This document shows positions 1 through 64,000 of a stretch of DNA of 64,000 bases, in pieces. Source of the DNA: an uncultured Flavobacteriales bacterium (GTDB lineage: Bacteria > Bacteroidota > Bacteroidia > Flavobacteriales_D > Crocinitomicaceae); contig CAJXJK010000002.1 of the NCBI GenBank assembly GCA_913054135.1, positions 124,001 to 188,000 of the forward strand, written 5' to 3'. How positions within the stretch are numbered: position 1 is the stretch's first letter; each line of letters starts with the position of its first letter. The notes under the pieces are model-generated. The model was given only the letters and a program-made list of their open reading frames with translations. It made no database searches and was not told the DNA's origin. The position numbers and the translations under genes were made by a program.

Positions 1-407
1 GATTTTAATTTTTGGATATTGTTATCCAACTTGTCTACATTATTCTCGAATTTCGCTTGATCATTTTTAAGACGAATTGCCTCATTTGCAGAAGACTCTT
101 TTGAAACTAAACATTCAGAAGCTAATCTATCAGCTTCTTCAGGTGAAATTTCTCCCGCCTCAGCTCTTTTCAATAACAAAACTGCTTTCTTTTCATAATC
201 TGCTGCTCTATCGGCGGCTTTTTGCCCGTCATTCTTAGAACGGATAGCTAATGCTTTCACTTCAGCCAATGCTTGTAATGCAGCACTCAAATCCTTTTTT
301 AAGTCACGGATTCCTTGCTCCGTCATTTTAATCGGATCTTCTAATTTATTTATTGCTGAATTGGCTTCAGCTTGTCCTATCTTAAATAGTCTTTTAAAAA
401 TATTCAT
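1..407 (-). CDS. PspA/IM30 family membrane-stress protein, partial (C-terminus outside window)
   Basis: This gene runs off the left edge; only its first 135 codons are present. The N-terminus starts MNIFKRLFKIGQAEAN and continues into a long charged helix with the family hallmark LEDPIKMTEQGIRDLKKDL (about residues 22-40), followed by Ala/Glu/Lys-rich coiled coil. This is the pattern of PspA/IM30 (Vipp1-like) proteins, which are peripheral membrane ESCRT-III-like polymers that stabilise the inner membrane under stress. That role is known for the family; it is inferred here. The ATG lies 28 bases after the stop of the YbjN/Tir-like gene on the same strand, so the two probably form one transcript. 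Usual family length is about 220-230 residues, so roughly 40% is missing. I am confident in the family, not in the physiological role. Confidence 0.85.
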   Translation of the reverse strand, partial: MNIFKRLFKIGQAEANSAINKLEDPIKMTEQGIRDLKKDLSAALQALAEVKALAIRSKNDGQKAADRAADYEKKAVLLLKRAEAGEISPEEADRLASECLVSKESSANEAIRLKNDQAKFENNVDKLDNNIQKLK

Positions 408-434
408 TTCTTAGTTTTTTTTTGTTCTTAATTC

Positions 435-827
435 TTAGTTTTTAGAGTAAGAGATGATTTCATCTGTATACTCACTTAGTAGTAAACTCAAAGAAGTTAA
501 AGAGCCTTCTAACTCTTCAAGATCTAAAGTCTCAACTTGTAGCGTATCTCTGAACAATACTTTTGTACCGTCATCATCCATCACAAATGCGCCTGCTACT
601 ATATCTCTATTTTTCATCAACAACTTGTGAGATACGTCACCAACATTAGTTTTTAAATCAAACAAATATTGCTCGATAATAATAATAGGGTCAGCAACAC
701 CAATCATTAAGTTAGAAATTCCGTCATCAAGTGACTCTACGACAAATACTTCGTTTTCTTTGTCTTCATGTATAATCGAGTATTCTAACTCGCTTAAGTA
801 GTCTTTTACTTTATCAAAGTGACTCAT
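435..827 (-). CDS. YbjN / Tir-chaperone-like small acidic protein
   Basis: A 130-residue acidic protein beginning MSHFDKVKDYLSELEY. It has the alternating helix/strand pattern of the YbjN/CesT-like fold (strand VFVVESLDDGISNLMIGV, later a strand MKNRDIVAGAFVMDD, and a C-terminal helix rich in Leu and Ser). In Bacteroidota such proteins are often annotated 'molecular chaperone Tir' and commonly sit beside a PspA gene, as here. No enzyme motif is visible. An in-frame start 48 bases upstream (875) is possible but a TAnnTTTG promoter element at 855-862 lies inside that extension, so transcription would begin after it; the ATG at 827 is preferred. The function is inferred to be a PspA-linked chaperone or adaptor; this is uncertain. 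Confidence 0.75.
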   Translation of the reverse strand: MSHFDKVKDYLSELEYSIIHEDKENEVFVVESLDDGISNLMIGVADPIIIIEQYLFDLKTNVGDVSHKLLMKNRDIVAGAFVMDDDGTKVLFRDTLQVETLDLEELEGSLTSLSLLLSEYTDEIISYSKN

Positions 828-854
828 AGTGATTTTATTTTTTTTGTTTGTAAT

Positions 855-862
855 CAAATATA
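855..862 (-). promoter_or_regulatory. -7 promoter element (TATATTTG) for the YbjN-like/pspA operon
   Basis: The minus strand reads TATATTTG here, a perfect match to the Bacteroidota -7 consensus TAnnTTTG. It lies 28 bases upstream of the ATG at 827 and decides that start against the upstream ATG at 875. No clear TTG -33 box is seen at the usual 17-20 base spacing. Confidence 0.6.
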
Positions 863-941
863 GAAATTTATTCATTGCGTAAATACCATAACATTGGAAA
901 ATACTATGGGGGGTAGAAAAATCTCGATAAGCTGTTTTTTT

Positions 942-1019
942 TTGCTAATTTCATGAGCGATTAATAGGATTGTGCTAATTTTTCAATCAATATACTATTA
1001 ATATTGGATATTTGCTAAT
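942..1019. promoter_or_regulatory. Three phased TGCTAAT direct repeats upstream of the XRE regulator, candidate operators
   Basis: The heptamer TGCTAAT occurs at 943-949, 973-979 and 1013-1019, with starts exactly 30 and 40 bases apart. They all face the same way, so near-integral helical turns would put them on one side of the DNA. They fill the intergenic space just before the XRE gene at 1038, and a near-consensus -7 element (GATATTTG, 1007-1014) overlaps the last copy. This fits autoregulation by the XRE protein. That is inference; no binding data are available. Confidence 0.4.
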
Positions 1020-1037
1020 ATATTTAGATTATTTTTT

Positions 1038-1376
1038 ATGCAGAAAGCAATTATTGCTAAGAATTTTAAAAAGCTTCGTTTGTTTAAGAGCCTTAATCAA
1101 ACCGAGTTTGCAGAGCTGTTTGGCATCACAAGATCAACAGTAGGCTCTTATGAAGAAGCAAGAGCTGAACCTAAGCTAGAAACATTAATAAAGGTAGCTG
1201 ACCACTTTAAGTTGAAGGTGGATGACATTATTCGAAAAGAATTAACGGTCAATCAAATTGCCAAATTTGAATACCCCTTGCCACAAGCAAAGAACTTGGA
1301 CCAACTTAACTCTAGAATGGAGACAATAGTTAAACGGTTGAATTCGATTGAAAAATTATTAAAATCAAAGAAATGA
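1038..1376 (+). CDS. XRE-family helix-turn-helix transcriptional regulator
   Basis: A 112-residue DNA-binding protein. Residues 6-62 form a classical HTH_3/Cro-C1 domain: the recognition region reads LNQTEFAELFGITRSTVGSY and is followed by EPKLETLIKVADHFKLKVDDII. The remainder ends in a Lys/Leu-rich helix (about 88-112) that could dimerise. The stop codon overlaps the start of the PLD-type nuclease gene by four bases (ATGA), so the two are translationally coupled. Phased TGCTAAT repeats lie immediately upstream and are candidate operators. A regulator coupled to a nuclease could be a toxin-antitoxin-like or stress-response pair, but the same arrangement is also compatible with simple housekeeping control. 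Confidence 0.88.
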   Translation: MQKAIIAKNFKKLRLFKSLNQTEFAELFGITRSTVGSYEEARAEPKLETLIKVADHFKLKVDDIIRKELTVNQIAKFEYPLPQAKNLDQLNSRMETIVKRLNSIEKLLKSKK

Positions 1377-2065
1377 ATGAACTATTGACTGCTATTAGAG
1401 AGTCTCTAGATGATAACTTTTTGGTTAAATCTGAAAAGAGAGGAATCAAGTCTCAGGTATTAGAATTAGGTATAGACAAAAGAAAGGGCGATCTTTTAAG
1501 AAGTGAAATTTTTAAAATGGCTCAAGAAAAAATCAATGCTGAAAACTACTCTGAAGTATTAGCCTGGGTTGAAGAAGTTAATAAAGTTCTTTTGAGTGGA
1601 AAGTCATCTGATTCAAATAATGAGCGAATATATTTTTCACCAGGAGAAACTTGTTTGAACGGAATTTTAACTCAAATAAAATCAGCAAGTCAAGTAATTA
1701 AAATTTGCCTATTCACTATTAGCGACAACAGAATTGCACAGGCTTTAATATCAAAACATCAACAAGGTGTTAGCGTCAAAATCATTACCGATAACGATAA
1801 GATCTATGATAAAGGCTCTGATATTACGGAGCTATTTGAGGCAGGAATTCCAGTAAAGGTGGATGTCACAGATAATCACATGCACCATAAATTTGCCATG
1901 TTTGACAAAGACACGACCATTACAGGTAGCTACAACTGGACGAGAAGTGCTGAAAGGTACAATCATGAAAATGTAGTAATAACAGATTCTAAAACAATAT
2001 TTCAAGCCTTTGACAAAGAGTTTAATGACTTATGGGATGAATTAATTTTCTATGACGAAATCTAA
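1373..2065 (+). CDS. Phospholipase D-superfamily nuclease-like protein with single HKD motif
   Basis: A 230-residue protein. The C-terminal half is a PLD/Nuc-like domain with one HxKxxxxD motif (H171, K173, D178 in MHHKFAMFDKD) followed by GSYNWT at 185-190, which is the typical active-site follow-up. A single HKD means it must dimerise to make a full site, as in the Nuc/MitoPLD endonuclease group. The N-terminal 80 residues are helical and of unknown function. No signal peptide is present, so it is cytoplasmic. It overlaps the XRE gene by 4 bases and the TlpA-like gene by 14 bases. Nucleic acid or phosphatidyl substrates are both possible; nuclease is the better guess from the single HKD and small size. 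Confidence 0.82.
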   Translation: MNELLTAIRESLDDNFLVKSEKRGIKSQVLELGIDKRKGDLLRSEIFKMAQEKINAENYSEVLAWVEEVNKVLLSGKSSDSNNERIYFSPGETCLNGILTQIKSASQVIKICLFTISDNRIAQALISKHQQGVSVKIITDNDKIYDKGSDITELFEAGIPVKVDVTDNHMHHKFAMFDKDTTITGSYNWTRSAERYNHENVVITDSKTIFQAFDKEFNDLWDELIFYDEI

Positions 2066-2630
2066 GTCAAAGCTCAAAAAAATATGGAGCTACTTTAGCA
2101 GCGGACTTTTGATTACAGTAATCGTAATCTTACTGGTACCGTCATGGCGTGTAAAATTTCAATCTTGGTTTCAGAGCTTTACCTTAACTGAATCTAATTT
2201 TTCTGTTCAGTCCATCAAAGAACTGAATGATGAAGCAAAAAATTGGCAGTTATTTGATTTAGAAGGGAATCTTATTGTTTTATCTGACTTTGAGGGCAAA
2301 CCAATTGTAATCAATTTTTGGGCTACTTGGTGTCCGTCATGCATGGCAGAGATGCCAGAACTACGAGATTTGAGAATGGCAGTTGATGAAGACGTTAAAT
2401 TTATAGCTGTTACCGAAGAAACACCTGAAGTAGTTGAAGAAGCCGGAATGGCAGATGACTATGATTTCATTTTTTGCACTCAAACATTCCCTTCATTTTT
2501 TGAGGTGAAGGTCTACCCTACCCTTGCTATTGTAAATCCTCAAATGGAGCAGATATACAGACAAGAAGGCGCAACAACATTTGATTCAGAAAAAAATATA
2601 AACTTTTTAAACTCCTTGTTAGAAAACTAA
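2052..2630 (+). CDS. TlpA-like membrane-anchored thioredoxin
   Basis: A 192-residue protein with a basic N-terminus, one membrane segment at about 17-30 (GLLITVIVILLVP) and a periplasm-facing thioredoxin/AhpC-TSA fold. The redox motif is WCPSC (W93, C94, C97) within VINFWATWCPSC, and the cis-proline region reads VKVYPTLAIV. Such proteins reduce or oxidise disulfides of envelope proteins, often in cytochrome maturation; the exact client cannot be read from the sequence. The start overlaps the nuclease gene by 14 bases and is the only ATG that includes the membrane anchor. Confidence 0.88.
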   Translation: MTKSKSKLKKIWSYFSSGLLITVIVILLVPSWRVKFQSWFQSFTLTESNFSVQSIKELNDEAKNWQLFDLEGNLIVLSDFEGKPIVINFWATWCPSCMAEMPELRDLRMAVDEDVKFIAVTEETPEVVEEAGMADDYDFIFCTQTFPSFFEVKVYPTLAIVNPQMEQIYRQEGATTFDSEKNINFLNSLLEN

Positions 2631-2632
2631 TC

Positions 2633-2640
2633 TAATTTTG
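2633..2640 (+). promoter_or_regulatory. -7 promoter element (TAATTTTG) directly before the exonuclease gene
   Basis: TAATTTTG matches TAnnTTTG and lies only 4 bases before the TTG start at 2645. Transcription would begin about at the start codon, implying a nearly leaderless mRNA. A TTG at 2616-2618 is 14 bases upstream, shorter than the usual spacer. Confidence 0.45.
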
Positions 2641-2644
2641 TGCT

Positions 2645-4024
2645 TTGACATTTGCAATAATTGACATAGAAACAACCGGTGACAAACCAGTAAATTTTAA
2701 GGTAATTGAGATCGCCATCATAAAACATGATGGTAAAAAAGAACTTGATAGATACACTTCATTTGTTGATCCACAAGAAAGAATTAATCCTTTCATTTCA
2801 AGACTAACCGGAATACATGACTCAGATGTTGCCGGAGCGCCAAAATTCTTTGAGATAGCGAAAGACATTGTAGAATTCACTAGAGATTGCGTCTTTGTAG
2901 CTCACAATGTGAGCTTTGATTATACGGTAATCAGACGTGAATTCAGACGCCTTGGTTATGACTATCGTTTGCCTCACATGTGTACGGTTCAAACTTCGAG
3001 AATATTAATTCCAGGACACAAATCATACGGACTAAAGAATATTACAAAAGCGTTAGGGATTCCATTAAATGGACATCACAGAGCTATTGCTGATACAGAG
3101 GCTACTGCCAAGTTATTTGAAATGCTTTATGAACGAGATGAAAAAAATCAGTTAGATAATTTCATCAAAAAAGAAATAAATCCAAAAGTCCTTAATCCTA
3201 AGTTTGATCCAAATCAGCTAGACGAAATCCCAAACAAAGTTGGAATATATAGGTTTTATAATGAAAGGGATGAGCTGATTTACATTGGGAAGAGTATTCA
3301 TATTCTCAAGAGAATTGAACAACACCTCAAAAATACGAAAACGGCCAAAGCGTTAGAAATGCGAGAAAGCATTGTTCGTATTGAGCATGATTTATTAGGA
3401 AGCGAATTGATTGCTTTACTTGAAGAATCGGCGGCAATAAAAAAGAATCAACCTCGTTATAATCGCGCTCAAAAGAACACCACCTTCACTCATGGTTTGT
3501 ATAAACATGAAGATCAAGGTGGATATGTGAATCTTCTCATCAAGAAAAACACGGGAGTTGAGCAGCCAATAATGACCTTTACTTCTGTTCAAAACGGAAA
3601 AAAGTACCTAGAATTTTGGATGTCAGAATTTGGTCTTTGTCAAAGACTTTGTCATTTACACCCTTCAACTGGAGCTTGTTTTAATTACGGAATCAAGCAA
3701 TGCGAGGGCGCTTGCATTGGAGAAGAGACGCCAGAATCATACAATCAAAAGATAAATAATCTGTTAAGCGATTTGAATTTCAAATCAGAATCTTTCATAA
3801 TTACTGACAAAGGTCGAAACTCTAAGGAGTATGGCTTCGTATTAGTATCTGAAGGCATTTATGGTGGATATGGATTCATTCCTAAATACATATTTAAAAG
3901 AGGCGTTAAGAATTATAAAAAATTCATTAACCCAAAGGCGAGTAATAGGGATTTTCAATCTATCATTAAGATGCAACTTCATAAAAATGAAAAGCTTGAA
4001 ATTCACAGTATAACAGATGCCTAA
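2645..4024 (+). CDS. DEDDh exonuclease fused to GIY-YIG (UvrC N-domain-like) nuclease
   Basis: A 459-residue protein with two nuclease modules. Residues 1-160 form a DnaQ-like 3'-5' exonuclease: FAIIDIETTG (D7, E9), HNVSFDY with D92, and HHRAIADTEA with D150. Residues about 195-290 form a GIY-YIG domain: VGIYRF and LIYIGKS, as in the N-terminal half of UvrC. The C-terminal region holds cysteines in LCQRLCHLHP and CEGACIG. The UvrC-type C-terminal endonuclease and HhH domains are absent. Similar epsilon/GIY-YIG fusions are known in Bacteroidota and Actinobacteria and resemble the SOS nuclease Cho with an added exonuclease. The start is TTG; no ATG would preserve the first Asp of the exonuclease motif. 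It overlaps the ion channel gene by 8 bases. A DNA-repair role is inferred. Confidence 0.88.
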   Translation: MTFAIIDIETTGDKPVNFKVIEIAIIKHDGKKELDRYTSFVDPQERINPFISRLTGIHDSDVAGAPKFFEIAKDIVEFTRDCVFVAHNVSFDYTVIRREFRRLGYDYRLPHMCTVQTSRILIPGHKSYGLKNITKALGIPLNGHHRAIADTEATAKLFEMLYERDEKNQLDNFIKKEINPKVLNPKFDPNQLDEIPNKVGIYRFYNERDELIYIGKSIHILKRIEQHLKNTKTAKALEMRESIVRIEHDLLGSELIALLEESAAIKKNQPRYNRAQKNTTFTHGLYKHEDQGGYVNLLIKKNTGVEQPIMTFTSVQNGKKYLEFWMSEFGLCQRLCHLHPSTGACFNYGIKQCEGACIGEETPESYNQKINNLLSDLNFKSESFIITDKGRNSKEYGFVLVSEGIYGGYGFIPKYIFKRGVKNYKKFINPKASNRDFQSIIKMQLHKNEKLEIHSITDA

Positions 4025-4880
4025 TCACGATACATCTAGTTTAAAGCCTTGGCAAAAGAAGTTGAACGAAATAACGTTTGGCTCAGAAACTCGTGCTGGA
4101 AGATGGTTTGATATCACTCTTTTGATAATTATTGTTATCAGTATTGTTGCTGTGATGCTTGAGAGTATTCCTAGCGATACAATCAGAAATGAATGGGGAT
4201 TCAGTGCTGAGGGAGAAGAGAACTGGCACTTCACACTATTCGTGATTGAGTGGATAGTGACCATTATTTTCACGCTTGAATTTGTAGTTAGACTTCTCTG
4301 TGTTAAGAAACCTCTCAAATACGTTTTCTCTTTTTATGGATTAATTGACCTTATCTCTCTATTACCTTCTTATGTTGGACTTTACTTCACAGGTACCGAA
4401 CCTCTGAGAGTACTGAGAAGTGTTCGACTTTTGAGAATATTCAGAATCTTAAAGCTGAGTCAATTTGTTGAAGATTCAAAAGGATTAACAAGAGCTTTAA
4501 AAGCTTCGAAGAACAAGATTGTCGTATTCTTAATGGCCGTTCTCACCTTGGTGATTATTCTAGGTACAATCATGTACTTGGTTGAAGACGCATCTGCAGG
4601 CTTCTCATCTATTCCAAGATCAATTTATTGGGCAGTAGTAACATTGACTACTGTTGGTTATGGAGACATAGCCCCAGCAACCGCTCTAGGACAGTTCATT
4701 GCATCTATTGTAATGATTCTTGGTTATGCAATAATCGCGGTTCCGACAGGAATAGTTACTAAAGAATTAATGAGCGGTGAAAAAGAACCTAAACTCAGTA
4801 ATTCAGCTTGTGGTAGTTGTGGAAAAGATGGTCATGAATCAGACTCACAATTCTGCAGACATTGTGGTGAAAAGCTTTAG
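4017..4880 (+). CDS. Voltage-gated-type potassium/ion channel with C-terminal zinc ribbon
   Basis: A 287-residue inner-membrane protein with six predicted helices. Helix S4 carries regularly spaced arginines (LRVLRSVRLLRIFRILK, about 130-146), and the pore loop holds the K+ selectivity signature TTVGYGD (211-217). This is the Kv-channel architecture of bacterial ion transporters. After the last helix the protein ends in a short CGSCG...CRHCG zinc-ribbon-like knuckle (about 265-284), which may sense metal or redox state or help tetramer assembly. The ribbon also occurs in other Bacteroidota homologues as far as I recall, but its role is not established. The start overlaps the exonuclease gene by 8 bases. 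Confidence 0.9.
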   Translation: MPNHDTSSLKPWQKKLNEITFGSETRAGRWFDITLLIIIVISIVAVMLESIPSDTIRNEWGFSAEGEENWHFTLFVIEWIVTIIFTLEFVVRLLCVKKPLKYVFSFYGLIDLISLLPSYVGLYFTGTEPLRVLRSVRLLRIFRILKLSQFVEDSKGLTRALKASKNKIVVFLMAVLTLVIILGTIMYLVEDASAGFSSIPRSIYWAVVTLTTVGYGDIAPATALGQFIASIVMILGYAIIAVPTGIVTKELMSGEKEPKLSNSACGSCGKDGHESDSQFCRHCGEKL

Positions 4881-4996
4881 ACCGGTATAAAATCCTGAAA
4901 CACTCTCTTCTCAAAACATAATTTTAACTGTTAATAACCGTTGATATCTTATTGAAAAGTATCGCAGGATATTTAGGCTATGCCTTACAATTATTC

Positions 4997-5004
4997 TATT
5001 TTTG
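4997..5004 (+). promoter_or_regulatory. -7 promoter element (TATTTTTG) upstream of pckA
   Basis: TATTTTTG matches TAnnTTTG, 52 bases before the pckA ATG. The leader that follows contains a short hairpin (TCCGC at 5026-5030 pairing with GCGGA at 5036-5040), without a T tract, so it is an RNA structure rather than a terminator. Confidence 0.5.
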
Positions 5005-5055
5005 TACTAAACTATAACTAAAATCTCCGCTTTTTGCGGATGAAAAACTATTCGT

Positions 5056-6669
5056 ATGAATAACTATGGAAAAAAGGCTGAAAATGCCTCTCTTGAATCA
5101 ATAGGACTTACTCAAATCGATAATGCATTCTGGAATCTGACTCCTGCTGAGTTAGTAGAAGACGTTATTATTAACGGACAAGGTGTATTAACTGATACTG
5201 GAGCAATAGCTATCAGAACTGGTGAATTCACTGGACGTTCTCCTCAAGATAGATTTATTGTTGCTGACGATAAAACTAATGATCATGTGTGGTGGGGCGA
5301 CATCAACAAAAAGTTTGATGCCGATAAATTTGACGCATTGTACAACAGAATGAAGGCATACTTGACTAACAAGGATGTTTACGTTAGAGATTGTATGGCG
5401 TGTGCAGATGAAGAATATAGATTAAACTTAAGAGTAGTAACTGAGTTTGCTTGGTCTAACATGTTTGCTTCAAATATGTTCTTACGTCCAACAGATGAAG
5501 AAATTAAAAACTTTACTCCTGAATGGCATGTAGTATGTGCTCCAGGATTCATGGCAGATGCTGAATTAGACGGTACTCGTCAACATAACTACGCTATCAT
5601 CAACTTTACTGATAAGATGATTATCATTGGAGGAACAGGATATACAGGAGAGATTAAAAAAGGAATTTTCTCTGTATTGAACTTCGTATTACCAATGGAA
5701 CGTGATGTATTATCTATGCACTGTTCTTCAAATGTTGGTAAAGATGGGGATACAGCTGTATTCTTTGGTCTTTCAGGAACAGGTAAAACAACTTTATCTT
5801 CAGATGAAGACAGAAGATTGATTGGTGATGACGAGCACGGATGGTCTAAAAACGGAGTATTCAACTTTGAAGGTGGATGCTATGCTAAGACTATTGACTT
5901 ATCTAAAGAAAAAGAACCTCAAATTTGGGATGCGATTAAATTCGGAGCAATCTTAGAGAACATTGGATTCAAAGAAGGAACTTCTACTCCTGACTATCAT
6001 GATTCTGAGATCACACAAAATACCAGAGTTTCTTACCCAATTGAGCATATTGATAATATCATGGTTCCTTCAAAAGGAGGAATTCCAACAAACATATTCT
6101 TTTTAACTGCTGATGCATTTGGAGTTTTACCTCCGATCTCAAAGTTAACTCCAGGTCAAGCAATGTACCATTTCATTTCAGGTTATACTGCGAAGGTAGC
6201 AGGAACTGAAGCTGGAATTACTGAGCCAGTTACTGCATTCTCTGCTTGTTTCGGAGCGCCATTCTTACCATTACATCCAACAAAATATGCTGAGATGTTA
6301 GGAAAGAAAATGGAAGAGAACAATGTTAGAGTTTGGTTAATCAACACTGGATGGTCTGGTGGAGCTTACGGAACAGGTGAAAGAATTAGCTTGAAATATA
6401 CAAGAGCCATGATTACATCTGCATTAGAAGGAAAGCTTGATAACGTAGATTACACAACTCACGATATTTTTGGATTAGCAATGCCTAATTCTTGTGATAA
6501 CGTGCCTTCTGAAATCTTAAACCCAAAAAACACTTGGGCAGACAAATCAGCTTATGATGCGAAAGCAAATATCTTAGCTGGTGAATTCGTTAAGAATTTC
6601 GAACAATTTGAATCAGCGGCTAATGAGGAAATCATGGCGGCAGCACCTGTTGCTAAAGCTGAAGCTTAA
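5056..6669 (+). CDS. pckA: Phosphoenolpyruvate carboxykinase (ATP)
   Basis: Catalyses oxaloacetate + ATP to phosphoenolpyruvate + ADP + CO2, the entry step of gluconeogenesis in the cytoplasm. At 537 residues it has the usual length. Family signatures are visible: the Arg-bearing FTGRSPQDRFIV near residue 58, the metal-binding and kinase P-loop FFGLSGTGKTTLSSD (about 236-250), GDDEHGW, and NTGWSGGAYGTG with the downstream arginine. A promoter element lies at 4997-5004 and an intrinsic terminator immediately follows the stop, so it is monocistronic. For an organism likely to live on peptides and organic acids this would be a highly expressed gene. Confidence 0.97.
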   Translation: MNNYGKKAENASLESIGLTQIDNAFWNLTPAELVEDVIINGQGVLTDTGAIAIRTGEFTGRSPQDRFIVADDKTNDHVWWGDINKKFDADKFDALYNRMKAYLTNKDVYVRDCMACADEEYRLNLRVVTEFAWSNMFASNMFLRPTDEEIKNFTPEWHVVCAPGFMADAELDGTRQHNYAIINFTDKMIIIGGTGYTGEIKKGIFSVLNFVLPMERDVLSMHCSSNVGKDGDTAVFFGLSGTGKTTLSSDEDRRLIGDDEHGWSKNGVFNFEGGCYAKTIDLSKEKEPQIWDAIKFGAILENIGFKEGTSTPDYHDSEITQNTRVSYPIEHIDNIMVPSKGGIPTNIFFLTADAFGVLPPISKLTPGQAMYHFISGYTAKVAGTEAGITEPVTAFSACFGAPFLPLHPTKYAEMLGKKMEENNVRVWLINTGWSGGAYGTGERISLKYTRAMITSALEGKLDNVDYTTHDIFGLAMPNSCDNVPSEILNPKNTWADKSAYDAKANILAGEFVKNFEQFESAANEEIMAAAPVAKAEA

Positions 6670-6688
6670 TTGAAATTAAAATATATTG

Positions 6689-6721
6689 ATCCCTGCTTCT
6701 TAATTGAGGTAGGGATTTTTT
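6689..6721 (+). terminator. Intrinsic terminator after pckA
   Basis: The stem ATCCCT (6689-6694) pairs with AGGGAT (6711-6716) and is followed by a run of six Ts ending one base before the ATG of the next gene at 6722. Confidence 0.8.
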
Positions 6722-7066
6722 ATGCAAGAAAAGAAAAACATATTATTCATTTGCTCTGCCAATAAGGACCGGTCGCGGACTGCTGAAGATCTTTTTGCTC
6801 CTAGTCATCCGGAGTTAAATTTTGATTCTGCTGGAAGAAATGAAAAGATTTGCAGACAAGAAGATACCCAATTGGTTTCAGCTGAGTTGATTGATTGGGC
6901 TGATGCGATTTACGTGATGGAAAACAAGCATAGAAAAGCTTTGGGAGGATTCACTAAGGAGAAATATTTGCATAAAACGACTGTTCTTGGAATTCAAGAT
7001 CATTCCAAATACAATGATTCGGTTTTAATTGAGTTATTAAAAGAAAAAATGTCAGGTCATTTATAA
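6722..7066 (+). CDS. Low-molecular-weight protein tyrosine phosphatase-like protein
   Basis: A 114-residue cytoplasmic protein. It opens with a hydrophobic strand and a phosphate-binding loop of the CX5R type: CSANKDRSR (C11, R17), as in LMW-PTP enzymes, then FDSAGRN. It is shorter than canonical LMW-PTP (about 150 residues) and lacks the usual DPY acid loop near the C-terminus; DHSKYND occupies a similar place. Small proteins of this kind are widespread in bacteria and poorly characterised. Its ATG immediately follows the pckA terminator. Its stop overlaps the M28 peptidase start (TAATG). Confidence 0.8.
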   Translation: MQEKKNILFICSANKDRSRTAEDLFAPSHPELNFDSAGRNEKICRQEDTQLVSAELIDWADAIYVMENKHRKALGGFTKEKYLHKTTVLGIQDHSKYNDSVLIELLKEKMSGHL

Positions 7067-7983
7067 TGAAATTAAGACTAAACATACTATTCATCTTGAT
7101 TTGCTTAAACGCAATTTCGTGGACTCAAAAAGCGGACAACACACTTATAGAGAAACATTTGACCGCTTTGACCAAAACAGAAAAGGCTAGAAATCATCTT
7201 AATTTGAAGACATTGAACGCAGCTGCCGATTATATCTTCAAAGAGTTTGACAAATTCGCAGACACTACATTTTATCAAACATATGAAGCGAATGGAAAAG
7301 AGTATAAAAATGTGATTTGCAGATTTGGGACAGAACACGAAGAGACAACAGTTGTTGGAGCGCACTATGATGTTTGCGGAGACCAAGAAGGAGCGGATGA
7401 TAATGCAAGTGGAATCGTAGGCCTGTTAGAGCTTTCTAGAATGCTGAAAGGTCAGAAACTAGAGCACCAGATAGAAATGGTCGCTTTTACCTTAGAAGAG
7501 CCTCCCTACTTTCGTACTGAAAAAATGGGCAGTTATATTCACGCCAAATCCCTAATTGATTCTGAAAGAAATGTGAAAGGCATGGTTTGCTTAGAAATGA
7601 TTGGCTATTACGATTCAGCAAAAAAGTCTCAGCACTACCCGCTTCGTTTCCTCTCTATGTTTTACGGAAATCGTGGAGACTTTATCACAGTAGTTAACAA
7701 ATTTGGGAAGCACAAATTCGCGAGAAAGTTCACGAAAAAATTCAAAAAGATTTCTGAAGTTGAAGCCAAAAAATTCACCGGACCAAAAGGATTGCAAGGA
7801 ATTGATTTCTCTGACCACCTCAACTATTGGAAGTTCGGCATTAGTGCCTTGATGATTACTGACACTGCCTTTTATCGCAATATGCACTATCATGAAAGTG
7901 GTGATAAAATGGAGATTTTAGATCTCAGTAAAATGGCGCATGTGATTGATGCGGTATTCAAGTCATTAACTGAAAAAAAGTAA
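7066..7983 (+). CDS. Secreted M28-family zinc aminopeptidase
   Basis: A 305-residue exported protein with a signal peptide (residues 1-20). The fold is the M28 di-zinc peptidase: the ligand strand VVGAHYDV, the bridging aspartate in GADDNASG, and the catalytic Glu pair in FTLEEPP. Later HYHESGDK supplies the last histidine region. M28 enzymes remove N-terminal amino acids from peptides in the periplasm or outside the cell. The start overlaps the upstream stop by one base (TAATG), so translation is probably coupled. The gene converges with hrpB with only one base between the stops. Confidence 0.87.
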   Translation: MKLRLNILFILICLNAISWTQKADNTLIEKHLTALTKTEKARNHLNLKTLNAAADYIFKEFDKFADTTFYQTYEANGKEYKNVICRFGTEHEETTVVGAHYDVCGDQEGADDNASGIVGLLELSRMLKGQKLEHQIEMVAFTLEEPPYFRTEKMGSYIHAKSLIDSERNVKGMVCLEMIGYYDSAKKSQHYPLRFLSMFYGNRGDFITVVNKFGKHKFARKFTKKFKKISEVEAKKFTGPKGLQGIDFSDHLNYWKFGISALMITDTAFYRNMHYHESGDKMEILDLSKMAHVIDAVFKSLTEKK

Positions 7984-7994
7984 ATTACTTTTTT
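7974..7994. terminator. 21-base palindrome spanning both convergent stop codons
   Basis: The sequence has perfect 10-base arms (AAAAAAGTAA and TTACTTTTTT) around a single central base. Each arm contains one gene's terminal Lys codons and stop, so both genes end inside it. It could act as a weak bidirectional A/T-type terminator, but there is no GC-rich stem. Confidence 0.4.
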
Positions 7995-10468
7995 CTTTTC
8001 ACTCCCCTAACCGCTTCGGTAGTCCAAGGATCTTCGGGCCATGAATGTTTAGGGTATCGACTTTTCATGTCTTTTTTAACATCAAAATAAGCATTCTCCC
8101 AAAAGCTCTTGAGATCAGAAGTTATCTGAACCACTTTGAATCCGGGAGACAATAAATGCATTAGTATTCCTTTTTTGCCCATATTAATAGTTGGAGTCTC
8201 TGCCAAACCAAAACATTCTTGCAAGCGAACAGCCAATATAGGCTCTGAACCATTTGAAGGATAAGCAAGTTTGATTTTTGAACCAGAAGGAACCTCAATT
8301 TTTTGAGGGGCCAACTTGTCTAATTTGTTTTGCAAATCAGTTGGTAGGCTGTATTGAAGAATTTCGAGTAAATCAATTTTCTTTAAAGCTTCTGGTTTTT
8401 TAATGCTATTCAAATAAGGACTCAACCATTCTGCATTCGTTAAGAGCAGTGATTCAGTAGACACATCTGGCCAACCTTCTTGAGGATTCCATTTCTTCAA
8501 ACACATCACGCGGTTTTGCCATTGCTCTACTTCTTCTGTCCAATTTAAAAGATGCCTGCCTTCTTTTTGAATCGCATCTGTTATGGCCTTTAGCAAATGA
8601 GAATCATCAGGGTCTTCAAGTGGTGTACTTTTGAGAACTATGCTTCCTATTCTCATATCCAAAGAAGCTATTAGTCCACCTTTTTTGGTATCCCATTTTA
8701 TTACTTCTTTCTCTTGAATAAGTGGCTGTAGGTCTGTTGGATTGAGAGGAGCGGCCATAAAGATTTTACCTGACCCTTCCCTATCATTGACATGAGCTAT
8801 GGCTAACCACTGTTCATGAGCTAAATCATCTCTGTGACCTGCCATGGCTAATCTACCATTGGCCATTTGAAATTGAGCATTATTTCCTGGTCTTGCACAT
8901 CCTATTCTTTCAGGATATGCAAATGCAATTAAAAGACCTGTCTCAAAATCATCATGCGGCTCATTGTCTGGTTTTAAATCAAAGGTTCTTCTGTACTGTT
9001 CGGCAATCTTTTCTATTCGAGCTAGTTTTCTTCCACCTATCTTTTCTCTTCTGAATCTTCTCAATGCTTCTACTCGCAAATTCAAATCAATTCCTGCTTC
9101 TTTTGGGAGAGGATCTCTTTCTTCTATAATGGCTGCGACATCTGTTGCTAGCTCTAGCTGCCCATCCTCTTTTGCTTTGATGAGCATATGCGCAATTCTC
9201 GGATGAGTCGGTAATCTATGAAGTTCTTTACCGTGCTCAGTTATTCTATTATTATCTAAGGCTTCTAATTCATGAAGTAATTGAGAAGCTTGAGCAACAT
9301 GGCCTTTTGGTGGAGCTGTCAACCATTGTAATTGCATGGGGTCAGCTATTCCCCATTGCGCCATATCCAGAACTAATGAAGATAAATCAGCCGTTTCAAT
9401 TTCAGGAATGGTATGTTCTTTTAATCTTGATTGTGTAGCCTTTGTCCACATTCGGTAACAAACACCTGCGCTCAATCTACCAGCTCTCCCTGCTCTTTGA
9501 TCTGCAGAATCTTTTGACACTTGAACGGTCTCTAATCTCGATAGGCCTGAGTTCGGATCAAACCTTGAAGAGCGTGCAAAACCAGAGTCTATCACTATTT
9601 TAATTCCTTCAATAGTCAAACTTGTTTCTGCAATAGAAGTTGCGAGAACTACTTTTCTTGCCCCATCTCTATCAGGCATGATGGCTGCAAACTGCTTGTT
9701 AGGAGGCAATTGCCCAAAAAGTGGATGAATCTTCACACCTTTCAAAGTTCGCCTCAATATCTCTTCACATTTTCTTATTTCTCCTTCACCAGGCAGAAAA
9801 ACGAGAGCATCACCTTCATGTTTGCTCAATACATTCTTTACTAATCTTGCTGCAAGTTCAGACAGCATTCTAATTTCGGTTTCACCTGCATATTGAACAT
9901 CTACAGGAAATTGTCTTCCTTCACTTAGAACCGTTGACGCATTCAGCATCTCAGCAAGTTCAGTCATATCTAAAGTTGCAGACATCACCATAATCCTCAG
10001 TTCAGGACGAAGCACTTTCTGTGCTTCTCTGGTTAGCGCCATTGCAATATCGGCATGAATACTTCTTTCGTGAAATTCATCAAACACAACCAATCCAACG
10101 CCTTCTAATCCATTATCTTGTTGCAGCATTCTTGTGAGTATGCCTTCAGTCACTACTTCAATTTGTGTTTCTTTACCTACTCTATTTTCAAATCGAATTC
10201 TATATCCAACAGACTCACCTACTTCTTCTCCCAACAAATCAGCCATTCTCATGGCGATTGTTTTAGCTGCTAGCCTTCTTGGTTCAAGCATCAAGATCTT
10301 TTGACCTTTCAACCAATCAGCATCCATTAATGTTAAAGGAACTAAAGTAGATTTACCTGCACCAGGAGGAGCTTTAACAATAAGTGTATTTGATGAATTT
10401 AACTCCTTTTGGATTTGAGGAATTACTTCTGCAACAGGCAGATCTATGCTTTGATAATTGAATGACAT
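7985..10468 (-). CDS. hrpB: ATP-dependent helicase HrpB
   Basis: An 827-residue DEAH-box helicase of typical HrpB length. Motifs in order: Walker A APPGAGKSTLVPL (about 34-46), GGILTR-like TEGILTRML, Walker B DEFHERS, motif III MSATLD, then QRAGRAGR in the second RecA domain, followed by the HrpB-specific C-terminal region ending with DPWTTEAVRGVKRKK. HrpB proteins are related to the DEAH RNA helicases; their bacterial substrate is not well defined. The gene is preceded by a bidirectional-looking terminator at 10513-10540, so it is transcribed separately from the surface-protein gene upstream. Confidence 0.95.
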   Translation of the reverse strand: MSFNYQSIDLPVAEVIPQIQKELNSSNTLIVKAPPGAGKSTLVPLTLMDADWLKGQKILMLEPRRLAAKTIAMRMADLLGEEVGESVGYRIRFENRVGKETQIEVVTEGILTRMLQQDNGLEGVGLVVFDEFHERSIHADIAMALTREAQKVLRPELRIMVMSATLDMTELAEMLNASTVLSEGRQFPVDVQYAGETEIRMLSELAARLVKNVLSKHEGDALVFLPGEGEIRKCEEILRRTLKGVKIHPLFGQLPPNKQFAAIMPDRDGARKVVLATSIAETSLTIEGIKIVIDSGFARSSRFDPNSGLSRLETVQVSKDSADQRAGRAGRLSAGVCYRMWTKATQSRLKEHTIPEIETADLSSLVLDMAQWGIADPMQLQWLTAPPKGHVAQASQLLHELEALDNNRITEHGKELHRLPTHPRIAHMLIKAKEDGQLELATDVAAIIEERDPLPKEAGIDLNLRVEALRRFRREKIGGRKLARIEKIAEQYRRTFDLKPDNEPHDDFETGLLIAFAYPERIGCARPGNNAQFQMANGRLAMAGHRDDLAHEQWLAIAHVNDREGSGKIFMAAPLNPTDLQPLIQEKEVIKWDTKKGGLIASLDMRIGSIVLKSTPLEDPDDSHLLKAITDAIQKEGRHLLNWTEEVEQWQNRVMCLKKWNPQEGWPDVSTESLLLTNAEWLSPYLNSIKKPEALKKIDLLEILQYSLPTDLQNKLDKLAPQKIEVPSGSKIKLAYPSNGSEPILAVRLQECFGLAETPTINMGKKGILMHLLSPGFKVVQITSDLKSFWENAYFDVKKDMKSRYPKHSWPEDPWTTEAVRGVKRKK

Positions 10469-10512
10469 CTAAGAAGTCACAAAGCTAATACTTATGAAAG
10501 TTGAAAGCATAA

Positions 10513-10540
10513 AAAAGGCCTCAATAAATTGAAGCCTTTT
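10513..10540 (-). terminator. Intrinsic terminator of the CHU_C surface-protein gene
   Basis: Near-perfect stem of AAAAGGCCTCAA with TTGAAGCCTTTT (one wobble), loop TAAA, flanked by T runs on both strands. It lies just after the stop of the 10549-13923 gene and can work in both directions. Confidence 0.75.
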
Positions 10541-10548
10541 AGTTTTAA

Positions 10549-13500
10549 TTATTTCTCTCGAATCAGATTGACATTGCCCTGTCCTTCAAATTCGGTTCCG
10601 TTAGTGGATAGCGCTTTGTAAGTATAGAAGTAGACACCATCCTTACATTCACTTCCGTTCTTGTCAGTTCCGTCCCACTGATCGTTAATATCATCATATT
10701 CAAAGACAGTGATTCCCCATCTGTTTACAATTACAGCTTCAAATTCTGTGATCGCCTTATTTGGGAAGAAGAAGAAATCATTGTTTCCGTCTGTTCCTGG
10801 TGTAAATACATTTGGTAATATCAACTTTGGTTGATCAAACACTACTATCACTTTACAAGTTGTATCTGAACATCCGTTTTTATTAAGTGCGACTAAACAA
10901 ACGTCATAGCTACCAGAATCTAAATAAGATCTATCAAACTCTTCATAATAATCTGTGCTCAATTCCCATCCGCCATTTGCTTGACCAAAATGCCAGAAGA
11001 AAGTAGTATCAGCATTTGGATTGTTTGGATTAGCAAAGTATAGTGACTGATTAACAAAGTGAGCATCTAACTGAGCTGTACCTTCACAAACAAGTGGGTC
11101 TAAGAACTGAGGAGAAGTTGTGTTAAACGCAGCCTCAGGGTTCAATGAATCAAGTTCAATAAATCCTTCTAATGTACATCCGTTAGCGTCTGTAACAGTT
11201 AATTTATATAGGCTAGGATTTAATCCTCCCCAAGTAGTATTTGTAGAAGTTTGTAGTGTGTAAACATTAAACCACTCGTAATCGTAATCTGGTGATCCGC
11301 CATTGGCAGCTCCATAAACAACTCCGTTACCTGATTGGTAATTGAAAACTCTACAATAAGCTGGGTCGTAATCAAATTCAGTAAATGCTAAAGCTGGCGG
11401 CTCATTAATTGTGAAATCAACAGTCTCTGAACATCCGTTCTCATCATTTATAAGTAAAGAATAAGTTCCTGCTCCAGCATCAGTAAATTGTGATGCTCCT
11501 ACTCCATTTCCACCAGGAGGTGCTGGATTCCAAAAGTAAGCTATCTCATTATAATCTCCTGTTGCATTGTAAACAGTATCGACATTAACAACTCCAGTCA
11601 AGTATCCGTTACAAAGTGGATCTGTGATTGTAATATCAAGTGCCATTTGGTCTGGCTCATCAATAAAGATAGAATCAACAAAAGTACAAACGTCATCAGT
11701 AATGTTTATGTAATACCATCCTGTCGTTAGGTTATTAGCTGTATTAGAATTCCCACTGTTTACTGCATTTCCTTGATCATCTGTTAAGGTGTAAGTAATA
11801 GCTCCCGCTCCACCTGAAGTATTGACAGTGAAAGATCCATCACTAAATCCAAAACAAGTTGGCTCGCTACCAAATGATACCATTGCACATGTACTAGAAA
11901 CTAAGATGTTTATACACTCAGTACTATCGCATCCGCCAACAGTTGCTGTATAACATACTTGCCAAAGACCATCTCCTGCAACAAGCGGATCAAATACTCC
12001 AGTTGTTGCATTGATACAAGCTCCACAGTCTGCAGACCATGTTCCTCCGCCAGGAGTTGCTGAAAGGTTTTGCGGACCATCTGCAGGCGAGTAAGGACCA
12101 GCTGGATTAATGTCTACATCAATAGGTGCTGGCTCGGCTACTGTAATAAAAGCCGAATCTTGACATCCGTTTTGATCGGTCACCACCAACCAGTAATCAT
12201 CACCATCTAAGCCAACAATGTCGGGATTAGTGGATCCATTACTCCACAAATAGTCATATCCTGGAGTTCCATCAGTTACTGTTGAAGTGACAGATCCATC
12301 TCCCCAATCATAACATGTAACATCAGTAATATTTGTTGCCAAATTTGGAGAATCAAATACTGTGATGTCCTCAGTAATGGTATCAGTAAAACATAAATAC
12401 TCAACTATTAATTCAACCGTGTAAGTTCCTTGGTCATCATAGGTATGTAAAGGATTCTGCTCTGCAGACCCTTCTCCATCTCCAAAATCCCAATCATAAG
12501 AAATAACGTTTCCACCAGAAGTAAATGGAGTGAATTGGATAGAATCTAAATCACATAGACCAGCAATCGAAGTATTGATATTCGTAAATGATAAACTATC
12601 GTCAATGGCGTTCACACGTGCACCTGCAGCATAAAAATAAGATTCTGGATTACCCATACCGTAAGCATAAGCTAAGAAACCACAACCAGTTGTAGTTAAA
12701 GTGTGAGATCCTGTTCCGGTTGCAAACAGTTTGTAAGAATATTCATCATCATAAGCTAAGGGAGTCCAGTTGACAATAGGAGCTGCATTGAATTGCATTG
12801 TTGAAGTATCTGTTGATCTCGTTACTACGTTCACATAATTAACAAGATTACTACCTCCTGATGCTGCGTAAAACGTAACAGTATCTAAATACATTTGCTC
12901 ATTTGAGTTCAAAACAATCATTGATGGATCACCATTTCCTGAACAAACACCTGTTGTCATTGTTTGAGTGACTGCACATGGCTTGTTAGATTCAATCATT
13001 ATTCCTTCATCAACATCTGAAAAATTGCCATCATAAACATCTCCAATGTTTAGTACTGGACCTGTAGGAACTCCGTCAACAGTGAATGTCGTTCCGTTTT
13101 CTTTTGCCACTACTCTATATGCATTATCATCTTGTTCAAGGGTTATGGTCAAAATATATTCTGATCCCCACGACTCGACTCCGTAAGCTTGTTCAAAGAG
13201 CGGATCAGCATTTTGATTACCGCAGGTTGTGAGGTAAGTCCATATGTGGCCATTGAAGACCGCAAACTTGTCGGTTCCATTGTCTGCAACAATTGTTGAA
13301 CCAGTAAGGTCATTAGCTGCGCCCGTTTGAGCTTGAACTTGATACACTTCATTTGGATCTAAATGAACAGCAATTGGAGTTCCGGCTGGAACACCACCTT
13401 CAGTTGTACAAGAAGGTATAATAGTTACATCACAAGGTGTGTTTCCTGCAACCACTATGAATTCTGATTGCCACCAGATTCCTGACTTCAACATTGTTGG

Positions 13501-13923
13501 GTAAGTTGTTACCATATAATCTGAAGAAAGGGCTGTTATTGGAAGACAGATTGAAGCTTCAGATCTCGCATTATGGAAAGTTGAAGCATAAACAGTTACT
13601 GGCACATCTGATGTGACATGAATTGCTCTTTCAATTACTGTTTCATTAATGGTAATATCTGCATCTGCCCCAACAAGTGTAACTGTTGTTACGACTCCAG
13701 GAACTACATTAAAATTTTGGCTAAAACCAGTTCCTGTTATCTCTACATTTCCGCTAGCATTTACACGACTAGAAATATTTATTTCAAATGTTGCATTTGC
13801 ATTGTCATAAACTTCAGGGAAGGCAACATAGAACTCTGTCCCTTCATTTGTGAGATTTTGAGAATACGATTCAATTGAGAATCCAAACAATGTTAGGACG
13901 GCAAAAATCAGCAGTTTTTTCAT
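10549..13923 (-). CDS. Giant secreted IgGFc-binding/PKD/SprB-repeat protein with gliding-type CHU_C tail
   Basis: An 1124-residue T9SS cargo. Residues 1-22 are a signal peptide ending SYSQ. Residues about 25-440 match the IgGFc_binding-type module (EFYVAFPEVYDNANA, then VPVTVYASTFHNARSEA). A PKD domain follows (ISYDWDFGDGEGSAEQ and HTYDDQGTYTVEL, about 480-535). Several SprB-like repeats come next (GTPGYDYLWSNGSTN; GSPDYDYEWFN; CxxS motifs). The last 95 residues are a gliding motility-associated C-terminal domain (LPNVFTPGTDGNNDFFF ... VYFYTYKALSTNGTEFEG). The protein is therefore expected to be secreted by T9SS and attached to the cell surface, acting in adhesion. It is flanked by its own terminator and has no co-transcribed partner. 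The binding target cannot be deduced. Confidence 0.9.
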   Translation of the reverse strand: MKKLLIFAVLTLFGFSIESYSQNLTNEGTEFYVAFPEVYDNANATFEINISSRVNASGNVEITGTGFSQNFNVVPGVVTTVTLVGADADITINETVIERAIHVTSDVPVTVYASTFHNARSEASICLPITALSSDYMVTTYPTMLKSGIWWQSEFIVVAGNTPCDVTIIPSCTTEGGVPAGTPIAVHLDPNEVYQVQAQTGAANDLTGSTIVADNGTDKFAVFNGHIWTYLTTCGNQNADPLFEQAYGVESWGSEYILTITLEQDDNAYRVVAKENGTTFTVDGVPTGPVLNIGDVYDGNFSDVDEGIMIESNKPCAVTQTMTTGVCSGNGDPSMIVLNSNEQMYLDTVTFYAASGGSNLVNYVNVVTRSTDTSTMQFNAAPIVNWTPLAYDDEYSYKLFATGTGSHTLTTTGCGFLAYAYGMGNPESYFYAAGARVNAIDDSLSFTNINTSIAGLCDLDSIQFTPFTSGGNVISYDWDFGDGEGSAEQNPLHTYDDQGTYTVELIVEYLCFTDTITEDITVFDSPNLATNITDVTCYDWGDGSVTSTVTDGTPGYDYLWSNGSTNPDIVGLDGDDYWLVVTDQNGCQDSAFITVAEPAPIDVDINPAGPYSPADGPQNLSATPGGGTWSADCGACINATTGVFDPLVAGDGLWQVCYTATVGGCDSTECINILVSSTCAMVSFGSEPTCFGFSDGSFTVNTSGGAGAITYTLTDDQGNAVNSGNSNTANNLTTGWYYINITDDVCTFVDSIFIDEPDQMALDITITDPLCNGYLTGVVNVDTVYNATGDYNEIAYFWNPAPPGGNGVGASQFTDAGAGTYSLLINDENGCSETVDFTINEPPALAFTEFDYDPAYCRVFNYQSGNGVVYGAANGGSPDYDYEWFNVYTLQTSTNTTWGGLNPSLYKLTVTDANGCTLEGFIELDSLNPEAAFNTTSPQFLDPLVCEGTAQLDAHFVNQSLYFANPNNPNADTTFFWHFGQANGGWELSTDYYEEFDRSYLDSGSYDVCLVALNKNGCSDTTCKVIVVFDQPKLILPNVFTPGTDGNNDFFFFPNKAITEFEAVIVNRWGITVFEYDDINDQWDGTDKNGSECKDGVYFYTYKALSTNGTEFEGQGNVNLIREK

Positions 13924-14033
13924 AGTTAGATAATTGGTTAGGTGTAAGATAACCTAATTCGTTTAATACAAGACTGTGAAGAAGGAAAAATGGTTGCGTG
14001 GGATCTTAAATTCTTAAGAATCAGAATTGGACA

Positions 14034-14193
14034 TTATAAGCGAACTCCTATAACGCAAACATGTTTCATGAAAAATTGAGACACTCATGACGATTCTGTC
14101 ATGACAGGTTCGACTTCGCTCAGTGTTGATGATGTCAATGCCTTCTAGTTCATTCGGCTAAAGCCTCACTCCTATAACGCAAACATCATCAAC
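14034..14193 (-). repeat. Duplicated C-terminal tail of the SpoIIE gene (copy A) plus intergenic repeat
   Basis: On the minus strand 14034-14060 encodes VCVIGVRL followed by a stop, the same last eight residues as the gene ending at 14158. The 19-base sequence ACTCCTATAACGCAAACAT occurs at 14044-14062 and again at 14168-14186. Between them lies a spacer also found after the neighbouring paralogue (see 15775-15913). An 11-base inverted repeat (GTTGATGATGT 14125-14135 / ACATCATCAAC 14183-14193) spans the gene end. This looks like a decayed remnant of a duplicated phosphatase gene. Confidence 0.7.
14085..14104. repeat. Hairpin insert TCATGAC-N6-GTCATGA present only in copy A
   Basis: Seven-base perfect inverted arms (14085-14091 and 14098-14104) around the loop GATTCT. 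The element sits in the spacer of copy A; the otherwise similar spacer of copy B lacks about 24 bases here. Confidence 0.55.
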
Positions 14194-15645
14194 CTGCTCA
14201 TAATCGCCTTTCCATTCTTCGAAAAACTTATCTAGAATAGCAGACTGATTTTGCAATGGTTGATCATTAGAAGAGATTAACTCATTTTTAAACGGCTTAT
14301 ACTTCAATTTTTTACCCTTAGTTCCCCCAAACTGATCTGCGAAACCATCAGTAAATAAATAGATAGAATCTTTTTCTTCTAACTGAAGATGATGTGTAGT
14401 GAATGGTTTTCTGAAATCAAATTGTCCAATTGGTTGTTTGTCAGGCTTGATCGATTCAAATTCTCCTCCGCTCTTGATGATGTAGAGAGCATTGTTGGCT
14501 CCGGCATATTCAATCTTTCTATTTTTGACGTCAATCTTACATAGACAAACATCCATTCCATCCTTAATGCCGTCAGGAGAAGTCGCGAATTTTTTGATAA
14601 CGATATCGGTTACTGCATCTAATATTTTACCCGGGTCAGTGATATTCGCATCATGGACCACATAGCTCAATGCATTTGAACAAATTACACTAACCATTGC
14701 ACCAGGAACACCATGACCTGTGCAATCGGCAACTGCCACATAAACATGTCCTTGAAACTCTTCTAAGAAATAGAAATCACCCGCGACTATATCTTTGGGT
14801 TTGAAGAAAACAAAACTTTCTGGAAATAGATTTTCAAAGTCTGTTAAAGGCGGAGGAATTGCAGACTGAATTTTTAAAGCATAGTTGATTGAATCAGTAA
14901 TGTCGGCATTCTTTTCTTTAATGATTGCAGCTTGAATTCTAGCCTGTTCTTTTCTCAGCTCTTCTTCTCTTAAGATTTTTCTGGTGTAAGGGATCAAGAA
15001 GACTGCCATCAGAATGATCACCCCGATTGCAATAAGAGTTTCGTTCAGGTATTCTCTTTGCACATCCTCAATAAATCCAGTAAATTCCACATCAGCCTCT
15101 AACAATGCCACTGTTTCACCTCTAGAATTCTTTATCGGATAAAATGCAGATAGCCATTCACCGTTTTCAGATTCGTACGAAGGAATACTTGCTCCGACAT
15201 CCATGCTGTCCAATAAAATTTGTGGATAGTTAACATAGCTATGCCTGAAATATGGCTCAGGATCAGAAGTAACTCCAAACTCAAAAAATGCCGAATCTTC
15301 ATTGAAAACCATTGTGTAAATAGGCTTTTTCAAACCATTCACTATCGCCGCATTCTCTAATTGACTTTGCAAATGATGATAGGTCATATTTTCATCATTC
15401 GTTTTGATGTTATCCTTTAGGATGTGATCTTCCATCATTTTTTGATGTTCATCACCATCAATTTGAGTTGCCACAGTAGCAACAATTGCTTCTAACCTAT
15501 CATATTGTCGAAGTTCTTGAAGATTGAGTTGAGAATAATAACCAAAGACAATGAAGAAACCTGTAATCAGAATGATACTAACGTAGATTATGAACATAAT
15601 CCTAGTCGCAACATTTTCTAATATTTTCTTGAACATTGTACTCAC
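14158..15645 (-). CDS. Membrane-bound sensor with SpoIIE/PP2C-type serine phosphatase domain
   Basis: A 495-residue protein. Membrane segments lie at about 16-36 and 203-220, with an extracytoplasmic sensor of about 165 residues between them; a HAMP is not obvious. A helical linker (225-260) leads to a SpoIIE/PP2C catalytic domain (about 265-495) with the metal-ligand motifs VAGDFYF (D290), VADCTGHGVPGA (D307), YLFTDGFADQFGG (D433) and the terminal VDDVCVIGV. Such enzymes dephosphorylate serine or threonine on regulators such as anti-anti-sigma factors; no partner is encoded nearby. It is the first of four complete paralogues in tandem-like arrangement. Input ligand is unknown. Confidence 0.88.
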   Translation of the reverse strand: MSTMFKKILENVATRIMFIIYVSIILITGFFIVFGYYSQLNLQELRQYDRLEAIVATVATQIDGDEHQKMMEDHILKDNIKTNDENMTYHHLQSQLENAAIVNGLKKPIYTMVFNEDSAFFEFGVTSDPEPYFRHSYVNYPQILLDSMDVGASIPSYESENGEWLSAFYPIKNSRGETVALLEADVEFTGFIEDVQREYLNETLIAIGVIILMAVFLIPYTRKILREEELRKEQARIQAAIIKEKNADITDSINYALKIQSAIPPPLTDFENLFPESFVFFKPKDIVAGDFYFLEEFQGHVYVAVADCTGHGVPGAMVSVICSNALSYVVHDANITDPGKILDAVTDIVIKKFATSPDGIKDGMDVCLCKIDVKNRKIEYAGANNALYIIKSGGEFESIKPDKQPIGQFDFRKPFTTHHLQLEEKDSIYLFTDGFADQFGGTKGKKLKYKPFKNELISSNDQPLQNQSAILDKFFEEWKGDYEQVDDVCVIGVRL

Positions 15646-15774
15646 TTGGGTGAATTTAAGGAATTCTAATTTAAAATACAGATTTGATTTGGACTGTCTC
15701 TCAAAATATACTTAAAGTGCATCTCTCAATTATCAGCTTGCGGACCAATATTTAGGGAAATAAATAGGTAAGTC

Positions 15775-15913
15775 GCTTACAGCCTCACTCCTATAACGCA
15801 AACATGTTTCATGATAAGTTGAGACACTTCGACTTCGCTCAGTGTTGATGATGTCAATGCTTTCTAGTTCATTTGGCTTACAGCCTCACTCCTATAACGC
15901 AAACATCATCAAC
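15775..15913 (-). repeat. Duplicated SpoIIE tail (copy B): 31-base perfect direct repeat
   Basis: A 31-base sequence at 15775-15805 is repeated exactly at 15876-15906, 101 bases apart. On the minus strand both copies encode VCVIGVRL and a stop (the first copy at 15777-15803). The spacer carries CGACTTCGCTCAGTGTTGATGATG, shared with copy A, and an 11-base inverted repeat (15844-15854 / 15903-15913). It is downstream of the second paralogue exactly as copy A is downstream of the first. Confidence 0.8.
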
Positions 15914-17872
15914 CTGCTCGTGATCGCCTTTCCAATCAAGAAAGGCTTTCTTGAGTTCTATATTTTGATTTTCGGCTGAAAGATTTGAAGTGTCCACCAG
16001 TTTTTGTTTGAATGGCTTGTATTTCATTTTTTTTCCTTTCTCTCCCCCAAATTGATCGGCATATCCATCAGTGAACAAATAGAATATATCATCCTTTTCA
16101 AGTTGTAAACTCTTAGTTTCAAAAGGAGATCTATTCAAGTACTTTCCTACTGGCTGTTTATTGGCTTTGATTTCTTGAATTTCTTCGCCTCCATTTTTAA
16201 GATAATACAAACTGTTGTTGGCTCCGGCATATGTAACTTGTCTAGAGTTCAAATTAATTGAACAAAGAGCGATATCCATTCCGTCCTTCACCTCTTTCTC
16301 ACTTTTTTCAAAGGTTTCAATTACCAAATCAGTGACTTTATCCAAAATTTTCCCTGGATCTTTCAATCCAAATTCTCTAACGGCTCTGTTCAATGCGTTA
16401 TGACAAACAACTGAAACGAGCGCTCCTGGAACACCATGACCAGTGCAATCAGCTGCTGCCAACAAGACTGTCTCTTCTTGAACCTCCATCCAATAAAAAT
16501 CACCAGCAACAATATCTTTTGGAAGATACAAGACAAAATTATTGGGAAGAACAGAGTCAATAGTTGATTTGACCGGGAGGATAGCTTCTTGAAGTCTCTT
16601 AGCGTAAGAAATACTATCAGTAATTTCTTTGTTCTTCTCCTCTACAATATGCTTTTGTAATTCGATTTGTTTTTTTGCACTTCTAACTCGAAACAATACG
16701 AAGACAATTGCAATAATTCCCAATCCGGCAAAAACCAATGCAATCAATAAATACTGATTATTCTCTTCTTTTAAAGCAATGTTAGCTTCCTCTTCTTTTA
16801 TTTTGGCCTCTTGCGCGTCATTGACTGACTTTAGCATTTCTAACTCTTTTTCTTTTTGTTCTGATTCGAACTTAGCAGTTAGCTCACGTGTGGTTTCACT
16901 ATTTCTTTCGTCATACAAATCTCTTCTCAAAATAATCAATTCGGAAGCCATTGAATAAGCCATTTTATAGTCCCCGATATTGGCATAGGATTCAGCCAAA
17001 CCTAAATATGCTTCTTCTTTATTAAATCTAACCTGATTTGAATCGCAATAAACGAGGGCTAAATTTAGATTATCGATTGCTTTGTAATTTTCTCCCTTTC
17101 GTTGATACATTCTCCCAATGATTGTATAATTAAAGGCTATGGATTCAAAATCTCTCAGTTTAAGATTGATGGCCAAGGCCTGTTCAAGGTATTCATTGGC
17201 TTCATCATACCTTTCAATATCTTTGTAATACAGACCAATGTTTGCCATTGTTGAAGCCGCCGAAGTCAAGTTGTTAAGAGCTAACTTAATTTCAAGCGAT
17301 TGCAACCAATACTCTATACCAATGTCATATTTAGAATCCATCATATGAACAATTCCTATGTTGTTATAAAGTCTCGCAATACCAATAGAATCATTTTCCT
17401 CTTCTTCAATGGATAGACAAAATTGATATTCTTCCATTGCTTTATCCAGTTCGCCATTAGATCTATGGATGTTCCCCAATAAGACATGAGCTCTTACTAT
17501 TGCTTCAGGGTTCTCTGATTTTTCTGAATATTCTACTGATTCTATAGCGTACTTGGCCGCTTTAGTCGGATCCATGTATTGATACAATTGTCCTAATTGC
17601 GTTGAGATTCCGCATAATAATTCATATTCGGTGGAATGTTTCAAATGCTCATTGGCTTTGTCAAAAAAGAAAATGGAAGAATCTGTCTGGGTCAAAAAAT
17701 ATGAATCGCCAAGGTAAATGAAAGCTTCAGCCCTCTTGACCGGACTTTGTTCAGATTCAAGAACTTTGAAAACGCTATCTCTATTATACACTTCTCTTTC
17801 TTGGGCAGATGCAAACTGAATAACCAAGATGGAAATCAAAAAACAGAAGATATGAGATCGCATATAACTCAT
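15878..17872 (-). CDS. TPR-repeat membrane protein with SpoIIE/PP2C-type phosphatase domain
   Basis: A 664-residue protein starting MSYMRSHIFCF. A signal peptide (about 1-24, ending FASAQ) is followed by a tetratricopeptide-repeat superhelix (about 30-315) with repeated NIGIVHMMDSKYDIGIEY and YNYTIIGRMYQRKGENYKAI-like units, a coiled coil, one membrane helix (LLIALVFAGLGIIAIVFVLF) and a cytoplasmic PP2C domain containing VAGDFYWM, AADCTGHGVPGA, YLFTDGYADQFGG and VDDVCVIGV. The TPR part faces the periplasm and likely senses a protein partner. The start overlaps the stop of the upstream gene by one base (TAATG), so translation is coupled to the Cache-like paralogue; the ATG 24 bases earlier is less likely. 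Confidence 0.9.
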   Translation of the reverse strand: MSYMRSHIFCFLISILVIQFASAQEREVYNRDSVFKVLESEQSPVKRAEAFIYLGDSYFLTQTDSSIFFFDKANEHLKHSTEYELLCGISTQLGQLYQYMDPTKAAKYAIESVEYSEKSENPEAIVRAHVLLGNIHRSNGELDKAMEEYQFCLSIEEEENDSIGIARLYNNIGIVHMMDSKYDIGIEYWLQSLEIKLALNNLTSAASTMANIGLYYKDIERYDEANEYLEQALAINLKLRDFESIAFNYTIIGRMYQRKGENYKAIDNLNLALVYCDSNQVRFNKEEAYLGLAESYANIGDYKMAYSMASELIILRRDLYDERNSETTRELTAKFESEQKEKELEMLKSVNDAQEAKIKEEEANIALKEENNQYLLIALVFAGLGIIAIVFVLFRVRSAKKQIELQKHIVEEKNKEITDSISYAKRLQEAILPVKSTIDSVLPNNFVLYLPKDIVAGDFYWMEVQEETVLLAAADCTGHGVPGALVSVVCHNALNRAVREFGLKDPGKILDKVTDLVIETFEKSEKEVKDGMDIALCSINLNSRQVTYAGANNSLYYLKNGGEEIQEIKANKQPVGKYLNRSPFETKSLQLEKDDIFYLFTDGYADQFGGEKGKKMKYKPFKQKLVDTSNLSAENQNIELKKAFLDWKGDHEQVDDVCVIGVRL

Positions 17873-19854
17873 TAAACTTCCACACCAATCACACAAACAT
17901 CATCTAATTGCTCGAATTCGCCCATCCAATCTTCGAATTCTTTTTTCAAGATTTCTCTTTGGGAGTGAATTGGTTCTGCACTAATTTTGAGCAGTAAATT
18001 CTTAAAGGCTTTACTCTTTAGCTTCTTACCTCTTTCCCCACCAAATTGGTCAGGGAATCCATCACTTGAAAGGTAAATTTTATCACCTTTTTGAACCTTA
18101 ATTTTATGGTATGTGAATTTCTCTCTAAACTCAAACTTACCAACAGGTTGTTTATCGGCTTTTAATTCATAAAGCGAATACCCTTCTAATTCTAATTTCA
18201 ACTCTAAGCCTTCGAAGTCTCCATTTCCTCTCCTAATAATCCAAAGAGGATTATTTGCACCAGCATATTCTAGTTGCATTGTATCCATGGTTAATCCAAC
18301 CAGAGAAATATCCATACCATCTTTTACTTCGTGGTCGCTCCTTTCAAATGTTCTGATAACCAAGTCGGTGACTTTATCAAGAATTTCGGCTGGTTGATGC
18401 ATACCAAACTCTCTCACCACTCTATTCAAAGCATTGTGACAAACCACAGAAACCATTGCTCCTGGCACTCCATGCCCTGTGCAATCTGCTGCTGCGAAGA
18501 GCACTTCATTGTCAACCACATCCATCCAATAAAAATCTCCCGCTACAATATCTTTTGGAAGGTATAAAACGAATGATTTAGGAAGTTTTTCATTCCAATA
18601 AGAGTCAGGCGGAAGAATTGCTGTTTGAATTCGTTTAGCGTAATTTATGGAATCTAATATCTCGTGGTTTTGTTCTTCAATTTCGTGCTTTGCCAGTAAT
18701 ATTTCTTCATTTGCATTTTTAAGCAAGCCATTTTTTTCTTGGATCTCTGCTTTTTGTGAACGCAGCAAATCATTTGACTTGTGCTTCTCGCGGTACGCTC
18801 TAAGAATGTATATAGTGAAAAACAATACCAAGACAAACCCTATGATGATGATATTTTCTGAGTGAATCACTGAGCCCACGAAATCTCTTTCAGGAACCGC
18901 CACCCCAACTAAGAGCTTATCTTCATCTGATATTTTATACTCTTCAATTGAGCCCCACCAATCTTCTCCGCCAGAAGCGAATGTGAAGCATGAATCTTTA
19001 TCTTCAAGGTCATTCCAAATTGAAACTGTTTTTTCTAAAGGTTCGTTCCCTAATTCAAGGTAGGTTTTGAGAACATTATCTCTCATGGCCTCAGGGGAAT
19101 CAAATTCTGAATGAGCAGGTAATCCAATTACTCTTTCATCATCAGTCAAAACAAATACAAACCCTTTTTCTGAAATTTCCATTTCAGTGGTGAATTTGGA
19201 TATGTCATTTAATAGAACATCAAAGGCTGCTACCACCTGATTAGAATCCTCATCTTCCCATCTTGTTGAAATTGTTATACCTGGTTCTTTAGTGGTTGAG
19301 AATGTGTATGGCTTTGTCCAGTTAATATGCATTTCATCATGTGCCATAGCACTTTGATACCATGGTCGTTCTCTTGGGTCATAAAGGATATCCTTTTTAT
19401 TTCTGAAGTGAGGCTCTATCTCTTCCTCATCACTCCAAAACAATTGATCACTAAGTGAGTCTTTTGATCCTTTATGAGTCATTCTAAACATCCAGGCCGT
19501 ATCCAAATCAAGAATTAAAAACTCATCTCCTTCTGAAGTTGCCATTAGTACTGAAGAGAGTTGACGTTTGTGCTCAACTAAAGGTCTGAACTCGGCATTT
19601 AGATGAACATAGTTTTGATAATCATAAGGTTGAACAGAATGTTCTTGGGCGGTAATAAGCATATCCTCTTTTAGAGGTGCAAAGAAGTTTTCAAGCTCGA
19701 GGTCGGTTCTCAATAAAGACTTTTCAACCATGTCTTTGCTGAGATGATCTACCGTCTTGTTCAAATCCATTAAAATGAAAACAAATATTCCAATGATTCC
19801 TAAGAGAAGGAAATAAATGGCATTCTTATAAAGTATTTTTAAAAACTGTTTCAA
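17872..19854 (-). CDS. Cache-like sensor with SpoIIE/PP2C-type phosphatase domain
   Basis: A 660-residue protein. Membrane helices at about 11-30 and 332-352 enclose a large periplasmic region (about 31-330) that resembles a double Cache sensor (DPRERPWYQSAMA and WTKPYTFSTTKEPGIT are Cache-type phrases). A coiled coil (about 360-410) leads to a PP2C domain with VAGDFYWMD, AADCTGHGVPGAM, LSSDGFPDQFGG and LDDVCVIGV. Cache domains bind small metabolites such as amino or carboxylic acids, so this member probably senses a nutrient; the ligand is unknown. It is transcribed with the TPR paralogue downstream. Confidence 0.9.
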   Translation of the reverse strand: MKQFLKILYKNAIYFLLLGIIGIFVFILMDLNKTVDHLSKDMVEKSLLRTDLELENFFAPLKEDMLITAQEHSVQPYDYQNYVHLNAEFRPLVEHKRQLSSVLMATSEGDEFLILDLDTAWMFRMTHKGSKDSLSDQLFWSDEEEIEPHFRNKKDILYDPRERPWYQSAMAHDEMHINWTKPYTFSTTKEPGITISTRWEDEDSNQVVAAFDVLLNDISKFTTEMEISEKGFVFVLTDDERVIGLPAHSEFDSPEAMRDNVLKTYLELGNEPLEKTVSIWNDLEDKDSCFTFASGGEDWWGSIEEYKISDEDKLLVGVAVPERDFVGSVIHSENIIIIGFVLVLFFTIYILRAYREKHKSNDLLRSQKAEIQEKNGLLKNANEEILLAKHEIEEQNHEILDSINYAKRIQTAILPPDSYWNEKLPKSFVLYLPKDIVAGDFYWMDVVDNEVLFAAADCTGHGVPGAMVSVVCHNALNRVVREFGMHQPAEILDKVTDLVIRTFERSDHEVKDGMDISLVGLTMDTMQLEYAGANNPLWIIRRGNGDFEGLELKLELEGYSLYELKADKQPVGKFEFREKFTYHKIKVQKGDKIYLSSDGFPDQFGGERGKKLKSKAFKNLLLKISAEPIHSQREILKKEFEDWMGEFEQLDDVCVIGVEV

Positions 19855-19935
19855 TAGATAGAATATAGATTATTCTAAATGTAATTAAATTAAGGATTTA
19901 AAGACTAAATAGCTCAAAATAATTCACCTAGTTCT

Positions 19936-20172
19936 TTACGCTTTGACTCCTATAACACAAACATCATCAATTTGCTCAACATCCCCTTTCCAATCTTCAA
20001 ACACCTTTGTAATATGCTTTAATTGATTGCTCATAGTGGAGTCATGCTGTGACAAAAACATCTTTTTGAATGGTTTGTACTTAAACTTCTTCCAATTAGG
20101 ACCGCCAAATTGATCAGGATATCCATCAGAGAAAAGGTAAATGGCATCACCTTTTGATAAGTGAGTTTTTTT
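19936..20172 (-). pseudogene. Decapitated SpoIIE/PP2C phosphatase paralogue
   Basis: On the minus strand these bases encode 78 residues that match the C-terminus of the neighbouring phosphatases: GDAIYLFSDGYPDQFGG, KFKYKPFKKMF, FEDWKGDVEQ and DDVCVIGVKA before a TAA stop. Everything upstream (sensor, linker and the first two metal motifs) is missing, and the next upstream codon is a stop produced within a 9-base A/T homopolymer (20166-20174). It has no start and cannot make a phosphatase. It is the clearest evidence that this array has lost members. Confidence 0.88.
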
Positions 20173-20331
20173 TTAGAGTGAAGGGTTGATATAATTAAAA
20201 AGGATTTCAATGCGTGGGCACAATGAATGACTAAGTTAGTGATTTCTGCTCATTGAACTTCAATTTTAGCCTTCATCCAAAAGTGTGGTTACTTTAACAT
20301 ATTTTGTAACAGATTTTGAAGGAGCAATTCC

Positions 20332-20339
20332 TATATTTG
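20332..20339 (+). promoter_or_regulatory. -7 promoter element (TATATTTG) for the ABC transporter operon
   Basis: Perfect TAnnTTTG match 18 bases before the ATG at 20358. An upstream in-frame ATG at 20316 would lie ahead of this element, so 20358 is chosen. Confidence 0.6.
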
Positions 20340-20357
20340 ACTTTCAATTTTCAACAT

Positions 20358-21119
20358 ATGATTAAAGTAGAAAATCTTGTAAAAGAGTTCAAACTTTCAA
20401 AGAAGCAACAAAAAGAGAACAACACCTCAGAGAAGGTGGCCAAGGCAGTGAATGGCGTCTCTTTTGAATGCAAAGCCGGTAGAATTTTCTCTTTACTAGG
20501 ACCAAATGGTGCAGGTAAAACGACGACACTCAGAATGATTTCAACAATTGTTAAGCCAACTTCTGGTAGTATAATAGTAGACGGAATTGATGTCATCAAA
20601 GAGCCTCAAGATGCTCGAGCTAAAATCGGGTTTCTTACTGGATCAACTGGTCTTTATGAGCGACTTACGCCAAATGAAGTATTGAAATACTTTGCTGATT
20701 TAAATGACATGGACAAAGCTACCTTTGAAAAAAGGAGAGATTACTATTATGACCTCTTGGATATGCATGATTTTAAATCAAAGAAAATTGGCCAAATGTC
20801 TACTGGAATGAAGCAAAAGGTCTCTATTACTAGAACTATGATTCATGACCCAAATGTTGTTGTTTTTGATGAGCCTACATCCGGTTTAGATGTCATTACT
20901 GCAGAGAACATTATAAAGCTCATTAATGACTGTAAAAACGAAGGCAAGACAGTGATTTTTTCATCTCACATCATGTCAGAAGTTGATCTATTATGTGATG
21001 ACCTGGCGATAATCAACAAAGGAAAACTTCTCTACTCAGGTACAATGGAAGACTTCAGAACAAACATGCAAACCGACACCTTAACTGGTGAATTTATTAG
21101 AATCGTAAACGAGAACTAA
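20358..21119 (+). CDS. ABC transporter ATP-binding protein, NatA-like
   Basis: A 253-residue ATPase of an ABC-2 type exporter. Walker A is LLGPNGAGKTTTLRMI, the signature is GQMSTGMKQKVSI and Walker B is VVVFDEPTSGLD, followed by the H-loop SSHIMSEV. The closest functional type by sequence flavour is the Na+ exporter ATPase NatA, but drug or lipid export is possible. The ATG at 20358 gives the normal MIKVENLVKEF start. The permease gene follows after one base, so they form an operon. This pair sits within the SpoIIE array on the opposite strand. Confidence 0.9.
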   Translation: MIKVENLVKEFKLSKKQQKENNTSEKVAKAVNGVSFECKAGRIFSLLGPNGAGKTTTLRMISTIVKPTSGSIIVDGIDVIKEPQDARAKIGFLTGSTGLYERLTPNEVLKYFADLNDMDKATFEKRRDYYYDLLDMHDFKSKKIGQMSTGMKQKVSITRTMIHDPNVVVFDEPTSGLDVITAENIIKLINDCKNEGKTVIFSSHIMSEVDLLCDDLAIINKGKLLYSGTMEDFRTNMQTDTLTGEFIRIVNEN

Positions 21120-21120
21120 G

Positions 21121-22302
21121 ATGAAGAAGATTATAATTATAGCAAAGAAGGAGTTTCTCGATTTATTAAGAGATAAGAGAACATTGGTGAGGATGATTTT
21201 GATCCCACTATTGGTATTCCCTGTCATTATTAATTTGGTGACTATGGTGCAAAGTTCGGCTGCCGAAAAAGAAGCTGCTAAAGAAGTTAACGTTGGATAC
21301 GTCTTGAACGGTCAGTCTTCAACTATGATTGACAATTTGGCAATGATTCCTAATTACAATTTCTATGAATTTTCAGATTCTACTGTCTTGCGAGATGAGA
21401 TTTTAGGAGATTCAGTTACTGTTGGACTTCATTTCGCTTCGAATTTTGACAATGATTACAATGAAGGTAAAACTCCTGAATTGTCTTTGTTTTATGAAGG
21501 GGTTAACCAAGAAGATTTAGGTAAAGTAAAATTTCTTTTGACCATGCAAGATTCTTTGTACACTGACATGAGAATGCAATCAATAGACAAAGATTACGGA
21601 TTTATTGAGCCATTTAGTATTGTGAACAGAGATATTGGTGATGACAATGAGCTTATAGCTAAATATGCTGGGGGGATGTTACCATATTTCTTTTTAGCCT
21701 TTTGTTTCATGGGATGTATGATTCCCGCCATTGACATGTTTGCAGGAGAGAAAGAGCGTGGTACAATTGAGACCTTGCTAACTACCCCAGTAAAGAGACT
21801 TCAAATTGTATTTGGGAAAATGATTGTTATTACAACTTTTGGTTTATTGAGTGCTTCGCTTGCTCTGCTAGGACTATATTTCAGTTTAAATTTTATGGGG
21901 ATGGAAGGTGACTTCATGGACACCATAAAAGGCATGCTTTCTCCTGGATTGATAGGAACGCTTTATATATTATTGGTTCCACTTGCGATTTTCTTTGCCG
22001 GAATAATGATTCCTGTTTCTGTTTACTCTAGATCTTTTAAAGAAGCTCAAAGTATCCTAACTCCATTAAACATTTTGGTTGTTTTACCTGCGATCTTTGG
22101 ATTTTTACCAGGAGTTGAATTAGACTACACGACTTCGTTTATTCCTATATTAAATGTTGTTTTGGCTTGTAAATCTCTAATTGGAGGACATGCTGATATG
22201 ATATTAATAGGGATTACATTCTTCTCACTAATTATATTGGCAGGATTATCTGTCTTTATTTCTGTGAAGCAATTTGGTAAAGAAGGAAATGTATTGAGGT
22301 AG
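21121..22302 (+). CDS. ABC-2 type transporter permease, NatB-like
   Basis: A 393-residue inner-membrane protein: first helix at about 20-42 (TLVRMILIPLLVFPVIINL), a periplasmic domain of about 130 residues, then five or more helices from about residue 180. The cytoplasmic coupling segment AGEKERGTIETLLTTPVKR is the hallmark of NatB/ABC-2 permeases. It presumably works with the ATPase encoded one base upstream; the exported substrate (Na+ in the namesake system) is inferred only. The gene converges with the TPR phosphatase gene, with 35 bases between. Confidence 0.88.
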   Translation: MKKIIIIAKKEFLDLLRDKRTLVRMILIPLLVFPVIINLVTMVQSSAAEKEAAKEVNVGYVLNGQSSTMIDNLAMIPNYNFYEFSDSTVLRDEILGDSVTVGLHFASNFDNDYNEGKTPELSLFYEGVNQEDLGKVKFLLTMQDSLYTDMRMQSIDKDYGFIEPFSIVNRDIGDDNELIAKYAGGMLPYFFLAFCFMGCMIPAIDMFAGEKERGTIETLLTTPVKRLQIVFGKMIVITTFGLLSASLALLGLYFSLNFMGMEGDFMDTIKGMLSPGLIGTLYILLVPLAIFFAGIMIPVSVYSRSFKEAQSILTPLNILVVLPAIFGFLPGVELDYTTSFIPILNVVLACKSLIGGHADMILIGITFFSLIILAGLSVFISVKQFGKEGNVLR

Positions 22303-22337
22303 GAGAACATAGTGCATGCGACAAGAAGACTCTAATC

Positions 22338-24476
22338 TCAGGGCTTGAATCCTATTACACAGATATCATCTAGCTGTTCAAAATCACCCATCCAATTTAC
22401 TATAAATTGATCCAAACTCTTGTGCTGTTCACTTAAAGTTTGATTCTGACTATCTAAGAGTAACTTCTTTAATGTTTTATATTTGAGTTTCTTTCCTTTT
22501 CCTCCACCGAATTGATCAGCATATCCATCTGTAAAAATATAGAATGTGTCTTGATCAGAATAAGAGTAATCTTTCGTAGTAAAATCAAAGCTTTTGGCAT
22601 ATAATCCAATAGGCTGTTTGTCTCCTTTTATATCTAACAAACAATTTTCATTCACTTCCATATTAGAGATTTCATTATCTCTCACTTGAGTCAAAGGCTT
22701 CACAATCCACAAAGGGTTATTTGCCCCTGAGAACGAAACCAATTTCTGTTTTTTATCTATAACGCAGAGAGAAATATCCATTCCATCTTTGACGTCTTCC
22801 CCACTTCTTGCGAATGTAGCAACAACAATATCTCTCGTCTTATCTAGAATCTCATTCGGATTTTTACAATCAAACTCATTCACCACTCTATTCAAGGCAT
22901 TTGCGCAAACTACTGAAACCATTGCTCCTGGGACGCCATGACCTGTACAATCTGCAGCAGCAATAAAGACTAGGTCGTCTTTTTGCTCAAACCAATAAAA
23001 ATCGCCAGAAACCACATCTTTTGGTTTAAACAATACAAAAGCCTCTTTCAAATTGTCATGCAAGGCAGATATCGGAGGTAAAATCGCACCTTGCAATCTT
23101 TTAGCATAATTGATTGAATCAGTAATCTGCTTATTCTTTTCATCCACGATTTCTTTCTGATCCTGAATCCTTTGATTTTTGTCAGCCAAAACACGGTTGT
23201 TTAAATTTTTAGATCTAATTGATTTGAAAAGAAAGAAAAGTAATCCAAGCATGAGCAGACCTCCAGCAATTGCGATTGTAATAATGGTTTTTTGATTACT
23301 GATCTTACGTTCATCCTCTAAAGATTTTTGTGCGAATTCTGTTTGAATTTTTAAGCTATCAGAAACAGATTTCAATTGAAGCTCATTTCTAACCAACTCA
23401 CTTTTTAAATTGTCTGATTGATTTTGATGTTGATCTAAAGTCTGTAGTCTTATAAATTCACGGTAGGCATTCGCAGATTCAAAATAATCATTGCCTTTAT
23501 AATAATATGTGGCGAGAGCTAAATACGAACTAAAAACAGTTTCAGCCAAGACTGGATCTTTTTGAAGTTCTTTTAAATCTTTAGCAAATTGTCTCAACGT
23601 ATTTGAAGGCAAGTCATACTGCCCTCTCAATAAAGCACTTGTCAAAATTATTTGCCCTCGAGGGTCGTGACTCTCTGTTGCAATATCAAGTGCATTCAAT
23701 AAATAACGTCTAGCAATCATTGAATCCTGCTCTATTTCTGCCAATGTTTGAAGTGTTCTTGTTAATCCATAACCATATCTTTCTCTTTCAAAAATTCTCT
23801 TCGCTTTGCTCAGATAGAAATAGGCGCTATCGTCTTTCCCAAGCTTCTCATACAAGTCACCAATACCTTGATATGAAATAGCCATCCCTAAAGAATCATC
23901 TACTTTCTTATCATATTCGAGACTTTTGAGTTGATAATTCAATGACTTTTCGTAATCATTCAATACTTGATAAACGGATGCCACATTTGTGAAGGCATAT
24001 GCCTTCCCTCTCTCTGCTTGATCTTTTGCTGTGGAGTCAGTTACAGCAAAGGCGATTTTTTCATTAAGTACAATTGACTTTTGATGATACTCTAAAGATT
24101 GAGCTAAATCATCAATATCAAAATAAGCATTGCCAAGATTTCCATAAGCATTCGCTATTTTTTGATAGGCATTGGCCTTTTTATAATGCTCCAACGATTC
24201 GAAAAAGCAATCTCGGCTTTTCTTGTATTTCGATATGTCTTGGTAATACCATCCCTGATATAAAGAATAATCACCAAGTAACATTGGGTCGGAGATTTGA
24301 TCGACAAGAGTTTCTGCAGAATCGAGGTATTGTTTAGCTACGTAATTGTCAACGTACTCCCATTTTTGAAAATTCTCAAGATGTTGGGTAAACTTTTCAA
24401 CTTGCCCAATACTTTCGCTCGCCGAAAGTAGAATCGCGGCCAATATTAAAAGCTTAAAGATGAAGTTTTTACGCAT
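22338..24476 (-). CDS. TPR-repeat protein with SpoIIE/PP2C-type phosphatase domain
   Basis: A 712-residue protein. The start at MRKNFIFKLLILAA gives a clean signal peptide (ending SIGQ) and avoids the overlap with icmF that an upstream in-frame start would create. TPR units span about 30-350 (KIANAYGNLGNAYFDIDDLAQSL-type repeats, shortened here), then a coiled coil, one membrane helix (TIITIAIAGGLLMLGLLFFL) and a PP2C domain containing VSGDFYWFE, AADCTGHGVPGA, YIFTDGYADQFGG and LDDICVIGF. It starts 10 bases after icmF ends on the same strand and may be co-transcribed. It is the outlying member of the array, separated from the others by the ABC transporter. Confidence 0.9.
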   Translation of the reverse strand: MRKNFIFKLLILAAILLSASESIGQVEKFTQHLENFQKWEYVDNYVAKQYLDSAETLVDQISDPMLLGDYSLYQGWYYQDISKYKKSRDCFFESLEHYKKANAYQKIANAYGNLGNAYFDIDDLAQSLEYHQKSIVLNEKIAFAVTDSTAKDQAERGKAYAFTNVASVYQVLNDYEKSLNYQLKSLEYDKKVDDSLGMAISYQGIGDLYEKLGKDDSAYFYLSKAKRIFERERYGYGLTRTLQTLAEIEQDSMIARRYLLNALDIATESHDPRGQIILTSALLRGQYDLPSNTLRQFAKDLKELQKDPVLAETVFSSYLALATYYYKGNDYFESANAYREFIRLQTLDQHQNQSDNLKSELVRNELQLKSVSDSLKIQTEFAQKSLEDERKISNQKTIITIAIAGGLLMLGLLFFLFKSIRSKNLNNRVLADKNQRIQDQKEIVDEKNKQITDSINYAKRLQGAILPPISALHDNLKEAFVLFKPKDVVSGDFYWFEQKDDLVFIAAADCTGHGVPGAMVSVVCANALNRVVNEFDCKNPNEILDKTRDIVVATFARSGEDVKDGMDISLCVIDKKQKLVSFSGANNPLWIVKPLTQVRDNEISNMEVNENCLLDIKGDKQPIGLYAKSFDFTTKDYSYSDQDTFYIFTDGYADQFGGGKGKKLKYKTLKKLLLDSQNQTLSEQHKSLDQFIVNWMGDFEQLDDICVIGFKP

Positions 24477-24486
24477 TGCGCGCAAT

Positions 24487-27400
24487 TTACATATTCCTTC
24501 TGTATTGTCCACCAACTTCAAACAAGGCATCTGTAATTTGTCCTAACGAGCATACTTTTGCAGCATCCATGAGCTCTTCAAAAATATTTTTGTTTTGAAT
24601 AGCCGCTTCTTGAATTCTCACTAAAGCTTTTGAAGTTGCATCTTCGTTCGCTTTATGAAGTCCGTTCAGCATTGAGATTTGATATTGTTTTTCAGATTCC
24701 TCAGCTCTAATTACTTCTTTAGGTAGCACTGTTGGTGACCCTTTTGAGCTTAAGAAAGTATTCACCCCAATAATTGGGAATTCTCCTGTATGCTTCAAAG
24801 TTTCGTAGTACAATGATTCTTCTTGAATTTTTGAACGTTGGTACATGGTCTCCATAGCACCTAACACTCCTCCTCTTTCAGTAATTCTATCAAATTCAGT
24901 AAGAACAGCTTCTTCAACTAAATCAGTCAACTCTTCAATAATGAAAGCTCCTTGAATTGGATTTTCATTTTTAGCTAATCCTAACTCTCTATTGATGATT
25001 AATTGAATTGCCATTGCTCTTCTTACAGACTCTTCTGTTGGAGTTGTGATTGCTTCGTCATAAGCGTTTGTATGCAATGAATTACAGTTGTCATAAATCG
25101 CATACAGAGCTTGTAAAGTTGTTCTAATATCATTGAAGTCAATCTCTTGAGCATGCAAAGACCTACCAGATGTTTGGATATGATACTTTAACATTTGTGC
25201 TCTCGCATTTGCTCCATATTTCTTAGCCAATGCCTTAGACCAAATTCTTCTAGCAACTCTACCGATCACAGCATACTCTGGATCGATACCGTTTGAAAAG
25301 AAGAACGATAAATTCGGTCCAAATTTATTGATATCCATTCCTCTAGATAAGTAGTACTCAACATAAGTGAATCCATTTGCTAGAGTAAATGCCAATTGAG
25401 AAATTGGGTTTGCCCCCGCCTCTGCAATATGATATCCAGAAATAGAAACAGAATAGAAGTTTCTTACCCCTTTTTCAATAAAGTACTCTTGAACATCTCC
25501 CATTAATCTGAGTGCAAACTCAGTTGAGAATATACAAGTGTTTTGTGCTTGATCTTCCTTAAGGATATCGGCCTGAACAGTCCCCCTAACCTTGGTTAAG
25601 GTCTCAGCTTTGATTTTTGCATAAACATCTGCTGGCAATACTTGATCACCTGTTAAACCTAAGAGCATTAAACCTAAACCATCATTACCTTCTGGTAAAT
25701 CTCCCTGGTAAGATGGGCGTGTGAGATTGTTTGAATCATACACTTCTTTGTACTTCTTCTCTACCTCAGATTCTAAGCCATTTTCTTTAATGTACAATTC
25801 ACACTCCTGATCAATTGCGGCATTCATAAAGAAACCTAACAACATTGGCGCAGGACCATTAATCGTCATTGATACAGATGTTTTTGGATCAGATAATTTA
25901 AAGCCTGAATATAGTTTCTTAGCGTCATCTAAACAGCAAATTGAAACACCTGAATTCCCAATTTTCCCGTAGATATCTGGGCGCTCATTTGGATCATTAC
26001 CGTAAAGTGTAACCGAGTCAAATGCTGTTGACAACCTCTTAGCCGGCATTCCTAAAGACACATAATGAAACCTTCTGTTCGTTCTCTCTGGTCCACCTTC
26101 ACCAGCAAACATTCTTGTTGGATCCTCTCCCTCTCTTTTGAATGGGAATAAACCGGCCGTATAAGGGAATTCACCAGGAACGTTTTCTTGCAATGACCAT
26201 CTCAACACGTCTCCCCAACCAGTATACTTCGGTAAAGCAACTTTAGGAATTTGTAAATGTGATAATGATTCGGAATGCGTATCAATTGAAAGCTCTTTAT
26301 CTCTCACTTTAAATTTATAAACTGGCTCTTTGTATCGTTGAACCTTATCAGCCCAGCCTTCTACAATTAACCAATTCTTAGGGTCTAAGTTTAGCTTAAC
26401 TTGTTCAAAAGTCTCTTGCAAGCCTTTGATCAATCTATCTTTATCTTCAATTTCAGAATCTTTTAACGTTTCAATTGAAGAGTTTAATCCATGTAATTTG
26501 TCAGCTACCTCAACCTGAGAATCAACCCACTTGTCGTATCCTCTATTATTCTCAGAAATCTCTGACAGGTATCTTGTTCTAGCAGGTGGAATAACAAATA
26601 TCTTCTCAGACATTTCAGCTGTTATCTCAAAAGTAGATTTTAAATCAGCAGATGTTTTCTCTACCAACTTATCCATGATTGCTTTGTAAAGCGTATTCAT
26701 TCCTGGATCATTGAATTGAGAAGCAATAGTTCCATAAACTGGAATGTTCGCATCATCTTCATGCCATAATTCATGATTACGCTTGTACTGCTTTTTCACA
26801 TCACGAACAGCATCTAATGCCCCACGTTTGTCAAATTTATTTAAGGCAACAATGTCGGCAAAATCTAACATGTCAATTTTCTCTAACTGTGTTGCAGCTC
26901 CAAACTCTGGAGTCATCACATATAGAGATGCATCAGAGTGATCAAGAATCTCAGTATCAGATTGGCCAATACCTGAGGTCTCTAAAATGATTAAATCGAA
27001 GTTTGCTGCCTTCAGTATTTCTAAGGCCTCAGAAACATGCTTAGACAATGCCAAATTTGATTGACGTGTTGCTAATGAACGCATGTAAACTCTCTTATTT
27101 TTGATAGAGTTCATTCTAATTCTATCTCCCAATAAAGCTCCACCCGTCTTTTTCTTTGAAGGATCAACTGAAACAATCGCAATTTCTTTTTCAGGAAAAT
27201 CAATTAGGAATCTTCTCACCAATTCATCTACCAATGATGACTTCCCTGCTCCACCTGTACCGGTGATTCCTAATATAGGAGTATCAACTTTTGCGGCCAA
27301 GTCATGAACCTTGTTTAACTCATCTTTACTTTCTTCAGGATAATTCTCAGCTGCAGAAATTAAGCGAGCAATGTCAACCGGGTTTTTATCAGAAAGATGG

Positions 27401-27867
27401 TCAACTTCACCATTTAAATTTTGACCTGAAGGAAAATCAGCTTTTTGAACCAAATCATTAATCATTCCTTGCAGACCCATTGATCGGCCATCATCAGGAT
27501 GATAAATTCTTGTAATACCATAAGCTTGCAACTCTTCAATCTCAGAAGGAAGAATTGTTCCGCCACCACCTGCGAATATTTTAATATGGCTTGCACCTTT
27601 CTCATTCAGCAAATCATACATGTACTTCAAGTACTCAGTATGACCACCTTGATAAGAAGTCATTGCTATTGCCTGCGCATCCTCTTGGATAGCGCAATCA
27701 ACTACCTCTTCAACTGAGCGGTCATGACCTAAGTGAATCACCTCACATCCAGTTGACTGGATGATTCTACGCATAATATTTATTGCGGCGTCATGCCCAT
27801 CAAAAAGTGATGCAGCTGTTACAATTCTCACTTTATTCTGTGGTTTATATGGCTCGATTTTCTCCAT
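24487..27867 (-). CDS. icmF: Fused isobutyryl-CoA mutase/G-protein chaperone IcmF
   Basis: An 1126-residue adenosylcobalamin enzyme. Residues 12-140 form the B12-binding domain with the DGHDAAIN version of DxHxxG (H25). Residues about 195-420 are a MeaB-type GTPase with P-loop [12 protein letters not shown] (200-211) and NKFDKRG. Residues about 540-1126 are the mutase barrel ([36 protein letters not shown]). The FPYTAG context is the isobutyryl-type pocket; methylmalonyl-CoA mutases have a different Tyr/Arg pocket. IcmF interconverts isobutyryl-CoA and n-butyryl-CoA (and can act on related acyl-CoAs), and its GTPase part loads and repairs the cofactor. A TAnnTTTG element lies at 27891-27898. 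Role in branched-chain or odd-chain acid use is inferred. Confidence 0.95.
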
Positions 27868-27890
27868 TTATCGGTCGATTTTTAGAAGAC

Positions 27891-27898
27891 CAAATATA
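27891..27898 (-). promoter_or_regulatory. -7 promoter element (TATATTTG) upstream of icmF
   Basis: Perfect TAnnTTTG on the minus strand, 24 bases before the icmF ATG. It probably drives icmF and the phosphatase gene behind it. Confidence 0.55.
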
Positions 27899-27956
27899 AG
27901 CAAAATAGCGCCATTTTGGAACGGTAATTGTAGCTATTCGACTAAAATGATCGCAA

Positions 27957-28283
27957 ATGAAAAAAATAATGACAACCACCCTGGTGGTATTGGCCGGCCT
28001 ATTCCTGTTTGGAAGTTGTGCTAAGACTGTAGATCCTATTTGGACGGTAATGGAAGAAGATAATTGTAAACCGCCGTGGGTAGGGCTAACTGATAACAAA
28101 TCACGAAAAAATCTGGAATCAATTTTAAGGGCAGACGGAATTATTCCGCTCAAAATAAAGATTAAGGGCGACAGAGATAATGACAGTCAGGAATGCGGGC
28201 AACCTTCAGGGAAGAGTTATCATGTTCAAATTGACCAATCACAATTAAGCTGGCTACTCTACTATGGATTTGAAGTTGAATGA
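27957..28283 (+). CDS. Small lipoprotein of unknown function
   Basis: A 108-residue exported protein. A basic start and hydrophobic stretch (TTTLVVLAGLFLF) end in the lipobox FGSC, so it would be acylated at Cys20 and held in a membrane. The mature part has two further cysteines (EDNCKPPW and QECGQPSGKS) that may form a disulfide, with a short strand YHVQIDQSQLSWLLYYGF at the end. I do not recognise a family. It is divergent from icmF and lies just before hpt. Confidence 0.7.
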   Translation: MKKIMTTTLVVLAGLFLFGSCAKTVDPIWTVMEEDNCKPPWVGLTDNKSRKNLESILRADGIIPLKIKIKGDRDNDSQECGQPSGKSYHVQIDQSQLSWLLYYGFEVE

Positions 28284-28303
28284 TTGATTTTTCATTCAAT
28301 TCG

Positions 28304-28311
28304 TATCTTTG
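28304..28311 (+). promoter_or_regulatory. Promoter for hpt (TTG at 28284-28286, TATCTTTG at 28304-28311)
   Basis: TTG and TATCTTTG are separated by 17 bases, matching the two-part Bacteroidota promoter. The -7 element covers the TTG codon at 28309, so that codon cannot be in the transcript. Confidence 0.6.
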
Positions 28312-28326
28312 AGTAAAACAAAGATT

Positions 28327-28857
28327 TTGGTAAAACTTCATGACAAAACATTTTCACATTTCTTAACTGAAGATGAAATTGACACTATCGTTCAAGAACT
28401 TGCAGATAGAATTAATAAGGACTATACCGGTAAACAGCCATTATTGCTTGGAGTCTTAAATGGTTCTTTCATGTTTATCTCTGACTTAATGAAAAAACTT
28501 ACCATTGACTGTGAATTAAGTTTTATCAAACTTGCATCTTACTCAGGAACTGAGTCTCAGGGTGAAGTAAACGAACTTATTGGTCTATCAACAACCTTAG
28601 ACAACAAAGATGTCATTGTATTAGAGGATATCATTGATACAGGAAATACTGTCGGGAAAATCTTTGAATTATTGAAAGATGAAAAAACAAAGAGCTTGGC
28701 GATAGGTACCCTTTTACTTAAACCTGATGTATTCAAAGATCAATTTAAGGTTGATTATATAGGTCAAGAAATTCCTGACGCCTTTGTTGTAGGATATGGA
28801 TTAGACTATGATCAATTAGGACGAAACTTAAAAGAGATTTATCAGCTTTCAAGTTGA
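28327..28857 (+). CDS. hpt: Hypoxanthine phosphoribosyltransferase
   Basis: Purine salvage enzyme joining hypoxanthine (and guanine) to PRPP to make IMP/GMP in the cytoplasm. From the start used here the protein has 176 residues, beginning VKLHDKTFSHFL after the initiator. The PRPP-binding signature is VIVLEDIIDTGNTV, and the flexible-loop region LASYSGTE is present. No ATG exists at the N-terminus. A TTG at 28309 would add six residues but lies inside the promoter element at 28304-28311; the TTG at 28327 is therefore preferred. Both are unconventional starts, so the exact N-terminus is open. Confidence 0.92.
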   Translation: MVKLHDKTFSHFLTEDEIDTIVQELADRINKDYTGKQPLLLGVLNGSFMFISDLMKKLTIDCELSFIKLASYSGTESQGEVNELIGLSTTLDNKDVIVLEDIIDTGNTVGKIFELLKDEKTKSLAIGTLLLKPDVFKDQFKVDYIGQEIPDAFVVGYGLDYDQLGRNLKEIYQLSS

Positions 28858-28868
28858 ATTGTTTATAA

Positions 28869-29327
28869 TCACAAACTCCTCTTCATAGCCAATATGTAAC
28901 CTAGGTGTAAAGCCTGATGAAGGTTGCTAAACTTCAAACCTTCTTCAAAAGAGTTTAAATCAAAATTGTAAGAGGTAGAATATGGAATATTCACTCCAAA
29001 AAATCCATCTTTATCTAAATCAGCTTCTAATTCATCTACTTGATTCAATAATTCGGTTGTAATGAATTCGAATTCAGCTTGATCAATAGGAGATTCTGGA
29101 ACAGAACCTTTTTTATACTTCACAACAAAGTCTTTCTCTAGGCCACCTGGAACAGAATTCAACTGATAAACTAGCCCCTTATGAGTTGACACCATATGAC
29201 CAATGTGCCATGCAATGTTACCGGTGAAGCCATCTGGAATTTTGTTGATTTGCTCTAAGGTTAAACCTTTCAAAAGGGCAATTGTGTTCGTTCTTGTTGC
29301 TCTGAATAATTCTAATTCTGTTTTCAT
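28869..29327 (-). CDS. DinB-family putative metal-dependent hydrolase
   Basis: A 152-residue four-helix bundle protein of the DinB/YfiT type. Metal-binding histidines are in GNIAWHIGHMV and the C-terminal HQALHLGYIL. The start at MKTELELFRATRTN is chosen because a longer in-frame reading would overlap the methylase gene. DinB relatives include thiol transferases using bacillithiol or glutathione-like cofactors, and damage-induced proteins; which applies here is unknown. It converges with hpt and is the last gene of a minus-strand run after the methylase gene. Confidence 0.85.
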   Translation of the reverse strand: MKTELELFRATRTNTIALLKGLTLEQINKIPDGFTGNIAWHIGHMVSTHKGLVYQLNSVPGGLEKDFVVKYKKGSVPESPIDQAEFEFITTELLNQVDELEADLDKDGFFGVNIPYSTSYNFDLNSFEEGLKFSNLHQALHLGYILAMKRSL

Positions 29328-29338
29328 ATCTACATTCG

Positions 29339-30046
29339 TTATTGACCTAAGACAAAAACACAAGGCGTTTTGTCAAATTGAAATTTATTTTTTTTCCAAT
29401 CTTCAATTGATTTTGTAATTATTTTTTCTTCTGGACCCGTTACATCATAGGCGATACAAAGCTTTGAGTCAGCAGGGCAATGTTTCAAAAAGTCAGCAAA
29501 GATGGTCTCATTACGATAAGGAGTCTCAATAAAAATTTGAGCGAATGAAGTTTTAGCAATTGTCTTTACCATCTCTTTCACTTCTCTTGATCGCTCTGGC
29601 TCTTTCTTTGCCAAATACCCATTGAATGTAAAACCATTCCCATTCATTCCGCTTGCGGCTAGTGCCATCAATATAGAAGAAGGTCCAACCAACGGAATTA
29701 CTTCAATGCCTGCAAAATGAGCCATTGAAACAATCTGTGCTCCTGGATCTGCAATTGCCGGATAACCTGATTCTGACAATAAACCAAAGTCATTTCCAGC
29801 TTTCAAATCATCAAGAATCTCTAATTGAAAAGAATAATCGTGATGCTTGTCTTGTTCAAAAAAGTATGAATCATTAATTGGAAATTCAGGATCCATCTTT
29901 CTTAGAAACTGTCTAGCCGTTTTGATTTTTTCTACCACAAAGTATCTAAGCTCAGATACGATTGATTTGTTGTAATCAGGAAGCACTCTTTCTAAATGAG
30001 ATTCACTGATGTTTATCGGAACGATATATAATTTACCCTTTGACAT
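29339..30046 (-). CDS. SAM-dependent methyltransferase, RsmI-like (tetrapyrrole-methylase fold)
   Basis: A 235-residue protein of the fold used by RsmI and corrin methylases. Signatures are GKLYIVP near the start, LLSESGYPAIADPG and GPSSILMALAASGMNG (SAM site). RsmI methylates C1402 of 16S rRNA; this shorter Bacteroidota version differs from canonical RsmI (GTLYVVATPIGN), so the RNA target is inferred rather than shown. The ATG at 30046 is preferred over a TTG nine bases earlier; either way it overlaps the LMW phosphatase gene by 14 or more bases. Confidence 0.85.
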   Translation of the reverse strand: MSKGKLYIVPINISESHLERVLPDYNKSIVSELRYFVVEKIKTARQFLRKMDPEFPINDSYFFEQDKHHDYSFQLEILDDLKAGNDFGLLSESGYPAIADPGAQIVSMAHFAGIEVIPLVGPSSILMALAASGMNGNGFTFNGYLAKKEPERSREVKEMVKTIAKTSFAQIFIETPYRNETIFADFLKHCPADSKLCIAYDVTGPEEKIITKSIEDWKKNKFQFDKTPCVFVLGQ

Positions 30047-30497
30047 ACTTCTCAATTATAATATCAGTAGCAACATCCAGTAAATCAAAAACATGTTGAA
30101 AGCCTTCATCTCCGCCATAATATGGATCAGGAACAGCATTATTGGCTCCGGCATTCACCTCATTCAAAATCAACTTTACTTTTGATTTATCTTCTTTATT
30201 TCTCGCCAAGGTGATCATGTTATTATAATTAGAAGAGTCCATAGCATAGATTAAATCAAACTCATCATAATCAGAAGAAACAAATTGTCTTGCTTGCAAA
30301 TCATCAATATTGACCCCGTTTGCTATAGCAGTTTGTCTCATTCTAGAATCTGGAGCTTCTCCAATATGATAAGATGAAGTACCTGCAGAATCAGTTTCTA
30401 CACCTTCAATATTTTGTTCTTGTAATTTGTGCCTCAGAATTCCTTCGGCTATTGGGGAACGACAGATGTTCCCTAAACATACCATCAATATTTTCAT
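30033..30497 (-). CDS. Low-molecular-weight protein tyrosine phosphatase
   Basis: A 154-residue enzyme of full family length. The P-loop is VCLGNICRSPIAEG (C7, R13), and the acid loop VPDPYYGGDEGF lies near residue 124. These are the catalytic Cys/Arg and general-acid Asp of LMW-PTP. It dephosphorylates tyrosine, in other bacteria often on exopolysaccharide kinases, but no such kinase is nearby. The gene follows the terminator of dnaA and overlaps the methylase gene. Confidence 0.93.
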   Translation of the reverse strand: MKILMVCLGNICRSPIAEGILRHKLQEQNIEGVETDSAGTSSYHIGEAPDSRMRQTAIANGVNIDDLQARQFVSSDYDEFDLIYAMDSSNYNNMITLARNKEDKSKVKLILNEVNAGANNAVPDPYYGGDEGFQHVFDLLDVATDIIIEKYVKG

Positions 30498-30510
30498 TTG
30501 ATAAAAATAA

Positions 30511-30538
30511 AAAACCCTGACACAGAGGCCAGGGTTTT
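30511..30538 (-). terminator. Intrinsic terminator after dnaA
   Basis: AAAACCCTG (30511-30519) pairs perfectly with CAGGGTTTT (30530-30538), with T-rich flanks on the minus strand. It lies directly after the dnaA stop. Confidence 0.8.
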
Positions 30539-30541
30539 GAA

Positions 30542-31981
30542 TTAATTAACGTTTAATTTCTTTTCTAAGTCTTCAAGATAGCCTCTGAATTGTTTATCAG
30601 TTTCAGCCAAGTTGTTAACTGTTCTACATGCATGCAATACCGTAGCGTGATCTTTACCTCCACACTGAGCACCAATACTAGCCAATGACCATTTTGTCAT
30701 TTTCTTAGCAAAGTACATTGCAATTTGACGAGCTTGTACAACTTCTCTTTTTCTAGTCTTAGATTTTAACAACTCAATTGGTAAGTTGAAATAGTCGCAA
30801 ACAATCTTGTGGATGTAATCCATAGATACTTCACGAGCAGTATTTTTAACGAAAGTGTCAATCATTTTCTTCGCTAGCTCGATAGTCACTGCCTTCTTAT
30901 TAAGAGAAGCCTGAGCTATTAGTGAAGTCAATGCACCTTCCATTTCTCTGATGTTTGTATTAATACTATAAGCTAAGTATTCAATAACGTCATCAGGAAG
31001 GTTAACACCATTTCCGTAAATTTTTCTTTGTAAAATTGCGATTCTAGTTTCTAATCCTGGAGCTTGAACGTCTGCAGATAATCCCCATTTGAAACGAGAT
31101 AATAATCTTTGTTCAATTCCTTTCATCTCAACCGGAGCTTTATCAGCCGTAAGAACCAACTGCTTTCCTGTTTGATGTAAGTGATTAAAAATGTGAAAGA
31201 ACGCATCTTGAGTCTTTTCTTTTCCGGCAAAGAATTGAACATCATCAATAATAAGAACGTCCATCAACTTATAGAAGTTAATGAAATCATTTGTTGTGTT
31301 GTTCTTAATAGAGTCAATGAACTGTCTAGTAAATGTTTCAGCTTGAGCATACAATACAGTCTTGTTAGGGAATTGGTTTTTGATTCCGATTCCGATTGCA
31401 TGCGCTAAATGAGTTTTACCTAATCCTACACCACCATAAATTAATAGTGGATTAAAAGCTGTTCCTCCTGGTTTGTTAGATACTGCAAATGCAGCAGACC
31501 TAGCAAGTCTGTTACAATCTCCTTCAACAAAATTGTCAAAAGAATAAGTAGGATTTAAATTTGAGTCAACATTTACTTTCTTTAGCCCTGGAATGACAAA
31601 TGGGTTTCTAATTGGATTTTCTCCAATATTAAGTGGCATTGATACCGGGGTATTCGACAAATTCTTTTTACTCGAAGTTGGAAGCTTGACCGTGTAAGGT
31701 GTTTTCTTGCTATCAGCAGATCTATCCATGATAATAGAATACTCTAGCTTAGCGTCTGGACCAATTTCTTTCTTGATCACCTTTTTTAATAAGTCAATGT
31801 AATGCTCTTCTAACCACTCGTAAAAGAAGTGCGAAGGAACCTGAAGCGTCAAAACCTTACTTTTGAATCGAATTGGAGATATCGGCTCAAACCAAGTTTT
31901 AAAACTTTGAAGGCTAATATTATCCTTGATCACCTTTAAGCAATCATCCCAAATCAACTCATGGTTTTTTTTGTTTTTCAT
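30542..31981 (-). CDS. dnaA: Chromosomal replication initiator protein DnaA
   Basis: Binds DnaA boxes and opens the replication origin. The 479-residue protein has all domains: N-terminal helicase-loading domain (residues 1-80, WDDCLKVIKDNISLQSFKTWFEP), linker, AAA+ domain with Walker A GGVGLGKTHLAHAIG and Walker B LIIDDVQFF, and domain IV with the DNA-binding signature GGKDHATVLHACRTV near the C-terminus. No dnaN or recF follows, which is common in Bacteroidota. The 227 bases upstream do not contain a convincing cluster of DnaA boxes, so I do not call an origin. One near-match box sits at 32046-32054. Confidence 0.97.
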   Translation of the reverse strand: MKNKKNHELIWDDCLKVIKDNISLQSFKTWFEPISPIRFKSKVLTLQVPSHFFYEWLEEHYIDLLKKVIKKEIGPDAKLEYSIIMDRSADSKKTPYTVKLPTSSKKNLSNTPVSMPLNIGENPIRNPFVIPGLKKVNVDSNLNPTYSFDNFVEGDCNRLARSAAFAVSNKPGGTAFNPLLIYGGVGLGKTHLAHAIGIGIKNQFPNKTVLYAQAETFTRQFIDSIKNNTTNDFINFYKLMDVLIIDDVQFFAGKEKTQDAFFHIFNHLHQTGKQLVLTADKAPVEMKGIEQRLLSRFKWGLSADVQAPGLETRIAILQRKIYGNGVNLPDDVIEYLAYSINTNIREMEGALTSLIAQASLNKKAVTIELAKKMIDTFVKNTAREVSMDYIHKIVCDYFNLPIELLKSKTRKREVVQARQIAMYFAKKMTKWSLASIGAQCGGKDHATVLHACRTVNNLAETDKQFRGYLEDLEKKLNVN

Positions 31982-32045
31982 TCAGGTAAGGGGTTAAAAA
32001 GTTGTGCTAATGTCCGTTTTTGTTCTTGTCAAAAACAGAAGACAA

Positions 32046-32054
32046 ATATTCACA
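32046..32054 (+). promoter_or_regulatory. Near-match DnaA box upstream of dnaA
   Basis: ATATTCACA differs from TTATNCACA at one base. It overlaps a near-consensus -7 element on the minus strand (AATATTTG at 32044-32051), which would allow autoregulation. A single imperfect box is weak evidence. Confidence 0.25.
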
Positions 32055-32208
32055 TAAAAAAGTTATAAAAAAAATCAAATGACTGTTGTTTATTAAAAAT
32101 ATTTTACAAGTCGATTTTTATGAAAATTTATGCCGAAAATATTTTGGTCAAACGAAATTAATTCTATTTTACAATCCATTTTTATACGGATTACTACAAT
32201 ATACAACA

Positions 32209-32622
32209 ATGTTCTCAAATTCAAGCCACTTGCGCATTAGATATAGCGAAACAGATCAAATGGGTTACTGTTATTACGGAAATTATGCTCAATTTTTTGA
32301 AATTGGTCGTGTCGAAACCTTAAGGGAAATTGGCGTGAGTTACAAGTCTTTAGAAGAGCGTGGAATCATGCTCCCAGTTGTTGACTTAAACGTTAAATAT
32401 CTACGTCCAGCACTTTATGATGATTTAATAGAAATCAAAACTTTTTTAAAAAAAGTACCTGGTGCTAGAATTGAATTTGACTATGAAATTTATAATGAGA
32501 AAAAAGAATTGCTAACCACTGCATCAACAACATTGGTTTTCATTTCATCTGAAACAATGAAACCAATTCAGGCTCCTGAAGATGTAAAAAGGGAAATTGA
32601 GCGACATTTAGCAGCTAACTAA
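32209..32622 (+). CDS. 4-hydroxybenzoyl-CoA thioesterase-family (YbgC-like) acyl-CoA thioesterase
   Basis: A 137-residue hotdog-fold protein. The active-site segment YSETDQMGYCYYGNYAQFF holds the conserved Asp and the following helix seen in YbgC/4HBT enzymes, with Tyr replacing the usual His. It hydrolyses acyl-CoA thioesters in the cytoplasm; chain length is unknown. An open frame extends 41 codons upstream but that part is Phe/Tyr-rich and unlike the family; the ATG at 32209 aligns with the domain. It converges with the small lipoprotein gene, with a 4-base overlap. Confidence 0.9.
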   Translation: MFSNSSHLRIRYSETDQMGYCYYGNYAQFFEIGRVETLREIGVSYKSLEERGIMLPVVDLNVKYLRPALYDDLIEIKTFLKKVPGARIEFDYEIYNEKKELLTTASTTLVFISSETMKPIQAPEDVKREIERHLAAN

Positions 32623-32915
32623 AGCTCATCACAAGTAAAATCGAAGTTATCCAAAACGGTTGTATCTTTCTTAGACTGATACACCTGCTCAATGGTAAAA
32701 GACTCACCTTTATTAGGCTTAATACACTCATCTCCTAAAGGAGTTCCGTCTTCTTCAAACAAAGTGCCAGTGATTGTAGTCGTCTCTTCTTCCTCTCCAT
32801 TCACGCCCTGTATAATCGTAGTAACATCATACGTATAAGAACATCTCGTACATTTCTCGCAAGAAGCAAAGACAAAAAGAAGTCCAAATAAGATAAATGT
32901 CGCCGAGCGTGTCAT
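32619..32915 (-). CDS. Small cysteine-rich lipoprotein of unknown function
   Basis: A 98-residue exported protein. The signal peptide (ATFILFGLLFVFASC) ends with a lipobox Cys19. The mature part has a CEKCTRCSY cluster next to the acylated Cys and a Thr/Glu-rich stretch, plus two late cysteines (DECIKP and FTCDEL). A TAnnTTTG element at 32933-32940 supports expression. I do not recognise a family; the CxxC spacing suggests metal or disulfide bonding. Confidence 0.7.
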   Translation of the reverse strand: MTRSATFILFGLLFVFASCEKCTRCSYTYDVTTIIQGVNGEEEETTTITGTLFEEDGTPLGDECIKPNKGESFTIEQVYQSKKDTTVLDNFDFTCDEL

Positions 32916-32932
32916 AAGTTTGTAATTTGGTT

Positions 32933-32940
32933 CAAAGATA
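32933..32940 (-). promoter_or_regulatory. -7 promoter element (TATCTTTG) for the small lipoprotein gene
   Basis: Perfect TAnnTTTG on the minus strand, 18 bases before the ATG at 32915, and only 8 bases from the divergent mnmD start. Confidence 0.5.
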
Positions 32941-32948
32941 TAAAACTA

Positions 32949-33614
32949 ATGCACAGAAAAATTATTGTAACGGAAGACAATTCTAAAACTTTGTTAATTC
33001 CTGAATTAAAAGAAACTTACCACTCAACTAAGGGTGCACTAACTGAAGCATTACACATCTTCATTAAAGAAGGTATCATTCATAGCAATAAAAATGAGCT
33101 CAACATATTTGAAATGGGCATGGGCACAGGACTAAACGCACTTTTATCGTTTAATCATTCGACAAATAATGGCATAAAAATTATCTATAGTGCAATTGAA
33201 AAATATCCCTTAGAAATCAATGAAGTCAATCAATTAGAGTATTTAAAAGGATGTAAACTGGAAACTTTGCGAGAAGAATTTGAATTAATCCATAACTCAC
33301 CATTCAATAGAAAGATCAAAATCAATGAAGATTTTGAACTGTACAAAATCAATGATGACGTGGTCAACTTGAAAATGGAAGAGAATTCGATTGACATCAT
33401 ATTTTATGACGCTTTTGGTCCAAAAGTGCAGGAAAAGCTTTGGGGAGAAGAAGTCATGTCAAAAATGCACTCCATATTAAAACCGAAAGGATTCTTGGTC
33501 ACATACTGCGCTCAAGGAGCCTTTAAAAGGACATTAAAAGCACTTAACTTTGAAATCGAAAACATACCTGGCCCTCCTGGAAAAAGAGAAATGACACGTG
33601 CATTTAAGAAATAG
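32949..33614 (+). CDS. mnmD: tRNA 5-methylaminomethyl-2-thiouridine methyltransferase MnmD
   Basis: A 221-residue stand-alone version of the N-terminal methyltransferase domain of MnmC, which finishes the mnm5s2U34 wobble modification. The SAM motif is FEMGMGTGLNALLS, followed later by IIFYDAFGPKVQEKLW and the typical tail TYCAQGAFKRTLKAL ... GPPGKREMTRA. The oxidase half of MnmC is missing, as in many Bacteroidota and Gram-positives. It is divergent from the small lipoprotein gene and monocistronic so far as can be seen. Confidence 0.92.
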   Translation: MHRKIIVTEDNSKTLLIPELKETYHSTKGALTEALHIFIKEGIIHSNKNELNIFEMGMGTGLNALLSFNHSTNNGIKIIYSAIEKYPLEINEVNQLEYLKGCKLETLREEFELIHNSPFNRKIKINEDFELYKINDDVVNLKMEENSIDIIFYDAFGPKVQEKLWGEEVMSKMHSILKPKGFLVTYCAQGAFKRTLKALNFEIENIPGPPGKREMTRAFKK

Positions 33615-33702
33615 TTTATTAAGCGTTAATTACTTTTTACTATTTGCTCAATTATTTCTTTCAATTCTCATTAATTTTAGCACACATAACTAATACTACT
33701 TC

Positions 33703-36560
<2,858 letters not shown>

Positions 36561-37064
36561 ATGGGAGCTCTGAAGACGAAATTCTTAAAAAAGAAGACTG
36601 ATTTATCAGTTAAAAGAGAGGTGTGGCTTAAAAACCCCAACGAAATCAAGAAGATATTACTGATTTCTAATTCTGACTCCAAAAGTCTGAAAAGAAAAGT
36701 TGAAGAAGTCTTTTCTTCTGCAGGCGTCCACCATCTGTTCCATAGAGAGATAAAAGAAGACACCACAGTGGGCTTCTATTATTCAGTACATAGATCAGAC
36801 TTTGGCTTAACTGGTAGTTTAAAGAATGAAAAACTTCAAAATCTGACAAAAATGGATTTTGACTTATTAATTGATCTGTCTAAAGAGTCTCCATTATTAC
36901 CATATTTTGTTAATCAGTCAAAATCAAATCTAAAAGTCGGCGCTTTAAATTCTAAGAGAGTTTTAGCCTATGATATTTTGGTTGACTTTAACGGGAATGA
37001 TTCAGATAAAATAAATAATATTTACAACCATTTAAATTTACTAAAACAAGATGCAAAAATTTAA
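36561..37064 (+). CDS. Conserved Bacteroidota protein of unknown function between ligA and dapA
   Basis: A 167-residue soluble protein that starts directly after the ligA stop (TAGATG) and overlaps dapA by 14 bases. It has no signal peptide or membrane helix and no enzyme motif. It begins very basic (KTKFLKKKTDLSVKREV) and has a Rossmann-like alternation (KKILLISNSDSKSLK, TKMDFDLLIDLSKE, KVGALNSKRVLAYDILVDF). I believe it resembles the DUF6913 group found next to dapA in related genomes, but I cannot verify that. Function unknown. Confidence 0.75.
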   Translation: MGALKTKFLKKKTDLSVKREVWLKNPNEIKKILLISNSDSKSLKRKVEEVFSSAGVHHLFHREIKEDTTVGFYYSVHRSDFGLTGSLKNEKLQNLTKMDFDLLIDLSKESPLLPYFVNQSKSNLKVGALNSKRVLAYDILVDFNGNDSDKINNIYNHLNLLKQDAKI

Positions 37065-37944
37065 AGGATTAGGAGTCGCAATGGTCACTCCATTTTCTGC
37101 TGACGGAAGCATTGACATTCCAGCATTAGAAAAACTTACAAACTTCTTAATTGATGGAGGAGTTGACTATCTAGTTGTGCAAGGAACAACTGGTGAATCA
37201 CCTGTTTTATCAAAAGAAGAGAAGCAAAAAACGCTTGACGTGGTTGCAAAGGCCAATAATGGACGAAAACCCATTGTTTTCGGTATCGGAGGAAACAACA
37301 CGCAATCTGTTGAAAACGATTTAAAAACGTTTAAACTCGACAATGTAGATGCAATTCTATCTGCTTCTCCTTATTATAACAAGCCAACCCAAGAAGGAAT
37401 TTATCAGCATTATAAAAAGCTTACTGAAGCGACTGAATTACCAATAATTCTTTACAATGTTCCGGGGAGAACAGCATCAAATATGGACGCTAAAACTACC
37501 CTGAGATTAGCTCAAGATTTTAATAACATTATTGCAGTCAAAGAGGCTTCAGGAAGTATGGATCAAATCATGGAAATAATCCATAATAAACCAAATGACT
37601 TTTTAGTTATTTCTGGAGATGATGCCATCACTTTACCAATTCTTTCAGCTGGTGGAGATGGCGTAATTTCAGTTGTAGGAAATGGATATCCTTATGCGTT
37701 CGGAAAAATGGTAAGCTCTTGCTTGACCGGAGATTTTGAAACAGGAAGAAAGTATCATTATGAAATCCTTCCAATCATCAACCCTTTGTTTTCAGAAGGA
37801 AACCCAGCAGGAATAAAAGAAAGCTTGGCCGATCAAGGCATAATGGAAAATCATGTAAGACTTCCATTAGTAAGTGTAAGTGAGCCATTAAAAGACAAAA
37901 TTATTACGCTAGGCCGTAACATAAATAAGGCTTTCCCGTACTAG
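37051..37944 (+). CDS. dapA: 4-hydroxy-tetrahydrodipicolinate synthase
   Basis: Condenses pyruvate with aspartate semialdehyde in the lysine and meso-diaminopimelate pathway. The 297-residue TIM barrel holds the substrate loop VQGTTGESPVLS, the Tyr of ILYNVPGRTASN (about 134) and the Schiff-base Lys in IIAVKEASGSMDQ (about 162). Length and motifs are typical. Its start overlaps the unknown gene by 14 bases, so it is expressed from the ligA transcript. A promoter for the next gene lies immediately downstream. Confidence 0.97.
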   Translation: MQKFKGLGVAMVTPFSADGSIDIPALEKLTNFLIDGGVDYLVVQGTTGESPVLSKEEKQKTLDVVAKANNGRKPIVFGIGGNNTQSVENDLKTFKLDNVDAILSASPYYNKPTQEGIYQHYKKLTEATELPIILYNVPGRTASNMDAKTTLRLAQDFNNIIAVKEASGSMDQIMEIIHNKPNDFLVISGDDAITLPILSAGGDGVISVVGNGYPYAFGKMVSSCLTGDFETGRKYHYEILPIINPLFSEGNPAGIKESLADQGIMENHVRLPLVSVSEPLKDKIITLGRNINKAFPY

Positions 37945-37958
37945 AAGGAAAAAAATAG

Positions 37959-37966
37959 TATATTTG
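37959..37966 (+). promoter_or_regulatory. -7 promoter element (TATATTTG) before the lipoprotein/secreted protein pair
   Basis: Perfect TAnnTTTG match, 40 bases before the ATG at 38006 and 15 bases after the dapA stop. It probably drives both 38006 and 38908. Confidence 0.55.
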
Positions 37967-38005
37967 TTTCACTTGATATATTCGAGATTATAAACCTTAG
38001 ATTGA

Positions 38006-38899
38006 ATGAAAAATAAAAATGTATATCGCGGTTTGCTTGCTGTTTCAGCAATAGCTGTGATGACTAGCTGTAGTGGCGATAGTGATACTGTTGAAAATAA
38101 TGACAACATTATTGAAGCAGCTGACACTGTTGTAGAAGTAAATGATGCCTTAGAAGTGGAATACTCTGTTCCTACACCAAACGAGTTGTTTGAGATTGTT
38201 AAACTGCAAGGCGGTGAGCAAAAAGTAGGATTAGTTAACCCTCTTGAAAATAGAGATAACTATGTTGAAACTAAAGAGAAAGCATTAAACTTTGGGGTTT
38301 ATTCGGCTGACTTAGCTTACATGAGCTGTTTTGGTGTTGGTACTGAATTCTTAATGTATATGAAAACCATTGAAGAAATGGGAGATGAATTAGGAATTTC
38401 TGGTGCTTTTGATACTGACCTAATGGACAGAATTGAAAACAATGAAGGAGACACTGATTCATTATTCGCAATTTCAAATGAAACTTATTACGATTCTTAC
38501 CTCTACTTAGAGGAAAATGGAAAAGGAATGGAGCTTTCATTAATAATGGGAGCTGGATACATTGAGAGTCTTTATATTATCTGTCAATTGACAAATGGTT
38601 ACGAAGAAGGAGATCCTATCATTGAAAAAATTGGAGATCAAAAATTAGTTCTTGAAAATTTAATGGAATTTTTAGCAACATATCAAGATGATGAGAACGT
38701 AGCTGAAATGACAAATGACTTAATGTCTTTACAAGAGGTATTTGAGATTAGCATGGACTTTGAAGAGTCTGGTACGAACGTTGATAATAATGATGGTAAG
38801 TTAGTTCTTTCCGGTGGTGGTTCGTTCAAAATGAATGAGCAAGCATTAAAAGACATCACGGCGAAGATTACTGAAATGAGAGAAAACATTATTAAATAA
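38006..38899 (+). CDS. Lipoprotein of unknown function, helical
   Basis: A 297-residue exported protein with signal peptide and lipobox (VMTSC, Cys22). The mature protein begins with a long acidic Asp/Asn/Glu linker, then a mostly helical domain of about 230 residues with phrases such as NFGVYSADLAYMSCFG and MGAGYIESLYIICQLTNGYE. I recall similar unknown lipoproteins in Bacteroidota but no function. It has its own promoter and is followed 8 bases later by a secreted protein, which is probably its partner. Confidence 0.75.
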   Translation: MKNKNVYRGLLAVSAIAVMTSCSGDSDTVENNDNIIEAADTVVEVNDALEVEYSVPTPNELFEIVKLQGGEQKVGLVNPLENRDNYVETKEKALNFGVYSADLAYMSCFGVGTEFLMYMKTIEEMGDELGISGAFDTDLMDRIENNEGDTDSLFAISNETYYDSYLYLEENGKGMELSLIMGAGYIESLYIICQLTNGYEEGDPIIEKIGDQKLVLENLMEFLATYQDDENVAEMTNDLMSLQEVFEISMDFEESGTNVDNNDGKLVLSGGGSFKMNEQALKDITAKITEMRENIIK

Positions 38900-38907
38900 T
38901 TAGAACT

Positions 38908-39438
38908 ATGAAAAGAGCATTAATTTTAGGAGTGGCGTTAGTTGGGTTCATAGCAATCCAAGCTTATTCTCAATGTCAGAAGACGCACTATTTTTGTACA
39001 TCATTACTTGACAAAGAAAAACAACAAGAGTTCTGGAACTTGAACAACCAATCAAAAAGTGCAACCTTTGAAAAAGGAAAAGTTTATAAGATGTCGTTCA
39101 TAGCATATAAAGGATTCGACTACAGAATTTCAGTATGTACTGATGTTGTTGAAGGTGGAGACAAAGTGAGATATGAATTATTTCATGATGCAATCGTTCG
39201 TGTGAAAGATGAGTACGGAAACACAAATATCCAACGTAAAAAAGAATCTTTATATAACAACCAGGATGACAACTTAAGTCCTTCAGTTGAATTCACTGTT
39301 GATAAAACAAAGAAATTCTACATTGATGTAAATGTCCCTGTTGGTGGAGAATCTAAAAACAGAAAACTAAGTAAAACAGATAACGTTTGCGTAGGAGTTC
39401 TTCTTGAACACAAGAAAGCTGCTAAATTAGGATTCTAG
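38908..39438 (+). CDS. Secreted protein of unknown function
   Basis: A 176-residue protein with a signal peptide (residues 1-22, ending AYSQ). The mature part starts CQKTHYFCTSLLDKE with two cysteines that may pair, then beta-rich segments (KGKVYKMSFIAYKGFDYRISVCTD) and Lys-rich stretches. There is no recognisable family, T9SS tail or membrane segment. It is 8 bases after the lipoprotein gene and is followed by a strong terminator, so the two form a small operon. Confidence 0.7.
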   Translation: MKRALILGVALVGFIAIQAYSQCQKTHYFCTSLLDKEKQQEFWNLNNQSKSATFEKGKVYKMSFIAYKGFDYRISVCTDVVEGGDKVRYELFHDAIVRVKDEYGNTNIQRKKESLYNNQDDNLSPSVEFTVDKTKKFYIDVNVPVGGESKNRKLSKTDNVCVGVLLEHKKAAKLGF

Positions 39439-39458
39439 AATTTTAATAAAACATTTAC

Positions 39459-39492
39459 AACCCTGACCGCCTTTGTGTAGTCAGGGTTTTTT
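39459..39492 (+). terminator. Intrinsic terminator after the 38006-39438 operon
   Basis: AACCCTGAC (39459-39467) pairs perfectly with GTCAGGGTT (39480-39488), followed by a T tract to 39492. The next ATG is nine bases later. Confidence 0.85.
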
Positions 39493-39500
39493 AATTGAAT

Positions 39501-40526
39501 ATGATTTCTGAAAACATACAAAACCTGCTCGAAAACATAAAAGCAGCAAAGAATATCGTCATCACTGCGCACAAAAGTCCTGATGGCGATAGCATAGGGT
39601 CTTCATTAGGTCTTTTTCATTTCCTCAAACAATTTGAAGCAGATGTTACTATATGTCATCCTGATAAAGCTCCACCTTTTTTAGAATGGATGCCTGGCTT
39701 TGAGTCAGTAAATGATCTTGAATCCCAAGAAGACAAGGTTATTGACCTTATGAGTAATGCTGATTTGATTTTCTGTCTAGACTACAATTCTTCTTCTAGA
39801 ATTGGGCATTTAGAAAAGTACTTAATCAAATCTGAAGCTAAAAAAGTGATGATTGATCATCACAGAGACCCAGATATGGAGTTTTGTGATATTGTATTCT
39901 CAGATATAACATCTTGCTCTACTGCTCAATTGATTTACGAAATCATTATAGCTTCAGGATATGAGAAAAGGATTAATCAAGAGGTAGCAACCGCACTATA
40001 TACGGGAATTGTGACTGATACGGGATCTTTTCGCTTCTCCTCTACCCTGCCAAAAACTCACAACATTGTTGCCAAGTTAATGGAGACAGGTTTTAATCAC
40101 TCTCTCGTACACGAACAGATTTATGATGCAAACTCACTTGACAGAATCAAGTTAACGAGTTTTGCAATGCTTGAAAAACTAGAAATCCTTCATAACGGAA
40201 TGATCTCTTACATTTCATTAACACAAAATGAATTAAAAAGATTCAATGCTGGAAAAGGCGATACAGAAGGTTTAGTCAACATGGCATTGGGAATTCAAGG
40301 TGTTAGAATGGCTGTGTTTTTAAAGGAATCAGATGGAATTATCAAGATGAGTTTCAGATCAAAAGGAGTGATTCCTGTTAGTGATATGGCTTCAAAACAC
40401 TTTCAAGGAGGCGGGCATCTAAACGCTTCTGGTGGAAAATTTGTTGGAAACATCAATAATGCAATCGAAAAGCTAGTAACAATTCTTCCTAATTTCGTTA
40501 AAGAAAACAAAGCACTCTTTGAATGA
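39501..40526 (+). CDS. DHH/DHHA1 phosphoesterase, NrnA-like
   Basis: A 341-residue metal-dependent phosphoesterase. DHH signatures: HKSPDGDSIGSSLGL, FCLDYNSSSRIG and MIDHHRDPDMEF; the C-terminal DHHA1 substrate site is GGGHLNASGGKF. NrnA-type enzymes degrade short oligoribonucleotides and pAp in the cytoplasm, as inferred here. The ATG at 39501 is used; an in-frame TTG six bases earlier would abut the terminator. It overlaps the GldI-like gene by four bases, and the same order (nrnA-like, then FKBP) is conserved in gliding Bacteroidota. Confidence 0.92.
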   Translation: MISENIQNLLENIKAAKNIVITAHKSPDGDSIGSSLGLFHFLKQFEADVTICHPDKAPPFLEWMPGFESVNDLESQEDKVIDLMSNADLIFCLDYNSSSRIGHLEKYLIKSEAKKVMIDHHRDPDMEFCDIVFSDITSCSTAQLIYEIIIASGYEKRINQEVATALYTGIVTDTGSFRFSSTLPKTHNIVAKLMETGFNHSLVHEQIYDANSLDRIKLTSFAMLEKLEILHNGMISYISLTQNELKRFNAGKGDTEGLVNMALGIQGVRMAVFLKESDGIIKMSFRSKGVIPVSDMASKHFQGGGHLNASGGKFVGNINNAIEKLVTILPNFVKENKALFE

Positions 40527-41062
40527 AATTTTTGACCATCCTTTCGCTTTTAATTGTCTTCACTAGCTGTGGAGATGACAAGGTTATTGAACAAGTTGAT
40601 GATTCTGGCTGGAATCAGGACGTTTCAATAGAGATGAATCAAGTTTTTGCAGCAGAAGAAGATGAAGAAATAGAGAACTATTTGAGTCATAGACCTGATT
40701 GGCAAATGCAAAAGACTGGTACAGGACTGCGTTATTTCATCTATGAAAAAACTGAATATAGCGACACAGCTCTCGTCGGAGACCATGTTCTCGTAGATTT
40801 CAGCATAGAATTGCTAGATGGAACCATCTGTTATGATTCCTCAGAAGATGGACCAGAAACATTTGAAATTGAAAAGGCTGATATTGAGTCAGGGCTTCAC
40901 GAAGCTATGCAACTTATGTGCACTGGAGATAAGGGTTTATTCGTATTACCTTCTCAATTAGCTCACGGATTAATTGGGGATGAAGACAAAATCCCGCCAT
41001 TAACTCCTGTAATTTACAATATCCAACTTTTAGAAATTGCTCATCAATCTGATGCACCATGA
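40523..41062 (+). CDS. GldI-like FKBP-type peptidyl-prolyl isomerase lipoprotein
   Basis: A 179-residue lipoprotein (signal LTILSLLIVFTSC, lipobox Cys16). The mature region has an FKBP domain (about 75-172) with phrases VGDHVLVDFSIELLDGT, SGLHEAMQLMCTGDKGLFV and PVIYNIQLLEI. By position after an NrnA-like gene and by length it resembles GldI, a lipoprotein needed for gliding motility and T9SS function in Flavobacterium. The name is inferred; the catalytic pocket is only partly conserved. It overlaps both neighbours by four bases. Confidence 0.8.
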   Translation: MKFLTILSLLIVFTSCGDDKVIEQVDDSGWNQDVSIEMNQVFAAEEDEEIENYLSHRPDWQMQKTGTGLRYFIYEKTEYSDTALVGDHVLVDFSIELLDGTICYDSSEDGPETFEIEKADIESGLHEAMQLMCTGDKGLFVLPSQLAHGLIGDEDKIPPLTPVIYNIQLLEIAHQSDAP

Positions 41063-41925
41063 AAAAAACCATCTTCTTTTCTTTAATATTAGTCTTGATG
41101 TACTCATGTCAGCTTGATGGCATTGACGATCAGGTTGAAGACAACAGCATAATTCAAAACTTGGGTAACGACACTGTTGATACAATTGATGAAAACATGT
41201 TGCTAAATGACACCATAAATGGTGAAGCAAATGAAATGGTTTTTCAAAGAGATGACGGATTAAGAGTAGAATGGGAAATCAAAAAAGAAGAAAATAAAAT
41301 TGAGCTAAATGATGTCGTAATGGTTAATTACACTGCACGTGTAGCCGCAGGAGAAGTGTATGACACTAATGAGAAACTGGGAAAACCAGTTCCTTTGAAA
41401 TCAAATATTGGAATGATGATTCCGGGTTGGGAAGCAGGCCTATTGGAAATGTGTGAAGGAGACAAGGGAAGAATTATGATTCCAGCCTCTTTGGGATATG
41501 GAGAAGATGGCTACATGACTGTAGTTCCTCCGAGAGCTGATATCATTGTGGATATCGAAATTGTATCTATCGTTAAGCCAATAGTTTTGGATGATGGCGT
41601 AAAGGTTTACAAATGGAATTCAGTGTCAGAGGGCAAAACTCCTGAAAAGAATCAAGAAATCACATTTGACTATTTCGCCTACAAAAAGGGAAAAGAGAAA
41701 GGCATGTATGACAACAGCTATCAAAACGAAACAGCATTCAGTTTCAAATATCAAAACGCATCTGTTGTTGATGGATTACATATCGGAATGTCTGTAATGA
41801 AAGAAGGCGAAAGCGCCTTCTTCGAAATACCTGCGAGGGCTGGATATGGCTCTAAAGGATTGTTGGACCTAGTGCCAAAGAATACAGATATCGTTTATGA
41901 TGTGAGAATAGAGAGTATTTTGTAA
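41059..41925 (+). CDS. Lipoprotein with two tandem FKBP domains
   Basis: A 288-residue lipoprotein (signal FFSLILVLMYSC, Cys17) with two FKBP-type modules: the first at about 90-175 (VVMVNYTARVAAGEVYDT, IPGWEAGLLEMCEGDKGR, IPASLGYGEDGYM) looks catalytically complete; the second at about 195-288 (EITFDYFAYKKGKEKGM, GLHIGMSVMKEGES) is degenerate. It presumably accelerates folding of envelope or T9SS proteins. The start overlaps the GldI-like gene by four bases and it is the last gene of the operon. Confidence 0.88.
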   Translation: MKKTIFFSLILVLMYSCQLDGIDDQVEDNSIIQNLGNDTVDTIDENMLLNDTINGEANEMVFQRDDGLRVEWEIKKEENKIELNDVVMVNYTARVAAGEVYDTNEKLGKPVPLKSNIGMMIPGWEAGLLEMCEGDKGRIMIPASLGYGEDGYMTVVPPRADIIVDIEIVSIVKPIVLDDGVKVYKWNSVSEGKTPEKNQEITFDYFAYKKGKEKGMYDNSYQNETAFSFKYQNASVVDGLHIGMSVMKEGESAFFEIPARAGYGSKGLLDLVPKNTDIVYDVRIESIL

Positions 41926-42189
41926 TACTCTTTACTGGACTATTCTATATGTCATTTTATTGATTATTTCTAATTGGAATATCTAAATGGAGATGCAACT
42001 TCATTATCTATCTACTCGTCACATTTTTGTTAAGCTTATTTAAGATTTTATTGTTCACTAGACAACTATTGATATCTGCCTTTGTATATAGAATAGAAAC
42101 AACAGAATTTTAACCGTGTTTAAACCTATTGGAAATATGAAAAATGATTGATTTTGAGTAAATTACTCTCTATCTAAAGCTGACCACAA

Positions 42190-42741
42190 CTGGATCAAGA
42201 GCGATTAATAAAGAAGTTTCGAAAAGGAAACAAAAGTGCGTTTGACACCATCTACGCAAAGTATTGTGATGCAATGTACAATATCTGTATGCGCTATACT
42301 AAGAACGAAGATGAAGCTGCAGACATATTGCAAGATGCCTTTATTAAGATTTATGAAAAGAGAGAGCTATTTGATCCTCAATACAGTATTGGTGCTTGGA
42401 TTAAGCGAATTGTGATGAATGAAGCAATCAATCATTATAGAGTCAACAAAAGGTTCGAATTTATTGAAGACGAGAGCTATTTTGAAGAGGAAGAAGAAGC
42501 CATTGAAGTAGTTGAAGAAACTAACCTTGGTGAAAAATTAAAAGGAGTAATTGACTCCTTACCTCCAGGCTATCAAGTCGTATTTAAAATGTACGTGATT
42601 GAAAATTTGACACACAAAGAAATTGCCCAATATTTAAATGTAAGCGAAAACACCTCAAAAACGCAACTTTCAAAAGCAAGAAAAATGCTAAAAAGCAAAT
42701 TAGAAGAGTTGCAAATAACCAGAAGTACAATTGAACAATGA
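42190..42741 (+). CDS. ECF-type RNA polymerase sigma factor with non-ATG start
   Basis: A 183-residue sigma-70 family ECF factor. Region 2 is visible (CRYTKNEDE-like MRYTKNEDEAADILQDAFI and IKRIVMNEAINHYRV) and region 4 ends with LTHKEIAQYLNVSENTSK and RKMLKSK. The first ATG in frame is 42274, but that would delete the first helix of region 2. The frame is open to a stop at 42181-42183 and reads LDQERLIKKFRKGNKSAFDTIY, the expected N-terminus. No ATG, GTG or TTG lies in that interval; the CTG at 42190 is the best start. It overlaps the anti-sigma-like gene by four bases. Confidence 0.85.
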   Translation: MDQERLIKKFRKGNKSAFDTIYAKYCDAMYNICMRYTKNEDEAADILQDAFIKIYEKRELFDPQYSIGAWIKRIVMNEAINHYRVNKRFEFIEDESYFEEEEEAIEVVEETNLGEKLKGVIDSLPPGYQVVFKMYVIENLTHKEIAQYLNVSENTSKTQLSKARKMLKSKLEELQITRSTIEQ

Positions 42742-44306
42742 GTAAAGAATTTAAAAATATTGACGAGCTGTTTAAGGCAGAGCTTGGTGGTACAACCGCC
42801 AAGGCACCAGCTCATGTCAAGGCAAATATCGACAAGGCTATAGGCTTTGGTGGCAGAAAAAAACTGCTTTGGTTTTTATTACCCCTAGTTGTGATCGGAA
42901 TTGCAACTCCTCTGCTCTACAATCAATTCAGTGCTGACACTGATAATAATCTTGCTATCACTGATTCAATTGAATCTCAGAATTCTTCATCATCTGCCAA
43001 TGAGAATGAATTAAGCTCTTCAACGGAAATCACTACAGATAATTCATCAAATGGAATGTCCGACAAGAATGGCGCAAACGCACCTGAAAATAATTCAACT
43101 ACTGATAATCAAACGAATGATAGCCATTTGACTAACTCTGATGAAGATCAGAATTCAACTTTTGATTCTAATTCTAACTCACAAAAATCTAACCTAGATA
43201 AAACTGATTCAAAATTTTCTTCCAACAAAGTTGATGACAATGGAATCAAAAAGACCGTAAACACTGACAAGATCATCAAGAAAGATGAAAAACCTGAACT
43301 TGTGGATACTAAAACTAAAGATGACGATTTGGTGACAAAGTCAGATGACAAAAAAGTAATTCCTGATGACATTCAAGCTACACAAATTGACAGCTCATTG
43401 ATAGAAAAGGATGAATTAGCTGATGTGAAAAAGTCAAGCTCTGATAGCCTTATAGACCCATCAGATGAGATTAACGACAACACTCTTAATCCATCAGACT
43501 CGCTCATTAACAACAATTCAACGAACGACATGGCAGAGGTTGACTCTACATTAGAGCAACCGGACATTAATATTGATGTACCCAATGAAAAATACAATCC
43601 TTGGATATTAACAACAACTGCAGGAATCAATCTTAAAAAGTCAAACCTAACAATTCCGACCACCGGAGATAGTATGAGTTCTTTTCATAATATCAATGAC
43701 AAAATGGGGCATTCGGCTCAAATTGATATTGCATATAGAATGAAGAATAGCTTGACTTTTGGAGCTGGAATTGGGTACTCTTCATTTATTGAGAACTACA
43801 CTTACTTTAAAGAAGAAAATGTTTTGACTGACACCCTTTTTACATGGGTATATACTCAAGACTCAATGCAAGACACGAATATGAATTGGATCTACTGGCA
43901 AGACTCCACTCAAAATGAATCTTATGTTTATGAAAACCAGGAAGTATATAATGCGAATGGAACAAATCATAACACCTACTTAAACATTCCTATTAGTATA
44001 GGGACGAATCTTGATTTCGGTAAGTTCAGATGGGATTTGTATGCGCAAGGTCGATTTAATTTGCTTTTGAGATCTAGAACAACCTACGTTGAAGCTGACC
44101 AAATCATAGTAGTTCCTCAGGGATCTTTTAAGAATAGCTATTTTGACCTCATTGTGGGCACAAACTTACATTACAATATTTTTGGAAATCTGTATGTGAC
44201 AGGAACTGTGCGGTACAAAGCACCTACTTCAAAGGTATACTACCCAACACTAACAAATAGATTTCAAAATGTTCATGTGGGAGTAGGATTCAGCTTGAAT
44301 TTCTAG
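42738..44306 (+). CDS. Putative anti-sigma factor fused to an outer-membrane beta-barrel
   Basis: A 522-residue protein coupled to the ECF gene (ATGA overlap). Residues 1-40 (NIDELFKAELGGTTAKAPAHV) resemble the short cytoplasmic segment of Bacteroidota anti-sigma-like proteins. A membrane helix follows (43-61), then about 220 residues of low-complexity Asp/Ser/Asn/Lys-rich sequence, then a C-terminal beta-rich domain of about 235 residues (NPWILTTTAGINLKKS, LTFGAGIGYSSF, NVHVGVGFSLNF) that ends in Phe like an outer-membrane barrel. It would span the inner membrane, periplasm and outer membrane. The role in sigma control is inferred from context. Confidence 0.8.
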   Translation: MSKEFKNIDELFKAELGGTTAKAPAHVKANIDKAIGFGGRKKLLWFLLPLVVIGIATPLLYNQFSADTDNNLAITDSIESQNSSSSANENELSSSTEITTDNSSNGMSDKNGANAPENNSTTDNQTNDSHLTNSDEDQNSTFDSNSNSQKSNLDKTDSKFSSNKVDDNGIKKTVNTDKIIKKDEKPELVDTKTKDDDLVTKSDDKKVIPDDIQATQIDSSLIEKDELADVKKSSSDSLIDPSDEINDNTLNPSDSLINNNSTNDMAEVDSTLEQPDINIDVPNEKYNPWILTTTAGINLKKSNLTIPTTGDSMSSFHNINDKMGHSAQIDIAYRMKNSLTFGAGIGYSSFIENYTYFKEENVLTDTLFTWVYTQDSMQDTNMNWIYWQDSTQNESYVYENQEVYNANGTNHNTYLNIPISIGTNLDFGKFRWDLYAQGRFNLLLRSRTTYVEADQIIVVPQGSFKNSYFDLIVGTNLHYNIFGNLYVTGTVRYKAPTSKVYYPTLTNRFQNVHVGVGFSLNF

Positions 44307-44307
44307 T

Positions 44308-44958
44308 CTAAAAGTAACCCGCAATAACTCCGGCTGTGTGACCTCTTCGTCGGCCTCTGTACTTTTTAGCCTTAGTCATTTGCACTTCAAAAGTATGGCA
44401 CTTAGTAGAAAGAGCTTCTATTGTCAAATATTTGGTGTAAAACCCATCAGCTGCTACAACAAGGTAAACCTTTTTACCTAGGTGCTCTCTATCTAATTGA
44501 AATTCAAATTTCCCATCTTTGGTCACTTCGATTTCAACAGATTCCATTCCTTTTACAGTATAAGTCACTTTTGCCTGTAACGGTCTATTATGATGATTTG
44601 TAATCTCCCCCATCACAAATGCACTCTCGGCCACAACTTCTGTATATTTTACAGATGTATCAAGATTATCAACGGTTTGACTAAACAGGGTTGTGACATT
44701 AAATCCCAATACGAAAATAGCTGCAAAAGCAATTCTGAAAAAATTCTGAACTGTTGTTCGACTATCTGACTGAGCTACGGTTGAATCAAAAACGCCACAA
44801 CTAATCGTTGGGTCTTCTATTCTAATTTTCGAAATCTCATCCAAAGACTTACCTCTGAAATCGTGAATATTCTTTGAACATGTTTGACAAAACAAACCAC
44901 ATTCTGTTTTTGGCATGTCTGAAACAGACTCTGGACAATCGTAACTAATTTGGATCAT
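44308..44958 (-). CDS. Cys-motif membrane protein with carboxypeptidase-regulatory-like domain
   Basis: A 216-residue protein. The cytoplasmic N-terminus has cysteines spaced as in a small zinc site (DCPES ... CGLFCQTCSKNIHDF, about residues 8-33) and resembles an N-terminal motif seen on many Bacteroidota envelope proteins. One membrane helix lies at about 73-92, followed by a carboxypeptidase D regulatory-like beta sandwich (VMGEITNHHNRPLQAKV) and a basic RGRRRG tail. It converges with the barrel protein gene with one base between them. Function unknown; the zinc-like site may sense redox or metal state. Confidence 0.72.
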   Translation of the reverse strand: MIQISYDCPESVSDMPKTECGLFCQTCSKNIHDFRGKSLDEISKIRIEDPTISCGVFDSTVAQSDSRTTVQNFFRIAFAAIFVLGFNVTTLFSQTVDNLDTSVKYTEVVAESAFVMGEITNHHNRPLQAKVTYTVKGMESVEIEVTKDGKFEFQLDREHLGKKVYLVVAADGFYTKYLTIEALSTKCHTFEVQMTKAKKYRGRRRGHTAGVIAGYF

Positions 44959-45007
44959 AATTGATAAATATCTTTCAATCTATGAAAATTATGAATGCCT
45001 TCAAAAT

Positions 45008-45121
45008 TCAATCGATTTCGAAGTCATCCAATGATTCTGTTTTATCAGCTGATTTCTCTATTTGAGCTGTAGGCTTCTTTCTAAAGAGCAGTATCAAGCA
45101 AAGGAGGGATACAACTGCCAT
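45008..45121 (-). CDS. Short membrane-helix reading frame in frame behind an amber codon
   Basis: A 37-codon reading frame starting MAVVSLLCLILLF and continuing with a basic then acidic tail ending DDFEID. It is exactly in frame with the Yip1-like gene: the TAG at 45137-45139 is followed by five sense codons and then this ATG. It could be a coupled small protein, the tail of a longer ancestral protein cut by a nonsense mutation, or a readthrough extension. The upstream protein ends abruptly after FLFNVYY, which fits loss of the last helix. Confidence 0.45.
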   Translation of the reverse strand: MAVVSLLCLILLFRKKPTAQIEKSADKTESLDDFEID

Positions 45122-45136
45122 TAAGGTTCCGAAACT

Positions 45137-45706
45137 CTAGTAATATACGTTAAATAAAAACTGATTGATAAATCCCGAAACATAGTGAACGATTAGAACC
45201 AAAATTGGACCTACTATTACTGCTGACTCTTTTTTAATCCCCATAAGAATATGAGCACCTAAACCAAGAATAACCCCGGCACCTATTGACCCTAACAAAC
45301 CAAATAATTGACCTCCCGACCACAGAAATGATGATAATACGCTTGCCATTACAATTGGTAAAGACGAACTACCAACAAGCCCCATAACCAATTGCCAGTC
45401 TGCATGCTTGCCCTCAGCTGCTTGGTTTATTGCTACATGCGTAAAAACCAGAAGTAATACATTGAAAACAAGAATCGACACAATTAGAGACGATAAGAAT
45501 TCTCCCATAATTCCACCATAGTAACCCATCATTATAATAAGGCTAAGAAGTTTGATGCCAATTTGAAAACCTATTGACATGAAGAAAGTTCCATATCCGA
45601 TTTTATCTTTATTTGGGTCGTCTCGAAGTATAGAGAAATTCTCCTCTGGTTTAAATGTTGTCTTAAAGAAATAGTCAGATGCTTTCATTCTTCTAAATCG
45701 ATTCAT
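45137..45706 (-). CDS. Yip1-like multi-pass membrane protein, possibly truncated
   Basis: A 189-residue membrane protein with five predicted helices, including GTFFMSIGFQIGIKLLSLII, SSLIVSILVFNVLLLVF and the Gly-rich LGSIGAGVILGLGAHIL. The N-terminal cytoplasmic part ends FKPEENFSILRDDP. The pattern is that of bacterial Yip1/YIP1-family proteins, whose role is unknown. The gene stops with TAG after NQFLFNVYY, but an in-frame continuation of 42 codons contains another membrane helix (see 45008-45121). A possible full-length form would have about 230 residues. Confidence 0.7.
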   Translation of the reverse strand: MNRFRRMKASDYFFKTTFKPEENFSILRDDPNKDKIGYGTFFMSIGFQIGIKLLSLIIMMGYYGGIMGEFLSSLIVSILVFNVLLLVFTHVAINQAAEGKHADWQLVMGLVGSSSLPIVMASVLSSFLWSGGQLFGLLGSIGAGVILGLGAHILMGIKKESAVIVGPILVLIVHYVSGFINQFLFNVYY

Positions 45707-45874
45707 TTATGGATTTGCGAATTGAATCTAATAAGAATAATCGAAACACACCAAAAAGGCGGGATTTTCATTCGTCTACAGTTTTTCAGTATTGGACGAA
45801 TCGTCATCTTTTTGCCTTGACTCATGTCTTACAATGTTCTAACTTAAAAGGAAACCAATTCAAAATCCTTCGAT

Positions 45875-47341
45875 ATGACAACTTCAAACTTAGCTCTGGC
45901 AGCACTTTCACTCTTATCTTCTGCAGTATTTGCACAAGATTATCAAACCATCAAATCAAACTCGATTCCTTTCTTCATTACCACAGGAGGGGATTACTTT
46001 TTAGCGAATCGAATAGATCAAGTTCAGTCAATCGGCACTGACTCAACATTTTATCCTTTTCAATCAATTAGAGAAAATGATTCTCTCAATTCAGGAGATC
46101 CTTGCAAGTATTATTTAGGTCATTCTTGGATGGGAGAAAAAATTGAAATTCACCCAAACGGAGAAAATGTTTTCTACAACAAGGACAATGAATCAATTAC
46201 TATTCAAACTCTCGCGGCACTCAGCGATACCTTCAATGTTTACACCTATCAAAACGGTGATTGGATTGACGGTACTGTTTCTTCAATTCTTGAAGTCACA
46301 ATATTTGGAGAAATAGACACCATCAAAACCATAGATCTTTTCAGTAACGCACCTCTGAATCTGACAGACCCGAGATTCGTGATATCAAAGAATCATGGAA
46401 TTATAGAACTCTTTGCACCATATAGCTTTCCCGAGCCTTACGAGGGCTCTGCTGCCATTGACACTCCTAACATGTATCCGACTGCTCACACGAACAACTT
46501 TAGCTTAGTCGGTATAAACGGAACTGGTTTCTCAAAACCAACGATTGGAGGAATTCATGACTTCAACATTGGTGATCAACATCAATTTTCATATGAAGAG
46601 GAAGTTGCAAACAGCTCTTATATTGAAGAGTTTGAGGAGATTGAAATTCAAAATAAATTCGTTTGGGGGAACGATTCTGTGGTCTACTTCATCACTAGAA
46701 AGGGACACAAGAAAACCATTGACCTAGTGAACTCAAGTACATCAATCACTCAATACCCGGGTAATGTTGAATCAATTAGCTATTCACAACTTGATCAATG
46801 GCAAAATGACTTTTTACCAGAAGAGTTTAATGGTGTAGATGGTTGGAATTCCCTTTTTTTAAATGAATGTGGAGATGTTGAAGAACGAGTAAATACCGAA
46901 TCAATATCTTGGCAAGGAAGCGGATCATGTTTAGAAGTCACTGAAACTCCATACTCTTATACTTCATTTATAGAAGGTGTCGGAGTTGTTGGCCCCACAA
47001 CGACAAGTACTACAGGTGATTTTTATACCAATAGCGAACTTGTTTTCTACGTGAGAGCGAGTGGAGGCATTTGTGGAAACAAAGAGTTCTTAAACCAATT
47101 AGAACTGCCAGAAATTAATGAATTCAGTCTATTTCCGAACCCAAGCAACACTCAGTTCTCAGTGCAATTGAACGAAATGGCTAACATTAGAATATTCGAC
47201 TTAAGCGGGAAACAGCTTGATTTCAGATCAAATTGCAATGGAATCCAACAGTTTAATCTGGATTTAGAATCGGGAATCTACTTAGTTGAAGTCTCTAACG
47301 CAACCGGAAGAAGTACGCAAAAAATGGAAGTTAGTCATTAG
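45875..47341 (+). CDS. Secreted T9SS-type protein of unknown function
   Basis: A 488-residue exported protein. It has a signal peptide (residues 1-20, ending VFAQ), a beta-rich body with DPCKYYLGHSWMGEK, and a type A T9SS sorting domain at about 415-488 (FSLFPNPSNTQFSVQ ... GIYLVEVSNATGRS). It would therefore be secreted across the outer membrane and released or attached. The body matches no family I recognise. The gene is convergent with the flavoprotein gene with a 4-base overlap. Confidence 0.8.
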   Translation: MTTSNLALAALSLLSSAVFAQDYQTIKSNSIPFFITTGGDYFLANRIDQVQSIGTDSTFYPFQSIRENDSLNSGDPCKYYLGHSWMGEKIEIHPNGENVFYNKDNESITIQTLAALSDTFNVYTYQNGDWIDGTVSSILEVTIFGEIDTIKTIDLFSNAPLNLTDPRFVISKNHGIIELFAPYSFPEPYEGSAAIDTPNMYPTAHTNNFSLVGINGTGFSKPTIGGIHDFNIGDQHQFSYEEEVANSSYIEEFEEIEIQNKFVWGNDSVVYFITRKGHKKTIDLVNSSTSITQYPGNVESISYSQLDQWQNDFLPEEFNGVDGWNSLFLNECGDVEERVNTESISWQGSGSCLEVTETPYSYTSFIEGVGVVGPTTTSTTGDFYTNSELVFYVRASGGICGNKEFLNQLELPEINEFSLFPNPSNTQFSVQLNEMANIRIFDLSGKQLDFRSNCNGIQQFNLDLESGIYLVEVSNATGRSTQKMEVSH

Positions 47342-48546
47342 GCTAGCTTCCCAGCTATAAAGGCTGTTGTCCAACATGCTTGGAAGTTGTAGCCACCTGT
47401 TATCCCATCTATATCCATTACCTCTCCGGTAAAATATAGGTTGGGAACTACTTTTGATTGCATAGAATTAAAGTCAATTGACTCTAAACTTACGCCTCCA
47501 CAAGTAACAAACTCTTCTTTAAAGGTTGTTTTACCCTTCACTTGGTAGATATCATTCGTAAGGACGTTAACTAGCTTGTTGAGGCCTTTTTTACCTAACT
47601 CAGGCCATTTTTTAGTTGCAGCTAGGTCAGACTTCTCTAGAAGATAAATCCAAAGTCGCTCTGGAACCCCATAAGGTTTGATGCTACTTAGTTGTTTAGC
47701 TGGATGTTCTTCAATGATTTCCCTGACCACATTCGCCACAATCTCATTATTCAGTTCATTTACCCAGTTCACCTGAATCTTGAATTCGTAATCTAAATCT
47801 TTTAGTATTCTAGCCCCAAATGCTGAGAGCTTCAAAATTGCCGGACCACTCATCCCCCAATGGGTAAGAAGTAATGGACCGTCCGACTTTAACTTAGTTC
47901 CCTGTATAGCAACTTTCGTTTCGTTCACCACAATCCCCATTAGTTCAGTTGATTTCTCATCCGGCATATTGAAAGTAAATAATGAAGGAACGGGTTCTTC
48001 TATTTTGTGTCCTAAGTCTGCCAACCATTTCAAACCTGAAAGCTTTGGAGAGCCTCCAGTTGCAACAATCACCTTGTCAAACACCTCAACGTCATCTTCA
48101 CCAAAATGCAATACGATTTCTTCTCCTAGTGATTGTAATTTCTGAATTCCTCTACTCAGCTGTACATTAATTCCTAGTCTCACCACTTCTGCCATAAAGC
48201 AATCAATGATTGATTGAGATTCTTGTGACTCAGGAAATACGCAGGCATCAGATTGCGTGACCAATGGCACACCTCTCTCAGTTAGCCATGTTTGCATATC
48301 TTGAGTACTGAATTTAGTGAAAGCGTTTTTCAGTTTCTTTCCACCTCTTGGATATGCCTCTGATAATAATTTGATTGAAGTCTCAGAGTTGGTAACATTA
48401 CATCTACCTCCTCCTGATATCTTCACTTTTGAAAGAAAGCGTTTTGATTTCTCGTAAATCGTTACCTCAGCCGAAGGATGATTTTCTTTTACTTGAATTG
48501 CAGAGAAGAAACCTCCTGCTCCACCTCCAATGATTGCTACTCTCAC
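47338..48546 (-). CDS. BaiN/HI0933-like NAD(P)/FAD-dependent oxidoreductase
   Basis: A 402-residue flavoprotein. The N-terminal dinucleotide site is VAIIGGGAGGFFSAI, followed by the KVKISGGGRCNVTNS signature of the HI0933-like family, and a C-terminal site VVPNLYFTGEVMDIDGITGG. The family is uncharacterised in most bacteria; BaiN acts on bile acids in gut clostridia, which is not implied here. It starts with GTG, overlapping by one base the stop of the small membrane protein upstream, so alaS, that protein and this gene form an operon. Confidence 0.9.
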   Translation of the reverse strand: MRVAIIGGGAGGFFSAIQVKENHPSAEVTIYEKSKRFLSKVKISGGGRCNVTNSETSIKLLSEAYPRGGKKLKNAFTKFSTQDMQTWLTERGVPLVTQSDACVFPESQESQSIIDCFMAEVVRLGINVQLSRGIQKLQSLGEEIVLHFGEDDVEVFDKVIVATGGSPKLSGLKWLADLGHKIEEPVPSLFTFNMPDEKSTELMGIVVNETKVAIQGTKLKSDGPLLLTHWGMSGPAILKLSAFGARILKDLDYEFKIQVNWVNELNNEIVANVVREIIEEHPAKQLSSIKPYGVPERLWIYLLEKSDLAATKKWPELGKKGLNKLVNVLTNDIYQVKGKTTFKEEFVTCGGVSLESIDFNSMQSKVVPNLYFTGEVMDIDGITGGYNFQACWTTAFIAGKLA

Positions 48547-48713
48547 TACTCTTTACCCTTCTTTCTTTTCTTTGAATAAGAATATCCGATATAAAAGAAA
48601 ACTGCCGCAACAACTAATGTCCACCAAAAGGCGGCAATAAATTTGAGCACCAAAACAATAGCAACAACTGCCAATATTAAGTAAAATATGATTTTTGTCT
48701 TATTCCCTTCCAT
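48546..48713 (-). CDS. Small membrane protein between alaS and the flavoprotein gene
   Basis: A 55-residue protein: MEGNKTKIIFYLILAVVAIV followed by a second hydrophobic stretch and a strongly basic tail (SKKRKKGKE). Two closely spaced membrane helices are likely. The ATG at 48713 lies 3 bases after the alaS stop, and its TAG shares a base with the GTG of the downstream gene, which strongly suggests it is translated. No family is recognised. Confidence 0.7.
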   Translation of the reverse strand: MEGNKTKIIFYLILAVVAIVLVLKFIAAFWWTLVVAAVFFYIGYSYSKKRKKGKE

Positions 48714-48716
48714 GTT

Positions 48717-51335
48717 CTAACTTAAGATAATTCCTTCAATATGACTAATTGCCTGTGGTAAACCTGAAGCATCTTTTCCTCCAGCAGTAGCAAAGAAAGG
48801 CTGTCCGCCTCCGCCTCCTTGAATATGCTTTGCAGCTTCTCTTACTAGATTGCCTGCATGAAAATCTTTCTCTTTAGCCAATTCATCTGAAATAACAACA
48901 CTGATGGTGGCTTTTCCATCAGCCCTTCCTCCAATTACAGCAAACAAGTTATCCACTTCACCTTTTAATTGGAAGCACAAGTCTTTAATAGAACCACCGT
49001 CCATATCGAGAATTTCAGAAACATAATTAATTCCACCTTTATCTTCAACCTTAGCAAGGACATCAGCTTTGATTTGTTTCACTTGACCTTTCTTCAAAGC
49101 CTCAATCTCTTTAGACATTTTGGTGTTTTTATCCATCAAGTCTTGAACTGCAGCAACCATGTTCTTAGGCTTCTTCAACAACTCAGAGAGCTCATTAAAT
49201 TGATGAGCCCTTTCTCTAAAGTAATTATCAGCTGTGTCTGAAGTAATTGCTTCAATTCTTCTAACACCTGCAGCCACCGATCCTTCTGAAGTTATCTTCA
49301 ACGATCTTATATCTCCTGTAGACTTCACGTGAGTTCCACCACATAACTCAACCGAATTACCAAATTGAATTACTCTAACAAGATCTCCATACTTTTCACC
49401 AAATAATGCCATTGCACCAAGCTCCTTAGCAACTTCCATTGGAACTGCTCTGCGCTCGTTCAACTCAATATTTGCACGGATATCTTCATTGATTTGCTGC
49501 TCAATCTCTAACAACTCTTCTTCGGTCACCTTTGAGAAGTGAGAAAAATCAAAACGTAAATAATCTGCATTTACCAAAGAACCTTTTTGTTCAACATGAG
49601 TCCCAAGTTTCTCTCTTAGCGCATGATGCAATAAGTGAGTTGCTGTATGATTCGCTTCTGAAAGTCTTCTTGCATTAGCGCTCACCTTAGCTCTAAATTT
49701 TACTGTAAGATGCTTTGGAAGGTCTTTAGCAAAATGAATTATTAAGTTGTTTTCCCTTTTCGTATCAAAGATTCCAACCTTTTCTTCTGCCGACTCAATA
49801 ACTCCTTTATCTCCTACTTGCCCTCCACCTTCAGCATAGAAAGGCGTTAAGTTAAACGCTAGTTGATAGAATTCTTTATTCTTCTGTTTTACTTTTCTAT
49901 ATTTTGTAATGTAGATGTCAGCTTCAAGCAAGTCATAACCAACAAATTCTTCAACATCATCTTCTCTAACTACAACCCAGTCATCAGATTCAACTGCTGA
50001 TGCCGCTCTTGATCTATCTTTTTGTTTGTTCAATTCAATGGCAAATCCATCTTCATCAATTTCTAAATCATTCTCTCTTGCAATCAATGCTGTAAGGTCT
50101 TTAGGGAAACCAAAAGTGTCAAACAGCTCAAATACTGCTGCACCATTTAGTTGCTTTTCACCTGCCTTTTTTGCGTTATCTATCAAGGTCTGGATTTTTC
50201 CTAAACCTGTTTCTAAGGTTCTAAAAAATGAAACCTCCTCTTCATGTATCACCTTATGAATCAAATCTTTCTGAGCAGTCAACTCAGGAAAAGCTTCACC
50301 CATTGAAGCCGACAATTCATCCGCTAAATGATAGATAAAAGGTTCTTTTACCCCCAATGTTTGATAGCCATATCTTATTGCTCTTCTCAAGATTCTTCTA
50401 ATCACATATCCTGCACCCGTATTTGATGGCAATTGACCATCAGCAATCGAGAATGCAATAGCACGAACGTGATCTGCCACAACTCTCAATGCTATGTCTT
50501 TCTCTTCAGTCTCGCCATATTTCTTACCAGACACTTTCTCTAAGCTTTGAATTAGAGCTTGGAAAAGATCAATGTCATAATTTGATTGCTTTGCTTGCAT
50601 CACCATAGCCAAACGCTCTAGCCCCATTCCGGTATCTACATGGGTGTTTGGTAAGTTCTCCAAACTTCCGTTTGCTTTTCTGTTATACTGCATGAACACA
50701 AGGTTCCAAATCTCAATAACTTGCGGGTGGTCCATGTTTACCAATGATTTCCCATCAACTTTTGCTCTCTCCTCTTCGTTTCTGATATCTACATGTATTT
50801 CAGAACAAGGTCCACAAGGTCCGGTTTCACCCATTTCCCAGAAGTTATCTTTTTTATTTGCTTTGATTATTCTATCAGGATCAATGTATTTTGTCCAGAT
50901 GTTCATTGAGTCATTATCCAGAGACAAACCATCAGCCTCATCCCCTTCAAAAACAGTCACATAAATTCTTTCTTTATCTAACTTATACACATCTATTAAC
51001 AATTCCCAAGCCCAAGCGATTGCTTCCTCTTTAAAATAGTCTCCAAAAGACCAATTTCCGAGCATTTCGAACATGGTATGATGATAAGTATCAACGCCCA
51101 CTTCTTCTAAATCATTATGCTTTCCTGAAACACGAAGACACTTCTGAGTATTAGTCACACGCTTCGTTTGGGCTTCATTATACCCTAAGAAATAATCCTT
51201 AAACTGGTTCATTCCAGCATTGGTAAACATCAGTGTTGGGTCGTTTTTCACAACCATTGGAGCTGATGACTGAATTTGATGTCCTTTTGACTCAAAAAAG
51301 TCCAAAAATGTGGTTCGTATGTCGTTGATTTTCAT
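48717..51335 (-). CDS. alaS: Alanine-tRNA ligase
   Basis: Charges tRNA-Ala. The 872-residue protein has the class II core (FFESKGHQIQSSAP, TLMFTNAGMNQFKDYFLG), the editing-domain zinc site HTATHLLHHAL and CGGTHV, and the C-terminal DHHA1-type domain ending HIEGIILS. Length is normal. A promoter element on the minus strand at 51370-51377 drives it and is nested with the promoter of the divergent M23 peptidase. The downstream small membrane protein and flavoprotein genes are probably co-transcribed. Confidence 0.97.
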   Translation of the reverse strand: MKINDIRTTFLDFFESKGHQIQSSAPMVVKNDPTLMFTNAGMNQFKDYFLGYNEAQTKRVTNTQKCLRVSGKHNDLEEVGVDTYHHTMFEMLGNWSFGDYFKEEAIAWAWELLIDVYKLDKERIYVTVFEGDEADGLSLDNDSMNIWTKYIDPDRIIKANKKDNFWEMGETGPCGPCSEIHVDIRNEEERAKVDGKSLVNMDHPQVIEIWNLVFMQYNRKANGSLENLPNTHVDTGMGLERLAMVMQAKQSNYDIDLFQALIQSLEKVSGKKYGETEEKDIALRVVADHVRAIAFSIADGQLPSNTGAGYVIRRILRRAIRYGYQTLGVKEPFIYHLADELSASMGEAFPELTAQKDLIHKVIHEEEVSFFRTLETGLGKIQTLIDNAKKAGEKQLNGAAVFELFDTFGFPKDLTALIARENDLEIDEDGFAIELNKQKDRSRAASAVESDDWVVVREDDVEEFVGYDLLEADIYITKYRKVKQKNKEFYQLAFNLTPFYAEGGGQVGDKGVIESAEEKVGIFDTKRENNLIIHFAKDLPKHLTVKFRAKVSANARRLSEANHTATHLLHHALREKLGTHVEQKGSLVNADYLRFDFSHFSKVTEEELLEIEQQINEDIRANIELNERRAVPMEVAKELGAMALFGEKYGDLVRVIQFGNSVELCGGTHVKSTGDIRSLKITSEGSVAAGVRRIEAITSDTADNYFRERAHQFNELSELLKKPKNMVAAVQDLMDKNTKMSKEIEALKKGQVKQIKADVLAKVEDKGGINYVSEILDMDGGSIKDLCFQLKGEVDNLFAVIGGRADGKATISVVISDELAKEKDFHAGNLVREAAKHIQGGGGGQPFFATAGGKDASGLPQAISHIEGIILS

Positions 51336-51366
51336 CTAAATAATTTGTTAACGATTGTTAATCGAA

Positions 51367-51396
51367 TTGCAAATCTACCTTTTATAGCTAAATTTG
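51367..51396 (+). promoter_or_regulatory. Full promoter for the M23 peptidase (TTG-N19-TAAATTTG)
   Basis: TTG (51367-51369) and TAAATTTG (51389-51396) are separated by 19 bases, the ideal Bacteroidota arrangement. The start at 51451 is 54 bases downstream of the -7 element. Confidence 0.7.
51370..51377 (-). promoter_or_regulatory. -7 promoter element (TAGATTTG) for alaS
   Basis: Perfect TAnnTTTG on the minus strand 34 bases before the alaS ATG. It touches the -33 box of the divergent M23 promoter, so both polymerases could not bind together. Confidence 0.6.
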
Positions 51397-51450
51397 CCTT
51401 CAGAAAACAGATGTTTTTCTTAACCAAGAAGCAGTAAAAACTAGATTGCT

Positions 51451-52428
51451 ATGCGCAAAGAGAAGTTTAAATATAATCCTGAAACCTTATCATATGATAA
51501 GGTTGAAGTTACATGGGGAGAGAGATTATTAAAGATTTCTTTAGTAGTTGCTCCGGCTATTCTATTAGCCTTTGTGATGCAAATTGCAATATCTAGTTTA
51601 GGACTTTTTAAAAGTAGCAAGGAAGCACAACTAGAGCGAGAGAATGAATTTTTAAACTCTCAATTAACTGAAATGAATTCTGATCTTGCCTTATCTCTGG
51701 CCGTTTTGAAAGATATTGAGGATAGAGACAATAACATTTACCGCCAAATATTTAATGCTGAGAAATATCCAGATGCTCTTAGAGAAATGGGGACTGGGGG
51801 ATCTGATAAGTATGATGAATTGATGGGTTATCAAACTTCTGAAAAAGTAATTGAGAATTCAAAAATGATTGATGCACTTGAGAAAGCGCTTTATGCTCAA
51901 TCAAAATCATTTGATGAAGTAATTGACTTAGCAAAAGAAAAAGAGCAAATGCTTGCTTCTATACCAGCTATTCAGCCAGTATCCAACCAAGACTTAACGA
52001 GACTATCTTCAGGGTTTGGATTTAGAATTGACCCAATATACAAGACTAAGAAAATGCACACTGGTCTTGATTTCACGGCAGATACAGGAACACCCGTTTA
52101 CGCTTCAGGAAACGGAAAAGTGATAGAATGTGAAGTTAAAAAATGGGGATATGGTCAATCGGTAATCATTGATCACGGATATGGATACAAAACGAGATAC
52201 GCTCATCTTAGCGAATTTAAATGCAAAGTGGGTGACGAAGTACTAAGAGGACAAGAAATAGGACTAGTAGGCTCAACAGGTAAGTCTACAGCTCCACATC
52301 TACATTATGAAGTAATGAAGAACGGACAAAAAATTGATCCTATTCACTTCTTTCACTCAGACATCTCGCCTGAAGAATATGAAAAGCTTATTGAGATGGC
52401 AGGTAACGCCAACCAGTCATTTGATTAA
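51451..52428 (+). CDS. M23-family peptidoglycan endopeptidase
   Basis: A 325-residue inner-membrane-anchored peptidase. One membrane helix (SLVVAPAILLAFVMQIAI, about 31-48) is followed by a coiled coil and a C-terminal lysostaphin-type domain with the zinc and catalytic residues in MHTGLDFTADTGTPV, RYAHLSEF and PHLHYEVMKNGQ. It would cut peptide crosslinks in the wall during growth. The helix suggests it acts in the periplasm from the inner membrane. The gene is divergent from alaS and ends at a strong terminator. Confidence 0.93.
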   Translation: MRKEKFKYNPETLSYDKVEVTWGERLLKISLVVAPAILLAFVMQIAISSLGLFKSSKEAQLERENEFLNSQLTEMNSDLALSLAVLKDIEDRDNNIYRQIFNAEKYPDALREMGTGGSDKYDELMGYQTSEKVIENSKMIDALEKALYAQSKSFDEVIDLAKEKEQMLASIPAIQPVSNQDLTRLSSGFGFRIDPIYKTKKMHTGLDFTADTGTPVYASGNGKVIECEVKKWGYGQSVIIDHGYGYKTRYAHLSEFKCKVGDEVLRGQEIGLVGSTGKSTAPHLHYEVMKNGQKIDPIHFFHSDISPEEYEKLIEMAGNANQSFD

Positions 52429-52446
52429 AGAATAAAGACCTTATCT

Positions 52447-52484
52447 AATCCCTCATTCTGAGCTTCAGATGAGGGATTTTTTTT
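52447..52484 (+). terminator. Intrinsic terminator after the M23 peptidase gene
   Basis: AATCCCTCAT (52447-52456) pairs perfectly with ATGAGGGATT (52469-52478), followed by a run of Ts to 52484. Confidence 0.88.
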
Positions 52485-52584
52485 ATCCTATTTCATAGAC
52501 GAAATCAATTAACTGGTCTAATAATTAGTGAACACCAAACCTTTTATGCTTTAAAAGGGTTAATATTGCTACAGAGATACACTT

Positions 52585-53628
52585 ATGAAAACATTATTAC
52601 TTTCGGCTTGCTTAATTTCTTCAGCTGCTGGTTTCAGTCAAATACCTTCATACTATGATGGGATTGACTTTTCAGCATCTGCATCAAGCATATACTCACA
52701 ACTTGCTACTCGCGTCACTTCAACACACAATCAAATCACCTACTCTCAATGCTGGGATGCCCTGAAAGAAGCTGATCTGGAGACAGGAAGCACAACTCTC
52801 GTGACACTAGTTTATGGTTACAATGATACCGACGGGGATGTGGTAAACGACAGAACGAGAGATAAAAATAATAATGGCGGAGCAAATGGAGAATGGAACA
52901 GAGAACACGTCTTTCCAAAATCACTTGCTAATCCTGACTTAGGAGACACGGGTGCAGGCGCAGATGCCCACAACTTAAGAGCATGTGATGTTCAACAGAA
53001 CGGAAATAGAGGTAATAAGCTATTTGCTGATGCCGGCGGAAACGCAGGCCCGGTGAGCACAAACTGGTATCCTGGAGATGAATGGAAAGGCGATTGTGCT
53101 AGAATCATTATGTACATGTATTTGAGATATGGAACTAGATGTGTTCCTGCTGACGTAGGTACTGGAACAGTAAACTCTTCAGATCCCAACATGGTTAACT
53201 TATTTCTTGACTGGAATAATGATGACCCGGTATCACAATTTGAAAAAGATAGAAATGATGCTTTACAGAATCATCAGGGAAACAGAAACCCATTTATTGA
53301 CAACCCACACATTGCGTATAAAATTTGGGGCGGACCAATTGCTGAAGATACTTGGGGCGGTTTAGGAACTTCTGAAAGCAAGGATGACGTCTTAACAATT
53401 TACCCAAATCCAATTGAAGAAGACTTCTTCTATGTCTCAGGACTAAACACAACTAACCTGGACTCTATAAAGCTGTATTCTATTAGAGGACAGTTAATTA
53501 ATGTGTTTGACTTAAATCAATTAATCAATAATGGTGGAAGCTCTGTTGAACACATTGTTGACGGTACGTACATCCTTTCAATCATTTATGACGACCAAGT
53601 TGTTCAACGCAAAGTTGTTATTCAATGA
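52585..53628 (+). CDS. Secreted endonuclease I (EndA/NucM family) with T9SS sorting tail
   Basis: A 347-residue exported nuclease. The signal peptide (ending SAAGFSQ) is followed by the Endonuclease_1 domain: DRTRDKNNNGGANGEWNREH and HVFPKSLANPD with the catalytic His, then HNLRACDVQQNGNRGN. The C-terminal 75 residues (TIYPNPIEEDFFYV ... VVQRKVVIQ) are a type A T9SS sorting domain. It would digest extracellular DNA, for phosphate or nucleotides. It overlaps the following small gene by four bases. Confidence 0.93.
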   Translation: MKTLLLSACLISSAAGFSQIPSYYDGIDFSASASSIYSQLATRVTSTHNQITYSQCWDALKEADLETGSTTLVTLVYGYNDTDGDVVNDRTRDKNNNGGANGEWNREHVFPKSLANPDLGDTGAGADAHNLRACDVQQNGNRGNKLFADAGGNAGPVSTNWYPGDEWKGDCARIIMYMYLRYGTRCVPADVGTGTVNSSDPNMVNLFLDWNNDDPVSQFEKDRNDALQNHQGNRNPFIDNPHIAYKIWGGPIAEDTWGGLGTSESKDDVLTIYPNPIEEDFFYVSGLNTTNLDSIKLYSIRGQLINVFDLNQLINNGGSSVEHIVDGTYILSIIYDDQVVQRKVVIQ

Positions 53629-53867
53629 ACAGAAAAATAAGATTGATCTGGGACTTTCACGGTGGTGACTCTCAAGGAACCGCAGAACATCACGTTCGTC
53701 ATCTCAAACAATTTATGGAAAGAGAAAACATTGACTGTCACAGGTTCTTTGTTGATTCTGCAGATGACCTTCACAACATGGCCTGCATGACAGTGAATGA
53801 AAAAGACGTAATCATTCTTAGAGACGCACTAAAACCTAACAGAGCTTTAGTAGTAGAAGACAACTAA
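53625..53867 (+). CDS. Small conserved protein of unknown function
   Basis: An 80-residue soluble protein beginning MNRKIRLIWDFHGGDSQGTA, then AEHHVRHLKQFMERENI with clustered histidines, and a final strand NRALVVEDN. I recall similar short proteins in Bacteroidota. The His-rich segment could bind metal. It is translationally coupled to the endonuclease gene (ATGA) and converges with the MBL hydrolase gene, overlapping it by four bases. Confidence 0.75.
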   Translation: MNRKIRLIWDFHGGDSQGTAEHHVRHLKQFMERENIDCHRFFVDSADDLHNMACMTVNEKDVIILRDALKPNRALVVEDN

Positions 53868-54508
53868 TAAGACAAAATGGGATTTGTCATTTTCTCAGCA
53901 CCAATTGTCGTTTCGGGGCCATGACCAGTGTAAACCACCATATCTTCGGGTAATTTGAACATCTTCTCAGTAATCGTTTTCTTCAAAACCTCTAAGTCTC
54001 CTCCAGGTAAGTCGTACCTACCAAATGAGCCTTGAAATAAGACATCTCCATTGATTACAAACTTCTCATTGATTGAGTAGAAAACGACATGCCCTGGGGC
54101 ATGCCCTGGAGTGAAAAGTACTTCAACTTCTGAATTTCCAAATGTTAACTTATCTCCTTCGTTTATAAAATAAGAAGGCTCTGGCGACTGCTGATAACCG
54201 TTAATACCATACATATTTGCAGCTATAGGCATGTGATGAAGTGTCGGTAAATCCAATTCGTTTGCTCCTAACTCTAAACCCCATTCTTGAGCTACAAAAT
54301 AATTACCAAATACGTGATCTAAATGACAATGTGTATTCCATAATTTCACAGGCTTTAAACCATTTTGAACAATGTAGTTTTTCAAGTGTTCTCTTTCTTC
54401 AGGAGCATAACATCCAGGATCAATGATAGCACATTCATTAGTCTCATCACTCAAGATGTACATGTTCTCTGAAAATGGATTATAAGTTAGTTTGTGAATC
54501 TTAATCAT
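53864..54508 (-). CDS. MBL-fold metallo-hydrolase, glyoxalase II-like
   Basis: A 214-residue metallo-beta-lactamase-fold enzyme. The metal motif is NTHCHLDHVFGN, followed by FTPGHAPGHVVFYS and INGDVLFQGSFGR, and the late His in VVYTGHGPETTIG. These match the YcbL/glyoxalase II-like group, which hydrolyses thioesters. Substrate unknown. A promoter element is at 54532-54539. Confidence 0.92.
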   Translation of the reverse strand: MIKIHKLTYNPFSENMYILSDETNECAIIDPGCYAPEEREHLKNYIVQNGLKPVKLWNTHCHLDHVFGNYFVAQEWGLELGANELDLPTLHHMPIAANMYGINGYQQSPEPSYFINEGDKLTFGNSEVEVLFTPGHAPGHVVFYSINEKFVINGDVLFQGSFGRYDLPGGDLEVLKKTITEKMFKLPEDMVVYTGHGPETTIGAEKMTNPILSY

Positions 54509-54531
54509 TTGTTCAATTATTATAGCGACTT

Positions 54532-54539
54532 CAAAGTTA
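54532..54539 (-). promoter_or_regulatory. -7 promoter element (TAACTTTG) for the MBL hydrolase gene
   Basis: Perfect TAnnTTTG on the minus strand 23 bases before the ATG at 54508. The divergent gene at 54577 has a near-consensus TATCTTTA at 54561-54568. Confidence 0.5.
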
Positions 54540-54576
54540 GTTTATCAAATTGGATATTTGTATCTTTATATCTTAG

Positions 54577-57500
54577 ATGCGTCTGAAATTCTCATATCTC
54601 CTGTTACTAGCCGTTCTGCTATCTGCTCCAAAAATGGCGGATTCTCAGTTCTATCAAGGCTCTTATCAAGAGTTTGGAAAAAGCAGAGTGCAATACAATG
54701 GCTTCAGCTGGAAATTCCATGCTTACAAGAGATTCAGAATTTACTACTCCGGATTAAACGAAGATATTGCAGTTTATACGGCCCGTACAATGCACCACTA
54801 CCTTAGTGATGCCGAAGAGAAGTTAGACTACAAGTTCCCTGAGAAGCTAGAGGTAATCGTTTACGAAAGTCAACAAAAGTTTAGACAAAGTAATTTGGGC
54901 GTTTCAAATGATGAATTGAGTAACATTGGAGGAACGACCAGGATTGTAGGCTCAAAAATCTTCATGTATTTTGAAGGTGATCATCAAAAATTCAATGAAA
55001 ACATTAAATCTGCGGTTTATGAAGTTCTTCTTAAGCACATGTTCTTTGGAGGGGACTGGAAGGATCAACTAAAGTCAACCGTTAATTCTGGCATACCATC
55101 TTGGTTAGAAAAAGGGCTTATCAATTACTTTGTGAAAGAATGGGATCAGGATATTGAGAGCAGAGTCAAGGACCTCATCTTGACGCGAAAGATTGACAAC
55201 TTCAATGATCTGTCTAATGAAGAGAAGGCTTACGCAGGTACTGCAGTGTGGAATTATATTGCTGAGACACACGGAAAAACCATCATTCCTAACATCATAT
55301 ATATCACAAGGGTCACTAAGAATGTTGAGAGAGGCTTCTTCTCTTTATTGGGAATGGATTTTAACAAGCTCACTAGAAATTACATTGCTTTCTACCGCTC
55401 TCGATACATTTTGGAATACGAATCCCAGGAAGAACCAAAAGGAAATCCAGTACCTCTCAAGAACAAGAAAGAAGCAGTCTACTATGGCGCAAAGATAAGC
55501 CCTGACGGTGAAAAGATTGCCTATGTTGAAAATAGACTTGGAAGATATAAAGTGATTATTCTAGATACATTAAGTGGTGACAAAACGACTGTTTATTCGA
55601 AAGAGAGCAAGCTTGAGCGATTACAAGACTACTCTTTTCCAGTTCTCAATTGGCATCCAAACGGAGCAGCAATTGCGTTTTTCTCTGAGGTAAAAGGAGA
55701 GCTCAAATTGTTCACCTATCGCTTGTCTGACAAGTCTTTTACTGAAAAAAGAATGAAAGACATGGACAAGGTTCTAGACTTCGGTTATTCTCATGACGGT
55801 AAGAAAATGGTGATCTCTGCAGTGCTTAAAGGACAATCAGATCTTTACCTGTATGATGTCATTTCTAAGAACATCTCTAAACTAACAGATGATGTCTTTG
55901 ATGATGTAAACCCTCAATTTGTAGAGAACTCAACAAAGGTTGTATTCGCCTCTAACAGACTGTCAGATACGATTTACAAAGTACCAGAAATCAACTTTTA
56001 CGACAGAAAGAACGACATTTTCATTTATGACTTAAAAGAAAGAAAGAGAAACTACAAGTATCTTGAAAGGGTGACACATACCCCATATGATAACGAGATT
56101 CAGCCATACGAATTGATCGAAGGAAAGATGGTTTACCTGAGCGATCAAAACGGAATATACAATCGATTCATAGCTGAAAAAGATAGCTCTATCGCATTCA
56201 TTGATACCAGCATCCATTATAAATACACAACCTCGACGGCACCTCAAACCAATTATGTAACATCTATCCGTTCACACAACTTAAATAAATCAAAAACAGC
56301 TATCTACACCATTTACCAAAACAATAAATTTAAGTTTATTACTGAAAAAATCAATACTGATAAAGTTGATATTTTATGGAACACCACCTACATTCAGAAA
56401 AGACTTGACAGAAGAAAAAAGATAGAAGCTAGAAACAACAATGGTGAAGCTGAAAATGACACAATCTATCTCGAAGAACACAAATACCAAAAAGAAATTG
56501 TTCTAATTGGTGATGTCCAAAACTCAGATAATTCAACAGACTCTTTAGGCTCAGATTCTACTATCGTAAAAGAGAAATGGAAACCTTCTAAGTTCACCAT
56601 CTATCAACCGAACTTTGCCAAAGACTTCGTTCTATCTCAATTTGATAACAACTTCTTATTCCCTAACTATCAACCTTATTCAGGACCAGGCTCAGTTTAC
56701 TTTAACCCTGGTATGAATATGCTTTTGAAAATGGGAGCATCAGATTTATTTGATGACTACAAATTACTAGGCGGAGTAAGGATTCCTACATCATTCAATT
56801 CAGGTGGTGAGTTTCTGTTGATGGCTGAGCACCTTACCAACAGAGTTGATCACAGACTTATCTTTTACCGTCAAAAAACTGTCAACACAATTGGTTTATA
56901 TAAATGGCTAACACATGACATTCGCTACCGTTTTAGCTTTCCTTTTTCAGAGGTCCTCAGCCTGAGAACGACTGTTAACGTGAGAAAAGACAAACAGGTA
57001 TTCATACCTTACTCTGATAATTCACTCATTCTAGACAACAATGTGGGGTATAATTCGGGACTTAAAACGGAACTAGTATTTGACAATACCATCCCAATGG
57101 AACTTAACATTAGAAGAGGTTTAAGATTTAAAATATTTGGAGAGTACTTGCAAAACTTAGGAGGCAACTACGAACCTACTTTTAACTTCGGAATTGACTT
57201 CAGACATTATACTCGTATCAAACGAAACTTCATTTGGGTAAACAGATTTGCTGCTGCAACCTCGTTAGGAGAGCGCAAACTCCTTTACTACATGGGAGGT
57301 GTAGACAATTGGGTTCTTAGATCTAGTCCTGACTTTGATCAATCCATTGAAGTTGATCCTTCTCAAAACTTCGGTTTTCAAACTATAGCTACCCCTATGA
57401 GAGGCTTTATTCAAAACATTAGAAACGGAAATAGCTTTGCTCTTTACAACACTGAGTTACGTTTACCTGTATTCTCATTTTTCTCAACGTATCCGATCAA

Positions 57501-57789
57501 AAGTGAGATGATAAAACATTTTCAAATCGTAGCATTTGGAGATGTTGGTGTAGCTTGGACAGGTCCTCACCCATTCCACCCAGACAACTTCTTCAACACC
57601 CAAGTTATTGAAGATAAACCCGTTACAATTAACATTGATAATTTGAGAGAACCAATCATTGGCGGATTCGGATTCGGAGCCAGAACGAAAGTTTGGGGAT
57701 ATTTTATCCGATTTGATGTAGCTTGGGGAATCGAAGATTTTGAATTAAACAAGGCTATTCCATACCTCTCACTTAGCAAGGATATATGA
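54577..57789 (+). CDS. TolB-like propeller and outer-membrane barrel protein with peptidase-MA-like domain
   Basis: A 1070-residue exported protein. After a signal peptide (ending KMADSQ), residues about 30-290 resemble the gluzincin peptidase-MA-like domain (GIPSWLEKGLINYFVKEW), but where HExxH is expected the sequence is AVYEVLLKHM, so the metal His pair is missing. Residues about 300-560 contain PD40/WD40-like beta-propeller repeats (KISPDGEKIAYVENR, FGYSHDGKKMVISAV). The C-terminal 450 residues are beta-rich and look like a BamA/Omp85-type barrel (GGFGFGARTKVWGYF). It probably sits in the outer membrane. The function is unknown; the TauE half-transporter and M20 amidohydrolase genes follow it. 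Confidence 0.8.
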   Translation: MRLKFSYLLLLAVLLSAPKMADSQFYQGSYQEFGKSRVQYNGFSWKFHAYKRFRIYYSGLNEDIAVYTARTMHHYLSDAEEKLDYKFPEKLEVIVYESQQKFRQSNLGVSNDELSNIGGTTRIVGSKIFMYFEGDHQKFNENIKSAVYEVLLKHMFFGGDWKDQLKSTVNSGIPSWLEKGLINYFVKEWDQDIESRVKDLILTRKIDNFNDLSNEEKAYAGTAVWNYIAETHGKTIIPNIIYITRVTKNVERGFFSLLGMDFNKLTRNYIAFYRSRYILEYESQEEPKGNPVPLKNKKEAVYYGAKISPDGEKIAYVENRLGRYKVIILDTLSGDKTTVYSKESKLERLQDYSFPVLNWHPNGAAIAFFSEVKGELKLFTYRLSDKSFTEKRMKDMDKVLDFGYSHDGKKMVISAVLKGQSDLYLYDVISKNISKLTDDVFDDVNPQFVENSTKVVFASNRLSDTIYKVPEINFYDRKNDIFIYDLKERKRNYKYLERVTHTPYDNEIQPYELIEGKMVYLSDQNGIYNRFIAEKDSSIAFIDTSIHYKYTTSTAPQTNYVTSIRSHNLNKSKTAIYTIYQNNKFKFITEKINTDKVDILWNTTYIQKRLDRRKKIEARNNNGEAENDTIYLEEHKYQKEIVLIGDVQNSDNSTDSLGSDSTIVKEKWKPSKFTIYQPNFAKDFVLSQFDNNFLFPNYQPYSGPGSVYFNPGMNMLLKMGASDLFDDYKLLGGVRIPTSFNSGGEFLLMAEHLTNRVDHRLIFYRQKTVNTIGLYKWLTHDIRYRFSFPFSEVLSLRTTVNVRKDKQVFIPYSDNSLILDNNVGYNSGLKTELVFDNTIPMELNIRRGLRFKIFGEYLQNLGGNYEPTFNFGIDFRHYTRIKRNFIWVNRFAAATSLGERKLLYYMGGVDNWVLRSSPDFDQSIEVDPSQNFGFQTIATPMRGFIQNIRNGNSFALYNTELRLPVFSFFSTYPIKSEMIKHFQIVAFGDVGVAWTGPHPFHPDNFFNTQVIEDKPVTINIDNLREPIIGGFGFGARTKVWGYFIRFDVAWGIEDFELNKAIPYLSLSKDI

Positions 57790-58202
57790 CAATTCAAACA
57801 GTCTTACTTCTTATATTAATTGGCCTGGCGGCAGGCACTTTAAGTGGATTCGTAGGCGTAGGAGGCGGAGTCATCATGGTGCCTGCTCTAATGTACGTAA
57901 TGGGAATGTCTCAACATATGGCGCAAGGTACGAGCTTGTTTTTAATGTTATTCCCGATTGGGATACTAGCGGTAATGAACTATCATAAAGCCGGTGAAAT
58001 CAATTGGACATTTGGAATTATTATCGCCTGTGCATTTGTATTCGGAGGATATTTTGGTTCTAAACTGGCACTCAGAATGTCGCCACATGTAGTCAAACTT
58101 ATATTTGGAATACTCATGCTGTATGTAGCAGGTCGAATGATTTACAAGGGCTATAACGGGTACACAGTCGAAAAACAAACAACATCCATTGCAGAAGAAT
58201 GA
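57786..58202 (+). CDS. TauE/SafE-family sulfite/sulfonate exporter-like half-protein
   Basis: A 138-residue membrane protein with four predicted helices. The signature GTLSGFVGVGGGVIMVPALM is typical of the first half of TauE/SafE transporters, which usually have about 250 residues and two such halves. A single half would have to dimerise. Substrate is likely an anion such as sulfite, sulfoacetate or another organic acid; not determined. It overlaps both neighbours by four bases, so the three genes form an operon. Confidence 0.85.
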   Translation: MTIQTVLLLILIGLAAGTLSGFVGVGGGVIMVPALMYVMGMSQHMAQGTSLFLMLFPIGILAVMNYHKAGEINWTFGIIIACAFVFGGYFGSKLALRMSPHVVKLIFGILMLYVAGRMIYKGYNGYTVEKQTTSIAEE

Positions 58203-59365
58203 GAGAGTTAATAAAAACACTATCGGCCAATATTTTGAATGAAGCGATTTCGATTAGAAGACACATTCATCAAAATCCAGAATTGTCTTTCAAAGAATTT
58301 GAGACTTCTAAGTTTGTGCAATCCAAACTTTCAGAATACGGTATTGCTTTTCAAGCAGGCATAGTTAAAACTGGTGTAATTGGGATGCTAGATGTTGGGG
58401 CAGCAAAATGCATAGGATTAAGAGCTGATCTTGATGCTCTACCTATTCAAGAGCTCAATGAAGTTGAATACAAATCTCAAAATGATGGCGTAATGCACGC
58501 TTGCGGCCATGACGTTCACACGGCTATGTTACTAGGCACTGCAAAAGCTTTAGCCTCTATTAAAGATCAATTAGAAGTAAACGTTAAGTTCATTTTTCAA
58601 CCAGGCGAAGAAAAGCTTCCAGGTGGAGCTAGCTTGATGATTAAAGAAGGAGTATTAGAAAACCCAAAAGTAGATGAGATTTATGCTCTACATGTTTTCC
58701 CTGAACTAGAAGCAGGTAAAATAGGTTTGAAATCTGGCATGTATATGGCATCATGTGATGAAATCTATATGACAGTTAACGGCAAAGGAGGACATGGAGC
58801 CATGCCTCATAAAAACATTGATCCAATTGCAATCACTGCTCAACTGATAACTTCTTTACAGAATGTAGTTAGCCGTAACTGCCCCCCTAACCTACCTTGC
58901 GTGCTGTCATTCGGAAGAATCGAGGGATTAGGGGCGACAAACGTGATTCCAGACAAAGTTGAATTGCAAGGTACCTTTAGAACCATGAATGAAGATTGGA
59001 GATCAAAGGCTCATGAATTAATTGCAAAGCAATCAAAAGCCTTGGTTAAAGGAATGGGAGGAACGATTGACGTAGACATTAGAGTTGGATACCCATTTTT
59101 AGAGAACCATCCTGACTTAACTGAGAAAGCAAGATCAAAAGCAATATCACATTTTGGAGAAGACAAAGTAACGGATCTTCCTATTAGATTAACCGGTGAA
59201 GACTTTGCATATTTTTCTCAGAAAATTCCGGCAACTTTCATTCGAATTGGAGTCAGAAATGAATCAAAAGGAATAACGAAAGCAGTTCACAATGCAGAAT
59301 TTGACATTGATGAATCTGCCATACAAACAGGAATTGAAACCTTACTCACTCAAGTATTATACTAA
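58199..59365 (+). CDS. M20-family amidohydrolase (N-acyl amino acid hydrolase type)
   Basis: A 388-residue cytoplasmic di-metal hydrolase. Signatures: GLRADLDALPIQE, HACGHDVHTAMLLG, FQPGEEKLPGG and NGKGGHGAMPH, with the last metal ligand in RLTGEDFAYF. This is the hippurate/IAA-amino acid hydrolase type; the actual acyl group is unknown. It is last in the operon with the barrel protein and TauE-like genes, which hints that it processes an imported conjugate. Confidence 0.93.
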   Translation: MRELIKTLSANILNEAISIRRHIHQNPELSFKEFETSKFVQSKLSEYGIAFQAGIVKTGVIGMLDVGAAKCIGLRADLDALPIQELNEVEYKSQNDGVMHACGHDVHTAMLLGTAKALASIKDQLEVNVKFIFQPGEEKLPGGASLMIKEGVLENPKVDEIYALHVFPELEAGKIGLKSGMYMASCDEIYMTVNGKGGHGAMPHKNIDPIAITAQLITSLQNVVSRNCPPNLPCVLSFGRIEGLGATNVIPDKVELQGTFRTMNEDWRSKAHELIAKQSKALVKGMGGTIDVDIRVGYPFLENHPDLTEKARSKAISHFGEDKVTDLPIRLTGEDFAYFSQKIPATFIRIGVRNESKGITKAVHNAEFDIDESAIQTGIETLLTQVLY

Positions 59366-59369
59366 GATT

Positions 59370-59582
59370 ATGAAAAAACTATTCGTCTTAACAGCAGTCG
59401 CAGGAATATTAAGTTTAGGTTCATGCAAAAAGAACTACTCATGCACTTGTGACGGCCCTGGTATTAAAGATCCTGAGGTCTCAACTTGGAAACTTAAAGA
59501 AGAAGATGCTAAGGCTAACTGCGCAACATTAGATGCCGTACATCAAGAAGACGGTGGTTGGTGCGCACTATCTCAACAGTAA
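59370..59582 (+). CDS. Very small cysteine-rich lipoprotein
   Basis: A 70-residue exported protein with signal FVLTAVAGILSLGSC (lipobox Cys19) and mature sequence KKNYSCTCDGPG, AKANCATLDAVHQEDGGWCA with four further cysteines. The start lies five bases after the amidohydrolase stop. A longer in-frame reading would invade that gene. Similar tiny Cys-rich lipoproteins occur in Bacteroidota with unknown roles. Confidence 0.7.
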   Translation: MKKLFVLTAVAGILSLGSCKKNYSCTCDGPGIKDPEVSTWKLKEEDAKANCATLDAVHQEDGGWCALSQQ

Positions 59583-59751
59583 ATCTGACAATCAAAAAGA
59601 GTGCTAAATTAATTATGAAAACCGATTATTAATCAGGCATAACTCAAGCCCAATCCCAAAAGAGAGACGACTTTAATAAACTGAACCTAACCTTTTTAAT
59701 TCTTTCTGCGTATATTAGTGTGATAATTAAAAACCAATTAAAAAATTTAAG

Positions 59752-60183
59752 ATGAAAAAATTATTATTTGTAGCTGTAGCTATCGCAGGATTAGCATTAG
59801 TTTCTTGTAACAAAGATCAGGCAGCAGTAAAGAAATTAGACGGAGCTTGGACAGTAACTAAAGCTGCTGGTACAACTAACGGCGTAACTTATGACCCTGT
59901 TGCTTCAGGTGATGCTACAATGTCTATGACATTTACAGCTTGTAAATTAAAAACTGATGAGTGGTGTAACACTTCTTCAACTGTAACTTTTGGAACTTTC
60001 CCAGCAGCTACAACTTCTTCAGTATTTAGAGTAACTGGTGACGGTACTACAATGGAATCTAAAGAACATGCAGATTCTACGACTGTATCTACAATGACTA
60101 TCAACGAGTTAACAAAAACTACAATGATGGCTACTATGGTAGACGGTGAGACTACTACAGTTATCGAAGCTACCAAGAACTAA
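59752..60183 (+). CDS. Lipocalin-like lipoprotein
   Basis: A 143-residue lipoprotein (signal LFVAVAIAGLALVSC, Cys19). The mature part contains VKKLDGAWTVTKAAG, the opening of a lipocalin-like beta barrel, and is very rich in Thr. The domain may bind a small hydrophobic ligand. A weak -7 match (TATATTAG, 59711-59718) lies 34 bases upstream. A clean terminator follows the stop. Confidence 0.75.
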   Translation: MKKLLFVAVAIAGLALVSCNKDQAAVKKLDGAWTVTKAAGTTNGVTYDPVASGDATMSMTFTACKLKTDEWCNTSSTVTFGTFPAATTSSVFRVTGDGTTMESKEHADSTTVSTMTINELTKTTMMATMVDGETTTVIEATKN

Positions 60184-60208
60184 GAGGTTATTTCTTTATA
60201 ATATTAAA

Positions 60209-60238
60209 GAGTTCCGAATTTTCGGGACTCTTTTTTTT
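60209..60238 (+). terminator. Intrinsic terminator after the lipocalin-like gene
   Basis: GAGTTCCGA (60209-60217) pairs with TCGGGACTC (60222-60230), with one wobble, followed by eight Ts. The next promoter element begins 18 bases later. Confidence 0.85.
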
Positions 60239-60255
60239 GTGCCAAATTTTCTGGT

Positions 60256-60263
60256 TATTTTTG
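60256..60263 (+). promoter_or_regulatory. -7 promoter element (TATTTTTG) before the thioredoxin-like gene
   Basis: Perfect TAnnTTTG match 16 bases before the ATG at 60279; a TTG at 60237-60239 lies 16 bases upstream. The earlier in-frame ATG at 60237 would precede this element and is rejected. Confidence 0.55.
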
Positions 60264-60278
60264 TCTCAACAATTCTTT

Positions 60279-60977
60279 ATGCGTCTATTCTTAGCCTCCA
60301 TATTTATCGGTATCAGTGTTTTGATTCCTTTCAAGTTCTACTTCTTGCTCTTTACTTTGGTGATAGATCTGCACGCAGGTTGGGTATTCAGTACTTTCTT
60401 TATTAGAGCACTCGTAATAATCTTCTTCACGATTGGCCTTCATCTCATCTTTAGTCATTTCAAAAGAACTCAAAAGATAAAATTCATCTATACCCTTTTA
60501 ATATCCCTATTACCAGGTTTTGGGATTTCTTTCATACAACCTATTTACAATGTAGACTATGGTTTATATTCAACTGAATACAAATTAGACTACGAAGACT
60601 TTAAAATGACCACTGTTGAACTCTTAGAGGATGAAAAAAACAATCATATCATTGCTTTTTTTACACCCGACTGCGGACATTGCCAAACGGCATCATATCT
60701 TATCGGAGTGAATGAAATGGCGGGTCAAGAAATAAACACATACGCGATTTTCAACAGTGACATGGAGAGTATTCAAAAATTCTTAGGAGATAATCAAGGT
60801 GATGACTTCTTTGCGCACAACATAGGCGACATGGATAAATACCTCTACTACTCTGAATTCGAATTCCCTTCTATCTATTTGCTGGATGGAGAGGGCGCCA
60901 CATTAAATCACTGGACAGGAGATATGTTCAACTATTCTGCGCTTGATTACATCTTAGACATGGAGGTTTCTGAATGA
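60279..60977 (+). CDS. Membrane protein with thioredoxin-like domain
   Basis: A 232-residue protein with three or more N-terminal helices (about 1-85: LFLASIFIGISVLIPFKFYF, ALVIIFFTIGLHLIF), then a periplasmic thioredoxin-like domain with the redox motif FFTPDCGHCQTA (CGHC, as in protein disulfide isomerases). It probably moves electrons for disulfide chemistry in the envelope or for a respiratory component; client unknown. It overlaps ispH by four bases. The promoter element at 60256-60263 supports the start used. Confidence 0.82.
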   Translation: MRLFLASIFIGISVLIPFKFYFLLFTLVIDLHAGWVFSTFFIRALVIIFFTIGLHLIFSHFKRTQKIKFIYTLLISLLPGFGISFIQPIYNVDYGLYSTEYKLDYEDFKMTTVELLEDEKNNHIIAFFTPDCGHCQTASYLIGVNEMAGQEINTYAIFNSDMESIQKFLGDNQGDDFFAHNIGDMDKYLYYSEFEFPSIYLLDGEGATLNHWTGDMFNYSALDYILDMEVSE

Positions 60978-62194
60978 AGTCTTTTGATATTCCCCAGCAA
61001 TTCTCATCATCATTTATTGATGAGATCAACGAAATCAGAAATACCAATGACCGCTTAAAAAAGGACTTCTCCCCTTCTCTTCTTTCATTTGAGAATGCTG
61101 ATGTTCTTATTGCTCGTCATTTTGGTTTTTGCTATGGAGTTAAAAATGCTGTTGAAATAGCTTTTAAAGTTATTGCTGACAATCCTGATAAAAAGATATA
61201 CCTCTTAAGTGAAATCATTCATAATCCATCTGTAAATGAAAGTTTATTAGAACTGGGAGTTCAATTCATCCAGGATGAGAAAGGAAATCAAATCATTGAA
61301 TGGTCTACCATCAATTCAGAAGACATAGTTATTACTCCTGCCTTCGGAACAACAAATGAGATTCAAGAAATCCTTAATTCCAAAGAAGTAAACCTGAAAC
61401 AATATGATACAACCTGTCCCTTTGTTGAGAAAGTTTGGAAACGGGGAAATGAATTGGCTTCTAATGATGCGACATTAATAATCCACGGCAAAACGACCCA
61501 TGAGGAAACAAGAGCAACATTCTCACAAACATCTGGAAAGAGAATCATAGTTGAATCTATTGAAGAAGCTAAAGAGCTTGCCACAGATATCCGCAGAGAA
61601 GATTTTGATGACAAATGGAAAGATCGAGTATCAGATGGATTCAACTTCGAAGCCGACTTTGACAAAATCGGCGTCATCAATCAAACAACCATGCTGGCCG
61701 AAGAAACTCATGAAATAGCAGAGCTTTTCAAAAACTTGATGATTGAAATCCATTCTGAGAGTCAAATACAACAGCATTTCGTAAACACAAGAGATACCCT
61801 TTGTTATGCTACCAATGACAATCAATCAGCAACAAAGGCTCTAGCGAAAGAGAAATTGGATTTGACATTAGTGATTGGAGGGTACAATAGTTCAAATACA
61901 TCTCATCTACTGGAACTATTTGATGAAGGATCAAATATATATTTCATTAAAGATGAACAAGACTTAATATCGAATAAGGAGATTAACCATTTCAACTTAG
62001 CCAATAAATCAATTATTGGATCGTCTAACTATATTCCTAACAAGACAAAACTAAGAATAGGAATAACGGCTGGAGCCTCTTGCCCAAACTCGACCATTGA
62101 AGAAGTGATCAAGAAATTACTTTCTTTTAAGAATGAAAATGTCGATATTCAAAGCGCTCTTTCAGCATTAAAAAATCGTATTAATGGATTTTAA
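60974..62194 (+). CDS. ispH: 4-hydroxy-3-methylbut-2-enyl diphosphate reductase
   Basis: Last step of the MEP isoprenoid pathway, making IPP and DMAPP with an iron-sulfur cluster. The 406-residue protein is of the long type common in Bacteroidota and cyanobacteria. Cluster cysteines lie in [15 protein letters not shown] (C53), [15 protein letters not shown] and [17 protein letters not shown]. The surrounding [12 protein letters not shown] motif is also present. It overlaps the upstream membrane protein by four bases and uvrB by 11 bases. Confidence 0.95.
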
Positions 62195-64000
62195 ACTCGT
62201 ATCAGATTACAAACCAACTGGAGACCAACCAGAAGCTATCAGACAATTGGTTGAAGGATTAAATGACGGAACTGAAGCCCAAACTCTGCTAGGAGTAACG
62301 GGGTCTGGAAAGACATTTACCATGGCTAATGTGATACAAGAAACAGGACGTCCCACCTTGATATTATCGCACAATAAGACTCTGGCAGCTCAACTTTACG
62401 GTGAGTTCAAACAGTTTTTCCCTGAAAATGCAGTTGAGTATTTCGTTTCTTATTACGATTACTATCAGCCCGAAGCGTATCTGCCAACTACCGATACCTT
62501 CATTGAGAAAGACATGTCAATCAATGACGAGATTGAAAAGCTTCGTTTAGCCGCGACCTCTTCTCTACTTTCAGGGAGAAGAGATGTGATTATTGTGGCG
62601 TCCGTCTCTTGCATTTACGGAATTGGGAATCCGAAAGAATTTGAAGAGAGTATTATTAACGTCAAGAAAGGAATGACGATATCAAGAAATAAGTTCTTAC
62701 TAAAATTAGTCGAGAATTTATATTCAAGAAACGATACTGCACCTGAAAGAGGAAACTTTAGAGTTAAAGGAGATACTATAGACATTTATTTGGCCTATGT
62801 CGATTATGCCTTGAGGATAATTTTTTGGGGAGATGAAATTGAAGAGATTTATACTTTCGAGCCGCTCAACAACAAGAAGATGGAAACCTTTGAAGACATC
62901 AACATCTTCCCAGCAAACATCTTCGTTACTAGTCAGAAGACAATTAATAACGCTTTAGATGAAATCGCCCTTGACCTTGGCAAACATTTGACTATGTTAA
63001 GAGGAGAAGGCAAAGAGATTGAGGCCAAGCGTATTGAAGATAGAGTAAATTACGATTTAGAAATGATTCGGGAACTGGGTTATTGTTCAGGAATTGAGAA
63101 TTATTCAAGATACTTTGATCAAAGAGAGCCAGGATCCAGACCATTCTGCTTGCTTGATTATTTTCCAAATGATTTTGTTTTAATGGTGGATGAAAGTCAC
63201 GTGACAATGCCACAGATTAAGGCAATGTACGGAGGAGATAGATCTAGAAAACAAAACTTGGTTGAGTTTGGATTTAGATTACCAGCTGCTATGGATAACC
63301 GTCCACTCAAATTTGAAGAATTTGGTGAAGTAACTGGCCAAACACTTTACGTTTCGGCAACACCAGCCGATTATGAATTAGAGCAATCAGAAGGTGTTTA
63401 TGTAGAACAGGTAATTAGACCGACAGGTTTGTTAGACCCAATTATTGAAGTACGACCTTCAAAAAATCAAATTGATGATTTGATTGAAGAGATTCATTTG
63501 AGAATTGAAAAGGACGAAAGAGTTTTGGTGACCACCTTAACAAAAAGGATGGCGGAAGAGCTTCAAAAATATTTAGACCGCCTCTCAATCGCCTGCAGAT
63601 ACATTCACTCAGATGTTGATACTATGGAACGTGTTGAGATATTAAGACAATTGAGATTAGGAGAATTTGATGTTTTGATTGGTGTAAACTTATTGAGAGA
63701 AGGGTTGGATTTGCCTGAAGTTTCGTTAGTTGCAATCATTGATGCTGATAAAGAAGGATTTTTGAGATCAGAAAGAGCATTAGTTCAAACCGTAGGTAGA
63801 GCAGCAAGAAACATTAATGGTAGAGTTATTATGTATGCCGATAAGGTAACAGACTCAATGAAGAAGACAATTGACGAAACCAACAGAAGAAGAAAGCTTC
63901 AAGAAGAGTACAACAGAGACAATGGCATCACTCCTACACAAATAAAGAAATCAAAAGAAAGTATTCTTAAGCAAACCAAAGTTGCAGATGGAGATGGAGA
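62184..64000 (+). CDS. uvrB: Excinuclease ABC subunit UvrB, partial (3' end outside window)
   Basis: DNA-damage-recognition helicase of nucleotide excision repair. The first 605 codons are present; the family usually has about 660-680. It begins [19 protein letters not shown], then Walker [16 protein letters not shown], the beta-hairpin [12 protein letters not shown], Walker B-like [12 protein letters not shown] and motif [15 protein letters not shown]. No stop occurs before the window end. The start overlaps ispH by 11 bases. The gene is not in a uvrA context here. Confidence 0.97.

Follow-up and report, generated by a model that had tools for sequence, protein, structure and literature searches.

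An array of SiaA-type sensor-phosphatases in a Crocinitomicaceae-like genome, with SiaC-family proteins as likely partners

The four complete phosphatase genes found close together in the window (the whole stretch of 64,000 nucleotides that was analysed) encode membrane proteins whose catalytic domains are of the SiaA type, as is evident from their sequence, from predicted structure and from two extra active-site aspartates; the SpoIIE/RsbU label that a sequence-only reading had attached to them does not hold in the face of these observations. In the SiaABCD system of Pseudomonas aeruginosa, SiaA is a PP2C phosphatase, SiaB a kinase, SiaC (DUF1987) a switch protein and SiaD a diguanylate cyclase. 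We consider it likely that the enzymes described here are, in an analogous manner, sensor-phosphatases acting on SiaC-family switches that are opposed by SiaB-family kinases.

The four SpoIIE/PP2C phosphatase ORFs lie within positions 14158-24530, all on the minus strand, and their Pfam SpoIIE scores in gene order are 80.7, 78.4, 62.0 and 53.3 bits, in every case above the cut-off of 25 bits. The features of the region are as follows:

14158..15645, minus strand: W1, membrane phosphatase of 495 aa; hydrophobic stretch 16-34, extracytoplasmic region of ~165 residues, hydrophobic stretch 200-218, helical linker, SiaA-type PP2C
15878..17896, minus strand: W2, signal/TM, TPR region, TM 383-401, linker, SiaA-type PP2C
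17872..19854, minus strand: W3, TM 13-31, dCache-like extracytoplasmic sensor, TM 335-353, linker, SiaA-type PP2C
19939..20172 (or 19942-20169), minus strand: W5 fragment, the C-terminal 78 residues of a fifth phosphatase, between W3 and W4
20316..22302, plus strand: ABC exporter pair, ATPase 20316-21119 and ABC-2 permease 21121-22302
22338..24530, minus strand: W4, signal/TM, TPR region, TM 416-434, linker, SiaA-type PP2C

The common catalytic tail that had been read from the sequence is present in all four, with slight departures in W4 (VSGDFY, DDICVIG). The listed start of W2 is a TTG, overlapped by the 3' end of W3 over 25 bp, and an in-frame Met downstream is the likelier start. With its listed start at 24530, W4 shares 44 bp with the 3' end of icmF; an in-frame ATG at 24476, which gives a signal-peptide-like start and no overlap, is no worse a choice. 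The W5 fragment, C-terminal only and without the upstream part, keeps DGYPDQFGG ... DDVCVIG and is a probable remnant gene. The exporter pair, which splits the phosphatase array on the opposite strand, was not seen at the corresponding place in a same-genus genome (G100) and is not regarded as a component of the phosphatase system.

Each of W1-W4 carries one hydrophobic stretch near its N-terminus and a second whose end lies 64-86 residues upstream of GDFY, and because the two stretches flank each sensor, the sensors are probably periplasmic. They do differ from one another, as had been proposed: nine Pfam TPR models match the sensor region of W2 and five that of W4, the sensor of W3 matches dCache_1 at 40.3 bits, under that model's 45-bit cut-off, and the Pfam search of W1 returned no match outside SpoIIE. 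The coupling of varied sensors to a single kind of catalytic domain by way of a helical linker recalls the sensor/helix/output toolkit described for the signaling helix (PMC1592074) and for coiled-coil linkers (PMC12143880), the latter paper giving helical linkers a general role in activating PPM phosphatase dimers; the present case is distinguished by its scale in one genome and by its SiaA-type output domain.

Among NCBIfam models, SiaA scores highest for each of the four proteins, at 167-200 bits and over the C-terminal part only, and none of them attains the whole-protein score of more than 700 bits that goes with the SiaA equivalog (NF038263), so that they are not SiaA itself. When W2 was compared with PDB sequences, 23 were matched, among which the PP2C domain of SiaA (6k4e, E 4.6e-39) was the only phosphatase, the others being TPR proteins. 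The fold comparison, made with the W2 domain model alone (residues 385-672, pLDDT 95.9), likewise places 6k4e nearest, with a Foldseek E of 3.6e-26 (4.8e-12 for the protein in second place) and a VIA Z of 34.3 (1.5 A, 244 residues) against 24.1. By alignment mapping, the equivalents of SiaA D457, D474, G477, D600, G601 and D653 are present in W1-W4, as are those of the third-metal residues D534 and D604 (residue names as in PMC7647112); all the active-site residues examined are thus kept and, as far as residues can show, the catalytic aspartates are intact. Throughout the same genome the D534 equivalent occurs in 49 of 49 SiaA-type proteins and the D604 equivalent in 48 (the remaining one has Glu), whereas the genome's separate RsbU-type phosphatase, C4:290478 (149.5 bits), has neither. 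The position of SiaA R652, proposed from simulation as a phosphate contact in PMC7647112, is by contrast occupied by Val or Leu in W1-W4. With RsbU and SpoIIE of Bacillus the window's enzymes share the PP2C fold, the metal aspartates and the linker logic (PMC12143880), whereas structural and sequence similarity to them is lower and partner numbers scale less with STAS.

It had been remarked that no partner gene stands beside the array, and indeed the window contains no SiaC, DUF6272, HATPase_c_2 or STAS match; on its contig the nearest SiaB lies ~20 kb and the nearest SiaC ~67 kb past the window edge. The 4.05 Mb Crocinitomicaceae-like genome as a whole carries 49 full SiaA-type phosphatases, 14 SiaC-family proteins and four SiaB-like kinase ORFs, that is, 49 to 14 and 49 to 4. 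Six DUF6272 domains are spread over the four SiaB-like ORFs, two of which are two-domain, and E..QN...H and KG..GLG are invariant across all four; the equivalent of SiaC T68 is Thr or Ser in 13 of the 14 SiaC proteins. Proximity within this genome is modest: a phosphatase occurs within 1 kb of 3 of 12 SiaC loci (p 0.017) and within 5 kb of 4 of 12 (p 0.06), and clusters with siaB/siaC exist at C17 and C1, although the window's phosphatase genes belong to none. The notion that several inputs converge on one distant target therefore survives in that candidate partners exist elsewhere and are outnumbered by the phosphatases, but there are 14 candidate substrates and not one. The similarity to SiaABCD thus extends from the membrane sensor with its C-terminal phosphatase, alike in sequence, fold and third-metal aspartates, to the presence of SiaB- and SiaC-family proteins; in contrast, this genome has 49 phosphatases where SiaABCD has one, carries TPR, propeller and dCache-like sensors, and differs further in the separation of the window genes from SiaB/SiaC, in the two-domain SiaB ORFs, in the residue at R652 and in the lack of a GGDEF match and hence of SiaD.

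Within the order, a sample of 120 genomes shows the number of SpoIIE copies correlating with that of SiaC (rho 0.89) and SiaB (0.80), and less with that of STAS (0.42); given genome size, the partial rho values are 0.87, 0.76 and 0.36, respectively, and 0.06 for Hanks kinases. The correlation with SiaC/SiaB also appears within families f1, f3 and f9. Among genomes with at least two SpoIIE matches, DUF6272 is present in 97 of 97 and SiaC in 95, whereas 19 of the 23 genomes with fewer than two are without DUF6272, although 10 of those 23 nonetheless carry a SiaC or SiaB match.

Linkage was assessed at 80 named SiaB-like loci, nearly all from Bacteroidota. These loci do not form a random sample but are those that best matched a query led by one tandem SiaB. 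SiaC lies less than 500 bp from SiaB in 71 of these 80 loci and a SiaA-type phosphatase less than 3 kb away in 45, phosphatase density being 1.94 per 10 kb inside 1.5 kb and 0.14-0.33 past 3 kb. Against a SiaC role for the window's enzymes, the best match in our genome for the 77 phosphatase ORFs near SiaB elsewhere falls within the window's 25-member clade for 16 and on the C17/C1 pair for 37; the phosphatases of that pair, which adjoin SiaBC, stand outside the clade (support 91/81). Since SpoIIE copy number tracks SiaC/SiaB and the genes for SiaB, SiaC and phosphatase are linked, the SiaC family is the likely distant target.

A rival reading is that W1-W4 are RsbU/SpoIIE-type enzymes and serve to release an alternative sigma factor through a partner switch of the classical STAS/RsbW kind. 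Besides the Pfam SpoIIE matches and the STAS correlation, the search for such genes that had been suggested did find one strong RsbW-like kinase (C3:234006) and two single-domain STAS proteins (C4:281963, C21:5197); the SiaC/SiaB families are nevertheless better supported as partners, given that the W1-W4 domains are nearer SiaA, that STAS stays at 0-6 while SpoIIE ranges from 0 to ~50, and that a separate RsbU-type protein, C4:290478, already exists, this type being what is present in all 21 sampled genomes that have a single SpoIIE match (125-147 bits, frames of ~400-436 aa). We regard this partner switch as improbable. More improbable still is that the phosphatases work against Hanks-type Ser/Thr kinases, with many unrelated proteins as their substrates: six Pkinase matches exist in the genome, five in a single cluster on contig C1, but G100 shares the four-gene array and yields 57 first-look SpoIIE candidates while lacking any Pkinase match, and the partial correlation all but vanishes.

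Somewhat less improbable, though still unlikely, is that each phosphatase has its own substrate, neither SiaC nor STAS, and that the SiaC/SiaB correlation merely reflects signalling-rich genomes. Few of the 49 adjoin SiaC, neither SiaC nor SiaB adjoins any of W1-W4, and the catalytic domains of these four differ from one another at 40-50% of positions; against this, the correlation persists after genome-size control and within the three families, and phosphatases are directly linked to SiaB-SiaC in other genomes.

What we infer for W1-W4 on a SiaC-directed reading, namely their action on SiaC, the choice of SiaC, the signals, the dimer and the output, would run as follows. In the periplasm, a sensor of the simple, dCache-like or TPR kind would pick up a signal, which would travel along a membrane helix and then a helical linker to the PP2C domain, probably working as a dimer; the active phosphatase would remove the phosphate from a Thr/Ser in one SiaC-family switch protein or several, on which SiaB-family kinases would place it, and dephospho-SiaC would then bind and switch an effector. 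The sensor layer is greatly amplified in this genome, with ~50 sensors probably reporting to a shared SiaB-kinase/SiaC-switch system.

To our knowledge, c-di-GMP is the only output that has been shown for the SiaABC switch. No GGDEF match exists in this nearly complete assembly (G000), and across the 120 genomes there is a match in 3, above cut-off in 1; a SiaD-like diguanylate cyclase is therefore unlikely as effector, and the final output is probably other than that known from Pseudomonas. The same feature separates the system from the PP2C/STAS-kinase modules of Campylobacterota, which resemble it in that a periplasmic-sensor phosphatase feeds a small switch protein and for which c-di-GMP turnover is the output proposed in PMC9239204. 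DUF1987 proteins are described in PMC8457831 as widespread and as possible modulators of neighbouring proteins. One candidate replacement is a TPR class III nucleotide cyclase adjoining the SiaC gene C6:50837; as a general output it is a lead only, such cyclases lying within 3 kb of SiaC in just 1 of 54 SiaC genes and 3.5-4.6 kb from SiaB in 7 of 80 loci. LytTR-regulator/histidine-kinase pairs adjoin SiaC in 11 of 51 loci and are poor candidates, because the neighbouring SiaC has Ile or Val at its phosphosite in 11 of 11. That dozens of periplasmic SiaA-type sensors converge in Bacteroidota on few SiaC switches and few SiaB kinases, something else having taken the place of the c-di-GMP output, strikes us as an evenly balanced proposition. 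Such a network would parallel two-component systems, with a phosphatase serving as sensor and a phospho-Thr/Ser protein as switch.

Among the matches listed in an open-licence literature search, no paper addressed a SiaABC network or SpoIIE expansion in Bacteroidota. If the SiaC-directed reading is right, sensors that are very abundant in these genomes have been assigned to the wrong partners (SpoIIE/RsbU) and their targets are to be sought in the SiaC family, apparently orphan genes become a testable network, and the SiaABC switch is separated from c-di-GMP.

As for the origin of the array, expansion by local duplication, as proposed earlier, is plausible. The PP2C domains of W1-W4 fall within the poorly resolved 25-member clade, in a tree where 10 of 48 inner branches are starred and the four are not resolved; AU tests (43 rows) rejected neither W1-W4 (p 0.57) nor W1-W3 (p 0.88) held as a clade. 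The W5 fragment matches C3:259105 at 57.7% and W1, W2 and W3 at 53.8, 53.8 and 51.3%; it is not closest to its array neighbours and hence bears no mark of recent local duplication. The four-gene order is conserved in G100, and a genome of another genus has at this locus only a relative of W1.

Open reading frames and Pfam searches confirm what the sequence-only reading had proposed, namely four complete genes for phosphatases with a C-terminal SpoIIE (PP2C) domain and differing N-terminal regions; in each, one hydrophobic stretch lies near the N-terminus and a second stops 64-86 residues short of the GDFY motif. The genes (W1-W4) and the elements among them are as follows.

14158-15645, minus strand: W1, SpoIIE above the Pfam cut-off; region between the hydrophobic stretches without a Pfam match
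15878-17896, minus strand: W2, SpoIIE above the Pfam cut-off; TPR region between the hydrophobic stretches
17872-19854, minus strand: W3, SpoIIE above the Pfam cut-off; dCache-like region, below its own cut-off
19942-20169: remnant of a fifth SpoIIE copy, reduced to the last 78 residues of the C-terminus, upstream part absent; 51-58% identical to several paralogues
20316-22302, plus strand: ABC exporter pair (ATPase and ABC-2 permease), separating W4 from W1-W3
22338-24530, minus strand: W4, SpoIIE above the Pfam cut-off; TPR region between the hydrophobic stretches

Several comparisons point to SiaA, the phosphatase of the Pseudomonas aeruginosa SiaABCD system. The SiaA PP2C domain is the sole phosphatase match of W2 in a sequence search among solved structures, and among NCBIfam models all of W1-W4 score best against SiaA, though far under its whole-protein cut-off. 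A predicted W2 domain (26-row alignment A2; pLDDT 95.9) also lies nearest SiaA, with a Foldseek E value of 3.6e-26 vs 4.8e-12 for the next protein and a VIA Z of 34.3 vs 24.1. The SiaA active-site residues named in PMC7647112 are retained in W1-W4; SiaA R652 is replaced there by Val or Leu. D534 and D604, the aspartates supporting the third metal of SiaA, have equivalents in 49/49 and 48/49, respectively, of the SiaA-type proteins of the source genome, and both are absent from its RsbU-type protein.

The source assembly (4.05 Mb, 98.5% complete), in which the window occupies C2:124001-188000, carries 51 SpoIIE matches: 49 full-length proteins of SiaA type, one of RsbU type (C4:290478) and the window fragment. 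The median across 120 genomes of the order is 5, and the highest counts belong to this genome and a same-genus relative (57 first-look candidates, scored in part). Other models matched among the 49 include TPR_12 (25), the propeller model Reg_prop (10) and Y_Y_Y (10), with dCache_1, 7TMR-DISM, GAF and PAS in two each. The same genome encodes 14 SiaC-family proteins, one of which hits the solved structure of Pseudomonas SiaC (E 1.3e-18), and six SiaB-like DUF6272 domains spread over four ORFs, all four of which keep the E..QN...H and KG..GLG boxes. Its classical-switch genes are one strong RsbW-like kinase and two single-domain STAS proteins. No GGDEF match turned up in this genome; such matches occur in 3/120 genomes, above the cut-off in 1.

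According to PMC7647112 and PMC8457831, SiaB phosphorylates SiaC at T68, SiaA dephosphorylates it, and unphosphorylated SiaC activates the diguanylate cyclase SiaD. Compared with that system, the parts of the first half (SiaA/SiaB/SiaC) are present and scaled up in the source genome, whereas SiaD was not found; we therefore place W1-W4, with good probability, as input sensors of a SiaABC-like switch whose output is probably other than SiaD. PPM phosphatase dimers are activated by linker coiled-coils on behalf of diverse sensors, as reported in PMC12143880.

Across the 120 genomes SpoIIE counts correlate with SiaC (rho 0.89), SiaB (0.80) and STAS (0.42), the values being 0.89, 0.73 and 0.39 on genus means and 0.87, 0.76 and 0.36 given genome size, where Hanks kinases reach 0.06. 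Within families f1, f3 and f9 the coefficients are 0.90, 0.75 and 0.69 for SiaC and 0.90, 0.70 and 0.72 for SiaB; in f4, represented by 8 genomes, SiaC does not vary and the SiaB coefficient of 0.26 falls short of significance. A SiaB-like domain is present in 97/97 genomes having at least two SpoIIE and absent from 19/23 with fewer, and in each of the 21 genomes whose SpoIIE count is one, that match is the high-scoring RsbU-type protein. Counter to this coupling, however, SiaC is absent in 2 of the 97, and 10 of the 23 without a second SpoIIE still have a SiaC or SiaB match.

Gene linkage supports the partnership of SiaA-type phosphatases with SiaBC at subfamily level more than for W1-W4 themselves. 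On contigs C17 and C1 of the source genome one arrangement recurs, in which a phosphatase gene faces siaC and a double-domain siaB tail-to-tail, and on C7 one siaC lies immediately upstream of a phosphatase gene; 12 SiaC loci show modest enrichment near phosphatases (p 0.017 for 1 kb and 0.06 for 5 kb). A scan with a four-row SiaB alignment gave at least 549 loci, of which the best 80 were retained, labelled nearly all Bacteroidota and one Chlorobiota; among the matches listed, the nearest named relatives of the C17 SiaB gene come from MAGs labelled Bacteroidia (72%) and Crocinitomicaceae (67%). Of these best 80, 71 have SiaC <500 bp from SiaB and 45 have a SiaA-type phosphatase no more than 3 kb away, phosphatase density dropping with distance from 1.94 per 10 kb to 0.14-0.33; in 30/52 phosphatase-bearing loci the nearest phosphatase is on the opposite strand, ≤1.5 kb downstream. 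Their 77 phosphatase ORFs have as best own-genome match the C17/C1 pair in 37 cases and the 25-member tree clade holding W1-W4 in 16. As a separate observation, five Hanks-type kinase domains cluster at C1:24775-40262, and kinase matches are grouped in a similar way on contig C24 of G102; two same-family genomes have a Pkinase match and a SiaC gene no more than ~2 kb apart (G026:C11:30.7-32.7 kb; G091:C12:318.0-320.5 kb).

On the output side, a gene for a TPR class III nucleotide cyclase (Guanylate_cyc 188 bits) comes directly after the SiaC gene at C6:50837 (L105:4317-6118, that is, C6:50.8-52.6 kb of the source genome), possibly a SiaC-controlled cyclase replacing SiaD; none of 53 other SiaC genes looked at has a class III cyclase within 3 kb. 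At the position equivalent to T68, 8 of the 14 SiaC proteins carry Thr, 5 carry Ser and 1 carries Ile. Across genomes, members of a SiaC lineage found next to OmpH/DUF4924 genes carry Ile/Val there in 18/18 (L100:4769-5200 and 17 loci among L217-L248), against 4/36 other SiaC genes compared; judged by its residues, this lineage is not switchable at that position and may be a fixed form.

The array is older than the split of two species in this genus, because the same-genus genome G100 has the same gene order: icmF, W4, W3, W2, W1 and the PKD-protein gene. Neither the exporter pair nor the fifth-copy fragment was seen at the corresponding place in G100. Sensor parts of the orthologues diverge more than catalytic parts (identity 57/60% for W1, 47/70% for W2, 67/79% for W3, 37/58% for W4), and the PP2C-domain tree does not resolve the relations of W1-W4 to one another. 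In G033 a single SpoIIE gene was seen between icmF and the flanking gene (window 5056-6669), a W1 relative (46%), and no SpoIIE was seen in ~14-15 kb on the array side of icmF in G019, G103 and G052. Downstream of the array, window 10549-13923 encodes a large IgGFc_binding/PKD/SprB protein that ends in a CHU_C tail for type IX secretion and is 70% identical to its counterpart at the same place in G100. Just downstream of the intact icmF of G019 (C13:16989-17093) lies a short match to the IcmF C-terminus (57% over 35 residues, one in-frame stop), perhaps a remnant of duplication.
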